From: Gigantopelta aegis
Taxonomy: Eukaryota; Mollusca; Gastropoda; Neomphalida; Peltospiridae
Length of the DNA stretch: 64,000 bases
Direction of reading: 5' to 3'
Assembly: GCF_016097555.1 (NCBI RefSeq)
Contig: NC_054707.1
Location: 45,530,892-45,594,891, forward strand
Made by a program: the position numbers and the translations under genes. Positions 1-64,000 of this stretch are shown in pieces (position 1 is the first letter of the stretch; every line of letters begins with the position of its first letter). The notes under the pieces are model-generated. The model was given only the letters and a program-made list of their open reading frames with translations, ran no database searches and was not told the DNA's origin.

Positions 1-69
1 TATTAATTATTTTCTGTAACAATTTACATATATAGTAATTATCTTCTATAGCAGTCTGCATACATATTA

Positions 70-110
<41 letters not shown>

Positions 111-260
111 TAATTATCTCCTGTAACAGTCTGCAATCTATATTATATTGTTTTTATAATGTACATGTATAATAAATGTATAATAAAAGTAATACTTTGT
201 CTCATTATGACACAAAACATTGTATTAATTATCTTTTGTAGCCTCTATTAGAAACATACT
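1..260. repeat. Degenerate ~32 bp minisatellite with CA microsatellite
   Basis: Several copies of a unit containing ATTAATTATCTTCTGTA and GCAGTCTGCATA are visible, interrupted by a (CA)n run at about 72-107. The same unit recurs at 24941-25035, across the stop codon of the GH105 gene. The region may therefore be the 3' flank of an upstream paralogue that lies outside the window; this is inference. Confidence 0.6.
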
Positions 261-1480
261 GATCTGCCCTTGATTTGCATAGCATTAAGCGGCCCTATCA
301 ACCACTAAATTACTTTCTGCGCGTTCAAGCTCCAGTCGCTTGCAACAAGGGCCCTTTGTTACTACTGAATCGTGGAGTAGTCGTCGATTTGTTCTTTTAT
401 TTTTTTACCTTAATACAATTTCCTATATCTATTATTGTTTCAATGTTTGTCACATTGTGCGCAATCTCCTTCTTTTACAGAAAAGGAAATGTACAATATT
501 TGTTAGGGTCAACAGAAATACTTATGACCACGTCTTGGAAAGACCAAGAAAAAGAGGCTCATTGACTCGTTAAAAGGACAATTTTAAAATGTTTTGATAT
601 TTGCAATTAACATGAATGCGTTTATTTATATATCACTGTGACGAATGGAAGTGTTCACTAATTTGACTAAATGACTAGCTGCGATTTTCTGTACCGCTAG
701 CTGCATTATTAACTACGACCTATGCAGTAGTTAATAATGAAACTAACTATACAGAAAATATAAAAGTATCAATTTCTGCACAAACTGACCTTGGCTCGTT
801 TGTTTCAGTTTCAATATTTTTCAAGATGGCTGAACATGGGTGCCTTTAAATGGTTTGAAATTCCTTCTGACACAGTTTCCAGCCATTTCTAAGCCTGATT
901 TTGGCAACTGTCATAATAGATGATGAGGCAAAGCTGAAATCCGCAAATTTTGAGCTCGACCCAAAATCGGTGACCTTTTGACCTCTGACTACCTACGTTT
1001 GAGGTTCGTTTGCATATTATGATACGTAGTCGTGAGAGGGATTCACAACACACATATTGAGTGCTGGATTCCTATGATAGGATGATTCTACGGAAAGTTA
1101 TTCTAAATTACGTTTTGCCTACCCCCAAAATTTGTTTTAGGGTGAAAACAACAGAAAGCTACTCGATACGGAAGGCTATCACATCATTTTATTATCTACA
1201 TGCATAGACCTATCAAAATAACCCTATAAGCCTGTGTGCCTCTGGGTGGTACCAAATTCTGGTCTGGCCCATGGACTAATAATTTTCAGTGGAATTAACA
1301 CAGGTAACAAATCGTACATCATAACGTATATTAAATTTAATTTAATACTGACGATGCAATTAAATGCATTATTGGTGAAAATACGCAAACAAATCGGAAC
1401 AGCGAGTCCAGTGTCATTGTCAGACAAGGTGTAACGGACACAGTGTAACGGATACAATTACATATGTAATTTAATAGTTA
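261..1480. other. AT-rich stretch without a recognisable gene
   Basis: Short ORFs here lack coding character and have no splice context that links them. A small segment around 1236-1290 (GGTACCAAAT...CATGGACTAAT) resembles 58727-58765, so it is probably a dispersed repeat fragment. I see nothing else. Confidence 0.5.
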
Positions 1481-1484
1481 CGAT

Positions 1485-1594
1485 CAACTTTCTATCTATC
1501 TATCTATCTATTTATATCTATATCTATATCTATATTAGAGAGCAATCAACATAAATACACATCACGCAGTCTAGTAATGGACACAATTTTACAC

Positions 1595-1633
<39 letters not shown>
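1485..1633. repeat. TCTA and TA microsatellites
   Basis: A (CTAT)n/(ATCTAT)n run at about 1490-1530 and a (TA)n run at about 1596-1633. From here to about 2520 I see no gene; 2440-2500 is GT/GC-rich simple sequence. Confidence 0.9.
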
Positions 1634-1634
<1 letters not shown>

Positions 1635-2527
1635 TATGCACTAATTACCAGCAAATAATATCTATCTAGTCGGAAAGCACCATGATAAACAACGTTTTGC
1701 TCACATAGTTGCCAGGATGGATCCTTGAAATAGTCTGCGACGTAGGAAAATGCTTATTAAATACGTGTTACGGTAGGTTTTGATAATATATTTATTTTGC
1801 TACGAATTATAACTCTAAAAAGATAAGTTCTAGCAGATGCACGTACGTAATTGTTTTTAAGATACGGTAATAAACAAAATACGTTACACAACCACTTCTT
1901 TGAAAATGTGTATGCAGATGTCTGAAAATTATGTGATGTAAATATACAATGGAATTATTGTTAATAGTGTCGCTTTGCATTGTGCTAATATAAATCGATG
2001 TCCTTTGGTTTGCTATAAATATGCAAGAGTTAAAAGTATAAACCTGAAATGTAAAAAAAAGAAAACCCACAGAAAAACGAAACGCAAACAACTTTGAATA
2101 ATAACGTTATATATTCAACATGTTTCAAATATCCCAATATAAACACGCCAAATGTAATTAAACTATCATATTCGTGTTAAATATATTGGGAAAACCTGTT
2201 ATCACACATTAACAAATAATAGACATTTTATTAAAAGTAACGCATTTCGCTCTAAACAAATTCCCCCTTGATTAAAATAACCATATCTTTTGTTGGTATA
2301 TATTTGGTATCTCACAATGTTTGATAAAGGACCTACAATGCATACACAGCTAAATGAACATAATTTAGAAAAATGTTTTAAAGAAGTACGTTTTTCAAAA
2401 TTTCTCTCGTCAAAAATTAACAATGTATGCGTGTTTGCCCATATGTGTGTATATAGATGCGTGCGCGCTCGTGCGTGCGTGTGTTTGTGTGTGCCTGCTC
2501 GTTATCAAGCTTGTGTACAGAGTTTAA

Positions 2528-2908
2528 AGGGACATTCCTGAGTTTGCTGCATTGTAAGATGATTCCGACTAAAAAAAAAATCTACGATTAAACTTACATA
2601 TTAAATATATTGTCTTGTTTAGAATATCATTGTCTGTATATTCAATGTGTTTCTGGTCGTCTTAATATTTGTAAGAAGCCCAAACTGGATTTTGTCTTCA
2701 AATTATTTCGTACGTACGAAAAAATATATTTTAGGAAATAAAATCAAATTTAACCTAGTATAAATATTAGAACGATCAGAAACACGTTTAATATACAGCC
2801 ACTAATATATTATGAAGAAAAATATATTTGATATGTAATTACAATCGTTAAAAAGTCTCTGTTAGTCGATAACATTTTAATACTTGCAGTAAACTCAGGA
2901 ATGTCCCT
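2528..2908. mobile_element. TTAA-flanked MITE with terminal inverted repeats
   Basis: The left end AGGGACATTCCTGAGTTT and right end AAACTCAGGAATGTCCCT are perfect inverted repeats. Each end is bordered by TTAA (2524-2527 and 2909-2912), the target-site signature of piggyBac-type elements. The 381 bp interior has no ORF. It is a non-autonomous element about 300 bp upstream of the GH105 first exon. Confidence 0.8.
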
Positions 2909-3218
2909 TTAACCGAGCCACTGAACATGAGGGTTGCATCATGCAGAAAACGCAGCTGTTGTTGGAGGGAAAGTAATCTGATATGACACATGTTATCCAT
3001 TACCATCTTCAGAACAGGAATGTTCATATCCGGTAAACACAACAAAAATGTTAATCGCGAATCCTTCTACTGTAGTGATGTTAACTGGTTTACACCAGTT
3101 CAAGGACTGACAGCGTGCAGGTAGTACATTAGTAACTGTTTGAGTCCAGCATTTGAAGCAGTGTGTTTCACAGATCAGGACATACTCGTTTTATTCAGTT
3201 TATACGAAATATTTTAAA

Positions 3219-3298
3219 ATGCTGATTTTGCTTTCATGGTGTATAACATTTGCATTACTTGACTGCGTTGAAGGATACACTCCCAAGGAATTTGCCGT
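3219..3298 (+). CDS. GH105 gene exon 1 (signal peptide)
   Basis: ATG at 3219 opens 26 codons plus two bases, then the donor GTAAGT. The peptide begins MLILLSWCITFALL and ends YTPKEFA. The split codon GT|C joins to exon 2 in frame and gives FAVKAGDTM. The ATG is chosen because it is the first in an open frame and gives a sensible secretion signal. Confidence 0.75.
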
Positions 3299-6200
3299 GT
3301 AAGTTACTAATATATTTATTAATACAATATATATTCTGTTCGGTCTTCCCGGTCGTAAAATATATTTCACTAATTTAAACACAGAATCAGAAATACCAGA
3401 GGCGAATCGGGGGGGGGGGGGGGGGGGGGGTGCTCCCCTAAAAAAAATTACGATCCCCTCCAAAACTCCCCCAAAGTTCCATTTGCATTCCGCCTCATGC
3501 CATAACGATAATAAACCAACACTATTTGTAATATCGATAAACCTTTTTAGAATTATTTTCCAGAGTACTTTTAGTTATTTTGTTACTACTACAGAATCGA
3601 TTTTTATGTGTCCGTATTCCGTGTGAATACGGACACATAAAAATCGATTCTGTAATTATCCATTGCTGTGAACGAAGAGGTTTTGATAACCGCGCCTTTG
3701 CCCGTCAAAAAACCGAACACATGAAAAATAGCCTTACAATAATAATCAACTGTGAATTTCGTTTGATAATCAGGCGCGTGTTCAGGACTGTATAGGGGGT
3801 CTAGACTCAATCTAATTAAAGTTAGCTCCACTATTACATGTGGATCTAACAGCAGCCCGTTGGAGCTCATGTCCAGTTGACCTTTCATTCGACCAATCAA
3901 AACCTTACTTGCAAAATCATGCCAGTGATTTAAAAGGAATTTGAAAACATTCGGGATTATGCCGAGGGTATACGAAATGATTCGGATGAATTACGAAGTA
4001 TGCCGGAAACTAATTTCAAGATAAAATTATACATAAAATTCGTTTTAAGACGGAAAAACACGCGTAATGGTATAGCCATAAAATCTGTTTATACTAGTAT
4101 ACAATCCAGAGTTTATTACTGCACTGCAAGTTCGCCTATTACATAAATAGTCTCGCCCGATATTTTTAGAATTTGTATGCTTCCGAATAACGCTATAAAC
4201 GGCGAAGTGTAATTGGTCGATATTTGAATTGTTATTTATAGATGAAATGTCACCTGGATGTGGGAGTCCACGCAATGCTGTTAGATCTACCAGAGTAGAC
4301 CCAGTAGAGCTAATTAATCAGATTGGTCTAGACTGTGGCGACCGACGTATATAGGGGACGGTGGGGGGGGGGGGGGGAGGGAAAACGAGACTGGCTCCCC
4401 CTGAAAAAATATTGAAAAACAAAAACGAAAATTTGCTTCAGCGGAGTGGGATTTCGACTCCTGAAAATCTACCTCCCACCACGCGCCTGGTAATGTCAAG
4501 TTTATGTGATGACGTGAGGCGGATATGAACGAATATTGTGCACTTTGTGATAGAATTGTGCTACTTTGCGATAGAAGTGTGCCACTTTGCATGCATATAG
4601 TACTTGGGTCTGGATATGTTTAGATATAGTGCCAACTGAACAACACCCCCTAAGTGCCTGTATCGCCATCTAGTGATAAAGCGTATTTGGTATAATGCCA
4701 ACATGAACGGGTTTTTTGTTTGACGCACTGGTAGCGTCTTTACGCTTTGCCACCAAAATTGCCTAAATTGATCCATTTATATACATAATTATATTATATT
4801 CTTGATGAACTGAAGTTAAGAAATGTTTAGTAATACTAATATTTAAAATGTAGCATAAAATGAGCACACATATTTACAATTTGACTTTGGGTTACATATC
4901 TAACACATCATGCATAGTTTGATCTAAATGGACGACGAAACTAAAGTAAAGTAAAGTTTGTTTTATTTAACGACGCCACTAGAGCACATTGATTTTGTTA
5001 TCTTATCATCGGCTATTGGACGTCAAACACATGGTCATTCTGACACTGTTTTTTTAGAGAAAACCCAATATCGCCACATAGGCTACTCTTTTACGACAGG
5101 CAGCAATGGATCTTTTATTTGCGCTTCCCACAGGCAGGATAGCACAAACCATGGAGTTTGTGGAACCAGTTATGGATCACTGGTCGGTACAAGTGGTTTA
5201 CACCTACCCATTGAGCTTTGCGGAGCACTTACTCGGGGTTTGGAGTCGGTATCTGGATTAAAAATCCCATACCTCGACTGAGATCCGAACCCAATACCTA
5301 CCAGCCTGTAGACCGATGGCCTAACCACGATGCCACCGTGGCCGGTAAATGGACGACGAAAACACAGCACACTCAGTATTACATATTTAGTTGGGTTTTT
5401 TTTTTTTTCATGTCTACAACAGTTTATAAATATACATTTTTAACAACTCATATTTATTTGATTGCATACTTAATAAGGTATACAATTAATAAACAAGGTG
5501 GAAACTATGATCTGTATATAGAGGCCATTTCATGTTGTTTTTTCGAATACGATTTTCATGTCAACGAGTGATGTGTGAAAACAATATTTATACGACTTGC
5601 GAAGCAATGAGTTAAAATGTGGTTTTCACACATCACGAGTTGCGAAGCAATGAGTTAAAATGTGGTTTTCACACATCACGAGTTGCGAAGCAATGAGTTA
5701 AAATGTGGTTTTCACACATCACGAGTTGTGAAGCAACGAGTTAAAATGTGGTTTTCACACATCACGAGTTGACATAAAAATCATATTCGAAAAACACCAT
5801 GAAATTGTCTGTTTACTATATACATCTTTCCTAATTTTTGACAATATCATTCGCTTTTTGTTAAAGTTACATTCTCTGGTTACCATATGATAATATCATG
5901 CACAAATATGAAATACAAGTTCAACTGCACTTTTAAAAAAATCGTGTGTGTTCGCTATGAACGGAGAACGTCAAAAGTATACGCTAGATTCGTCGCCTGT
6001 GCGGCCATTGCTCGGCAAACCACAAACGACAGCCTGTTGTCAATTTCAGTGAACAGGTGCGTTTGCGGATTTGAAATTGTAGGGTTCGTCTCAAAAAAAT
6101 GAAATGAGAATTCTTGTGCAGTATAAAGAACGTTCGGTTAAGGATACGTACTATTCTTTCGTTAAACCGGTTTTGATCTTGACAATCGTACCTTCTTATT

Positions 6201-9200
6201 TAAAAATTAATATTTTATAAAGTGTTAGTAGAACTTTCAAAGGTTAGTTTGTATAACACTTTTATCATGTATATATTTTTAATAAAATATACTAAAGTAG
6301 AAAATGACCGTTTTCACTTTTTAATTTTACGTGTGGTAAAATCGACAAATTCAAATAAATATTATTTCGTTTGGAAAGGGTAAAGTTAGTTTGTTTTGTT
6401 TAATGACATCAGTGTTAGAGCATATTGATTTAATAATCATCTGCTTTTGGATGCCAAACGTTTGGCAATTTTGACATATAATCTAAGAGAGGAAACGGGC
6501 GCACGTGCGGGGGGGGGGGGGGGGGGGGGGGGTATTGGGGGTCGAAACCCTTCCCTCACCAAGATAAAAAAAATAATTGAAACATATTTTCTGGGGGAAC
6601 ATGGCCCAATATAAACTTCGCTCAACGCAGTCTATAACCCGCAATCCGTTACATTTTAAAAATATTTTTATATTATTATTTTTTTAGCAAGGGATCATTT
6701 ATATGTACCATCCCACAGACAGGATATCACATACCATGGCCTTTTATATACCAATCATGGCGCACTGGCTGGAACAATCCCGCCGATGGGGATCGATCCT
6801 AGACCGACCGCGCATTTAAAAAACACACAATTTTTTCAGGTCTAAGTAATGAATAGAAATAACATATAGTCTTCATAAATGTTACGTATATCGAACATAC
6901 CGCACTCTTCCTCTATCCCTAGAGCGTTGCGTAATTATTAACACCCCCTTACATGTAACGCGTATACCAACCGCTGGTCACTGTCAAAATTTCAAGGCAA
7001 ATCCCCCACCGACCCCTGGAAAGGTATTGTATCATACATCTATGGATATAAATATATTTTGGAGGTATGAGACGACCCCTCAATCAAGACAGTTAAATTC
7101 GTTCAAAGATTGGGGTAGTGATGGGTATGATGCCTTATTTCCATTTCGACGTAGACGAATTACAAGATGCCAAGACTAAGCCTGTCGATTCGAAACATTG
7201 CAATAGGCCGCCTCCAGTTAGGTGAATCGCAGTCAGCAGTCGCACGCTACATGAACGTCCATCAGTGCACCATTTCACGTCTCTGGGACAGGTACTAGCA
7301 GTTTCAATCAGCTCAAGACCGGACCAGAAGTGGAAGACCTCGGGTAACAACTGCAGCACAAGATCACTACATCCGGGTTCTGCACAGCAACGAACACTGC
7401 TGGACGCATACCTGGTTTGAGAAGGGTGTCTGCACAAACCATCCGGAATTGACTTCGAGAAGCTGCCTAACGGGCTAGGAGACCGTATGTTGGCCCCGTC
7501 CTGTAACGTCAACATCGACATTTACGTCGTCGCTGGTACACAAATGTACAGGGGTGGAACTTGGGAAACTGGCGGCGAGTATGGTTCAGCGACGAGTCAC
7601 GTTTCCTTCTACAGCGACGTGATGGACGACAACGTATTTACAGACGCCGCAATGAACGTTTTGCCAACAACTGCGTCGCCCAAGTTGACAGATTCGGTGG
7701 AGGGAGTGTCATGATGTTGGGAGCCATCTCATACACCGGCAGAAGTGAACTTGTGTTCGTACAAGGCAACCTGACAGCTGTACGCTACAGGGATGAAATT
7801 CTTCGCCGTCACATGCTTCCCATTTTTGGATCGACAGAGAGAACTCTTTCAGCAGGACAATGCCAGGCCGCATACGGCACGTGTAACAATGGATTTCTTA
7901 CAGAATGAGAACATTAATGTGCTGCCATGACCATCAAGATCGTCAGATCTCAATCCCATTGAACATCTATGGGACAAACTGGACAGACGTGTACGCCAGC
8001 TCGACCCCGAGCCTCAGACGTTTCCGCAACTGTCACATACACTGCAGGAAGAATGGGCTAGGATTCCACGTGCTCGGATTCAGATACTCATTCGGTCTAT
8101 GCCAAGGAGATGTCGCGCATTGATTGCTGCTGCTGGTGGCCACACAAGGTACTGATTTCAGCGCCCTCGTGCGACGCTGTTTGGTGACGAAAACGCCTCC
8201 ACTGCCGTCAGTCCATAGTAAGAACATTGTCACATACTCTTGTCAAATTTGACTGTGATACGATCATAAATAATGAAATTATGCCACTTTGTATTAAAGA
8301 GATAATTCCATGAATATTTCGCCTATGTGTTTCTTTTTTGACAGAGTATATTATCGTAAATGCACTTCATATCCCTTGTTTATAGGTACAGTTGTTTAAA
8401 TTACATTTTTTAAATTTATTTTTCAAATACGATCTAAGTGTAGAGTCGATCGGGGGTACCTCTAACTCATTAGCAAGCTGCTAAGCAACTTGTTTGTGTT
8501 ACGTCGTGCAGTCCAGATGGCACGTAGAATGTTGCAGTTGGCGGGGTTACGACGAGCAATGCGTTTTGATGGATCGTAAGAACCCTTTGGATGTGTTTTC
8601 CGACTTTGAACTTATAAAACGCTATAGATTTTAATGAGTATTACGGATATAGTTGCCGTGGATACTGAACACGAAACAAGACGAAACTGCGCCCTTCTGT
8701 CCTATTAGCAAGTCCTCATAGCTTTGCAATACTATGCGTCTGGGACATTTCATATCATTGTTAGCGATCTTATTTATTTTTCAAATACGATCGGATGCAT
8801 TATGTCAGGTCATAGGGTTTTACGTGTACATTCACAGCAAGCTGTTGTAGCGCACGCCTGCCATGGGTACAGGTGCCGACCTTGGCTCCTCTGTCCAGGA
8901 CAGGAAAGGGGTTGGGGTAGGTGGGAGAGGGGAAAGCCCTCACTGGCAAGTACAATGGAGCACCAGCAGCTCGACCGAGGTCGGTAGCGGTCGCGGGATA
9001 TTTTTGGAGTTATGGAACTTAGGCCAGTGCAGGCGGTCCCTCCTTCACCCACCCCAACCCTTTCCTGTCCTGGACGGAGGAACCTGTTGAGGCCGGTACT
9101 TGTGCACAGGACAGGCGTGCGCTACAACAGCTAGCTCTGAATGTGCACGTTAAACCATTTTCCAATTCCAATCCAATATAGCCTTCGTTAACGAAGGCTG

Positions 9201-12200
9201 GCTATATACACAGCAAACAGGGGCCAAATTCACAAAAGCTTGCTAAGCCTAGTTGTTGCTAAGTGTTATTCATAAAACCCTTCTAATGGTAGCAAGCTTC
9301 TAAGTTGCTTGCTAAGTGTAGAGTCGATCGGGGGTACCTCTAACTCATTAGCAAGCTGCTAAGCAACTTGTTTGTGTTACGTCGTGCAGTCCAGATGGCA
9401 CGTAGAATGTTGCAGTTGGCGGGGTTACGACGAGCAATGCGTTTTGATGGATCGTAAGAACCCTTTGGATGTGTTTTCCGACTTTGAACTTATAAAACGC
9501 TATAGATTTTAATGAGTATTACGGATATAGTTGCCGTGGATACTGAACACGAAACAAGACGAAACTGCGCCCTTCTGTCCTATTAGCAAGTCCTCATAGC
9601 TTTGCAATACTATGCGTCTGGGACATTTCATATCATTGTTAGCGATCTTCTACATATATCACAATCTACAGCTTGCAGATCGATCCACCGTGTATCCACT
9701 TCCCTAGCACAGAAGATAGATGACTTTGTGAAATTTCCAAATAACGCCGAGACTTAAAGAATTAAGGACGAGCTTTTCCAAATAGGACAGTTCCCTCGTG
9801 TTATCGGATGTGTAGATGGCACACATCTTTCTGGGGTGCGTCGAGTGTATCTTTAAATTCCTCGTACTTTTGCGCCGAAAATAAATTTTCATTTTGCGAA
9901 TAATTCGACTTTCTGCTTTTTTTTTTTTGCTACATTTAATTCACAACTCATATCGAATGTTCAATAAAGATGTAATTATTATCCTATCACAAAATTACCA
10001 ACATTACATTTGAAATGGACATGTGTGTAAATAAATTGACATGGTGTTGTCAAGGATTGGACGTGTGCCAATATACTTATCAGGCAACTATGAAGCAGCA
10101 TGTTTAACATGGTTTTATAAAATCATATTATGGGTGTCCACGTTGTTTATTGGTCAGAATCTCGAGCCTTGATCAATTGTCAGTGCGCTTATTTCCCGCG
10201 CCGATTTATTCGGATTTACGATGTCGGCGAGAAACACGAGCGGACCAGACAAAATCTCACTCCTTGCAAACCGGCCTCGGTTCCCTCAAACCGGCCTCGG
10301 TGGCGTCGTGGCAGGCCATCGGTCTACAGGCTGGTAGGTACTGGGTTCGGATCCCAGTCGAGGCATGGGATTTTTAATCCAGATACCGACTCCAAACCCT
10401 GAGCGAGTGCTCCGCAAGGCTCAATGGGTAGGTGTAAACCACTTGCACCGACCAGTGATCCATAACTGGTTCAACAAAGGCCATGGTTTGTGCTATCCTG
10501 CCTGTGGGAAGCGCAAATAAAAGATCCCTTGCTGCTAATCGGAAAGAGTAGCCCATGAAGTGGCGACATTTCTTTCTTTCTTTCCATACACGGCCCCTGT
10601 GCGTGCTGTATCCTCACCGTGGTGCAGGGGTGTAACATTCTCTTTGAGAATGGCCAATACAGCACAATTAAAGTTTTGAGTAAAAGTCTATCTGTGATAT
10701 TTGTATTTTTGCACAGTTCTTTACACTGTTTTTATTTAAATCTTGAATTGTTATATTGATGTTGATCACCACTTTATTTGTTTGCATTACCATAGTTTGA
10801 CACCCAATAGCCGATGTATTTTTCGTGCTGGGGTGTCGTTAAACATTCATTCATTCATTCATTCATTCTATACACGGCGGTCAATATATAAAAGTCAATG
10901 ATACGGCTGTCGTATATATAGCCTCATCACTACGAGTTGGTTTTGCCGTATGTTTTTTTGACTTTTCACAAAAAGAGTTCCAAAATTTAAAAACGAAGCG
11001 TGTCATGGAATTCCCTCGATCGTGGTTCAATTAAAATGTTTTGGATGATATAATAACGATGTTTGGTATGCCAAATGAATGTCATTTCCATTATAATCCA
11101 TATTTAGAGAAATAAGGCCGACTAAATCCGTGACTGAGAGCCTTTTATGAATAATTTGGACGCATTTTTGAACGGTTCGTCGAAATATAAAGGGGAGCTA
11201 CGTAGGGCCTATAGAGGTCATTCTATAGAAAGTGTCACTTTTATGTCCCAGTACAATTTCGTTTTTATTTATATATAGGAAACTAAATTTGTTGTCTTTA
11301 ACGATACCTTATTAATAATATCATCCTGTCATAGCATTCTTTTTCTCTCTGGTAATCAGCTTTGATAGAGATTTTATTCGAGATTAGCGTAAACTGTCAT
11401 TGGTGTTAACTGTCCATAGCATAATAGTATACATAACATGCACTATTAAAATATATAACAGAAGACGTAACACTGAATACCTTTAATGTAATACGTACTG
11501 ATGGCTGACTTACTCACTAAAGAAGGAATCTTGTAAATATTTTCCGTATTCAAAAGATGGTGGGCAATATAAGCTTGTCCCTGGAGATTTATGTCATTGG
11601 TGTTACTATATATACTTATGAGAAAACAAAAGAAACTAAATGCTCTCTGAATCAAACATTCCACCGGTAGATATCGGGCATCGAACTTATTTCTCAAAAA
11701 CATCAGACATATGAACAGTTGTGAATAGTTTTCTTTAAATGTCATGAATGTGTTGTCAAAATATAAAAGTAGGTTTATTCACTGCCATTGGTGTTACGAT
11801 CGTATTTATGTAATGGTTAATAATTTTAAAAAAACGTTTTGCATGTTATTGTAGACATCGTATGTCTGCTACAGCATGCACTTTTTAAGTTTTCTTAACT
11901 GTTTCTTTAGAGAGTATGAATTAATTATGCACTTATTTGTCATTGGTGTTACCTGTCATCGGTGTTACCAGATACTGAGCAACACCAATGACCATTAGTA
12001 ACACCAATGAAAATGCGTTTGAATAAGATGCCGTTTTCTTCGCTTTGCATATTTTTGAAGATGATTTGAAAATTAAAGGGACTTGTGCAGCATCATAGCT
12101 GCATAATGGCACTTTGGGTCAAATAAATGTTTTGCTGCAATGTAAAGAGTATAGGCCCTATCTTCAACGTCCCTAACTGCGTTATGCTTGGTTCGCGCAA

Positions 12201-15200
12201 TTAACATCCGATTTGTTGTCGTCTGCTAATCGTTCATTTGTGAGGTTTTTCTTCACAGTTAGTGAAGATTCCCATTAACAATAAAGTTCAGACAAGTAAG
12301 TATCAAAATACAAAACTTTACAAACCCCTAAAACCATTAAGTTTACTATAGTCCGTCCCATCATTCTACGATTTAAATGTTAGTTTTTTTGATGTTGTTG
12401 TTTTGTTTTGTTGTGTGTTTGTTTTGGGGTTTTTTTTGTTGTTGTTGTTGTTGTTGTTGTTGTTTTTTTGTAGTTTTTTTGTGTTTTTTTTTGGGGGGGT
12501 GTTGTTGTTTTTATGGGGTTGGGGTGGGGGGGGGGTCTTCTCTTTTTATGTTAACAATTCCAGTTTGGTTTGACGTGAGAAGACAAGTAAAAGTGTTTTG
12601 GAAATAAAAAATAAATACTATTTTTGTGTCCAGTGTATAAAACAATCGGCTCAGAAATAAATAGCATGTAGTAAATTTCATAATATGAACCGTTGGTAAA
12701 ACGCGGACCAGACCGGAACGCTGGACAAACTGATTTATATTTTGTCATGTAGTTGTTTTTACAAATTGAAAATGTCGAACGGCGCATGCGCGGAAATATT
12801 ATTTTTCCAAATGCTAAACGCAGTTAGAAACTACTAACCTTTCCTGTTTAAGAGGTTAACTTTATCAGAAAGAAAAGTTAAAATCATACCGAAAATGTAT
12901 TACCAAGTTGTAGTCATATATCGGAAAATTCATTACGTATGTTTTCATTTCCAGTAAAGGCTATTTACATTTTATTTTTGAAAAATATTGAATATCATGC
13001 ATTAAAATAGCTGTTTAGTTAAAAGAAAATAGTTAACTCTTGAATAATGACGCAGTTCTTATGATTTATTTCTTGAATAGTGGCATAATTTGTTTGATTT
13101 GCTGTATAGTGTATGTACTGGAAATATTAGAATGATATCATGTATTTATAAGGCGTCCTCGTTTTCTGACAATATTTGGAACATTTAACGTAGTTTTGCA
13201 GCGCTTGCGTAAAAGCAAAAGTAGGATTACAACTTTTTCTCGTTATAGGGAATACAAGTATACAGTAAAATAGATTTTGAGCCTTAATATAAACACGAAA
13301 ATAACTACATAAATTAATGAATGAATAAATCTTTAATTTAATATTTAAACACACTTAAAATTCTGTATCTTAATTTAGTATATTTTTTAAACTCTGACCG
13401 GCCGTATCTTATCAATACAGAAACACATAATTATTCTAATAGGCCTTTAATAGTTGTAGGCTCAAGAAGAAAAAACAGAAAAAAACATTTAAGGAAATAT
13501 TAATTACATAATTTTGCTAATAAGTAGTGTAGTGGTAGTCTCAATAATAATAATATTTCCAGGATACAGTCTTGATTTTACTTTAGGTGTTACACATTGT
13601 CATTGGTGTTACTTGTTTTGTCATTGGTGTTACGCAAGGATATTTTAGCTGTCATTTATTTTTGAAATTTAAATTGTTTATCTTGGAAAGCTTCACCTTT
13701 ATGACTTTGATGAAATTTAATTTGATGGACTCCATATTTTTAAATAATTAAAACTGCCACAGTGTATAACTTAAGTCACATACAGAATATCCGTGTGGAA
13801 ATGCACAATTACACCCTTGGATAGTTTTTAATTCTAAAGTTATTCCATATATGTTATTAGGGACATCCAAATAACACATCCATGTGCTCTTGGTTACTAT
13901 AAACCAATTGGATCACACTGCTGAACTACCCCACTTGTCCGGTAACACCAATGACATAATGAGCTTGTTCATAGAATAACACGTGTCTGCACGTGCAGGC
14001 CGATTACAGTTCTGCGTGGCCAGATATAATTTTATGTTTCTTTGTTTATCTAGTTTCCAAAAGTTAACAATAAATATAAGAAAACAAAAACTTAAAGGAC
14101 ATTATATAAGGTCAAGAACAAAATGGATCGAAGAGGGAAAAACAAACAAAATATTTTTGTAATTTAGAATCCAGAAACTACTTTAGTAAATTAATTTCGA
14201 AAATAAAACTAGAAAATGGAACAATAGTTAAAGATCAGGAAGAAATCCTAAAAGAAACTAAAGCTTTTTACCAAAACCTCTACTCAACTCCACCTGGACA
14301 AAATGATAATGATATTATGGAAACACTTGCAAATTATAATTTTAATATCCTGACAAACGAAGATGCAGAAACATTAGAGGGAAATATAATACACTCAGAA
14401 GTATTAACGTGTCTTAAAAATATGAAAAATGCTAAGAGTCCTGGTTCGGATGGGTTTACTGCCGAATTTTCCAAAATTTTCTGGATAGATCTTGGTCATT
14501 TTATTGTTCACTCTATCAATTACAGTTATGCTAAGAAAGAAATGTCTAATGTTCAAAAATTAGGAATCATAACATGTATCCCGAAACCAAACAAACCTAA
14601 AGAATTTCTAAAAAACTGGCGACCAATAACTCTCCTAAACTGTACATATAAACTGACTTCAGGTTGTATTGCAAATCGAATAAAAAGGGTTCTTGATAAA
14701 ATAATAGACTCAGATCAAACAGGCTTTATTAAAGGAAGGTACATTGGTGAAAACATTGATTAATTTATGATATTATGCATTATACCGAAGAACAAGATAT
14801 CCCTGGTTTACTATTATTAATCGATTTCGAAAAAGCTTTTGATTCAATATCTTGGTCATCTATCAATAAAGCCTTAGACATTTTTAACTTCAAAACATCA
14901 CTGAAAGCCTGGATTAAAACACTATATAGTAACTCGGTATCTAGAGTAATTCAGAATGGATTTCTTTCAGAGCCATTTAAACTAGAAAGGGGCTGTAGAC
15001 AAGGCGATCCTTTGTCTCCTTATATATTTATTTTATCTGCTGAAATCCTCGCTATCATAGTAAAAAACTCCAATAATATAAAAGGTATCACTATAGATGG
15101 TGAAAAATATTTAATATCGCAGTATGCAGACGACACAAGTTTTATTTTAGACGGCTCTCCTGAGTCCCTGCAGGGTGTTCTATCTATCCTAGATTATTAT

Positions 15201-18200
15201 GCACAAATATCTGGCCTAAAAATTAACTACACCAAATCAAAAGCTATTTGGATAGGTAGCAAGAAATTTTCAAATGAAGTTTACCATCACACTCGATGGA
15301 AACTACACAGTTTAACCTTCTCGGTATTAACTTTTCCATTAACCTAGAAGAAAGAAAGAAAGAAAGAAAGAAGTGTTTTATTTAACGACGCACTCAACAC
15401 ATTTTATTTACGGTTATATGGCGTCAGACATATGGTTAACGACCACACAGAATTTGAGAGGAAATCCGCTGTCACCACTACATGGGCTACTCTTCCGATT
15501 AGCAGCAAGGGATCTTTTATTTGCGCTTCCCACAGGCAGGATAGCACAAACCATGGCCTTTGTTGAACCAGTTATGGATCACTGGTCGGTGCAAGTGGTT
15601 TACACCGACCTATTGAGCCTTGCGGAGCACTCACTCAGGGTTTGGAGTCGGTATCTGGATTAAAAATCCCATGCCTCGACTGGGATCCGAACCCAGTACC
15701 TACCAGCCTATAGACCGATGGCCTGCCACGACACCACCGAGGCCGGTTAACCTAGAAGAAATTATTGATTTAAATTATAATCCCAAGATTATCGAAATAT
15801 AAAAATTAATGAAGCTATGGTCTATCAGAAAACTTACTGTTTTAGGAAGAATTACAGTCCTGAAAGCGTTAATAGTTTCTAAACTAACATACCTACTGAA
15901 AACATTACCAAATCCAAGCGAACGTTTGCTAAAACATATAAATACATTATTTTTCCAATTTATTAGGAATAGCCGCCGTGAACAACTTAAAAGAAACTTA
16001 ATAACGCAAGACTATAAAAATGGTGGCATCAAAATGATAAACATAAATAATTTTATGACCGCTTTGAAAAGTTCGTGGATCCGACGGATATTTTTAAATA
16101 ACCCAAAATGGATCATTTTGTTCGAAGCTTCTACAAATATATCAACACGTGATTTAATTATATATGGCGACTATTTTGTATACTGTAAAAAAAGTTCAAT
16201 TAAAAATACTTTATGGAGAAACACATTGGTTAGTTGGTTAAGGATGCAAGAAAAACAAATTCCAGTAAACGTAGATGATATTTTCCAGATCAATATTTGG
16301 TTCAACAGTAAAATATGTATAGATAAAAAGCCATTTATACTAAAACGATATATCTCAAAAGGTATTATCTTTATTAACGATTTGTTGAAAGAACAAGGAG
16401 ACTTTCTAACATATGAACAGTTCATAGAGAAATATGACATAATTACCAATTTTCTGGAATATGCTTCATTGGTCAGTGCTATAAAATTATTTATTTACAA
16501 CCTAGATAATTTAAATGATGACGTTTTTATAGCAGTACAAAGTCCTGTTCTTCCATATAACTCAAAGGTTTTGTTCGAAGATCAGAAAGGTTGCAAACAT
16601 ATATATGATTTACTGAACACTCAAACCACCATTCCAAAATCACAAATAAAATATTCTAAAGAAGGATATATCTATGATATATATGATTAGGAAAACTATT
16701 ACATTCTACCCTTTAGATCTGTCAAAAGCACAACATTATCTTGGGTTCAGTATAAAATCATACACCGAATTCTTACAACTAACAAATTTCTAAATATGAT
16801 TAATTATATTGATTCCAATGCCTGTAGTTTTTGCAACAAATCACCTGAAACCATACAACACATTCTATTTGAATGTAGTTTAGTACAGTCTCTGTGGGAA
16901 GCAATAGAAGAATGGATAAGAAATGAAACTGGAATTAATATTACTCTAAGCAGAGACATAGTTATGTTAGGCATGATCAACAACGAAAAAGGTGATTTTG
17001 TAAATTGGCTGACTATCAATATAAAATATTATATTTACAGTATGAAAATACAATATTTTTATCTTTTAATTGTTTTATCTTGAATTTGTATTTTGAAAAG
17101 TGACACTTTCTGTAGAATGACTCACAGTTGTTTTATTGTAGTATATCAGGAGTAGTTCGATATTGGAACCAAGCCTACTGATGGCTGTTGTTGGTTGTCT
17201 CCCTGGGTTGCCTCAGTAGTGGCCCTTATAAGCCTATTTCACTAAACATCGTAAACTTACGTTTACGTGTAAAACTTACACCTGTCGTACGTCTATATGG
17301 TGTTTTTAACTACATAGGTTAACATTGTCGCCTATAGGATTTTATTTGGTACAGTACAACCATGTGTTGGTATACCGGAAACAATGGTTTCCAAACTTTA
17401 TCAAGTTTATTCGTTCTTTCTTTTAAAAAGTTATGTTTGTTTTGTTTAACGACAGTACTAGAGCACGTTAATTTATTAATAATGGACTGTAGATGTCAAA
17501 TTTAAGTGCAAAGTAAGTTAGTAGTATTTCTACGACCGGCTTCGTGAAATGGAGTAAACGTAGGGCCTACACGTAGACGTACGACAAGTGTAAGTTTTAC
17601 ACGTAAACGTAAATTTACGATGTGTAGTGAAATAGGCTTCAGGTCTGTAATGATGAAAAAAGTGGTTTAACTTCTTATTGTACCACTTATAATATAAGTA
17701 GCCAATATCCATAGGTAAGTTTCAAACACGATAGGCCTATATACATTTGCTTCAAAGCAGAACTAGTAGAAAATATAGACATCCACGTTTTAGGTCCGAT
17801 ATACGTGTTCATAAGTTCAAATGATCGAGATAACAAAGTTTGGGTGAACGCCTACAAATGTATCTAGATGTAAACTTAATCGATGAACAGACAAGCACAA
17901 TAATATTTTACTAAACCGATAACATATTTAATAGTTATTTAATTTCTACCCTGCATTTTTACCCATGTTGGCCATAATTAACGTATGCATGTACGTAGGT
18001 AGGTAGGTAGGTAGGTAGGTAGGTAAGTAGGTAGGTAGGTAGGTAGGTAGGTAGGTAGGTAGGTAGAAATCCAGAGTTTGTACCCAAAACAAGAAGCGAA
18101 GAGAAGGGACATTAATAGCGGACTATGAACAATTTGGAATAGCATTTACTGAAAACGAATTCTTGATAAAAATATTAACAGGCCCGAAACCAACTGACTT

Positions 18201-18295
18201 GTTGCGCCGAACATATCTGTAATGTGAAGCATTTAAGGACATTCCAAAAGTAAAAAGAGACAAATAAAGGAGAATCAGACTATTTAAAAGTGTCA

Positions 18296-18326
<31 letters not shown>

Positions 18327-21300
18327 AGAAGTTAGACTTAAAATGTTGAACGAAGGTCTAAAGGTTTAAAGTCTGATCTATATGTCCACGTGTGTTGCCT
18401 CGGTTAGGCCATGAAGATGCAAGGCCAGTAAAGACAAGATGGGTTACATCTCGTCAAGAAAATCCCTAGAGTGACCGTGATGGGATTGTTAAAGTGCTAT
18501 GCGGAGAAGCTGGAGCCATCAGAACATGGGGGAATGAGCCAATGGTGTAACACAGTCGTCATGGTGGGTATAATGCAGAAAGGCCCAGCTCCGGAGAGTA
18601 CAAGATGGTACCGATATAACACGAAATAAAGTTTTTAAATGAGTAGCATCAGCCCACCCAGCTTCATATTTCATCTTATAGTGGGGCAGTAAATTTTCCA
18701 ATGTTGCTAGAACAGGCTGGGGCATGTAGGTACAAAACGCAAACAATGGTGGCGTTCTGCAGAATGGCCGTCATACGAGTCACCAATTTTGTCGACTAAA
18801 ATCACCTGAAAAATGACGTGGAGACAAGGAATCATGATAGATTTTTCATTTCAACTTATTGTCATGCTTATATCCAATTAAGGTTCAAGCACGCTGTCTT
18901 GAGCACACATCTCAGCTATCTGGGCTATCTGTCCAGAACGGTATGTTAGTTATTAGTGGTTAATGAGAGAGATGAGGGTGTAGTGGGATTACACCTATTC
19001 ACTGTGTCGTTGAAACTCGCTCTGGGTTGGAGCAGGTATCTAGCTGCTAACCCAGTACCTATCAGACTTATATCCGATGGTTTAACTACGACACCGCCGA
19101 GGCCGGGATCATGCTAGAAAAGAATCCATTCTGGTGGTCCTGACTGCCGAAAGGAGAAAAGCATTCGTTTCCAATCAGTTTCCGTGGCCGCATACATAAT
19201 AGTAGAAAACTCCATTTCTTTGTCAAAAACAACAAAATGGAGGACTCCCAGTTCGAGCACGAGAAAGGTACCAGACACGTGTACAGGAAAATGTGCAGGG
19301 TGGTTTGTATCGTGATTAGGTAAGTTTTTAAGGGAACGGGTTAAGTTACTAGATACTATATTTAAACAAATTCGCTTCGTGCAGAAGGGGTTTCGACTCC
19401 TGATAAACCACACCAGAATCCTGCCCAACCCATCCCCGTCTCTCCCGCATACGCCTAAACACGTGCAGTGGCAGAAATAAAACAAAAATGTGTTACTACG
19501 GCGTGCTCCAGACTGGAAACCTAATTTAGGACAAACACTACTGAATTGTCAAAACCTCTTAAATATATGTGATCAACCTTGGGGGGAGGGTGCTTTGCGC
19601 TATAGGTGCTGTTCAATTGGCACTATAGCAGAAAATCTTCAGTTACCCAAGTAGTATGTACATGCAAAGTGTCACAATTCTATCACACAATGCACAATCT
19701 GGGTTGTTTATGTCGTTATCCGCCTTACTAATTATTTCTTTAAACATTTTACGTAACACCCAAACCATATGGGTATATCGTGCACCAGCCAGTGCACCAC
19801 AATTGGTCAAAGGCCATGGTATGCGCTTTCCTGTCTATTGGAAAGTGTATACAAAATATCCCTTGCTGCATTAGAAACAAATGTAGCGGGTTTCTACTGA
19901 TGACTGTGTGTCACGGGGATCCTATAATACCCGTAACTGAATGAAATACGATTATCCAAATATCTCTCCTAACTGTATATCTATTAGATCTCTCTGTAAC
20001 GGGCAGTTCAAAACCCGCGTGGCTCATCTAGGTATGATCAGAGATAAGATCTTATATAAAGTATGTATTATTATAGCACGTTTAGTTCACTAGAAAACAC
20101 AACAAAAACACAATACACTTTGGAATCTGTATTAACCTACGCTGACAAATGTACTGCCGCAGTAGTTAATTAACAACAACAAATAATAACAACCCAGAAC
20201 TGATCACTTAATTAGTTAATCTCTAGGTGTCTAGTTTACACAACATTCTAATCACTTCACCGTGACACAACACCCACACGTGTGATAATTGAGAAACACT
20301 TCCAGGGGAACTTAATTAATAAAGGAATTACAACTCTATTCCTAACTGGTTAATTTTTAATTAACCCTTAACTACTCATTCAGTAACCTTGTAATACAGA
20401 ATTAATACTGGTACTTATCACAATAAAGACAATAACCTACAGTTTACGTAGGTCCTCTAGGGTGACTGGTTAAGCTTTATATATATTAGAACAGTGAGCC
20501 TACAGTTTACTGCGTCAGAATTACCGGCAACACCGTCTAAATAATATTGGTATAATACAGTATTAAACTATTTAAAGTCACATCAATCACATCAAGGTTG
20601 TATAACAGAGCAGAAATAATATATAATTACCAGTCCGGACGGACAACGTTCCCCCTGGAAGCCTTCCTATGTTTCTCCCTGATATCTCTAAAACCCTAGC
20701 TATTTATTATAAAAGCCCAGTATCGCCTGGGGGTACATCGCGGCACCGAATACCTACAAGTGATATTTCCACAGCGACCAAGACGACAATTTTCCTTAGA
20801 TGGCCAGACTTGATGACGCGTAGTCGCCAAAATCACGGTCGTAGAAACCGCACTCGCGGAGGTATTACGTAACTACTGGCCACATGGCCTCCGAACCTGG
20901 ACTGGGTGTGTATTAGGCACAGCTCGACCACGGTCGCGCGGAGGTATTACGTAACAAAGTGCCCACCTGCGCTTAAGTGCATATTGGAACTGCACACGGC
21001 CCTCTAAAACAATTAATATCGCCACAGGCGAAAACAAAATTAAGAGCATATTCTGTCACACTGTGTCAGAATTACCAAATGTTTGACGTCTAATAGCCGA
21101 TAATTAATTAATCAATATGTTCTAGTGGTGTAATTAAAGAAAACTAACATTGTTATAAAATCAGTAATGCAATGTCATGCAGAAGGCAACTTCAAAACAA
21201 TGTTTTTCAACTTTTCTTCGCACAGTACACATAATTCCTGTCATACGGGAATTCACCAGGCGCATTCAGTTTGTGACGTTTCGCCAGCCGTTGTTTAGTT

Positions 21301-22472
21301 CACATTAACCACCTTTGAAAATTACCAAGCTTGTAAATAAAACCGAAGAATGGCGCTTTAAACTTTAAAAACTTCATAATCCTTTATAATTAATCTTACT
21401 ACTTTTTCTTGCAGCAAAGCTGGTGATACGATGACCACACTAACTGACAAGTTTTTCGCATGGGACTATGGCGGATCAATAATATTTGACGGTCTCTACC
21501 GATGTGACAAGACATTTGGGACAAATTACCAACCGCTTCTAAATACATTTCTAAACAAATATACAACAGACCCAGATTCATTTGGCTACAAGGTTCAACA
21601 CAATATAACTGTACCATTCCACCGTAATGTAGGAGACAGAATTGGAATGTTCCCCGTTGCGTACCTGAACAGAGCGTCTGAACAGTCTGTTACAACAGGC
21701 CCTGACGTAGATCTGGCCCAAGCAGTTGCAGAACAGTATGTCCTTAAGTTTCCAATTAGACTTCCTGATGGAACATTTGCCCGCAGAAAAGGATGGAAAG
21801 GGAATAGCTTCAACACTTCAACCTATCTTTGGATAGATGATACCTATATGGGCTTCACGCTTTTAGCTCGCTTGTCCCGGATGTTCAAAAATGAAGAATA
21901 TGCCAAATTCATCGCCAAACAACGCATGTCTTTTAACCACCATCTTCAGGACCAAAAGGATGGTTTGTTTTTTCACGGAATTAACACGGCACCCAAGACC
22001 CTGTCTTGCTGTAAATGGGGTCGAGCCAATGGGTGGAGTATCACGGCTTCTGTAGAGGTCTTGTTGACTTTAACACCCTTCAAGGAAAGCATGAAGCACG
22101 AATGGAACGCCATAATGGATAGCTTCAGAAGACACGCCAGAGGGATGGTCAAACATCAGTCTTCAGACGGAAGATGGCACCAGCTCGTGGATGATGACAC
22201 ATCGTATCTGGAGACGTCCTGTACAGCAATGACTATCAGCTCTATAGCAAGGGCGGTTAACGAAGGGTGGTTAGACAGAAAGGAATTCGAAGAAAGCTTA
22301 CATCGAGGATGGAAAGGTCTGGAAACCGTCTTGAAATCTAATGGTACTATCAGTGGTGTGTGCCGTGGAACAGGTAAGTAGCTTTGTAAAGATTTGTGTT
22401 GTTGGATCTTCATATTTGCAAGTTGCTTTATAATCAAATACAATTCAAATTAATGCTAAATCAAGAAACAGG

Positions 22473-22557
<85 letters not shown>

Positions 22558-24974
22558 ATGTGGCGATTACTTGACAAAAATAATCGATTACAATTACGAT
22601 TACTTTAGAATGTCACGATTATGATTACGATTACGATTAAAAGATAATTGAAAGTAATCGATTACGATTGCGAATACATTGTCTAGCAATCAAAATTACA
22701 ATCATGATTACATTTCCACAAATCTACACAAATAAATAAAAGATCTTGCTACCATGAAGTTATGCACTTTAGTTTACAACAATACCGATTTCATTCATTG
22801 AAAGACAATGGATAATTTTGGATTATTTATTAAATTATTTCAAACATTTATAAACATATGTATACTGCAGGGAGGGAACCAGTTTCCGAAACCAGATTTA
22901 TTATTCTTAAATTTGGATTATTGACGAAAGGGTACCCATAACCATAGGTATAATTATTGTATCAATGCATAACATATATATTTTGTTATATTATTGAAAT
23001 AAGCCATAATTAGTAATTGCAAACTGTCTGATCACTATTACTTGTTGTTTTATTGTTTGTAGAACGTATACCATTTAATATCATCCACAAATTAAAATAT
23101 ATATATATTTTTTTTAAATCTATAAATGAAGAAATGAAGAACGAAAGAAAAGAACAAACAAGTAAATAAATAATTAAATTGATATCTGGATACATATACA
23201 TGTGCACAAGTTGTTCATTGCATTTAATTGTTGACATTCTAAAAATGACTATTATTAATGAATCGACTTGTAGACATGCTTGCTTTGTGCCATATTATAA
23301 GGATCCAATTGTATCGGTGAAAATTACAAGTATCTTGGTCTGTGTATGTTTATTTTGGTATCATTAGAAGCGCCGCATTTCGTAGAACATCTATTAAAAT
23401 CAGCTTTCTGACGTATTAATATTTTAAGCTATTTTAAAGGAAAATAAACCAAGGTTTATCGTGATAGACTACTTTCAACTGGGTGTTTGCTTAATTAGTT
23501 ACGTTATTTGTGGTTGTGTCTGCGACAGGTTGAGGATGACTGCCCATGGAATCAAGCTTGATACAACTGGCTGGCTGCCCGTCTGCAGTCGTAACCACTA
23601 ACAAAAGAAAATAACGTTTGCCACGGTACCATTGGTGGACTTTCACACCTGTGACAAAACGAAATATTGTCAAGCGTTTCTTAGTTGAATTCAGACCCGT
23701 GATAACGCTGGCATGGTGCAGCGCCCTTTTATATATTGCTAGCTAGAACATTGTATTCATTCAAGTGGTTTTATAGTAAATGTAAACACGATAGATACCA
23801 TTATGTGAATGTGTGTCTTCATCCCCTGGGTAACATTCATTTGATAATCCAGAAGTTATGATCCCCTGTTTCTCAAGGCAAATAATAGTTCTACTATGAG
23901 AGTAGTAGACAATGGGAGATCATTTCTACTGACTGACCAGTACTGCTTCTAACTATAGGCGCTAAGTTTAGTAAATAATTATGAGTAATCATGAAAGTGA
24001 TCGCTGATTACGATTGCATTAGCAATGTAATCGATTACGATTGCGATTACATGACATTCTCAAACAATGTAATCGATTACGATTGCGATTACATGAAAAC
24101 ATGTAATCGATGACAATCGATTACGATTACCCCATCTCTGATATATATTTGTGGCCGAGTGCATAAAGCACCCTCACACAAAAACTACACAAGTTCGATC
24201 TCGATTATATTCTTTAATCCATGATGATAACATATAGACAAAGTATATGAAAAGGAGAGTTGGCCCCAAACGTCTTTCTCTCTTGCCAGATATTCTCTCT
24301 CTCTCTCTGAGTCTCTCAGTGAACTATCTTTCACCCCAGTCACTCTAATAACATCACACACACACACTTGACCAATACTGGCAGACCATTACTGTCCTGG
24401 GTTCCTTAAGATAACCCCAGTGACAGTGTTTACCATATATTAATGTCCCAAGTGTCTTGGAGGAATTTCCCAAGTACCTTAAGTCTAAACAAAGAGAAAT
24501 AAACCTCAGACGCCTTAGTGGTGTTTATGCATGTTTAGTATAATAACACATTATGCTGGGTGCTTTAGTTGAATCCCTCACAAACATATGTGCATATAAC
24601 TAAGATTATTTTTTATTACAAATAAACAAAAATGATTGCAGTTGTGATTATTTATATTTCAAGCATTAAAAGACACATTTTGTTTTTGTGTTGTTGTTTT
24701 ATCAGCTTTGCTAATATTACAAGTAACGTGCAAAACATAATTATACTGTTTTGTCTTCCTAGGAATACAGGCAGCTCCCATTGATTACAAAAACCGAGAA
24801 ACAACCTACCTAAAAACCAGGAATGGCGGGATAGGTTTCGTGTACCATGCAGCTGTAGACTATCAGAACTTCCTGGCAACATCTGCCGTCAGCATCGTCA
24901 ACGGACAATATCTACTTTCTGTGCATGTTGCGCTGACACAAGCAGTCTACATATATATTAATTATCTTCTGTAG
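3219..24974 (+). CDS. Secreted GH105-type unsaturated glycuronyl hydrolase (three-exon gene)
   Basis: Model: exons 3219-3298, 21415-22373 and 24763-24974, giving 1251 nt and 416 residues. Phases join exactly and all junctions are GT...AG. Residues 1-19 look like a signal peptide (hydrophobic core LILLSW...TFALL, then CVEG). The body matches the GH88/GH105 six-hairpin barrel family, with LWIDDTYMG holding the expected catalytic Asp and WGRANGW, the most diagnostic family motif. Known members remove unsaturated uronic acids left by lyases acting on rhamnogalacturonan, ulvan or related polysaccharides. The likely role is extracellular or digestive breakdown of plant or algal cell wall; the exact substrate cannot be read. 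Length fits the family (about 370-400 plus signal peptide). Oddities: an 18.1 kb first intron full of transposons, and a stop codon inside a minisatellite. A possible AATAAA lies at 25203-25208. Confidence 0.8.
3404..3455. repeat. Poly-G tract in a dispersed repeat
   Basis: About 20 consecutive G. Similar G runs occur at 4363-4378, 6510-6532, 18296-18324, 51570-51592 and 52135-52151. Several belong to repeat families that end in poly-G followed by text like CTCCCCTAAAAAAA. Confidence 0.8.
3591..3653. repeat. Perfect 29 bp hairpin
   Basis: The left arm 3591-3619 and right arm 3625-3653 are exact reverse complements around a 5 nt spacer (CGTGT). The arms start ACAGAATCGATTTTTATGTG. No ORF or known element explains it. 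Confidence 0.9.
3808..4325. mobile_element. Short MULE-like element, ORF-less relative of the 26.6-30.2 kb element
   Basis: The 518 bp element starts CAATCTAATTAA and ends TTAATCAGATTG. It is flanked by the 9 bp direct repeat GTCTAGACT at 3799-3807 and 4326-4334. Its left ~200 bp matches the left terminal repeat of the large element (GTTGGAGCTCATGTCC, AATCAAAACCTTACTTGCA, CCAGTGATTTAAAA). Positions 4150-4240 match that element's promoter-like segment. The right end retains ATGAAATGTCACCTGGA and the outer terminus, but all coding sequence is missing. It is an internal-deletion derivative. Confidence 0.8.
4505..4740. repeat. Dispersed repeat, inverted partner at 19580-19740
   Basis: Shared words in reverse complement include GTGCCAACTGAACA (here) against TGTTCAATTGGCAC (19610s), TGTGATAGAATTGTG, and GAGGCGGATA. 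Both copies are non-coding and sit in the same intron of the GH105 gene. Confidence 0.55.
4941..5345 (-). mobile_element. Full-length tRNA-derived SINE, 16 bp target duplication
   Basis: Reads on the minus strand from a tRNA-like head (right end, GGTTCGGATC B-box region) to an (AAAGT)n-type tail at the left. It is flanked by the direct repeat TAAATGGACGACGAAA at 4925-4940 and 5346-5361. The tail-side segment (GAGCACATTGATTT, ATCGGCTATTGGACGTCAAA) is of a different type from the copies at 15354 and 52900, so it is a modular variant. Confidence 0.85.
5521..5815. mobile_element. Palindromic MITE with internal 43 bp tandem repeats
   Basis: The outer arms are inverted: CCATTTCATGTTGTTTTTTC near 5523 against AAAAACACCATGAAATTG near 5790. 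Between them a 43 bp unit (GCGAAGCAATGAGTTAAAAT... ending in CACACATCACGAGTT) repeats about four times, at 5599, 5642, 5685 and 5728. No ORF. Confidence 0.75.
6378..6822 (-). mobile_element. SINE copy interrupted by a poly-G repeat
   Basis: The tail side (TTTGTTTAATGACATCAGTG) starts about 6395. The head side (GGGATCGATCCTAGACCGACC) ends about 6815. About 190 bp of unrelated sequence with a ~22 G run splits the SINE at roughly 6500-6685. Beyond it, 6823-7130 holds nothing recognisable. Confidence 0.6.
7167..8155 (+). pseudogene. Broken Tc1/mariner transposase
   Basis: Translated segments in several frames align by eye with the intact transposase at 55249-56256. They include the N-terminal helix-turn-helix (IGRLQLGESQSAVARY, ISRLWDRY, SGRPRVTT), WFSDESRF, DRFGGGSVM, QDNARPHTA-like text and a closing GGHTRY. 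Stops and frameshifts occur throughout (stop after RLWDRY; frame changes near 7440, 7560, 7830 and 7920), so it is dead. Intact relatives cut and paste DNA with a DD34E catalytic triad. Confidence 0.8.
8319..8348 (+). repeat. Right terminal inverted repeat of the broken Tc1 element
   Basis: TTTCTTTTTTGACAGAGTA resembles the reversed TIR of the 54.9 kb element (ACTCTTCAAAAAAAGAAACG). No matching left end is visible before 7167, so the copy is 5'-truncated or decayed. Confidence 0.6.
8435..8771 (+). mobile_element. Exact second copy of a Harbinger-derived 337 bp block
   Basis: The block is apparently identical to 9313-9649 and equal in length. It is bordered on both sides by the 21 bp direct repeat that ends TTTTTCAAATACGATC (8414-8434 and 8772-8792). 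It encodes broken HARBI1-like text (NPLDVFSDFELIKRY; LQYYASGTF-like near 8722). Confidence 0.8.
8840..9132. repeat. Large inverted repeat of a GTGCACGTTAAAC-type retroposon
   Basis: The left arm starts AGCTGTTGTAGCGCACGCCTG-like sequence at 8840. The right arm ends with its complement at 9112-9132. The inner parts also pair (GGAAAGGGGTTGGGGTAGGT against CCACCCCAACCCTTTCC). Read to about 9175, the right half ends in TGAATGTGCACGTTAAACC, also seen at 52450 and 59150, so this is a head-to-head pair of one dispersed family. Confidence 0.65.
9180..9199. repeat. Perfect 20 bp palindrome
   Basis: AGCCTTCGTTAACGAAGGCT is self-complementary and lies between the retroposon pair and the Harbinger left end. 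Its role is unknown. Confidence 0.85.
9220..9900 (+). pseudogene. PIF/Harbinger transposase remnant (HARBI1-like)
   Basis: The left terminus resembles GGGGCCAAATTCACAAAAGC followed by TTGCTAAG repeats. Coding fragments in shifting frames read MARRMLQLAGLRRAMRFDG (from 9394), NPLDVFSDFELIKRYRF, YYASGTF-like text, then PRVIGCVDGTHLSGVRRV near 9787-9855. The DGTH segment carries the first catalytic Asp of the Harbinger nuclease. Stops and frameshifts show it is inactive, and no right terminus was found. Confidence 0.7.
10288..10585 (+). mobile_element. tRNA-derived SINE, 3'-shortened
   Basis: Head: CCGGCCTCGGTGGCGTCGTG, then a B-box-like GGTTCGGATCC. Body: GGCCATGGTTTGTGCTATCC, GATCCCTTGCTGCTAATCGG. 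Ends in (TTTC)n. Same family as 15354-15746 and 52900-53279 on the other strand. Confidence 0.8.
10595..10869 (+). mobile_element. Non-tRNA SINE-like retroposon, copy 1
   Basis: The 275 bp element starts near CCCTGTGCGTGCTGTATCC and ends in (ATTC)n. It is flanked by a 9 bp direct repeat ATACACGGC (10586-10594 and 10870-10878). The 5' part folds: GTGCTGTAT pairs with ATACAGCAC, and inside lies the hairpin CATTCTC-TTT-GAGAATG. The 3' part (GACACCCAATAGCCGATG, GGTGTCGTTAAAC) is shared with tRNA SINE tails. Copy 2 is at 63097-63372. Confidence 0.8.
11397..13956. repeat. Cluster of an iterated 14-mer, GTCATTGGTGTTAC
   Basis: Forward copies begin near 11397, 11593, 11784, 11939, 11955, 13599 and 13619. 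Reverse copies (GTAACACCAATGAC) lie near 11977, 11997 and 13942, with one or two mismatches in some. They concentrate at the two ends of a 2.56 kb stretch that has no convincing ORF. This resembles sub-terminal transposase-binding repeats of a DNA transposon, but no terminal inverted repeat was located. Confidence 0.7.
12410..12540. repeat. TTG/TTTG simple repeat and G/T-rich low complexity
   Basis: Runs of GTT and T with a short G run. The ORF through it is a low-complexity artefact. Confidence 0.9.
14113..17085 (+). mobile_element. L1/Tx1-like LINE fragment, broken reverse transcriptase
   Basis: Coding blocks match the second ORF of an L1/Tx1-type LINE. They run from TKWIEEG upstream of the RT, through SPGSDGFTAEF, IPKPNKP...NWRPITLLN, DQTGFIKGRYIGENI, LLLIDFEKAFDSI, GCRQGDPLSPYIF and the catalytic YADDTSFIL (near 15125), to a C-terminal Cys/His segment (CSFCNKSPETIQHILFEC, 16820-16880). 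It is dead: frame loss near 14150, a stop at 14761-14763, a SINE insertion at 15354-15746, and stops near 16688. The 5' part with ORF1 and the endonuclease is missing. Confidence 0.85.
15354..15746 (-). mobile_element. Full-length tRNA-derived SINE inside the LINE
   Basis: The direct repeat TTAACCTAGAAGAAA occurs at 15339-15353 and 15747-15761, a 15 bp target duplication. On the minus strand it reads head (CCGGCCTCGGTGG...GGTTCGGATCC), body, then (TTTC)n tail. It inserted after the LINE, so it is younger. Confidence 0.9.
17230..17639. mobile_element. MITE with ~65 bp terminal inverted repeats
   Basis: Left AAGCCTATTTCACTAAACAT... and right ...GTGTAGTGAAATAGGCTT are inverted copies, and the similarity extends through GTTTACGTGTAAAACTTACA. 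The interior holds a SINE-tail fragment (about 17435-17505, GTTTTGTTTAACGACAGTAC). The target duplication is unclear. Confidence 0.75.
17640..18990. other. Non-coding intron sequence with simple repeats
   Basis: A (GTAG)n run covers 17996-18065 and a ~29 bp poly-G run 18296-18324. Otherwise I recognise nothing. Confidence 0.5.
18990..19107 (-). mobile_element. SINE head fragment
   Basis: The end ACGACACCGCCGAGGCCGGG and internal GGGTTGGAGCAGGTATCTAG match the head half of the 15354 SINE family. The body is missing. From here to about 19560 I see no gene. Confidence 0.6.
19782..21165 (+). mobile_element. tRNA SINE split by a solo LTR
   Basis: The left half (GCCAGTGCACCACAATTGGT ... TGATGACTGTG, to 19908) resumes at 21061 (CTGTGTCAGAATTACCAAAT, GTTTGACGTCTAATAGCCGA). 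The two halves join as one SINE body and tail when 19909-21060 plus one CTGTG copy is removed. Confidence 0.75.
19909..21060 (+). mobile_element. Solo LTR, 1152 bp
   Basis: Begins TGTCACGGGG, ends TTCTGTCACA, and is flanked by the 5 bp repeat CTGTG (19904-19908, 21061-21065). This TG...CA structure with a 5 bp duplication is typical of an LTR retrotransposon after LTR-LTR recombination. It contains GCGGAGGTATTACGTAAC twice (about 20857 and 20938) and a TATA-like TTATAAAAG near 20706. No gag or pol remains. Confidence 0.7.
21415..22373 (+). CDS. GH105 gene exon 2 (catalytic barrel)
   Basis: Acceptor TTTTTCTTGCAG, donor ACAG|GTAAGT. The exon completes the split Val codon and runs 319 codons to Arg-Gly-Thr, leaving one base (G) for exon 3. 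Motifs include AWDYGG near the start, LWIDDTYMGFTLLARL mid-exon, CCKWGRANGW and DDDTSYLETSCTAMT. The internal ATG at 21431 is not the true start, because the open frame joins upstream through the splice. Confidence 0.85.
22473..22552. repeat. TA microsatellite
   Basis: A long (TA)n run immediately left of an hAT-like element. It inflates a spurious ORF. Confidence 0.95.
22553..24140. mobile_element. Non-autonomous hAT-like element in GH105 intron 2
   Basis: The left end CAGAGATGTGGCGATTAC and right end GATTACCCCATCTCTG are imperfect inverted repeats, flanked by TA-rich ATATATAT on both sides (compatible with an 8 bp duplication). Both sub-ends carry iterated TAATCGATTACGATTGCGAT words (22585-22680, 24000-24125). 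No transposase ORF. Confidence 0.65.
24763..24974 (+). CDS. GH105 gene exon 3 (C-terminus)
   Basis: Acceptor TTTTGTCTTCCTAG. GGA is completed with the last G of exon 2, then IQAAPIDYKNRE and on to a stop TAG at 24972-24974. The last ~10 codons lie in the 32 bp minisatellite, so the native C-terminus may once have been different. Confidence 0.7.
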
Positions 24975-25035
24975 CAGTCTACATATAGATTAATTATCTT
25001 CTGTAGCAGTCTACATACATATTAATTATCTTCTA
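24936..25035. repeat. 32 bp minisatellite overlapping the GH105 stop codon
   Basis: Three copies of a unit with GCAGTCTACATA and ATTAATTATCTTCTGTA. The same unit occurs at window positions 1-260. Confidence 0.85.
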
Positions 25036-25444
25036 TAACAGTATTATGTGGTATTTAAACACTGGTAGACTTCGTGAATACCCAACTATCAAGATTCAGA
25101 CCATTAGACTGCAAAGTTAATTTTTAACCTACATACATATATATAAAAGCATAGATAGAATTACCATGCATGTATATTATAGTATTGCTATATTTCTTGT
25201 GTAATAAAAGTAACATTTGATTGTTGAAAAATGTGGATTAGGATACATGTGCACGCGTGTGTGCGTGTGTATGCGTGGTGTGGTGCATGTGTGTGTGCGT
25301 GCGTGTATGAGTAGGCTTGCTAAATGGCTTGCTGTGTATGCGCAGCCCTATCCAGAACAGTTAAATGAATTATGTATTTGATTATTTACTAAACTGATTA
25401 TTTGAGTGGTTGCTAAAACTGCCTACATAATTATAATGTATGTT

Positions 25445-25548
25445 AATGTAGCCTACCTATATGTAGTCAAATGTTTGACATCCAATAGGCGATGATTGGT
25501 AAATCAATGTGCTCTTGTGATGTCGTTAAATAAAACAAACTTTAAAGT
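25445..25548 (+). mobile_element. SINE tail fragment
   Basis: AAATGTTTGACATCCAATAG, then GGCGATGATTGGTAAATCAATGTG-like text and GATGTCGTTAAATAAAACAA. Same tail as the copies at 43165 and 62331. Confidence 0.7.
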
Positions 25549-25614
25549 GTAGTTAACCGTTCGTAAAGGAGAATACATGGGCGAGTTTCGGTGTGCGTGC
25601 ACGTGGGTGGAATG

Positions 25615-25900
25615 TGATTTCAATCAGATTGAGCACATTCATTAATAAATCATCGGCTATTGCAAGTCAAACATTTGTTAAATCTGACACGAAGTCTTGG
25701 GAGGAAACCCGCTACATCAATCTTCCCATTAACAGCAAGGGATCTTCCGACAGGCAGGATAGCACACGGTCTTTGATATAGTAATCGTGGGGCACTGGTT
25801 GGGACGGGAAAACCCAATGGGTTCACCGAAATGGTTCGATCCTAATATCCATGCACCTCAAGCGAACGTTCTACCGACTGAGGTAAATCCCGCTCCATAG
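25615..25900 (-). mobile_element. tRNA-derived SINE, degenerate
   Basis: Tail GAGCACATTCATTAATAAAT on the left, body ACAGCAAGGGATCTTCCGAC, head CTACCGACTGAGGTAAATCC on the right. It faces the fragment at 25445, forming an inverted pair. Confidence 0.7.
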
Positions 25901-26003
25901 TGAGATTGACTCCATTGGTTCTATACAGAGACGTGCATGGCAAATTTATATTCGTTTATATTTGTTTTTAAACAAATACCTGTAATGTACTTTCTAAACA
26001 GGC

Positions 26004-26170
26004 GTGCATACTACACACGATCGCGCTTTATGGGGCACGGCAGAAGCTAATGGACACATTGGAGGGGGCGTGTGTTATGGGGGGTGGGGTGGGGGGTGGG
26101 GGCATACTATGTATGTATGTATACACGATTTTATAAAATTTAATACAGTGAAAAAAGAAAAAAGAAAAAA
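26004..26170. repeat. Dispersed repeat matching the insertion site of the MULE-like element
   Basis: GTATGTATGTATACACGATT, then TTATAAAATTTAATACAGTG, then A-rich sequence. The same order flanks the large element (26521-26558 on its left, 30184-30235 on its right), so this copy is a paralogous empty site. Confidence 0.7.
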
Positions 26171-26859
26171 TTATGATTGGGTGAAGAGTCATTGACCCCG
26201 TGCAAATACAATGCATCTTTACGAATGCTCATATATATGCAACACTTTTTAAATGTATTTTTCAAGATGTATACAATTTGTAAGCAAGTGTATATAATAT
26301 GCTGATTATATATAAACACCATAGTCAGGTACTAAATTGTTGTATCAAATGATATGATAACTTACAATAAACGACCGAATCAAGTAAGTCGTTACAATTA
26401 TAATCACAAATATTATGAATATTAATAACAACAAACAATCGAATTACTACGTAGGCACTGGTGTGGTTGGATTTTATATTGGGGGTGAGTGGGGTGGGTG
26501 GGGGACAACCCATACAGCATGTATGTATGTATATATGTATGTATGTATGTATGATTTTCAATCTAATGGATCTAACACCAGCCAGTTGGAGCTCATGTCC
26601 ACCAATCAAAACCTTACTTGCAGAATCCTGCCAGTGATTTAAAAATAATTTGAAAACATTCCGAATTATCCTGAGGGTATACATCATGTTTCGTGTGAAT
26701 TACGAATTTTATAAAATAAATAATTTGTGATGTAAAACTGAAGACTGATTTAGTTCTGGGTTTTTTATAAAAAAAAAAAAAAAATTAATGTAAAATTGAA
26801 GACATGAGCACCCGTCCGTATTGGTATGGTTCGCTGTACTGCGGCCACTAAAATAGACT

Positions 26860-26961
26860 CGCCCGCTATTTTTAGAATTTGTATGCTCCCAAATAACGTA
26901 TAAAAGGCGAAGTGTGATTGGTCAATATTTAAATTATTATAGATTCCAATATTTCTCAGCG
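26860..26961 (+). promoter_or_regulatory. TATA-containing promoter-like segment of cargo ORF 1
   Basis: TATAAAAGG near 26902 and an inverted CCAAT box (GATTGGTCAA) near 26919 lie about 40-60 bp upstream of the ATG at 26962. The same arrangement survives in the ORF-less element (CTATAAACGG and AATTGGTCG near 4190-4220). This is a sequence-based guess. Confidence 0.45.
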
Positions 26962-27913
26962 ATGAAGACGGACGTTAGTCCTTGTTCTCTCGATCTGCCC
27001 CCCCACCTGGGGGAACTGATGAAGACGTATGGAATGCTGTTGGAGTATCGAGTCTCGTACACCGGGTCACGGGCAACCGTGACCTTGGTGTACGGAGACC
27101 GGATTCAAAAGAAAGGAAGATGGAGGAAGAGGAGACGTGTGCCAGCGGCGGCGCAGGGGGGGGGGGTCAAAACCGGTGGCTAAACCGCCGGCGGCGACTC
27201 CTTCTGTTCGACCGCCGAACACCGCTCACCCGAGCAAGAAGACTAGAGCAGAAGAGGTTCCGGCCCCGGATGTTCAAGCTTCTATGCCAACGGAAGAGCC
27301 GGAGACGGAGTTTGACACGGAAATCTGCGTCACACCGTACAACCGGCCACCTGCACCAATTCCTACGGAAGCGCTTTCGGACTTGTCGCCGATTATACTG
27401 GCGACACCCGTTGAGGCGCAGGCCCGGAAGGTGGCCGTTGTCAAGAGGAAGGCGACCACTCCCCCGAGTGCCATACCAGCCAAGCCGAGCCGCCCCTCTC
27501 AACCGCCGGAGACACACGAACAACCAGTGGAGCAGTGGTCACTGCAGGCCAGCCGTCTCCCCCAGCGTTACCAACAACTGGTTAAGAACAACATCAGGGA
27601 TGAACGTCTACTCATCAGTAGACCCAAGGCCCTTTCCTACAACCCATTGCCAGACAATCCAGACGAGGGGGAGTTCGCGGTACATCGGCTCAAGACGCGG
27701 GAGGGACACGACGCAGTTTGCGTCACCATCTGCCGGAGCGGAATATTCAGCCAAGGTGTGCTATTCTTGGAGATGGACAACCCGACACTACATCGTGTTC
27801 TTAAAACCATCGCGGGGACACACTACCGTTCCATCACCAAGGAGTTAGCAGACTCCGACTACCGGCAGTTCCTCCCGCAGCTTGAGATCACCGGATTCAT
27901 CGGATCCCCCTAG
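26962..27913 (+). pseudogene. Cargo ORF 1 of the MULE-like element, frameshifted in poly-G
   Basis: Paralogue of the ORF at 28491. The N-terminal part (MKTDVSPCSLDLPPHLG..., a basic KKGRWRKRRR stretch, Ala-rich linker) is in the frame of 26962. At an 11 G run (27156-27166) the frame shifts by one, and the rest reads from the next frame to the stop at 27911-27913, ending FIGSP. One fewer G would keep a single frame, so this may be a real mutation or a homopolymer error. The middle is Pro/Ala-rich with KRKATTPPSA; the C-terminal ~85 residues form the best conserved block (DEGEFAVHR, EMDNPTLH, YRQFLP). I do not recognise the family. Confidence 0.6.
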
Positions 27914-28437
27914 ACGCCAACCTCCTTTCCTCCGTGAGTAACCTCCTTTTTTGGGCTAGTTAGACTTTAAATGTTTTGGAATGCAGTTCAAAATTTTTAT
28001 GTTTATTTTTTTATAAATAGTCTAACGCATTTTGTTTTGGCGCCCGTTCAATTGCTCAAAATCACCTTAAAACTTTTCGGCCGAGCAGTCTTAACCATTT
28101 TTGGCTAAAATTTTAGAGTCCAGACATGTATCGGTATGCAGTACTCTTTGTAGACTTAGGTAAAAAACAGGCTTCACCGAGGAATCGAAATTCAGCCAAT
28201 CAGAACACGGCTCCCACTCGGTGTTACTTCTTGTTTATGAAGTGTCTGCTAGTCGGTCCGCGCTTACTAAATGGCTTTTTTCCAAATTCCGCCCACTTCA
28301 AACTTACCCCCCCCCCCCCCCCCCCCCCCCCCTGCTCCGGAGTCAGTCACTGGCGAAGTCAGAGGCTAATTCCGCAGTGGGCGTGCCTGAACCTTCGTGG
28401 ATAGGGGCACGTAAATATAGTTACCCATACCCATAAA
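27914..28437 (+). repeat. Conserved 3' block of tandem unit 1
   Basis: Nearly identical to 29442-29984. In a ~107 nt stretch compared by eye only three differences were seen. It includes TGGGCTAGTTAGACTTTAAA, GGCGCCCGTTCAATTGCTCA, a C-tract (28310-28332) and TGGGCGTGCCTGAACCTTCG. The short ORFs in it are shared only because the DNA is shared. Confidence 0.8.
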
Positions 28438-28490
28438 TTATTATTGATTCGATTCTTGCATTCGATTCTTACATTCTGTATTATTTTTCG

Positions 28491-29441
28491 ATGAAGACGG
28501 ACGTCAGCCCTTGCTCTCTCGATCTGCCCCCCCACCTGGGGGGATTGCTCAAATCCTACGGAATGCTGCTAGAGTACCGGGTATCGTGCACCGGGTCACG
28601 GGCCTCCGTGACCTTGGTGTACGGGGACCCGGTACCACCGAAGAAAGGAAGGTGGAGGAAGAGGAGACGTGCGCCAGCGGCGGCGCAGGGGGAGACAAAA
28701 CCGGCGGCTAAACCGCCGGCAGCGACTCCGTCTGCTGGACCGCCCAACGCCGCCCAACTGAAGAGGAAGACGAAGATGGAAATGGTTTCGGCCCCAGTCA
28801 TCAACGTCCCCTCTGCAGGAACCGAGGAAAGTGATATGCCGGACTCAGTCTTCTGTACTTCGTCATATATCCGACCCGATCCGCCTGCCTTTACTTCTGG
28901 GCTTCCGGACTTGTCGCCGATTAAACCGGTGGCATCCGTTGAGACCCAGGCCCGGAAGACGGCTGTTGTTAAGAGGAAGGCGACCACTCCCCCGAGTGCC
29001 ACTCCAGCCAAGCCAAGTCGCCCGACTCAACCGCCGAATCCAGTTGAACAACCAGAGGGACCATGGACACTGAAGGCCGGCAAACTCCATCCGCGGTTCC
29101 ATCAGCTCATAAAGATCAACATCGAGGACGTGCGCCAGCTCATTAGTGAGCCGCAACATAGCGCTTACCTTCCGCTACCGACCGAGTCCGATGAAGGGGA
29201 ATTTGCTGTCCATCGAGTCCAGGTGGACGTGGATATCACCGCAGTTTGCGCTACCGTTCGCCGGAAGGGAAGATATAACCAAGCGCTGCTCCTTAAAGAG
29301 ATGGACAACCCGTCACTACATCACGTCCTTAAACTCTTGGCGGGGTCAGAGTACAGTCACATCGCAAAGTGGATAGCAGCCTCTCCCTACCGGCGTGATC
29401 TTCCACTACTGGACGCCACCGACTTCATCGGCTCGCCGTAG
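28491..29441 (+). CDS. Cargo ORF 2 of the MULE-like element, unknown 316-residue protein
   Basis: Intact and intronless from ATG 28491 to TAG. Residues 1-55 are a compact domain (MKTDVSPCSLDLPPHLGG..., ending in SVTLVYGDP), followed by a strongly basic GRWRKRRRAPAAAQ (about 58-71), possibly a nuclear or nucleic-acid-binding patch. Residues 72-210 are Pro/Ala/Thr-rich and look disordered. Residues 230-316 form a conserved C-terminal block (DEGEFAVHR, KEMDNPSLHHVLK, FIGSP). No signal peptide, membrane segment or catalytic motif is visible. It is much GC-richer than its surroundings. No transposase signature is seen; the function is unknown. Confidence 0.65.
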   Translation: MKTDVSPCSLDLPPHLGGLLKSYGMLLEYRVSCTGSRASVTLVYGDPVPPKKGRWRKRRRAPAAAQGETKPAAKPPAATPSAGPPNAAQLKRKTKMEMVSAPVINVPSAGTEESDMPDSVFCTSSYIRPDPPAFTSGLPDLSPIKPVASVETQARKTAVVKRKATTPPSATPAKPSRPTQPPNPVEQPEGPWTLKAGKLHPRFHQLIKINIEDVRQLISEPQHSAYLPLPTESDEGEFAVHRVQVDVDITAVCATVRRKGRYNQALLLKEMDNPSLHHVLKLLAGSEYSHIAKWIAASPYRRDLPLLDATDFIGSP

Positions 29442-29847
29442 CCCCCAACCTCCTAACAACCTTTACCTCCGTGAGTACTAACCTCTTTTATTGGGCTAGT
29501 TAGACTTTAAATGTTTTGGAACGCAGTTCAAAATTCTTATGTTTATTTTTTTTTATAAATAGTCTAACGCATTTTATTTTGGCGCCCGTTCAATTGCTCA
29601 AAATCACCTTAAAACCTTTCGGCCGAGCAGTCTTAACCTTTTTTGGCTAAAATTATAGAGTCCAGACATGTATCGGTATGCAGTACTCTTTGTAGACTTA
29701 GGTAAAAAACAGGCTTCACCTAGGAATCGAAATTCAGCCAATCAGAACACGGCTCCCACTCGGTGTTACTTCTTGTTTATGAAGTGTCTGCTAGTCGGTC
29801 CGCGCTTACTAAATGGCTTTTTTCCAAATTCCGCCCACTTCAAACTT

Positions 29848-29880
<33 letters not shown>

Positions 29881-29984
29881 CTCCGGAGTCAGTCACTGGC
29901 GAAGTCAGAGGCTAATTCCGTAGTGGGCGTGCCTGAACCTTCGTGGATAGGGGCACGTAAATATAGTTACCCATACCCATAAAT
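29442..29984 (+). repeat. Conserved 3' block of tandem unit 2
   Basis: Same content and order as 27914-28437, with a longer C-tract (29850-29879). It continues into TTACAGACGAAATGTTACCTGG-like sequence, also seen at the right end of the short element near 4240. Confidence 0.8.
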
Positions 29985-30192
29985 TATTATTTACAGACGA
30001 AATGTTACCTGGACATTGGGGACTACGCGTTTAAATAAGGCATTCGTAATTCACATGAATCATATCGTATACCGTCAGGATAATTCGGAATGTTCTCAAA
30101 TTATTTTTAAATCACTGGCAGGATTCTGCAAGTAAGGTTTTGATTGGTGAACATGAGCTCCAACTGGCTGGTGTTAGAGATTGTATGATTTT

Positions 30193-30588
30193 ATAAAATT
30201 TAATACAGTAAAAAAAAAAAAAAAAAAAAAAAAAAAGATTTGGGGAGGGGGATATTGTCCGTGCCCCCCCCCTCCTCGTTACGCCACTGTATGTAGGACT
30301 TTGTTTTACAACGTTTAGCTTAATTCTGGTTTAGTAGCGCGTTTAGGCCTGACGTGAATTCTAGAGGGGTTAAGGGAATGTTTCGTCAAATATAATGTTG
30401 GAACCTTTGACGTTCTAACATGCGATTACTGCTTTCGACAAGTAAAAGTAACCATGACAAATGCCGATAAATACCAATATTTGATACATGTAAAGCAAAG
30501 CTAACATATACTTTGACGAATATAGCCTACTTCAAAACTTGTTCATGCTCTAGATCCAGGGAGGGAAAGTACCCCCCCCCCCCCCCCC

Positions 30589-30620
<32 letters not shown>
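30193..30620. repeat. A-tract, poly-C MITE end and CA microsatellite
   Basis: Poly-A at 30211-30236. The right end of a CAGTGGCGTAG-type MITE (CTCGTTACGCCACTG) ends near 30290. A C-run and (AC)n lie at 30571-30619. Confidence 0.7.
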
Positions 30621-30622
<2 letters not shown>

Positions 30623-31029
30623 GCACGATATGTTTAATTACATAGTTTTTAGTTCCGCCGCCTGTGGTTGTTTTTAGAGAACTCAGTTATTGTTGTTGTT
30701 GCTCCCTCGTCCCAACCTGATGCGGGTCATGTTATCTAGTAAACAGGTATCGGAATGTTACAAGTACGGGGGAAGTGGGGCGAATCCGATTAGTAACGAA
30801 ATGTTCCGATTCTGGCCGATATCCAAATTCGGGAGTTCTCGCCCCGTATCTCCTAACAACCGGTGTAGTTTACATTTATTCGGAAACATGGCCGCCTCCA
30901 GTTGAAACGGGCACCTGTCGCTGCTTAGACTACATACGCCATATTATTAAAGAATTAGTCCACAAAATTACCGTTTAGTTTATCAGTAGCGTTAGTTTTA
31001 GTTTGTAAATAGCTTTTAATTTGCTAACC

Positions 31030-31558
31030 ATGGAGGCTGTGGCTTCAAAGAACCATGTACTTTCCGATTCTAACTTGAAGAGCAGACCCGAATTCCGGAC
31101 ATATCTGACGACGGACGCCAGCGCTGGCGGTGACGTCGTGACACAGATAAAGGAGAAACGTCGACGTCGTCACCAGAACTTCCCTTGCCTTCGCGGCCGC
31201 GCCGATGTCGATTCTTTTCAAGAAAAGGTAAACGAGAACCCGTCTTTTAAGAAATGGAACGACGAAGGGAACTACAGAGCCCCGGCCCCATACAGAAGCT
31301 TTGACAACATCGTGGATCCTGTGTCGGGCTTTGTCAGTGTCGGAGGCGATATGGATCGAAACACTGGCCACACGATGATGCGGTCGTTTGTTCTGCTCAG
31401 TGACACTCCGCAGTCGGCTGCTCCGAGAGATCGTCATTCGAACCGCACCAACGAGCCGGCGGCGCCCATGGAACTGCGGAGAGCGACCACCACTGGTGGC
31501 CCGTCACAATGGAACAGCAGGAAGGTTCCCGACGCTTCAATTAGAGCAAAGTTGGGGG
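31030..31558 (+). CDS. SPMIP7: Sperm MIP gene exon 1
   Basis: 176 codons plus one base, donor GGGG|GTAAGT. Encodes MEAVASKNHVLSDSNLK..., a basic KEKRRRRHQN stretch and FDNIVDPVSGFVSVGG. It is clearly GC-richer than flanking introns. The upstream 30660-31029 is presumably 5' UTR or promoter; no TATA box stands out. Confidence 0.8.
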
Positions 31559-34500
31559 GTAAGTTAGTAACAATTGTGTTGATTTATTTTATAGTGATTT
31601 TTGTTTCTTGTATATAGTTTGCAGAGGAGCATGCTCCAGACCCAACCCTCCTATAAACTTAATTCGCCAGTTTAGATTCAACCATGATAAAATGCCTACT
31701 CATGGGGGTGTGGGTTGGAGACATAGGAGGGTGTGCATTGTAATTAATATTTATGTTTGTTCACATGGAATCCGGGTGGTTTCGTCCCAAAACAATTTCG
31801 CACCCAAGGCATTTCGCCCGTATCCATTTTCACCCCAATTTGTTTTGTCCCCCAGTAAGGTCATTTCACCCTTTATCCGGGTCGTTTTGCCTAGCTGATA
31901 ACACATCCTAGCTGATAATTTAAATCTACTAATATACTGCTGGCACCGGTTCTTTCTGCGGACAAATACAACAAATTACAATGTCAGCGGTCACCAAAAA
32001 CGTTCTGCGACTTTAACCAAAAGAAGGACGACTACAGCCTGCTATTTATACCACAGATAGGCGATGACAACTCATGATAGCAATGCTTAGGAATGACAAA
32101 CGACTGGACCAGCAAACAATGCTAAGAAAAGAAATACACACAATACAATAATTGTTTAAAAGTAATAAATAATTGGGAGTTGGGGGCAAACTGACTGAAA
32201 GTTGGGAGTGAACTGACAAACAGTTGTAGGCGAATTGACTTGGGGCAAACTGGTATATGGGGTGAACAGGTCAAACTAGGGGTGAACTGACTTGGGGTGA
32301 ATTGTCTTGGGGGTGAAATGTCATGGATGTGATTATTCAGCCATCAGACATAAGGCTGGTAGGTACTGGGTTTGTAACCCTCTGTCCTGGACATGAAATA
32401 CACCAATCTAAATTTCCCCCAATATTCAAACAACCCCTTTCTGTCCCGATCGATACAACCAACATATGTCAGAGGTGGTGATTGGGATGGACGTGCTTGA
32501 ATCTTCACGTAAATAAAGTTTTGGTTGTTTGGTAATATAATATTTTTAAATAATCGTATTAAAATTGTTTGTGTGTAATATACGGACACAAACATTGAAA
32601 TTAATTATCACTATATCAGAGTCGCAAATATTACATATTATTATGTCTTTAGCCATAGCTCGCTACTGTGATTTATTTATTTCTGTTAAAATAGCTCCTT
32701 GCTGAAAAAAAGACACAATATTTATATAGGAGGAGGGGAGGGGCGGAACGACCCGACTGTTGGGGCAAAATGACCCGTTTGAAGGATGAACCTACCCGGG
32801 ATGAAATGACTCGGGGCGAATCTGGATAAGGGTGAAACGACCTGATACAGTTTAAGTATGCCACATGGCTGTAGGATTTTTTTTATGGTAGGGGTGCAAT
32901 ATGTCGAGTATTTTAAAGTCGTCAAAGTATGTACACTAATATATACATGTATTATAATTTACATGAAGGCAAATGCCCTCCTGAAACACAGGCCAACCAA
33001 TATCTTGCATCTTCCTTAAAAGAACAAAAAATCTACATTCAATATAGTTATTTCAGTGTTTTTTCTAGCATGTTTTAGCACAATGCCTCTATAGTCTACA
33101 ATTGCCTGTATAAATACTCAGAAAATTAATTATTAATTAATAAAATATCCTGTTTAATATTTTGCCATTCATTTATTAAAGCAAGCACATTAATTATTTT
33201 TATTTCAATTAATGTTTTTGTTATTAATGAAAAAAAAGTGCTCTGAAAATGGTGAAAATGCCCCCAAAGTGTTTAGTCTACCATGCGTACCAAATTTCTA
33301 GGGAAAACACTGTATTTTGTTAACCATTGTATTCTTTAGGCACTTTGAAATTCAGGGATATGTATACAAACAAACATTGCTCTTGCCACACCCACTTGTG
33401 ATCAGTTACAGACCAGCCCTTTATTATAAGTTCTTCACTTGTTTGTTTAAATCTGTTTTAGGTTTTGGGCTATTTCTCATTCCAGCCAGTGCTCCATAAC
33501 TGGTGTAACCAAGGCTGTGGTATGTATTATCCTGTCTGTGGGATGGTGCATATAAAATATCCCTTGCTGCTAATCGAAAAGTGAAGTGGTGACAGCAGGT
33601 TTCCTCTCAATATCTGTGTGGTCCTTAACCATATGTCTGATGCCATATAAACGTAAATAAAATGTGTTGAGTGCATTGTTAAATAAAACATTTCCTTCCT
33701 TCCTTACTGTTTTAGGTTGGACCAGTGACCATGATCCAAGAAAACCAGTCTCTCAACCTCTTGGCTTGAGGCGCTCTAAGGTACTTGTCATGCATTGAGG
33801 ATCATTTGAGACATTTCACGCAGATATTCCAGGTTTCTGCCTGTACCTCTATACAGTATATATAGAACAGTACACTAGTGTTCACAACATGTCATTTTTA
33901 TGAAACGAGTAAACTTCCCATGTTAGTATCAGACTGAACAAAGTTCATTAGTTAATAAATAAAATACCACACTCGTTTTCGTTAGACAACATTTTTTATG
34001 AAACTCCCGTGGTATCTGACCTTACTTTCGTTTGGTCATACATTAACATGAGATGTTCACCTGTTCCATAAAAATTATTCTGTAAATCTTAAAATATTAG
34101 CGAGCATAAAATGTTCATTGAATTTAGCTTGATCATACAAGATGCTAATATTTCATACATAAGTGTACAAGATGGGGCAGGGGTGGGGCACTTTCACACA
34201 CACACACACACACACACACCTCAGTCCTGGAGAAATTTGGGGAAAATGAGCTGGCCTGAACACTTTTCACCATGTGTTTGCATTATTCTACCCATTTATT
34301 AGTTGTAATCCATGTAAAAATGTGTGGTGATTTGTTTACAACCCTATATATAACTGGTTGGCAGTAATGCTAATATGAATAAACTTTGTAATCCAGATTC
34401 GGGCACTTTTGTTTAATTCAGGCAAAAGGCAGCCTGCCCCACTACAAAAATGGGAGCCCGTATGTCTATGATTTCATGATGCTAAATTTAAAGAGACATA

Positions 34501-37337
34501 TACAACATACTGTTCTAAAACATATCTGTGCAATTGTTTTGTCTGTGATTAACTGAACTGACAACAATGGTTACCTGCTATTGATTAAACCAAACGGATA
34601 CTAAATTCGAGATGCATAACGTCAAGATTCATCAAACATATTTCAGCTGATCCTACAACTTAAGCTTATTAATTTTTTCGTTTCTGATATGACCTCGCTA
34701 AAGTTCAAGGGTCACTTATTTGGATTTCACTAAATTTTAAGATCGCTAATTTTTTATTATTTACAGTATCTTGCTTAAGACTCGTATATAATAGTATTCT
34801 ATGTATATCACTGATAATCAGCAGGTTGGTACTTTGGCTGAACACTAGGACAGGGAAGACCATGCATAGGTGTGATTTCCTTGTGTCCGGGAGATAGTGG
34901 GGCATCCACTGGGTTATGGTGCTAGAGTGTCAGTATATGTGTGAGTGAGTGTGTGAGTATGCGTGAGTGAGTGTATGAGTGAGTGTGTGTTCTGTTGAAA
35001 TATAGCCCTATTCTATTTAGTGTTCAGGAGTCATAACTGAATTTTGTAATTTGATGATTGAAAATATATTTTAGGTAAAATAACAGAAATAAAAAAATCT
35101 GTGTAAATTAATTTGTATACTTTTTTTTTTTTTATCTAGACAACTATTAAATATATGCCATTGACATAAAACATAATTTATAAAAAAAAAAAATAATAAT
35201 ATTTATTTATTATGCTGCAGTTAGTGTATTCTTTATATTTTTTTTTTTTTTTTTTTTTTATCCCACTGGTCCCTTTCCTTTCTCTCTTTTGAATTACATC
35301 TCATTTCTTCCCAATCCAGCAACTCCTGTCTTTCAACTTCTTTTACTGTCCATATCCACATCCCAGTCCTTGTCTCTCCAACTGTGACATGTGCTTGTTT
35401 TTTGTGGCTATCTGTGCCACACACCTGCTATTTCCTATCAGCTTTGGCTGAGGGCTTAGTCTGACCACTTCGGAGAGTGATCAGTAGTTACTTCGGCATT
35501 GTTAAGAGGCACTTGTAACCACCTACTATGGTATATACTCCTCTACTGTCAGCTGTCGTTAGTGCCGTGGGTTAGACCAGCTTTATTAACGGCAAAGGAC
35601 GAGGATGCCAAGTGGGTGCAGAGAAGTACAGTGCAACCATGGAGGAAGTTGAGACAGGTAGACGATGGTGTGGACAGCTGAGAATATGGAGTCGGAGGAA
35701 AATGACATAGTGTCGAAAGAGATTGAAATTGTGGGAGAAATTGTAAAGTTTTTTTTATTTAAGATAATAAGCGTGATAGGCAGAGGGTGATAGATGAGAA
35801 AGATGAATCAAATTTAATTTCATTATGAATTTTTTTTAGCACTAAATATGAATATTGATCAGTTTCTCGGTTTGTAATTTATTAATTTTGTTTTGTTAAT
35901 GTGATGTGATTTATTATTTTGTATTTTATAGTCAATGTATGCTGGCCCACAGTCTTCTGAACTGAGCAAGTCGAGCAAAGATCTCCTGGCACTGAAGTAT
36001 ATGTACAGTTCGTCGACACAAAGGTGACTATTTGTACTGAGGAATTGTAAGCCAACATTAATTTACCACTAGGCTAACATAGTAATGTCTTTATTTGACT
36101 GCCATTAACATGGTCAACTTCAGTCGATATGCATTGAGGGTTTAGGTTATAACTGTAACAGGGTCAATGACTAACAGTGTAAATTCAGGGTTTAGGTTAT
36201 AAATGTAACAAGGTCAATGTCTAACAGTATAAATTGAGGGTTTAGGTTATAAATGTAACAGGGTCAGTGTCTAACAGTATAAACTGAGGGTTTAGGTTAT
36301 AAATGTAACAGGGTCAATGTCTAACAGTATAAACTGAGGGTTTAGGTTATAAATGTAACTGGGTCAATGTCCAACAGTGTAAATTGAGGGTTCAGGTTAT
36401 AAATGTAACAGGGTCAATATCTAACTGTAAATTGTGGGTTCAGGTTATAAATGTAACAGGATCGATGTCTAACAGTATAAATTGAGGGTTTAGGTTATAA
36501 ATGTAACATGGTCAATGTCTAACAGTATAAACTGAGAGTTTAGGTTATAAATGTAACTGGGTCAATGTCCAACAGTGTAAATTGAGGGTTCAGGTTATAA
36601 ATGTAACAGGGTCAATATCTAACTGTAAATTGTGGGTTCAGGTTATAAATGTAACAGGGTCAATGTCTAACAGTATAAATTGAGGGTTTAGGTTATAAAT
36701 GTAACATGGTCAATGTCTAACAGTGTAAACTGAGGGCTTATGTTATAAATTTAACCGGGTCAATGTCTAACAGTATAAATTGAGTGTTTAGGTGATAAAT
36801 GTAACATGGTCAATGTCTAACAGTGTAAATTTAGGGTTTAGGTTATAAATGTAACATGGTCAATGTCTAACAGTGTATGTTTCAAAAACTATCATAGATT
36901 TATTTTTATTGAGAAATCATCTGGTCACTATATCAAATTGTTCCACCAATGAAAATGCCGTGTTTATATGATCTACGTATAGCACCCTAAACACTAGAAG
37001 TCAAAATGGAAATAAGCGACCATTGCTCCAGAGCTTATTCTGTGTATATCAGAAATGTTGAGTCATTAAATTTGGTTATGCCATACTAATGTATCATTAA
37101 CAGTGACATAGTGTAGTCTTAGATCTGCTTTTCTGACATTTCTGCTATACATAATAATCTTCAATGTGAACACTTATCTTTGTGATAATTAAATCTAAAA
37201 CAAAAAACCTGGAAGAAAAAACATATTTTTACCAAAATATTTTTAATGAAAGTTGTGCACATATTTGGAAAATACATTCTGATCCAAAGCCTTTATTATA
37301 AATTTATAAGGCAAGATAAGTCTCCACAGCTATTAAT

Positions 37338-37429
<92 letters not shown>

Positions 37430-40400
37430 CACAATATGTTGATTATGGTATTTGGAGGTGAAGGCACGGCTATTGGGGTTGGCAGGAGGCCGTTGTATAC
37501 AATAAAGAATCATGGATATCAGACAGGGAAACATCTTTAACAACAGGGAAAATTCAGGGAAAATACGGGGAATTTTAATTTGAAAATTCTGTGGGTACCC
37601 TGACAAGTAACAAGTGATTTGATTTTCTTCTCGATGTAGAGGTTACGAAGAAGTGCAGTGGGACAACATGCTGGGACCGAAGGTTTGGCCACCGGTCTCC
37701 ACGCTGGAGGACAAGGCAGATCCCGTGTCTCAGCGCTGGAACCTCAAGAGATATCACCCTGCGGCTCAGGAGTGGCAGGTAAATATTTGTATGGGATATC
37801 AGTATGAATTTTAGCAAGGGATATCAGTATGAATGTTAGCAAGGGATATCAGTATGAATGTTTGTAAGAGATATCAGTATGAATGTGTATAAGGGATATC
37901 AGTATGAATGTTAGCAAGGGATATCAGTATGAATGCGTGTAAGAGATATCAGTATGAATGTTTGTAAGAGATATCAGTATGAATGTTTGTAAGAGATATC
38001 AGTATGAATGTTTGTAAGAGATATCAGTATGAATGTTTGTAAGAGATATCAGTATGAATGTGTGTATAAGGGATATCAATATGAATGTTTGTAAGAGATA
38101 TCAGTATGAATGTGTGTAAGGGATATCAGTATGAATGTTAGCAAGGGATATGAATGTGTGTAAGAGATATCAGTATGAATGTGTGTATAAGGGATATCAA
38201 TATGAATGTTTGTAAGAGATATTAGTATGAATGTTTGTAAGAGATATCAGTATGAATGTTTGTAAGAGATATCAGTATGAATGTGTATGTTAGCAAGAGA
38301 TATCAGTATGAATGTTTGTGTGGGATATCAGTATGAATATTTGTAAGGGATATCAGTATGAATGTTAGCAAGGGATATCAGTATGAATGTTTGTAAGAGA
38401 TATCAGTATGAATGTTTGTACGGGATATCAGTATGAATGTTTGTAAGAGATATCAGTATGAATGTTAGCAAGGGATACCAGTGTGAATGTTTGTAAGAGA
38501 GATCAGTATGAATGTTTGTATGGGACATCAGTATGAATGTTTGTAAGAGAGATCAGTATGAATGTTTGTAAGAGATCTCAGTATGAATGTAAGAGATATC
38601 AGTATAAATGTTTATAAGAGATATCAGTATGAATGTTTGTAAGAGATATCAGTATGAATGTTTGTACGGGACATCAGTATGAATGTTTGTACGGGACAAC
38701 AGTATGAATGTTTGTAAGAGAGATCAGTATGAATGTTTGTAAGAGATATCAGTATGAATGTAAGAGATATCAGTATGAATGTTTGTAAGAGAGATCAGTA
38801 TGAATGTTTGTAAGAGATATCAGTATGAATGTTTGTACGGGACATCAGTATGAATGTTTGTAAGAGAGATCAGTATGAATGTTTGTAAGAGATATCAGTA
38901 TGAATGTTTGTACGGGACATCAGTATGAATGTTTGTAAGAGAGATCAGTATGTATGTTTGTAAGAGAGATCAGTATGTATGTTTGTAAGAGATATCAGTA
39001 TGAATGTAAAAGATATCAGTATGAATGTTTATAAGAGATATCAGTATGAATGTTTGTAAGAGATATCAGTATGAATGTAAGAGATATCAGTATGAATGTA
39101 AGAGGTATCAGTATGAATGTAAACGATATCAGTATGAATGTTTATAAGAGATATCAGTATGAATGTTTGTAAGAGATATCAGTATGAATGTAAGAGATAT
39201 CAGTATGATTGTAAGAGAGATCAGTATGAATGTTTGTACGGGACATCAGTATGAATGTTTGTAAGAGAGATCAGTATGAATGTTTGTAAGAGATATCAGT
39301 ATGAATGTAAGAGATATCAGTATAAATGTTTATAAGAGATATCAGTATGAATGTTTGTAAAAGATATCAGTATGAATCTTTGTACGGGACATCAGTATAA
39401 ATGTTTGTAAGAGAGATCAGTATGAATGTTTGTAAGATTTATCAGTATGAATGTTTGTACGGGACATCAGTATGAATGTTTGTAAGAGAGATCAGTATGA
39501 ATGTTTGTAAGAGATATCAGTATGAATGTAAAAGATATCAGTATGAATGTTTATAAGAGATATCAGTATGAATGTTTGTAAGAGACATCAGTATGAATGT
39601 TTATAAGAGACATCAGTATGAATGTTTGTAAGAGACATCAGTATGAATGTTTATAAGAGATATCAGTATAAATGTTTGTAAGAGACATCAGTATGAATGT
39701 TTGTACGGGATATCATTGTTAATGTTTGCAAGAGATATCATTGTTAATGTTTGCAAGAGATATCATTGTTAATGTTTGCAAGGGACATCAGTATGAATGT
39801 TTGCAAGAGAAGATGAAAACAGCCCTAAAATTTCTACTGGCAATCGGCAGTGCCGCCCCAAAAAGCTGTTGCAAAATTGATGTGCAGCAACATGTTTATA
39901 ATTATTAGCTATTTACTAATGCTTTTATTTCGACTAAATTGCCCTTGGAAGATCATCTGAATTCCAAGGGTTGTGGGAGGCATGTTCAAAAGGTATATTG
40001 TGCTGTTAGTGGTTTTGTTTAAAGGTCATTGCTATAATGCATAGCGAACAAGACACACTTTATTTGAGACATTTTATGAAATTTTACTTTATTTAATGTT
40101 TTTGGTCTTTTGAATAGTGTGTATAACCCCTTTAGGTTGCCTATATAATATCTTCTTAAGTGTGCTGTAAATGTGTTCTACTGTTTTGTCTGCAACATAC
40201 TGAAAGTATCAGGATAAAAAAAAAAACTGTCTGAGCTGTTACATATAATGAGGCAACTTAATTAGTAATATTAATATGAATGTTTTTTTTACATCAAGCC
40301 CTGTTATTCTCGATTAAGTATGGCTCATAATTGTATAACTAACATAATGGTTGGCATGTTAATAAAAATAAATGTTCTAAAACTAAGCACCATCCTGATA

Positions 40401-43400
40401 AAAATGAAATGAAGACAAACACTACATGTACTTGAAGTGAAAATAACACTTTACAGTACATAATAATAGTTTCTGGCACTTGTTCTTTTGTAGATGGTTT
40501 TTCTGACATGAGTCTCAAGAAAATCAACTCTTGGAGTGAGCTTTAGTGAGCTCCAAAGATTGATTTTCTTGAGACAAGTGTCAGAAAAACCATCAACCAA
40601 AGGACGAGTGCCAGAAATATTTTATAGTTCAATGATTTTTATAATTTTAGTATAACTATTATAAAATTTACTGCATTTTATTTTTGTACCGTGACGTCTG
40701 TTCTGTTTTTATTTCATGTGTATTTAATTTCTATTTAACCAGGCGATGGGCCGAGGTTGGGACTGGTTCCAGACACGACATGGCTACTACGGAAATAGGC
40801 CTGTTGTCTTGTGAGTATTTTTAACATTAATAATTACTTTCTACATTACACAGTACATCCATCAGTTAGTCTGTTGTTATAGTATGATTATTTGATTCCA
40901 TCATCAGTGCAATAAAATTAATTCTGACCATTCTGGGTCATTCTGACACTTAGAGTACTGTCAACTGAATTACCAAAGCCAATATAACATTAACTGGACC
41001 AATCAAAATTTTATTTAAAATTTTCCTAACATTCTGACGTAATAGCTTTTCACAATCAGTTGACATGGAATATCATTGTCTCAGGTCAGATTGACCAGAC
41101 TCACTGGAATCAAGGCTGGGAAACAGACATATTGAAGGACTAGCTGTAGCCACATTCATTATAATTTGTTATTATTATTATTTGGACATTATAGATCCAT
41201 GATTTGTTTGGGGAAAGGGAGCCTCTCTGGGCTGTCAATTGTAGGCAAATTGATCGTACATTTATTGTATGCTAGAGTAATTAGGGCACTTGCAGCTGTC
41301 TGCATTAGAGCTCCATATACCCCCCACCCCCATTTCTTCCACTATTATTACACAGTTATCGTTATTATTGGATTGTTTGTTTTTCTTTTTAAGATTTGTT
41401 TTACATGTAGATGTATTTTATTATATCAGGCTTTAATCTGTCACTTGCCAAATCACCGAAATGCAAATTAAAGTTGAATTTGATAAATATAATTGATTTC
41501 ATTACTATAATTTGCCTAAAAGCTAATTAAAAAATTGTCTATCTTTTATTGATGTACCACCATTTTTGCTGTTCGGCTAAATGAAACTTAAATTTATAAC
41601 CGATTTTCTTAGGAAATTTGTAAAATTACAAATATATTATGGGCTTCATCCTAAACCCGTTATATACAAGTGTGATGTATAATATTTATGATACTGTTTT
41701 GATTTTTTTTATAACATTTGGTTTTCAGCTGCAATCCTCTTCCAAGAACCCCGCATATTCCTGGATACAGGTAATTTAATTAATGTTCAACTTTTGATCT
41801 GTGAAATCTGCTATATTATCTTACATAGACTGACGAGATATTTGCTATTTTGTAGCAAATTAAACTAAATTTATCACAGTAATGTAAGAAAATTTAAAAT
41901 AAGTAAGAAACTAAAATGATATTATCCTAAAAGGGTATAAATCCTGATAATTAACAGTGGATATTTTTAGATCACCTACTGGATAAATATTTTCTTCTTG
42001 AGTGTGATCTGAACACTTTTTTCATTTCTTAATATTTGTTTGTACTTTTTTATTGAGATCTGACATAACTATGTTGCTAGCAGTTTCATTATTCATATGT
42101 AGTCATCTTATTTATTTATTTTTGTGTCACAATTTCCAGTTATAAATATAAAGTCATACATGTTTATATATACAAAAAAACACCAAAAAACCCATGAATT
42201 CAAAGCATATCAAACTTAATTTGAATTTTTATCGATTTTGTTTTTAATTACCGGTAAGGTTGAACCACCTATGAACTGGGTTATCTGTAAGGCCACTACA
42301 AATAATTGAAACGTATATGGGGACTCAGTGCTTTGTAGGCTTTTTACAATTGTATACTTCTACGTCAAGCAGGGTGAGAGAACTTTCAGAAATATCCCCC
42401 ATTAGGCCTTTTACTGATTGATAAGGATGTGTATCATGGGATGCATTACAAATGTTATGGGGGAGGGGATGTTTAGTACATGTAAGTGTTCTGTAACATT
42501 TCAAAACCATGTGTCCTTTTCATTTATAAATTAAATCCAGGCAGCTGTGGTCAATTTTTTGTTTATTGCAAATGGATATTTTTTATCAAATATTTATTAA
42601 TAAAAAAGAAATCAAAAATCAAAATACATGTATAAACAGAAAACCCAATAATGTTGTTCAAATTATATGAAATTATATCATGATTATAGTGGCAGGGTTG
42701 GGTGTGAGTTGACAAACATGTCACGTAATTTTAGAGGGAGTGATCATGGCATTACAAAATATTTTGTGGAGGAAGGGGTACAAATTTAAACAATTTTGCA
42801 AAACAACCTGTAGAAGTGTTAGTATAAAGTGCTCCTACTGGCAGTAGCTAGTGGGAATTTCCCTATTAGCTCAGCTTGTAGAGCACTGGACTGTCGTACT
42901 GAGAGTCAGTGGTTCGAATCCCTTCACTGGAGGTTGATTTTTCTGTTACAAACCCCTTATTCTGAAATAGAAATATGCTTTCATTATTATTTTATTTTAT
43001 AGTGGATGTGTTGGAGCAGAAAATTTGGAGGAGATGGACAATATTCAGGAGGAATTTACACCATTTACAGTGAAGAGAGCGACAGTACCCAGACCAACCG
43101 ACACAGCTCAGTGAGTTCATTATTCAGTGGTTTATTATTCATATAGTCTGTGACCTTGCCCATGGCATGTGGAACGTAGCTCAGTGATAAAATGCTTGCC
43201 TGATGCACAATCGATCCGCGTCGGTGGGCCCATTAGTCTATTTCTTTTTCTAGCCAGTGTGCCATGACTGCGATATCAAAGGCTGTTGTGTGTGCTATAC
43301 TGTTTGTGGAATAGTGCATATAAAAGATTCCTTGCTATTAAATGAAAAAATAAGAGGGTTTCCTCTAACTCTATATGTCAAAATTACCAAACGTTTGACA

Positions 43401-44775
43401 TCCAATAACTGTAACACATTAAGCATGTACATATGCTTATAATTTATTTTTTGTCCATATACAAAAAATCCAAATTACAACATCAGTGTGATGATTTTTA
43501 AAAATTTAGTTTCATTAATGTAATTTGTTTTTGGCATCCCCCCCCCCCCCATTTCCCAGATATAACAATGTAAATATGGTTACATAAATAATACATATGA
43601 ATATCTAACACAAAACAAAGCCAGAAACACAGGGTAATAGAACATCCTTTAGCATAACGGGAAAAACATAGGGAAATAAATCATAGAAAGGCAGAATTAC
43701 TGTAAATATATAAAATATATTCCATTCAATATTTAAAGTTAATGTTATATATATTATTTTTTAAACAAAACACTGGAGTAACAAACATTCCTTTTTTCTA
43801 TTTGTAGTCGTCCCAACATTCCATGCTACACAGGATGTTCTCTGTGGCAAGGGGCGTATAACTCTAACAACAGCCACCACGCAGCAGAAGCTGTTCCATC
43901 CACTGCCGATGTTCACAGGTAAAAATATTTGAATTCTTTTACTATTTTCTCTACCTTCTGATTATCTTAGAAATATGTTTTTGGGGTGGGTTTCTTTTGT
44001 TTGGTTTTTTGGGTTTGATTTTTTGTGGTTTAATCCCACTGCCCCCATTTCTTTCACTCCTTTGAATTCCATCTCATTTCTTCTTCTTTCAACTTCTTTC
44101 ACTGTTCACATCCACATCCCAGTCCTTGTCTCTTCAAGCACAACAGGTGCTTGTCTTTTGTGGCTATTCGTGCTACACACTTGCCATTTCACACAAGCTT
44201 TTAGCTGTGGACTTAGTCTAGCTACTTCAGAGAGTGTTCAGTAGTTACTTCTGGCATTGTTAAGAGGCACTTGTAAATACCTACTATGCTCCCATACTAC
44301 CGGCGGTTGTTAGTGCCATGAGTCAGATAGAAAGATGTTTTTAGCTTTGTCATATCAACAGGTAAATTTTAAAGTGTTTTTTACTTCTCAATCCTCCTTT
44401 TTTCTAGTTATTATCTTTAAAAGATGTTTCAAATTATGTGATATCAAGTAAATTCTTGTTTTATATCTCTGTTTATTAACTTAAAAAGATGTTTGAAACT
44501 ATGATATTAAGAGGTGATTACATGTATATTGATTATTTTCAGTCTTACTGGATTTTATGATTGAAAGATGTTTCAGGTACATTAAATCAACAAGTGTAAC
44601 TTTAAAAATATACTTCATATTTTATGAATGTTTCAATCTGAATTTCAGGACCCATCCTGTCAGTCCAAATGAATCATCGTTCAAACGAGGCTCTCGCATG
44701 TCTAAGATGGTCACCTTGGTTCCTCCGTGTAACCCGTTCAACTCAGTCGAGAAGGAGACCATTGTCGTTAGCTGA
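31030..44775 (+). CDS. SPMIP7: SPATA48/SPMIP7-like sperm microtubule inner protein (nine exons)
   Basis: Model: 31030-31558, 33716-33780, 35932-36023, 37640-37778, 40743-40810, 41729-41770, 43003-43110, 43808-43918, 44649-44775. That is 1281 nt and 426 residues; all phases agree and all junctions are GT...AG. The start ACCATGG is a good Kozak context. The protein has no signal peptide or membrane segment. It contains FDNIVDPVSGFVSVGG, PVSQRWNLKRYHPAAQEW, two IPGY-type motifs (HIPGYSG and NIPCYTG), FTPFTVKRATVPRPTDTAHR and a closing KMVTLVPPCNPFN. Repeated IPGY(S/T)G-like motifs are common in ciliary and sperm microtubule inner proteins. Length and layout fit SPATA48/SPMIP7 (human about 440 residues), a component inside sperm doublet microtubules. 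The assignment comes from memory of the family, so a related MIP remains possible. First AATAAA at 46000-46005. Confidence 0.6.
31773..32846. repeat. Degenerate array of GGGGYGAAAYGACC-like words in both orientations
   Basis: The left cluster (31773-31891) has the words as complements (TTTCGTCCC, ATTTCGCCC, CATTTCACC, CGTTTTGCC). The middle (32170-32330) and right (32741-32846) clusters have them forward (GGGGCAAACTG, GGGGTGAATTG, GGGCGAATC, GGTGAAACGACC). The opposed orientation at the two ends suggests the termini of one ~1.07 kb element in intron 1. Confidence 0.6.
33478..33706 (+). mobile_element. SINE fragment whose tail abuts an exon acceptor
   Basis: Body GCCAGTGCTCCATAACTGGT, GGCTGTGGTATGTATTATCC, ATCCCTTGCTGCTAATCG. 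Tail ATGTGTTGAGTGCATTGTTA, then TTTCCTTCCTTCCTTA. The tail ends 9 bp before the AG of the exon 2 acceptor (33714-33715). Confidence 0.8.
33716..33780 (+). CDS. SPMIP7: Sperm MIP gene exon 2
   Basis: Completes Gly, then WTSDHDPRKPVSQPLGLRRSK, and ends in phase 0 before GTACTT. The acceptor pyrimidine tract comes from a SINE tail. The intron downstream (33781-35931) holds a CA run near 34195-34218, T-tracts and a dispersed repeat (35233-35690). Confidence 0.75.
35233..35695. repeat. Dispersed repeat, partner at 44014-44333
   Basis: Shares CATCTCATTTCTTC, ATCCACATCCCAGTCCTTGT, GTAGTTACTT and TTGTTAAGAGGCACTTGTAA with the copy in intron 8. Both copies are in the same orientation. A T-tract precedes this copy. 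Confidence 0.75.
35932..36023 (+). CDS. SPMIP7: Sperm MIP gene exon 3
   Basis: Acceptor TTTTATAG, phase 0 in, 30 codons plus AG out. Encodes SMYAGPQSSELSKSSKDLLA...YMYSSSTQ. Donor AAAG|GTGACT. Confidence 0.75.
36138..36876. repeat. 50 bp minisatellite in intron 3
   Basis: About 15 copies at a 50 bp period of a unit containing GGGTTTAGGTTATAAATGTA and GGGTCAATGTCTAACAGTAT. Copies differ by single substitutions and a few short deletions. Confidence 0.9.
37343..37426. repeat. TA microsatellite
   Basis: About 84 bp of (TA)n in intron 3. It accounts for the Ile-Tyr ORFs on both strands. Confidence 0.95.
37640..37778 (+). CDS. SPMIP7: Sperm MIP gene exon 4
   Basis: Completes Arg, then GYEEVQWDNMLGPKVWPPVS and QRWNLKRYHPAAQEWQ, ending in phase 0 at CAG|GTAAAT. 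One of the best conserved-looking blocks of the protein. Confidence 0.8.
37781..39812. repeat. 25 bp satellite, about 80 copies, in intron 4
   Basis: Unit GATATCAGTATGAATGTTTG plus TAAGA (25 bp). Variant subunits end in TTAGCAAGG or TACGGGAC, some are shortened to 17-18 bp, and higher-order alternation is visible after about 38560. The array starts within a few bases of the exon 4 donor. Confidence 0.95.
40470..40617. repeat. Palindromic MITE-like hairpin in intron 4
   Basis: Arms of about 65 bp: TTCTGGCACTTGTTCTTTTG and GATGGTTTTTCTGACA on the left, their complements TGTCAGAAAAACCATC and ACGAGTGCCAGAA on the right. The centre is near 40543. Confidence 0.75.
40743..40810 (+). CDS. SPMIP7: Sperm MIP gene exon 5
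   Basis: AMGRGWDWFQTRHGYYGNRP, then VV and TT of a split Phe. Acceptor TTAACCAG, donor CTT|GTGAGT. Confidence 0.75.
41729..41770 (+). CDS. SPMIP7: Sperm MIP gene exon 6 (42 bp)
   Basis: Completes Phe, then CNPLPRTPHIPGY and the first two bases of Ser. Contains the first IPGY motif. Acceptor TTTTCAG, donor ACAG|GTAATT. The short size is supported by exact phase agreement on both sides. Confidence 0.7.
42860..42933 (+). repeat. tRNA-like sequence, probably a SINE head or tRNA pseudogene
   Basis: An A-box-like TAGCTCAGCTTGTAGAGC and B-box-like GGTTCGAATCC are spaced as in a tRNA. The acceptor stem does not pair and the T-stem has a mismatch, so a functional tRNA is unlikely. Confidence 0.5.
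43003..43110 (+). CDS. SPMIP7: Sperm MIP gene exon 7
   Basis: Completes Ser of IPGYSG, then CVGAENLEEMDNIQEEFTPF and TVKRATVPRPTDTA, plus CA of a split His. Acceptor TTTTATAG, donor CA|GTGAGT. Confidence 0.75.
43165..43402 (+). mobile_element. tRNA-derived SINE in intron 7
   Basis: Head ACGTAGCTCAGTGATAAAAT, B-box region near ATCGATCCGCGTCGGTGGGC, body GTGCCATGACTGCGATATCA, GATTCCTTGCTATTAAATG, and tail TTGACATCCAATAACTG, truncated. Same family as 51083-51376. Confidence 0.8.
43808..43918 (+). CDS. SPMIP7: Sperm MIP gene exon 8
   Basis: Completes His, then RPNIPCYTGCSLWQGAYNSN and NSHHAAEAVPSTADVH, plus AG of Arg. NIPCYTG is the second IPGY-type motif. Acceptor TTTGTAG, donor CACAG|GTAAAA. 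Confidence 0.75.
44014..44333. repeat. Dispersed repeat, second copy, in intron 8
   Basis: Partner of 35233-35695. Starts at TTTAATCCCACTGC and ends near TTAGTGCCATGAGTCAGA. Confidence 0.75.
44649..44775 (+). CDS. SPMIP7: Sperm MIP gene exon 9 (last)
   Basis: Completes Arg, then THPVSPNESSFKRGSRMSKM and VTLVPPCNPFNSVEKETIVV, Ser, stop TGA 44773-44775. The closing VTLVPPCNPFN fits the end of SPATA48-type proteins. Confidence 0.75.
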
Positions 44776-46100
44776 ATATCATCATGATAGCGCCTACATT
44801 TCCACTAAGGAATAGCCACAAAACTAACGAGAAAATTGTTGAGAATAATCCTCAATTCTCAAAACTATTATTGGGGCTAAAAAGGTTCCAACATTCATTA
44901 ACCCTTTGTATCTGACAACTTCCAACCCCAAATCTTGCTTTACACCCAGAAATAAGGAATTATTTGAAGTGCAGCTTGCTTTTTGAAATATTTAATTATA
45001 TTTATTAATTTTATTAAATACATTTATATTTATAAAAGGTTTGCCATGAACACCAGAAGGTTGTAAGTGATACATGTGTTCTGAAAAAGTAAAAACTGAT
45101 ATATTAATTACACCAATACCAGGAAGATTAAGATACCTTGATCCCACATATATTCTTATATCTTTCATCTGTTGCCAACATGGCATGACCTTGTGATGAA
45201 GTGTTAATACAGTAGACTACATATGTTGTGTCATTTATGACACTGGGAAGATATAGTGATATGTTTTGTGTATATTCCTTGACAAAAAGAAGGTCAAAGC
45301 TGTTGATTTACCTGCTGTCAGTATTAAAGCTTTTAGTAAGCTGTTAATAAGTATTATATTTACTGTATATACCTGTTAATGGTACTTGTTCCTATTACAT
45401 CATTGTTGGCTATTTCAGACCAAAACTTTGTACCGCGTAGTTTGCCTTGGGTCATAATTTCTTCACATGTCACAAAAAATATATAATATATATCTGAGTA
45501 CATACTCACCTGTGAATATATATTCGTTGAGCATTCCCAAAACCAGAGCATTCAAAGATAATCTGAAAACAGTGGTTTGGGATTCTATAGATATTAGGAA
45601 AATAATTTGTGTATTTCAACCAGAAGTAGCATACAGTATTGAAAGAGGAACATAGACCTGTAATAATTATTATATTTATCTGTTAACAAATGATATATTT
45701 GCTTGTTACTTGCTCATGCTGTTTGCTAATGCAATATCTACCTTTCATTTTGTCTTACCTTAAGGCACTGAACAGGTATTTTCTAACTTATATATATTTA
45801 AAAAATTAATATGATGTTTTTGAATGAAATGCAAATTGTACTGTACAATCTCTATTCACTAGCACCTAGACACCAAGAACTTAATTTAATGTTGTAGCTC
45901 TGGTGTTAGCTATCACTGCGTTCAACCTTATCCTTTGATATTTTTGTACCTTTAGTTAGCATTGATTTTTTAAAATTGAAAAAAAAGTTTTTGGCAGAGA
46001 ATAAATGCTTGTGAAATATTTTTAATACATACACTTCACTTGTACATATATATGTAATTGTTCACTCACTGAACAAAAATATTCAGACCAAACAAATAAA
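44776..46100 (+). other. Probable 3' UTR and downstream sequence of the sperm MIP gene
   Basis: No further ORF is joined by splice sites. Candidate poly(A) signals AATAAA at 46000-46005 and 46095-46100. The true cleavage site cannot be chosen from sequence alone. Confidence 0.4.
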
Positions 46101-48160
46101 GCCAAATACTTGTTACTACGTGTCATGATATTGTATATGCTTGCAATTAGCCAGTATAAGAAAGCAGACCGTTCATTTGTAACATCTTAGTTTAACTATT
46201 CATTGTAGTACAGGTATGAATAATAATACATTATTTCCTAAATAGCCTCTAAAAATCCACCCCAAAACCAAAAGAAAAAAACATTGTAATCAGCATTATG
46301 TGGCAATACTACTGGTTTTCACTAATTTGCATCTTCACACTAGATCACTGTATATACTCTACAGGCACGGGGGAAGAAAGTAGATATTGGGGGGTGGGGA
46401 TTGGGCTTACTGAGATCAAGTCTGCAAATCAAAGTTTCTAAGGTGTTCAGAGATACATTCCCCATAAAATTTAGAAAATTAGATGTCCTGAAATGCAATT
46501 TCCTGCATTCTACAAATAAAATTCATCTCTGCTTTAAGATTTACTACCAATAACATTTTTGATTCAGAATTATTGGGTGCCCCCAGAATTTCCATATTTT
46601 GAATGGGTTTTTTTTTTTTTTGTTTTTTAAACAAACACCACAAACATTTAATACAGAGACAAAGACATTCTTTTGTATTGTGGACATTACAAACATGGAT
46701 GATGATGAGATGAATAGTGAAGCCACAGTATTTCCATTTCAGTATGGGACTACTTGACAGGTCCGTGCTCCATGCTTGCTGTCAGTTGAGCTATCTCGGT
46801 ATGACCCGAGCCCGGGGTTCACGGAACCTGCAGTGCATGCCAGGTAATCATCCCCCATGTGGGGTCATACACTTGAGAGACACATCCATAATCGCACCCA
46901 TGAAGCGAGTGAAACTCTGTGTATGTGGCCTTACACCTACCCATTGAGCCTAGCGGTGCACTCACTCTGGGTTGGAGTCGGTACTGGCATGAAAAATCCC
47001 CCATTGTCTCAGGTGGGATACATTGTGGGGTTTGGGTTTTTTTTTTTAATAATAAGTAGGTCAAAAGAAAAGTATGAATTTCCTTATTTTTAATGTTATT
47101 AATTAATGTCTTTCATTACATTTACTGTATTTGTTGTATGTTCTTGCATATAAATAATGACTCTATACATTATAATATTGTGTATGTGAAATGTATTGTT
47201 CTGACAAAGTATATTAATTGATGATATAATGTCAGTGTTAGCATGAATAGTAGTTTGTAGTGAACAATATTATTTTGCAAGTCTACTTTATGTCAGTCTG
47301 TGAGCCTGTGTGAGTGGTATTATTTTTAAAGTACTACTAAATTAAAGGCTACTTAATGGAGTAAAACATGAAATTGATGTGTGTATAAATAATGCACCAG
47401 AAAACGTCAGTTAGAAATGTTTGTAGTAATCAATGTGACAACAATAAAACAGATTGTTTTTTAGACTCGGCATGTTTCTCACTGTGACCAGTCAATCAGT
47501 TAAGTATGTTAAGTTACAAACCAGAAATACATGGTCAAATTAATCTGTCAGGTACCTAAACACATATTTTGCATCAGTTTCTTTTGCACATTAATTTAAT
47601 AGTTTACAGCATATTGCTATAAAATAATATCTGGAAAGTCAGACAATGACTACCTATAACTTAACAGCATTGATGAACCTTTAATAAAACTAAACTGTTT
47701 AGTTAGGATTATTTTTCAACTGTCTGTGATAAAACTTACATGTAAATGCACTGCAGTTGTGTTTAAAATTGCTTACCAGTAATTTAAATGTGGTTTGTAC
47801 CAGACAAAATCAGATTCAGCGTTAAGCATGATTAACGGTACCCACCTTTATTTCTGTGGAATATAGTGAAAAGCACAGAGTGAAAACATTCAATTTTATG
47901 TGTATCAGAAGTCTTCTAAACAGCCTGGAATTATGTGTTTCTTGTCTCATCTGTCCCTTGTGGCACTCCCCTATTTCCAATTATCTTGGATCCATCCCTG
48001 CCAGTATATTTAATTAGTATATAAAATAGTTATAATGCTAATTAAAAACATTTTTTTCTACTTTAAAGAAGTAAACTTGTAACATTTTAATAAAATGTCT
48101 TTGTATTATTAGGGATTTATCCAGGATGAATTGGGAAAATAAGCATGAGTAAATCATACT
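46101..48160. other. AT-rich intergenic stretch
   Basis: A degraded SINE head fragment (minus) lies at about 46925-47030 (GCACTCACTCTGGGTTGGAG). A T-tract and G/T-rich run occur near 46606-46622. Nothing else recognised. Confidence 0.5.
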
Positions 48161-48165
48161 TAATT

Positions 48166-48945
48166 GGGATATTTTTAAGGTCATTGAATGATGCATTACA
48201 TCACTGTTAAATTAATTTATTAGAACCAGCATAATTAAATATATGTATATTGGATATTTTTAAGGTCATTGAATGATGCAGTACATCACTGTTAAATTCA
48301 TTTATTAGAACCAGCATAATTAAATATATGTATATTGGATATTTTTAAGGTCATTGAATGATGCAGTACGTCACTGTTAAATTCATTTATTAGAACCAGC
48401 ATAATTAAATATATGTATATTGGATATTTTTACGGTCATTGAATGATGCAGTACGTCACTGTTAAATTCATTTATTAGAACCAGCATAATTAAATATATG
48501 TATATTGGATATTTTTAAGGTCATTGAATGATGCAGTACATCACTGTTAAATTCATTTATTAGAACCAGCATAATTAAATATATGTATATTGGATATTTT
48601 TAAGGTCATTGAATGATGCAGTACATCACTGTTAAATTCATTTATTAGAACCAGCATAATTAAATATATGTATATTGGATATTTTAAGGTCATTGAATGA
48701 TGCAGTACATCACTGTTAAATTCATTTATTAGAACCAGCATAATTAAATATATGTATATTGGATATTTTTAAGGTCATTGAATGATGCAGTACGTCACTG
48801 TTAAATTCATTTATTAGAACCAGCATAATTAAATATATGTATATTGGATATTTTTAAGGTCATTGAATGATGCAGTACATCACTGTTAAATTCATTTATT
48901 AGAACCAGCATAATTAAATATATGTATATTGGATATTTTTAGTAT
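48166..48945. repeat. 85 bp minisatellite, nine copies
   Basis: Units start near 48166, 48251, 48336, 48421, 48506, 48591, 48676, 48760 and 48845. Each contains TGGATATTTTTAAGGTCATT and TTAGAACCAGCATAATTAAA. Copies are nearly identical; one lacks a single T (near 48685). From here to about 49920 I see no gene. Confidence 0.95.
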
Positions 48946-49924
48946 AGAAATTGTGAAGGGGCCTATGTTTGGACCCACAGAATGCCAGGATAAATCCCTG
49001 ATTATCATTGACATTTTAGTATGTGATTGCTGCATGATCCAAGTACTGTGCCTTCTGTGTATAGCTGGTATAACAGTATGAAGAAATATTCATACATACA
49101 TACTGTACAGTTATGTTCGGTTCAGCATTCAGTATAACCTAAGGTCGTAATAAAATAAATGCTAGATTTGCATCCAATTTTTTTTTTTAAAGGAGGGTGA
49201 GGTATAGAATTAAATTTGTTATTTTATATTTTTAGAACATTAGAAATACCATAAATGAAGCCAAATGTTTTGGGGGTGGGTTTTTTGGGGGTTTTTTTCC
49301 CAATAAAAAATATAGAGATGGGCCTTTATTCAGAGCAGGGATGAAAATGTATGATTTACTTTATTATGACGTAATGCAAATATAGTTATTTATATTGTGT
49401 TGATTGTTCATTATTATGTCTATATTGAAGAAGTGTCCTTGCCTTTGCCAGTGTTTGCCTTTAAACGTTATAGCAATAAGACAGAATATCTGTACGAAGA
49501 AGAAACGTTATCTGTATGCTCAATCCAACTCAATCATGATTTCATCTTCAAAATCTGTTGGAAACCATTCCACGTACAGTACATACATATGTAATACTTT
49601 ATTTTGTAACTTGCAACTCTGTGATAATTACACATATATCAGACAGGTTAATTGTTTGCTGAATTTTCTAATATACACATACAAGTGAGTGTCTTTCATG
49701 AAGTTGTATTCATTTACACAATGTTAAATACACTGTATTTTTTAACATATATTTTGCTTATCTCAGTTATCTGTTACAAGTATATTACAGGACTGAGTTT
49801 GTTAAATCTAATTTTTGTCATATTATGTTAAAGCTTTACATGTGTGAGAATGGTTTTTGATTGTTTTAATAAATGACTTGGAACATATACTATTTTTATC
49901 TTTTAATTTGCTTTAATTATATGT

Positions 49925-50215
49925 AAGGGGCGAGATTTACCTCAGTCGGTTGATCTCTCACCTAAGGTGCTTGTGTCGCAGTATCGAACCACCTCGGTGG
50001 ATCCATTCATCTGATTTGTGTTTTTCTCGTTCCATCCAGTGAAGCACAACTGATCAAAATCTGTGGTATGTGCTTTCGTGTCTATGGCATAGACACACAG
50101 GCTCACATTTGTGTAAGGGGGCTGGCTGAATTTTGCCCGAATTAAATTGTGAACACAATACCTACCAGCCTTAAATCTGAAAACTTAACCACAACACAAC
50201 TGAGGCTTATTGAGT
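49925..50215 (+). mobile_element. Degenerate tRNA-derived SINE
   Basis: Head GATTTACCTCAGTCGGTTGA, B-box region ATCGAACCACCTCGGTGGAT, body GAAGCACAACTGATCAAAAT. The 3' half is heavily mutated. Confidence 0.6.
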
Positions 50216-51012
50216 GGTGGTTTGTGCTGGATTTAGCTTCTCTCCTAGTGCCCTAAAAAGTATAAGTATCCTTTTCAGCTGAAATGTGCACTATTTGATT
50301 TTAGGTAATAGTATTTAATTAGCTGATTTGATTTGAATCAATTGAAATGTTTTGAGTAAAGATACTAATATATGCCCATCGTGAAATCAAAAGTAACATC
50401 AGACTTTGATTAGAAAGTTTCTGATCAGTTTTGACAAAGGTAAAGGCTCAAAATGAATGACGGCAAGCTGAAAATGAAGTAATGTGTTATGACACCAGCA
50501 GCTTGAACAATATTTGGCTATTGAGTATATATACATGTACCTGATGACGAAAGAAAGGAATATCGGATTAGTAGCACCTCAGGACAACATGGCCATAAAG
50601 GCCTGTCTGAGCGATTGTTTAATGAGGGGTGGGGGCAATGGTCAGCACTCGAGACAGTGTAGTGGGGTTCGATGGGAAAATTTTAAACTTGGGTGCATCA
50701 GATTTCACCTGTTAAGTAGGTTGGGGTGGGGTGGGGAGTTGATCAGGGTAGGTAGGAAACAAAAGTGCTTTGCCAAAGACGTTTAGGGTGGGACCGAAGG
50801 CAGGATTCCCCCCAATAACATTTTAAAATAGCTTTGCTTTAAACGTGATTTCTTGGCATCTGAATCGTAAAGAATCATAACCCAATAATTATTATATTGA
50901 ATCGTAACCCAATAATTATTAGGCCTATGTTGGTACATTGAAATATGTTACTGAATAGATAAACCGTGCATTTTAGCGTTGACCACCGTCACTGAACACT
51001 GGAACGGTCAAG

Positions 51013-51542
51013 CTGTATCCTAATAGGATGCGAGCGATTATTTTAGAAATCATTGAGTTAATCGCCGTATCCTAACAGCACGTAGGGCGGGACGTAGCCC
51101 AATGGTAAAGCGTTCGCTTGATGCGCGGTCGGTCTGGGATCGATCCCCGTCGGTGGGCCCATTGGGCTATTTCTCGTTGCAGCCAGTGCACCACAACTGG
51201 TATATCAATGGCCGTGGTATGTACTACCCTGGCTGTGGGATGGCGCATATAAAAGAACCCTTGCTGCTAAGAGGCGACAACGGGTTTCCTCTCTTTATCT
51301 GTGTGGTCCTTAATCATATGTCTGACGCCATATAACCGTAAATAAAATGCGTCGTTAAGTAAAACATTTCTTTCTTTCCTGACAGCATGCGTACGACTCA
51401 ACAGATAAATCTACCGCATCGCAGGCTTGCGGTTAGGGCACGGCGATCGAAAGCAATGATTTCTAAAATAATCGCTCGTATCGCTCGCATCGCTCGCGTC
51501 CAGTTTATTTTAAGAGTCATTGATTTCGATTGCAGTATCCCA
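51013..51542. mobile_element. GTATCCTAAC-type MITE copies, one split by a SINE
   Basis: GTATCCTAATAGGATGCGAG and CGCCGTATCCTAACAGC on the left; related text AATGATTTCTAAAATAATCG near 51456. The SINE at 51083-51376 sits inside, between CCTAACAGCA and CCTGACAGCA. Confidence 0.6.
51083..51376 (+). mobile_element. Full-length tRNA-derived SINE
   Basis: Head GGGACGTAGCCCAATGGTAA (A-box) and GGGATCGATCCCCGTCGGTG (B-box); body GCCGTGGTATGTACTACCCT; tail GTTAAGTAAAACATTTC then (TTTC)n. A ~10 bp near-repeat CCT(A/G)ACAGCA brackets it. Confidence 0.85.
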
Positions 51543-51725
51543 CAGTGGCGTAGGCAGGATCTTGTATGGGGGGGGGGGGGGGGGGGGGGGGGGCACCTGG
51601 CATCCAAGCAAACAATGATATCGAGTAGTGGGATATGACACAGGAACCTTTTTAATGTTATTAATAAGCGAAAAGGTCAACATTTCCCGGGATTGGGGGG
51701 CATGGCCCCCCTGGCTACGCCACTG
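51543..51725. mobile_element. hAT-type MITE with poly-G, nested in another MITE
   Basis: Termini CAGTGGCGTAGGCAGG and CCTGGCTACGCCACTG are inverted repeats. The 8 bp flanks GTATCCCA and GTATCCTA agree at 7 of 8 positions. It contains a ~22 bp G run. Confidence 0.75.
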
Positions 51726-51861
51726 GTATCCTAACCGGATGCGTGCGACATATTTATCTGTCGCCTCGCACGCGTGTGGTTAGGATGAGGCAATTGAAAT
51801 CAATGATTTCTAAAATAATCGCTCACATCGCTCGCGGCCGGTTAGGATACAGCTTTACCGC
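51726..51861. mobile_element. GTATCCTAACCGG palindromic MITE
   Basis: Left GTATCCTAACCGGATGCGTG; right CGCGGCCGGTTAGGATAC. The interior shares AATGATTTCTAAAATAATCG with 51456 and 51036. Confidence 0.7.
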
Positions 51862-52394
51862 TGTGTTTCGTCGTAAGCGTTTCTTTTATGTGAATTGTTT
51901 GTGCTTGGAAGGAAACATCATCTGAAGGGAGACTGTAGACGCGTGTCCAGGGGAAGGGGTTTTAGGGTCGAACTCCCCCATGTTCAAGCAATTTTTTTTC
52001 TTTTTCTTTTCGATACATTTTTCATGAAGCATGTCTCGACCCTACTCTCTTCCCATAAACTTCGCTGACAGGTCTAGACCCCACCCGCCACCTGCCAAAA
52101 TTTATGCACATGCACATGCATGGCCGTACCCTCCGGGGGGCAGGGGGGGGGGGTGGTGGTTGCCCCCTGAGACTCATTTTTTTTTTAGCATACACATCTC
52201 AGGATTTAATTTGTTTAGTATTTCATTTGTTTATAAAAAGTAGTGCCCCCCTCCCCCATGACTTTGATCATGGTACGGCCCTGACATGGACAGCTATAAC
52301 TCACCTCATTTAAATACTTTTATATTATTGTTTATTATCAGCTGAAGTTATCGAACACGTCATGTCATCTACTTTATTACATATCTGTGAGAGA

Positions 52395-52555
52395 TGACGG
52401 AGATGGTGGGCGGGGCCTATGCTTGCACTCAAACACCAGCTGCTCTGAATGTGCACGTTAAACCCTATGACATGACATGACATGACATGACATGATGACG
52501 GAGATGGTGGGAGGGGCCTATGCTTGCACTTGAACACCAGCTGCTCTGAATGTTT
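52395..52555. repeat. Retroposon fragment duplicated around an (ATGAC)n run
   Basis: GACGGAGATGGTGGG(C/A)GGGGCCTATGCTTGCACT... through GCTGCTCTGAATG occurs twice (52396 and 52497), separated by TGCACGTTAAACC and five or six ATGAC units. The family tail matches 9150 and 59150. Confidence 0.7.
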
Positions 52556-52639
52556 TCTTAGATCACTTTTTGATGAAGGAAGGAAATGTTTTATTTAACG
52601 ACGACTTTTTGACGAATTCTAAGCAGTAATTATAGGTAA

Positions 52640-52745
52640 GTAGGTAATAAATAAAATATTACACTCATTTCAGTTTAATACCATTTTTATGCACGGGTAC
52701 ATTAGAAAATGGTATTAAACTGAAGGTCGTGTAGTATTCACTATT
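52640..52745. repeat. Palindromic repeat
   Basis: CAGTTTAATACCATTTTT (52671-52688) pairs with AAAATGGTATTAAACTG (52706-52722). Relatives occur at about 33950 and 57505. Confidence 0.65.
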
Positions 52746-52899
52746 TCCTTGGCACTAGTATCATCAGATTTGGTGTGTGTCATTTCTATATTTTGCGCAA
52801 TAGTTCTGAAAGTCAGGAGGAGAAAAATGATTTATTTGATGATGCACCACTCAACACAATGTATTATGGTTATATTGACGTCGAACATTATTGATAAGA

Positions 52900-53279
52900 A
52901 AGAAATGTTTTATTTAACGACGCACTCAACACATTTTATTTACGGTTATATTGCGTCAGACATGGTTAAGGACCACACAGATTTTGAGAGGAAACCCGCT
53001 GTCGCCATTACGTGGGCTACTCTTTCCGATTAGCAGCAAGGGATCTTTTATTTGCGCTTCCCACAGGCAGGATAGCACAAACCATGGCCTTTGTTGAACC
53101 AGTATTGGATCACTGGTCGGTGTAAGTGGTTTACACCTACCCATTGAGCCTTGCGGAGCACTCACTCAGGGTTTGGAGTTGGTATCTGGATAAAAAATCC
53201 CATGCCTCGACTGGGATCCGAACCCAGTACCTACCAGCCTGTAGACCGATGGCCGAACCACGACGCCACCGAGGCCTGT
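52900..53279 (-). mobile_element. Full-length tRNA-derived SINE, 12 bp target duplication
   Basis: Flanked by TTATTGATAAGA (52888-52899, 53280-53291). The minus strand reads head, GGTTCGGATCCCAGTCGAGG, body, (TTTC)n tail. Same family as 15354-15746. Confidence 0.9.
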
Positions 53280-53584
53280 TTATTGATAAGAGACACAAAG
53301 ATAATAAGACAGGAAACCAGTTGCCGTCATACCTACTACCGAAAAAACAACCAAAACACACACAAAAATAAAAACAAACAAAACATTCGGGGTATTTTAT
53401 ATGCACTTTGATATACCAGTTGTATGTCACTGTTTCTGACAACACCGAAGTAAGATCCACCGTGGGGGACAAATCACAGGTACATCCTACCGATCGGCAG
53501 GAGAGCGGAAACATTGGATAACATGATCAATGCTCATTTTTTATTTTAACTTTAAAAATACTAAAATATTGAAAACAAAATATG

Positions 53585-54614
53585 CGCCCAACGTGGGGCT
53601 CGAACCCACGACCCTGAGATTAAGAGTCTCATGTTTTTTTTTCTTCTTGAAAGTGTTTGTTCACAATATAGACATATTTACATAACAATGCATTTTACAA
53701 ATAAATAAAAACAACCTTTATACATATCAATGCAATATCATATGCTTGATTAAAAGATAACATCTAAAAACCAAAAAAACCCAAAACAACAACAACAAAC
53801 CCACACACATAAAACAAAACAAAAAACCCAACAACAAAACCAACCCACAACAACAACATAAAATGCAATTGTATAATACCTCTTTAAAAAAACATATAAA
53901 GATCACCAAGTAATAACAATATTATTATTCCCCGAAATTGTAGCATACTTATTTGATGATATATATTTCTTAATAAATAGATGTTCTTTATTTAATAAAC
54001 ACATATGTATATAAAGAGTGTTTAACATGTTTTGAAATATTCTATCAAATAAAGTTTTACAATCTAATAAAACATCTTTAATGCTATAAATATTTCTGCG
54101 TTTATAAATTGTCATTCTCACAGCAGAAAATAATAAATGAAGAAATTTAAAACCATTAAAACCAAATAATATCCAGGATCTCAATTTATCTCCACTGAAA
54201 CCTTTGTCCTTTAAGAAAACAGATATTATATTAGATATATTTTGTAAAAACAAAATTAAGCCAGGACAGTCCTAAAACCAATGCTCTATATTTTCAGTTA
54301 AAAAGCCACATATCAAACACAAATGTGAATCAATTTTTCCTATTTTAAATAAATTATCCGCAGGCCATAAAATATTATGAGCCAAACGAAAATTAAGATC
54401 AATACTAATATTGATTTTATTATTAGAATTAATATTTGACCATAGTATGTCTTCTTCACTATTATATCCTAAATTATCCCAAAATGTTAATGATACTGGC
54501 GGCTTAAAACATTTATCAATTAACATGGCATAACATAATTTTGAAGTAAACATTATAGGTGAAACTATATTACTTCCATTAAGTCTCATGCTCTACCGAC
54601 TGAACTAACCGGGC
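53585..54614 (-). pseudogene. tRNA-Lys(CTT) gene interrupted by a LINE
   Basis: On the minus strand the 5' half is 54614 down to about 54582 (GCCCGGTTAGTTCAGTCGGT, AGAGCATGAGACT). The 3' half is 53633 down to 53585 (CATGAGACTCTTAATC, AGGGTCGTGGGTTCGAGCCC, CACGTTGGGC G). Together they make a canonical tRNA-Lys with anticodon CTT. A TTTT terminator follows. Nine bases, CATGAGACT, are present on both sides of the insert, so the break is a target duplication in the anticodon stem. The 5' half has C-to-T changes in the D-arm region. Confidence 0.85.
53634..54581 (-). mobile_element. L1/Tx1-like LINE 3' fragment inside tRNA-Lys
   Basis: The minus-strand translation is LINE C-terminal sequence: FWDNLGYNSEEDILWSNINS, LNFRLAHNILWPADNLFKIG, then CLICGFLTENIEHWF (stop) DC, a Cys/His motif like the one at 16820, then LLFSAVRMTIYKRRN. 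It ends in an A-rich tail at the tRNA junction. 5'-truncated, with at least one stop. Confidence 0.8.
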
Positions 54615-54932
54615 TAACGGCTGGTGCATAATAATATTTCCTTCATTGTCTGCCAAATATATTTTTATTTATTTATTTTGATTATATATTATTATTTTGA
54701 ACACTGTAACTACACCTAAACAATTACATAATTTATTTATATTACACTTAAATCAAAATACATGCGGGATTTTTTAATTCAAATATGTTCGGAAAACATC
54801 GGCAATTTCCGTTGCTAACAAACAGTATTTTAAAAAGGCATATAAGACTGAGTAACCATTATGTTGCCACCAATTTCCATGCATGGGTAAATAATACAAG
54901 TTAAATAAATATATACATACATATATATATAT

Positions 54933-56428
54933 ACTCTTCAAAAAAAGAAACGCAAAAGGGTACAAATGGGTTATAACTCCGATTTTATGTTTCCTACCGG
55001 TTCATGCTTTGTGAATATAAGGTCATTGCATGTCCCAAACACATTCCCACGGTTACATTCGATAAAACGCAGCTACTGTACAATAAAGTTCCAAAATGTG
55101 AATATTCGCAAAAACGCAGCCACGTGCAAACCATGTCACCACTGCACGTGCGTTGTCTGCACGTGCAACATGAACACCGACAGTATAAAAGTGCAGGGTG
55201 TTCGCTTGCCTGGCCTCTGTATCTGGCCGACAGTTGACAATCCAGGACATGCCACGTCTCAGTGAACCGCAGAGAATCAATGCCATCGGCCGACTAGACG
55301 CAGGCGAATCCAGAACGGCCGTTGCCAGGGCATTCCATGTGTCCCCAAGCACCATCTCCAGACTGTGGGACCGTTACCAGCAACATGGATCAACACGTGA
55401 CCTCCCTAGATCCGGTCGACCACGGGTCACTACCCCCGGGCAGGACCGCTACATCCGGGTACGCCACCTTCGGGAACGATTGACTACTGCCACCTCCACA
55501 GCCGCAGCAATACCAGGTTTGCGCAGGATATCCGACCAGACCGTACGGAACCGCCTACGTGAGGTAGGAATTCGTGCCAGATGTCCAGTTCGAGGTGTCA
55601 TCTTAACACCACAACACCGTCGACTCCGACTGCAGTGGTGCCAGATTCATCGACAATGGCCTCAACTGCGATGGAGACAGGTGTGGTTCAGTGACGAGTC
55701 CCGATTTCTGCTCCGACGTCATGATGGAAGATGTCGCGTGTATAGGCGTCGTGGTGAACGTTATGCGGCAAACTGCGTGCAGGAAGTGGACAGATTCGGC
55801 GGGGGTAGTGCCATGGTGTGGGCAGCCATCTCACACACTGGCAGAACTGACCTGGTCCACGTGCAGGGCAACCTGAATGCACAGGGCTACATTGACCAGA
55901 TCCTCCGGCCACACATCGTTCCAGTTATGGCCAACGCCAACGCAGTGTTCCAAGATGACAACGCCAGGCCTCACACAGCACGTCTCACAACGGCTTTCCT
56001 ACAGAACAACAACATTAATGTCCTTCCTTGGCCATCGATATCACCGGATTTGAAACAAATTGAGCATCTATGGGACGAGTTGGACCGACGCCTCCGACAG
56101 CGACAACCACAGCCCCAGACCCTGCCCGATCTGGCAGCAGCCTTGCAGGCCGAGTGGGCCACCATCCCCCGGGACGTCATCCGTACTCTGGTTGCTTCAA
56201 TGGGCAGGCGGTGCCAGGCAGTTGTCAACACACGCGGAGGCCACACCCGGTATTGACTCCAGATGACCTTGACCTTGGTGGTGTGTCCTATCACTTACTC
56301 ACAATGGACTAGAGTGAATTGTGAACAATCCTGCAACATTTGGTAATTATCGGACTCACCATTCAATAATAAAATGAATTCTCCAAATGTTACGACAATG
56401 TGGTTTTGCGTTTCTTCTTTTGAAGAGT
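54933..56428 (+). mobile_element. Complete Tc1-like transposon
   Basis: Left end ACTCTTCAAAAAAAGAAACG (54933) and right end CGTTTCTTCTTTTGAAGAGT (ending 56428) are inverted repeats with one mismatch. TA flanks both ends, inside a TA microsatellite. The 1.5 kb length and single intact transposase ORF suggest a recently active copy. Confidence 0.9.
55249..56256 (+). CDS. Tc1-like transposase, apparently intact (335 residues)
   Basis: Cut-and-paste transposase. The N-terminal paired HTH region (MPRLSEPQRINAIGRL, AVARAFHVSPSTISRLWDRY, GRPRVTTPGQDRYI) binds the inverted repeats. The catalytic Asp residues are in WFSDESRF and FQDDNARPH, and the Glu is in IEHLWDELDRRL, with 34 residues between the second Asp and the Glu (DD34E). 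The usual SPDLNPIEH is SPDLKQIEH here. Length is normal for Tc1. ATG 55249 is preferred because it starts the conserved domain; the open frame extends upstream to 55198 without another ATG. Confidence 0.9.
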   Translation: MPRLSEPQRINAIGRLDAGESRTAVARAFHVSPSTISRLWDRYQQHGSTRDLPRSGRPRVTTPGQDRYIRVRHLRERLTTATSTAAAIPGLRRISDQTVRNRLREVGIRARCPVRGVILTPQHRRLRLQWCQIHRQWPQLRWRQVWFSDESRFLLRRHDGRCRVYRRRGERYAANCVQEVDRFGGGSAMVWAAISHTGRTDLVHVQGNLNAQGYIDQILRPHIVPVMANANAVFQDDNARPHTARLTTAFLQNNNINVLPWPSISPDLKQIEHLWDELDRRLRQRQPQPQTLPDLAAALQAEWATIPRDVIRTLVASMGRRCQAVVNTRGGHTRY

Positions 56429-56442
56429 ATATATATATATAT

Positions 56443-56970
56443 ACTCTTCAAAAAAGTAGGGGAACCTGAAATATTAATGTTAATATCAACTATTAGACCG
56501 AACATACGTCTTGACCACAGACATCCTTGTAAAGAACGTTCAGGTCTGTTTATCAACACACCGAAACACATTCCATAGTTTGCACATGCATCACGCAGTT
56601 GCCCCGTACACGTGCGTGGGGTGTCATTCTCGATTTCGACAATTGCCAGGAAGGTGGATTAATCACTGTGGAACATTATTTCTGTCAATGTTTTTTGATT
56701 CTGTTGATCATACAGTTGTTATTGTTTAGTTTTTAGTCATTTTTTATTGTTTGAATTTGCAATTTACTGATAAAAAACCGTCGACTTTCAAATTTCACTT
56801 CTGAACCCAATCGTCCTTCGGCGGCCATAAAACCTACTGTAATACTGAACTACCTGTTGTAATGTTTTCCCAATTAATTCACTATTATCATATAACCATT
56901 CCCCACAGCTAATATACCTTACAATTTTGGCAATTGTAAATTCTTATTAGAGTTCCCCTACTTTTTTGAA

Positions 56971-56973
<3 letters not shown>
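56443..56973. mobile_element. Tc1-related MITE abutting the complete element
   Basis: Left ACTCTTCAAAAAAGTAGGGG; right CCCCTACTTTTTTGAAGAAT. The outer 14 bases match the neighbouring Tc1 element. Inside is decayed sequence with no transposase. Confidence 0.8.

Positions 56974-57042
<69 letters not shown>
56974..57042. repeat. TA microsatellite
   Basis: (TA)n, continuous with the insertion site of the two Tc1-type elements. Confidence 0.95.
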
Positions 57043-57047
<5 letters not shown>

Positions 57048-58860
57048 GGTATCTACTACTGCAAGTCTTAAAGTTGCGTGTACAGTTTACAAAAACACGT
57101 CGTATTAAGCTTGAGATTATATGAAAAAGAGATTATTACCCTCGTGTTTTTCGGTACCGTCAATATCATATATTAGGAATTTAAAAAAATATTATGTGAG
57201 CCTCTGGTGACCCCTGTGAAAAAGTGAGCATAGCCCACAGAGTGCCTTTTTGCCCCAAAATGGCCGCAGTTATCACGAATCATTAAAAAGGCCACACATT
57301 TAATTGTTGTTTCAAACTTGGCAGAAAGTTAGAAACCATGAACCGAAATAAAGCTTAACCAACTTGGCGGTTTTTTTTCTTCAAATTCATCAATTACGTA
57401 CATATTCTTCCAAGTGCTATATAGAGGGGTTTTATCACCTATCTTTCTAGACTCCGGTAATAGACATCATTCCCCACCATTATCCAAAAAATAATACATG
57501 AGTGGACGTTAGATACCATTTATCTCACAACGAGTTGTTTTAAAATGTATCTAACGAGGAAAGTGAGTTTGGTACGTTTTTAAACAACGATAAATGGTAT
57601 CTAACGGACACAAATGTATTATTCTATTTCTTACATATCCTCAAAAATCAGGTTTCAAGCAAATTTTAATATCTTTTTCGACTAAATGTTATTTACCGCG
57701 CTTGCGTGTTTTGATCATTGGTGGTGTATTTTTAAAATAAAGTACTTTTCATTGGACATCAATCCTTTTGTCGTTATTGGAATCCCGTGAATATATGGCT
57801 ACTAAGTTCATTTGGTGATGGTCGATCATTTGCAGGTAAAGTCGAAGCATACTAGTATACTAATAATTGCCATGTTATGGTGAGAAAAGTTGGCGTCGCA
57901 CTATTACACACGTGTGACATAAATTGTCTTGGTCGAAAAAATGCAATAATAAAGTATATATCAATTACATAGAAATAGAAAATGATTTAAAAAAAAACAA
58001 AGAAACATCAGTGATGTGCGCGCATATGCCCATTTATCAAAGCAAGATCAGCATTATTAATTTTGGCCCATGTCAGGCAATTTTATATGTCGATGAGGTT
58101 TTTTTTAGAAATAGTATTAGTTTACCGTTAAAACTTAGCAGTTGGTTTTAAAATTATTGTTTTAGGTGCTGGCTAAACATATACAATAATCTTCTTTTTT
58201 TGCAGCCATGTTGGAATATTAGAAAATGAATGAGAGAATTTAAATCCTATCCACAGAAAACTCAGCATTTGAAATATAAATTATTATTTGGGGAAAATAT
58301 ATAGAATGTAATATATTGCCACTTCTTACACTTGGTGGCCAATTTTATGGTCATCTTATATTTAAATAATAATAATAATATACTATCTCAGTTAGCGAGA
58401 GGTCGTAATAAATTAATTCAATGAGCAATACAATTAAACCTCTTCCCGGTAGACGTAATATGCGATAAATTGTGATTTTCTTGTTCTATCTGCTACATTT
58501 GCGCCCGTTGTATATTAAATTGATATTGCCACGCCTTAATTAGCTGGGAATGGTTCAAAATGAATTTCTGATGAATGTTGACAAGTGCATTTCAGTTTGT
58601 ATGATAATTAAAATTAGCTATATTATGACACACAGATTAATACGGAGAAACGTCCATCATGTTGTTTTAAGACACATACATACATTTATACACAAAGGTA
58701 TAGTTAAATTTGGTGCACTCAGATGGTACCAAATGGTCAAATCGGGGTCGCAGCTCATGGACTAATTATTTTAATTATATTATTTGTTTTATATCATTAT
58801 ATTTATTTTTAATACCCACGATTTAATCAGACATATGCATTCGTAGTACTAATATATGTA
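57043..58860. other. Non-coding stretch with one palindrome
   Basis: GTTAGATACCATTTATC (57508-57524) pairs with GATAAATGGTATCTAAC (57589-57605). No gene is recognised; short ORFs (for example 57924-58151) have no coding character. Confidence 0.5.
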
Positions 58861-58899
58861 CTGTGATGCGGTATCAGCTCGTCTGTTACCGACTACGGT

Positions 58900-59180
58900 C
58901 GGACTGCTGGTGCTCTCTTGCACCTGTCAGTGCAGGCGGTCCCTCCTCCACACACCTCAACCCTTTCCTGTCCAGGGCCCTTTTCCACGAAGCGACATTA
59001 GCACTAAGATCACCTTAGTGCATAAGGTAGCAATGAACTTAAGGTGATCTTAGGGCTAAGATCGCTTTGTGGAACTGGGCCCTGGACGGAGGAACCGGTT
59101 GAGGCCGACACTTGTGCCCAGGACTGACGTGCGCTACAACAGCTTGCTCTGAATGTGCACGTTAAACAATTTTCCTTCAT
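58900..59180 (+). mobile_element. GTGCACGTTAAAC-type retroposon containing a MITE
   Basis: AGTGCAGGCGGTCCCTCC, then CAACCCTTTCCTGTCC, and after the MITE TGGACGGAGGAACC through TGAATGTGCACGTTAAAC. The uninterrupted version is at 9010-9150. Confidence 0.75.
58975..59082. mobile_element. 108 bp palindromic MITE
   Basis: Ends GGGCCCTTTTCCACGAAGCG and CGCTTTGTGGAACTGGGCCC. The interior arms AAGATCACCTTA and TAAGGTGATCTTA also pair. Absent from the paralogous copy at 9060-9075. Confidence 0.8.
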
Positions 59181-59869
59181 TCCTTCCATCAGCTCGTCGT
59201 TACCTTTTGACTGCACACATCGACAAACATGTAATGCGGCATTTAACTAGTACCGGGAAGTAGATATTCTTAATTGGTAAGTACCAAGTTGTCCCACTAC
59301 GAAGAATTCATTTTAGGGCCATCTATACAACTTTATCTACTGCCCGGGCCATAAACGTTTTGTCCATACATTAACCCACGGACTAAAATGTTTTGTACAT
59401 ACATTAACCCACGTACTAATAGCATTATAGAATATGCTAATCCTAAAATTAGGTTCAAAACCTGCCAACTGACACTTTGGCTTTGTGCCAGAAAATAATT
59501 TGATGGTACATAATCAAAACTAAACAGAACATTAATGCCCCTTGGTTGTAGGTTTGAAATGGGTTTCTAAAACGGACACTGCATTTCATGTACTTTCATA
59601 CATTTTAAACAGCACTTTTTGTACTATTATCTTTCTAAATATTATAATAATGTAACCATTAATTTCCTAAATTTTAAGTTACGTAATTTTAATCTTGGTA
59701 TCCTTTGGCAGAAACCCTGTTTGTGTTTTTAAATATTATATTTACTGGGTCGACATTTCTGCTGGTGGACTATTAGTATCCGAGTCTCCGAGTCCCCATT
59801 GGCCCCAATGCAACTTATAAAACTGCTGTATATAAACACAAAATCGTTACACTGGTTTCGAACCTAATA
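59181..59869. other. Non-coding stretch
   Basis: A short direct duplication (TTTTGT(C/A)CATACATTAACCCACG at about 59358 and 59390) is the only structure seen. Confidence 0.5.
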
Positions 59870-60056
59870 TCTGACATTACACGGTCTTAACTACCGGCTT
59901 AAGGTACTTTTGTCACAGGAGCGAATCACCTCGGTGGATTCATTCAACTGACTGGGTTTTCCTCGTTCCAGCCAGTGCATGACAACTGGTCAAAGACCGT
60001 GGTATGTGCCTTTCTGTCTGTGGAGAAGTGCATATAAAATATCCCTTACTGCAAAT
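59870..60056 (+). mobile_element. Left half of a split SINE
   Basis: AGCGAATCACCTCGGTGGAT, GCCAGTGCATGACAACTGGT, ATCCCTTACTGCAAAT, then cut by the element at 60057. The right half resumes at 62315. Confidence 0.75.
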
Positions 60057-62314
60057 GGGTAATTCTACGAGTCAACGGACATGAGCGAACAAAAATACAA
60101 AATTTCATTATTTCATTATAAAAAGGGTCAAAATTAATTCACAAGACACCCAATTTGCAGAAAAACTAAAAATCCATGTCCACACACGTTTTTCCTAATG
60201 CTTCTGACATCAACACATACTACATAATTTCAAAGCAAATGCCGACTAAAAAACAGGAATATTAAGCCACTCAAATCCCTTCCATCAAACTGGCTTCGAT
60301 ACTTTATGTTACTCAATTTATAATGCCAGTAGCATCACTTTAAACAATACAGGCATTTAAAGTATTTTATGAAAATATGTTGCCAAAAATTATAATACGA
60401 AGCAATGTGCTCCGGCAGTGAAACGTCTGTCACCAAAAAGAAAATGAATTGTTTAAGTGAGAAGAATATCTGAAGGTGTATAATCATGTCCTCTGTAATT
60501 CTCTTAGCACTAGTCAAGGTAAAGATAATATATATGTCAATCAGTTTGGAAATTATGTGATTTGAATTTAAGAACAGAAAGGAAACTGTAACATCCGTCA
60601 CATATAACGTCTGTCAGAGGCAAACGTGGAGTCGGTAATGTCTGTCACATTCTGATAAGTCACAAAAAGTCTTCATTTAGCATCTTTACAACAAAAGGTG
60701 GTTTGACTATTTTACCCACAATTATTTAGTACTAAAAGGGACTAGCCTGAGGTTCTGCCTTAGAAAGACTCCCAACAAAATAAACACACATCCTGCTTTT
60801 TTCTGGGTTGTTGTTTGTTTGTTTGTTGTTGTTTGTTTTTGTTTTTTTAAACGCTATCTTACCGTATCATGTTTTACATTTAAAGCTTTATATAGATAAA
60901 TACATTTGGTATGATCTTTGGCTGAAATGTTTCATATTTTGTATGACTTTTGCCAAAAATAATAAATTTGAGACGAAACATTATATAGAGATACAAATAC
61001 TACAGAACATTACGATATCCAGATATACATTGGTTATAAAGATTCTAAGTAAGAACATGCACATAAATTGCAATTTTAATAATGATGATGGTCACCCTTG
61101 TTAATACACTGAGCTATTTTCAAGACAATTCAATTTCAATTTCATCAGGCAATATACTCAAATATAAAGGTATGTACTCAAGAAAAAGATAGTGCGTCAC
61201 TAATAAACCACAGATACTGTTGTGCCAATCTGAGTTGTGACTGGTAGGTTATTGAACACATGTATAATGATAAACACTTTTTTGATTCTTGATAGAAACC
61301 ATCAAGGTGGGTACTGCCTGGAACTGGCCATTCAAAGACGACAAGATAGTCTATGTTAGAGAGAAGACGAAGAAAACGCTGCCACCACCCATCATGATGA
61401 ACAAAATGGATGACTGTGATGGGGTTGTGGTGGGCAAGCGAGATCCCCCAATTTTAATTAACAATATTTTTTTAATACATCTATTAATTTTTAATGAATC
61501 CATATCGTATGGCACCAGCAACTTCTGTAGCATGTATGGAATATTTTCATACAATGGTAATCTAAAAATACACCCGATATGACTTTGGTAGTCTGGTAAC
61601 GTAACATTATCAACATAGGTTCTTTTTTATTTGCAGATCCTATTGAAACCATTTTAAGGGACAGTGTTTGTCTTCAACATGTCAGTGTTTTCATGAGCTT
61701 TACCTTTAAAATAAATGAAGGCTGCTGCATGACAAATATTTAAGAGACTATGAATATATTGATACATCCTCAGCGCCTTTGTATTAAATTGAAAGTGTGG
61801 AACTTTAATTTAAAATAATCAAAATCCACATCATGATATTCACCAGGCATTGAAATGCTTTTATCATCACAGCAGTGGACAATGTACTGCTTTTTATAGA
61901 CTCAGAACTTCATTTTATGTCCGTGGACAAAATGTAACATCCGTCACGTAACGTCCGTCACACACAATTATGTTATATTTTTCATTACACTTTTAGTTTA
62001 GAGCTGAATTGTAACTGTTAGTCATCTATAGCTTTACTTCAAGGGCAAACATTGACTTGTACAAGTTAAGGGTTTCACACAATTTAGAAATGAAGTTAAT
62101 TGCTTTTTACCCATGTCTGTCACACACATATTTCTGATTACCCACCAAGCCATAAATATTTCTAAGCACTTTTCTCTGTGACACTAACTAGGTATGAACG
62201 TTGGCAAGTACCATACACAAGATCAATTTACTAGGGGTACCGCTCTAGCAATCGAGTCAGTTGAAATGACCTCCAACCTCTCTGAATATAACGTCTGTCA
62301 CCGTGGAATTGCCC
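60057..62314. mobile_element. 2.26 kb DNA transposon-like element with iterated GTAACGTCCGTCAC words
   Basis: Left GGGTAATTCTACGAGTCAAC and right GTCACCGTGGAATTGCCC are imperfect inverted repeats at the exact points where a SINE is interrupted. The motif GTAAC(G/A)TC(C/T)GTCAC occurs at about 60422, 60588, 60605, 60635, 61934, 61948, 62111 and 62289, all in one orientation and grouped at both ends. One exon-like ORF lies inside (61289). The superfamily is not determined. Confidence 0.7.
61291..61470 (+). pseudogene. Possible C-terminal exon of an element-encoded protein
   Basis: After a potential acceptor (TTGATAG, 61284-61290) the frame reads ETIKVGTAWNWPFKDDKIVY, VREKTKKTLPPPIMMNKMDD. Codon use looks more coding-like than its surroundings. 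The W-P...D...Y...PPP layout reminds me of C-termini of uncharacterised transposon-linked proteins in invertebrates, but this is weak. Confidence 0.35.
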
Positions 62315-62445
62315 TTAGGAAAAATGTAGCAGGTTTCCTCTGATGACTACTTGTCAGAATTAACAAATGTTTGACATTCAATAGCCGATGATTAGTTAAG
62401 CAATGTGTTCCAGTGGTGCCGTTAAAACAAATTGGTTTTTTAACT
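62315..62445 (+). mobile_element. Right half of the split SINE
   Basis: AATGTAGCAGGTTTCCTCTG, TTGACATTCAATAGCCGATG, GTGTTCCAGTGGTGCCGTTA. Continues the SINE from 60056. Confidence 0.8.
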
Positions 62446-62689
62446 CCCAGTTAAAGTGCTTCTATTTTTGAAGTTGGCAGAGTGGATAGGATGCTGGACT
62501 GTCAAATGTCATTTGAATCGGTGCGATAGGCTCGACACCTGCCAATTGACACTTTGAGTTCTTAAGTATAACGATAGTAATGATAAGTACACAATTCATA
62601 GCTTAACGGTCAGTTCTGCAGGGCTGGAGACAAGTGAGGAAAATGTAAGACCAATTGTGTTTATCCTGGGGGTAAAAAAACAAAGTCCC

Positions 62690-63570
62690 ACAAAACACCG
62701 CGATTTCGTGTATGGCTTTAGGATGTACTTTTCCTGGGCTTTCTATTGGCAATGCCTCAAGATACTCAGCTGAAATTTCGTGTATGGCTTTAGGGTGTAC
62801 TTTTCCGGGCTTTCTATTGGCAATGCCTCAAGAGATACTCAGCTGAAAAGTTATGTGCATAGCTTTATCATGTACTAGTACAGATTGCGTTTGCATTTCA
62901 TGGCGATTTGCCCATATTTGACGGAGTTATGGCCCTTGAACTTAGGAAATGGGAAAATTTGTTTTCCGCGATTTCGTTTATAGCAATGCCGCAAGATATT
63001 GAGTGAAAAGTTTGTTAACAACTTTATCGTGTTCTGTTACGAATTAAATTTGACTTTCATGGTAATTTACCCATTTTTTTTACAAAGTTATGGCCCACTG
63101 CGCGTGCTGTAACCTCACCGTGGTGCAGGGGTGTAACATTCTCTTTGAGAATGGCCAATACAGCACAAATTGAAATGTTTAGTAAAAGTCAGTATCTGTC
63201 TGTGGTGTTTGTGTTTTTTTGCACATTTCTTTACACTGTTTTTATTTAAATCTTGAATTTATATATTGATGTTGATCATCACCTTATTTGTTTGCATTAC
63301 CATAGTTTGACACCCAATAGTCGATGTATTTTTCGTGCTGGGGTGTCGTTAAACATGCATTCATTCGTTCAGAGTTATGGCCCTTAACTTAAGAAAAATT
63401 AAAAGTTGTTTTCCAGACTTTTGTTTCAATGCCTGAAGATACTGAGATTAAATTTTGTATATTGTTTTATCATGCACTGTTAGAGATTAAGTTTAACTTT
63501 CATGGTGATTTACCCATTTTTATAGAGTTATGGCCCTTGAACTTAGGACATACGAAAATGTTTTGGACCC
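62690..63570. repeat. Degenerate ~170-190 bp tandem repeat (AGTTATGGCCC type)
   Basis: Units contain CAATGCCTCAAGATACT, GCTTTATCATGTACT, TTTCATGGTGATTTACCCAT and AGTTATGGCCCTTGAACTTA, repeated near 62925, 63086/63373 and 63527. The units are diverged. A retroposon interrupts the array at 63097-63372. Confidence 0.75.
63097..63372 (+). mobile_element. Non-tRNA SINE-like retroposon, copy 2
   Basis: Same element as 10595-10869 (GCGTGCTGTAACCTCACCGT, CATTCTCTTTGAGAATGGCC, GTTTGACACCCAATAGTCGA). Flanked by the 11 bp repeat AGTTATGGCCC (63086-63096, 63373-63383). Confidence 0.85.
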
Positions 63571-64000
63571 GGTAGGGGGCATGTATTTCTTCAGCAGTAA
63601 TCCCTGAATGCTTGTTTTGTAAATGATATACACATTTCTGGGGCACGGGTTGTTTACCATAGCAGCCATGGACAACCCAACTGCGACTACAGTAACATAA
63701 CATATGTTCATGGTACCAGCATTTCGGTCTTCCAGCAACCAACATCAGACAATGAAGGAGAAACGTATCAACGACTACAGCCTGGGCAGAACAAGACTAA
63801 GAACTCTCCAAATCGTTTACTAACGTCCGCCCAGCATACTTCATGAACACGAAACCTTCTCCCCCACAAGCTCAAAGCATGGCTATGCCTGGTACCGACG
63901 AACGTAGATAACAACTCACGCTGGAGTATGAATGGCCAAAGAAGGTTGGTATCATTAAATAATTAGATGTCTAAGTCAATGTCTCTTGGTCTGCCCACCA
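63571..64000. other. Window end, no gene recognised
   Basis: Overlapping minus-strand ORFs here lack conserved motifs. I see nothing that supports a gene. Confidence 0.5.

What the first reader, a model, noticed from the sequence alone, without database searches (positions are those of the whole stretch)
26559..30183. MULE-like inverted-repeat element carrying two copies of an unknown gene
Seen: ~150 bp terminal inverted repeats, a 9 bp target duplication (TATGATTTT), and two tandem ~1.5 kb units, each with one GC-rich intronless ORF of a family I do not recognise. Known: long TIRs plus 8-11 bp duplications mark Mutator-like elements, and plant Pack-MULEs carry gene fragments. Inferred: a non-autonomous animal MULE with cargo, either captured or serving the element. 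Cargo-bearing MULEs of this sort are not something I know from molluscs. This is my main candidate for a new system.
Basis: partly seen in the sequence, partly recalled or inferred. Interest (0 to 1): 0.9.

Follow-up and report, generated by a model that had tools for sequence, protein, structure and literature searches.

The report
Gene-carrying jumping DNA from vent snail
This is a 3.6-kb piece of jumping DNA, very probably from a deep-sea vent snail, that carries two diverged copies of a gene seen so far only in that snail; it is a neat example of genes riding on a transposon, but what the gene does and which enzyme moves the element are not shown.

Summary
Transposition is further supported by a 518-bp gene-less sister with its own exact 9-bp duplication (3808-4325) and a related empty site at 26108-26170.

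Inside are two modules whose proteins fall in different subfamilies of a basic, proline-rich orphan family: 20 clusters, 19 named Gigantopelta aegis and one the window's own. No credible Pfam, NCBIfam, PHROGs or PDB match was found in the members scanned. The coding parts have diverged strongly (33 of 81 four-fold sites in the C block differ), yet the 3' spacers are 97% identical, so the spacers were homogenised or the modules joined late.

Nine-bp duplications and long inverted repeats fit Mutator-like elements, but no transposase partner could be sought: the genome search was unanswered in 19 of 19 tries. Host-gene capture is unsupported; a gene spread as part of the element is likelier but unproven. 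The nearest precedents are Ssk-FB4 (fly) and Tm1 (nematode).

The parts
26550..26558 (.). left target-site duplication TATGATTTT
26559..26707 (+). left terminal inverted repeat, starts CAATCT
26851..26940 (+). segment with TATA-like GTATAAAAGG and a CCAAT-type motif (names recalled), 89% identical to the gene-less sister at 4145-4235; possible promoter of unit 1 (inference)
   Evidence: motif by eye
26930..26940 (+). junction 11-mer TAAATTATTAT, copy 1 (others at 28434-28444 and 29980-29990)
26962..27913 (+). unit 1 gene, frame-shifted at G-run 27156-27166; subfamily with P0003 and P0005
27914..28444 (+). 3' spacer of unit 1 (poly-C tract 28307-28332), ends in the junction 11-mer
28491..29441 (+). 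unit 2 gene, intact, 316 aa, pI 9.55, 12.7% proline; subfamily with P0002 and P0004
29442..29990 (+). 3' spacer of unit 2; against spacer 1: 16 mismatches in 531 aligned bases and 18 gap columns
30042..30183 (-). right terminal inverted repeat, ends AGATTG
30184..30192 (.). right target-site duplication TATGATTTT
26108..26170 (+). related empty site: 63 bp, 90% identical across the joined flanks, element absent; 7 of the 9 target bases the same
3808..4325 (+). gene-less 518-bp sister element, same terminal hexamers, flanked by GTCTAGACT at 3799-3807 and 4326-4334

Best explanation
A non-autonomous, cut-and-paste type DNA transposon, most likely Mutator-like, moved by a transposase encoded elsewhere. 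Its arms enclose two gene modules that came from two older subfamilies of one element-borne gene family and were joined at short TAAATTATTAT junctions; their 3' spacers then stayed or became nearly identical by gene conversion or unequal exchange. The gene probably belongs to the transposon family (an accessory, nucleic-acid-binding type of protein) and is not a captured host gene fragment. Shown: ends, 9-bp duplication, sister element, related empty site, two subfamilies, coding/spacer contrast. Inferred: transposase class, acting in trans, mode of joining, gene being element-borne, protein role.
For: Ends, duplications and chance figure. Empty site. The sister keeps the arm and the TATA-like segment but no gene. 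Subfamily split: unit 1 with P0003 and P0005, support 100/99; unit 2 with P0002 and P0004, support 97/95. Dispersal: 20 clusters with 11 distinct contig lengths. A search with the C-terminal domain of P0010 scored 73 candidates and gave 7 proteins, the query itself among them, all G. aegis. Constraint between units: NG86 dN/dS 0.07/0.51 (N block) and 0.35/0.78 (C block). Spacers: 16 of 531 mismatches; four-fold sites: 5 of 28 (N block) and 33 of 81 (C block) changed. pI 9.6-10.1 in the three members computed, with a K/R-rich stretch.
Against: No transposase was found and no other gene-bearing copy could be read at DNA level, so whether the other family genes lie between the same arms is unknown. 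Unit 1 is broken, so the element need not depend on it. Some 11-mer other than a simple run recurs in 61 of 300 shuffles of the non-coding part, so the junction repeat is telling only by its position. YN00 gives the C block a ratio of 0.40/0.60, so constraint there is weak. A host parent gene in G. aegis could not be looked for in the DNA. Part of the empty-site match is ATGT microsatellite and A-rich sequence.
Confidence: 0.55

Rival explanations
1. Pack-MULE proper: the arms captured a lineage-specific host gene by template switching, and a later exchange doubled it.
For: GC-rich cargo (58% against 37%) fits the bias of multicopy Pack-TIRs stated in PMC8277862 (passage); short identical sequence at the breakpoints; a gene-less sister with the same ends exists.
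Against: No relative outside G. aegis found; many diverged clusters on several contigs suggest a mobile gene rather than one capture.
Confidence: 0.25
2. Unit 2 with its two near-identical 0.5-kb direct repeats is a small LTR-type retroelement that landed in a transposon already holding unit 1.
For: Topology repeat-ORF-repeat with 97% identical repeats; basic, proline-rich protein.
Against: No reverse transcriptase in the 4 ORFs scanned; no TG...CA ends, primer site or purine tract seen by eye; the repeats end in the same 11-mer that stands left of unit 1.
Confidence: 0.07
3. The element belongs to another DNA transposon superfamily with 8-10 bp duplications, and not to the MULEs (this does not exclude the element-borne gene of the best explanation).
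For: CA...TG ends and the 9 or 10 bp ambiguity; no transposase seen.
Against: 8-11 bp duplications and arms of hundreds of bases are stated for MULEs (PMC6446971, passages), though some MULEs lack arms.
Confidence: 0.25
4. Ordinary tandem host genes flanked by inverted repeats by chance.
For: Tandem arrangement; intact ORF.
Against: Exact duplications and sister copy, related empty site; relatives on other contigs.
Confidence: 0.02

Closest known systems
Ssk-FB4, Drosophila Pack-MULE (PMC8277862; outline with abstract, passages and section 9 seen)
   Same: Animal inverted-repeat element with 9-10 bp duplications carrying a coding gene; multicopy; one locus tandemly duplicated.
   Different: Ssk is a known host gene with a known parent; FB4 arms are ~700 bp; here the gene is an orphan family and the two copies are strongly diverged.
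Tm1, Mutator/Foldback family of root-knot nematodes (PMC3169594; outline with abstract, sections 5 and 9, part 1 of 2 of section 11 seen)
   Same: 9-bp duplications, imperfect arms (mean 93% identical), MITE-like sisters, and non-autonomous members that hold a transcribed gene (Cg-1).
   Different: The Tm1-HH elements shown there have no obvious protein-coding potential, whereas this element has an intact 316-aa ORF. Tm1 arms are built of ~14-bp repeats and Tm1-HH holds a histone hairpin; neither was seen here. Tm1 has a known Phantom-type transposase.
Mutator-like elements of molluscs (PMC6446971, abstract and passages; PMC10294476, passages)
   Same: MULEs are reported in all mollusc genomes analysed in PMC10294476; PMC6446971 gives duplications of 8-11 bp and lists a MULE-Mollusca group.
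   Different: Those are defined by transposase; none was found in this copy.

Membership tests
Mutator-like elements (MULE) | 8-11 bp target-site duplication | tested here: met
   9 bp (or 10) at 2 of 2 elements found in the window
Mutator-like elements (MULE) | inverted terminal repeats, often long | tested here: met
   137 nt at 94%
Mutator-like elements (MULE) | MULE transposase, own or from a partner with the same ends | tested here: inconclusive
   None in the 4 ORFs of the element scanned; a partner in the genome could not be sought, the genome search unanswered in 19 of 19 tries
Pack-MULE / Pack-TIR | cargo derived from a host gene | tested here: inconclusive
   No relative outside G. 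aegis found, but the own genome's DNA was not searchable
Pack-MULE / Pack-TIR | non-transposase sequence between transposon arms | tested here: met
Foldback-type elements | arms made of tandem short repeats | tested here: not met
   No tandem array inside the arms at minimum score 50
LTR retroelement | reverse transcriptase, or LTR ends with primer site and purine tract | tested here: not met
   No Pfam match to a reverse transcriptase in the 4 ORFs scanned; end signals not seen by eye
Tm1-HH | histone 3' hairpin | tested here: not met
   Consensus typed from recall; the 1 match in the window with up to 1 mismatch is at 25917-25932, outside the element (3.19 expected by chance)

The most novel reading that the evidence does not exclude
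The snail's transposon family works as a gene-cassette carrier: modules of one orphan gene family, each closed by the same spacer and junction, are joined into arrays inside the arms, their coding parts free to diverge while the spacers are kept alike by exchange and serve as promoter/terminator and joining site.
Probability: 0.12. Interest if true: 0.75.

Novelty: new variant of a known kind. Interest (0 to 1): 0.45.

Why it matters
[quoted passage not shown] The element here ties a dispersed orphan gene family (labelled in public records atherin-like, argonaute 14-like and others) to a mobile DNA element in at least one place, and its diverged genes with near-identical spacers give a testable case of array building inside a transposon.

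Tried and rejected
Led nowhere. Pfam: 4 ORFs of the element and 18 of the 20 clusters (P0019 and P0020 not scanned) gave nothing above a curated cut-off; best were a plant domain at E 0.049 on the spacer ORF 29668-29982 and DUF1176 at 0.19 in 1 of 18 members. NCBIfam and PHROGs: 4 of 20 clusters scanned, best E 0.11 and 0.22. PDB: no match for the window protein, one at E 1.1 for the profile. Rfam on 20000-36000: 5 matches, all under gathering score. IMG/VR, one peptide pattern: 3 stretches, no relative. A histone hairpin in the style of Tm1 was rejected. A first tree of 13 rows had 1 of 10 inner branches well supported; I dropped P0007 (frame-shifted end), P0014 (altered C-terminus) and P0016 (long branch), and the 10-row tree resolved.

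The protein searches scored only the 8000 candidates sharing most words, and proline-rich words may have crowded out distant relatives; (C-terminal domain, 73 candidates, all scored) does not have that limit but reaches only relatives sharing exact words. In alignment A1, used as the profile, the unit 1 row starts at 27083 and is out of the gene's frame up to the G run.

Paper searches. Among the 2 to 15 papers listed per search (titles and abstract openings) I saw none on this element or on a gene-carrying MULE in a mollusc; papers matched but not listed were not seen. PMC13359780 (arthropod MULEs) was opened for outline and section 3.2 only.

Full report
OBSERVATION. The element runs 26559-30183 (3625 bp) from CAATCT to AGATTG. 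Its inverted arms pair over 137 nt at 94%; at the outer tip the right arm lacks 7 bases. TATGATTTT stands at 26550-26558 and 30184-30192. As the base before each left direct repeat is G, the duplication could be read as 10 bp with the element ending AGATT.

SECOND COPY. BLASTN of 26301-30500 against the window found a related sequence at 3841-3997, 4145-4235 and 4227-4258. Read in full it is a 518-bp element, 3808-4325, with the same terminal hexamers and GTCTAGACT on both sides. I tested all 21 CAATCT...AGATTG pairs lying 150-12000 bp apart: 2 have exact 9-bp direct repeats, these two elements, against 8e-5 expected. The sister has the left arm, the TATA-like segment and the right inner flank, but no gene. 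Near its left tip it carries 25 bp that the large element lacks.

EMPTY SITE. With the flanks joined and one duplication kept, the joined sequence aligns across the junction to 26108-26170 over 63 bp at 90% (alignment). Part of that match is ATGT microsatellite and A-rich sequence, and 7 of the 9 target bases agree. The large element therefore seems to have inserted into one copy of a short repeated sequence, of which an unoccupied copy lies about 400 bp upstream. No such site was found for the small element in the window.

INSIDE. Two modules lie head to tail (26960-28445 and 28489-29991, 80% overall). Each holds a GC-rich gene (58% against 37% in the window) and a 3' spacer. TAAATTATTAT lies at 26930, 28434 and 29980, that is at the left part, between the modules and at the right part; it occurs once more in the window, at 58277. 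The sister has one matching stretch (TGAATTGTTAT) where left and right parts meet. In shuffles of the non-coding part some 11-mer recurs in 61 of 300, so only the position of this repeat is informative.

GENES. Unit 2 codes for 316 aa without interruption; 1 of 20000 base shuffles is stop-free over that length. Unit 1 is shifted at 27156-27166, a G run; whether that is an assembly error is untested. Between units the N block is 85.5% identical in DNA and in protein (NG86 dN 0.07, dS 0.51). The C block is 67% and 55% (dN 0.35, dS 0.78). YN00 gives a higher ratio for the C block (0.40/0.60), so constraint there is weak.

FAMILY. Two database searches gave 20 protein clusters: P0001, the window's own, plus 19 named Gigantopelta aegis, with 11 distinct contig lengths. 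A third, with the C-terminal domain of P0010, scored 73 candidates and gave 7 proteins, the query among them, all from that snail. The window's GC (37.1%) is near the 37.22% reported for that genome (PMC7895826, passage). Hence the organism is very probably G. aegis; no tool named it. Public names of the clusters (atherin-like, argonaute 14-like, translation initiation factor IF-2-like and others) look like automatic labels; Pfam supports none in the 18 of 20 clusters scanned. The proteins are basic (pI 9.6 to 10.1 in the three computed); the fuller members show a conserved N-terminal stretch, an arginine-rich patch, a proline-rich middle and a conserved C-terminal domain.

TWO SUBFAMILIES, ONE SPACER. 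A tree of 10 C-terminal sequences puts unit 1 with P0003 and P0005 (100/99) and unit 2 with P0002 and P0004 (97/95) (a 13-row tree was poorly resolved). Unit 1 is 93.4% identical to P0005, whose contig length differs from the window protein's, but 58.1% to its neighbour unit 2. Yet the spacers differ at only 16 of 531 aligned bases with 18 gap columns, 9 of 483 beyond the first 60 columns, while 33 of 81 four-fold degenerate sites in the C block and 5 of 28 in the N block differ. Identity rises from 68% to 94% within one 75-column step at the stop codon. Neutral divergence at one common age does not give this. The modules met after the coding parts had diverged, and the spacers were then made alike by gene conversion or unequal exchange, or were alike for another reason, such as recent spread of the spacer.

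MECHANISM. Shown: target duplication, a related empty site, a gene-less sister, a gene family with members on several contigs. Inferred: a transposase acting in trans, MULE class, joining of modules at the 11-mer, expression of unit 1 from the TATA-like segment in the left part and of unit 2 from spacer 1. Whether the other family genes lie in such elements is unknown.

COMPARISON. MULEs are defined by their transposase; PMC6446971 (passages) gives target duplications of 8-11 bp and arms commonly of hundreds of bases, some families lacking arms. MULEs are reported in all mollusc genomes of PMC10294476 (passage). Animal precedents exist: Ssk-FB4, a coding Pack-MULE of fly populations (PMC8277862), and Tm1, whose Tm1-HH members hold the Cg-1 transcript gene but show no obvious protein-coding potential (PMC3169594). 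So this is a variant of a known kind and not a new system. What is different is an orphan gene family in place of a known host gene, two strongly diverged copies in one element, and near-identical spacers.

Noticed in passing
window 54918-56443: Probably intact Tc1/mariner-type element: 355-aa open frame with DDE_3 and Tc3-type HTH domains, between 40-nt inverted repeats at 95%.
   Followed up: partly
window 7507-7908: Open frame (+) resembles the same Tc1-type transposase by eye; no Pfam match at 1e-3.
   Followed up: no
window 14110-17083: Broken LINE: reverse transcriptase pieces in two frames and a zf-RVT domain.
   Followed up: no
window 21380-22381: Glycosyl hydrolase family 88 domain, E 2.6e-48, perhaps one exon of a host gene.
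   Followed up: no
window 36133-36877, 37782-39810, 48167-48941: Minisatellite arrays of 50-, 25- and 85-bp units, the second with about 83 copies.
   Followed up: no
window 28307-28332 and 29849-29879: Poly-C tracts of 26 and 31 bases in both spacers, unexplained.
   Followed up: no
P0017 (protein record): A 472-aa G. aegis model joins the family to roughly 300 N-terminal residues that look unrelated by eye; it has the same 62,808-bp contig length as P0006, so possibly an array.
   Followed up: no
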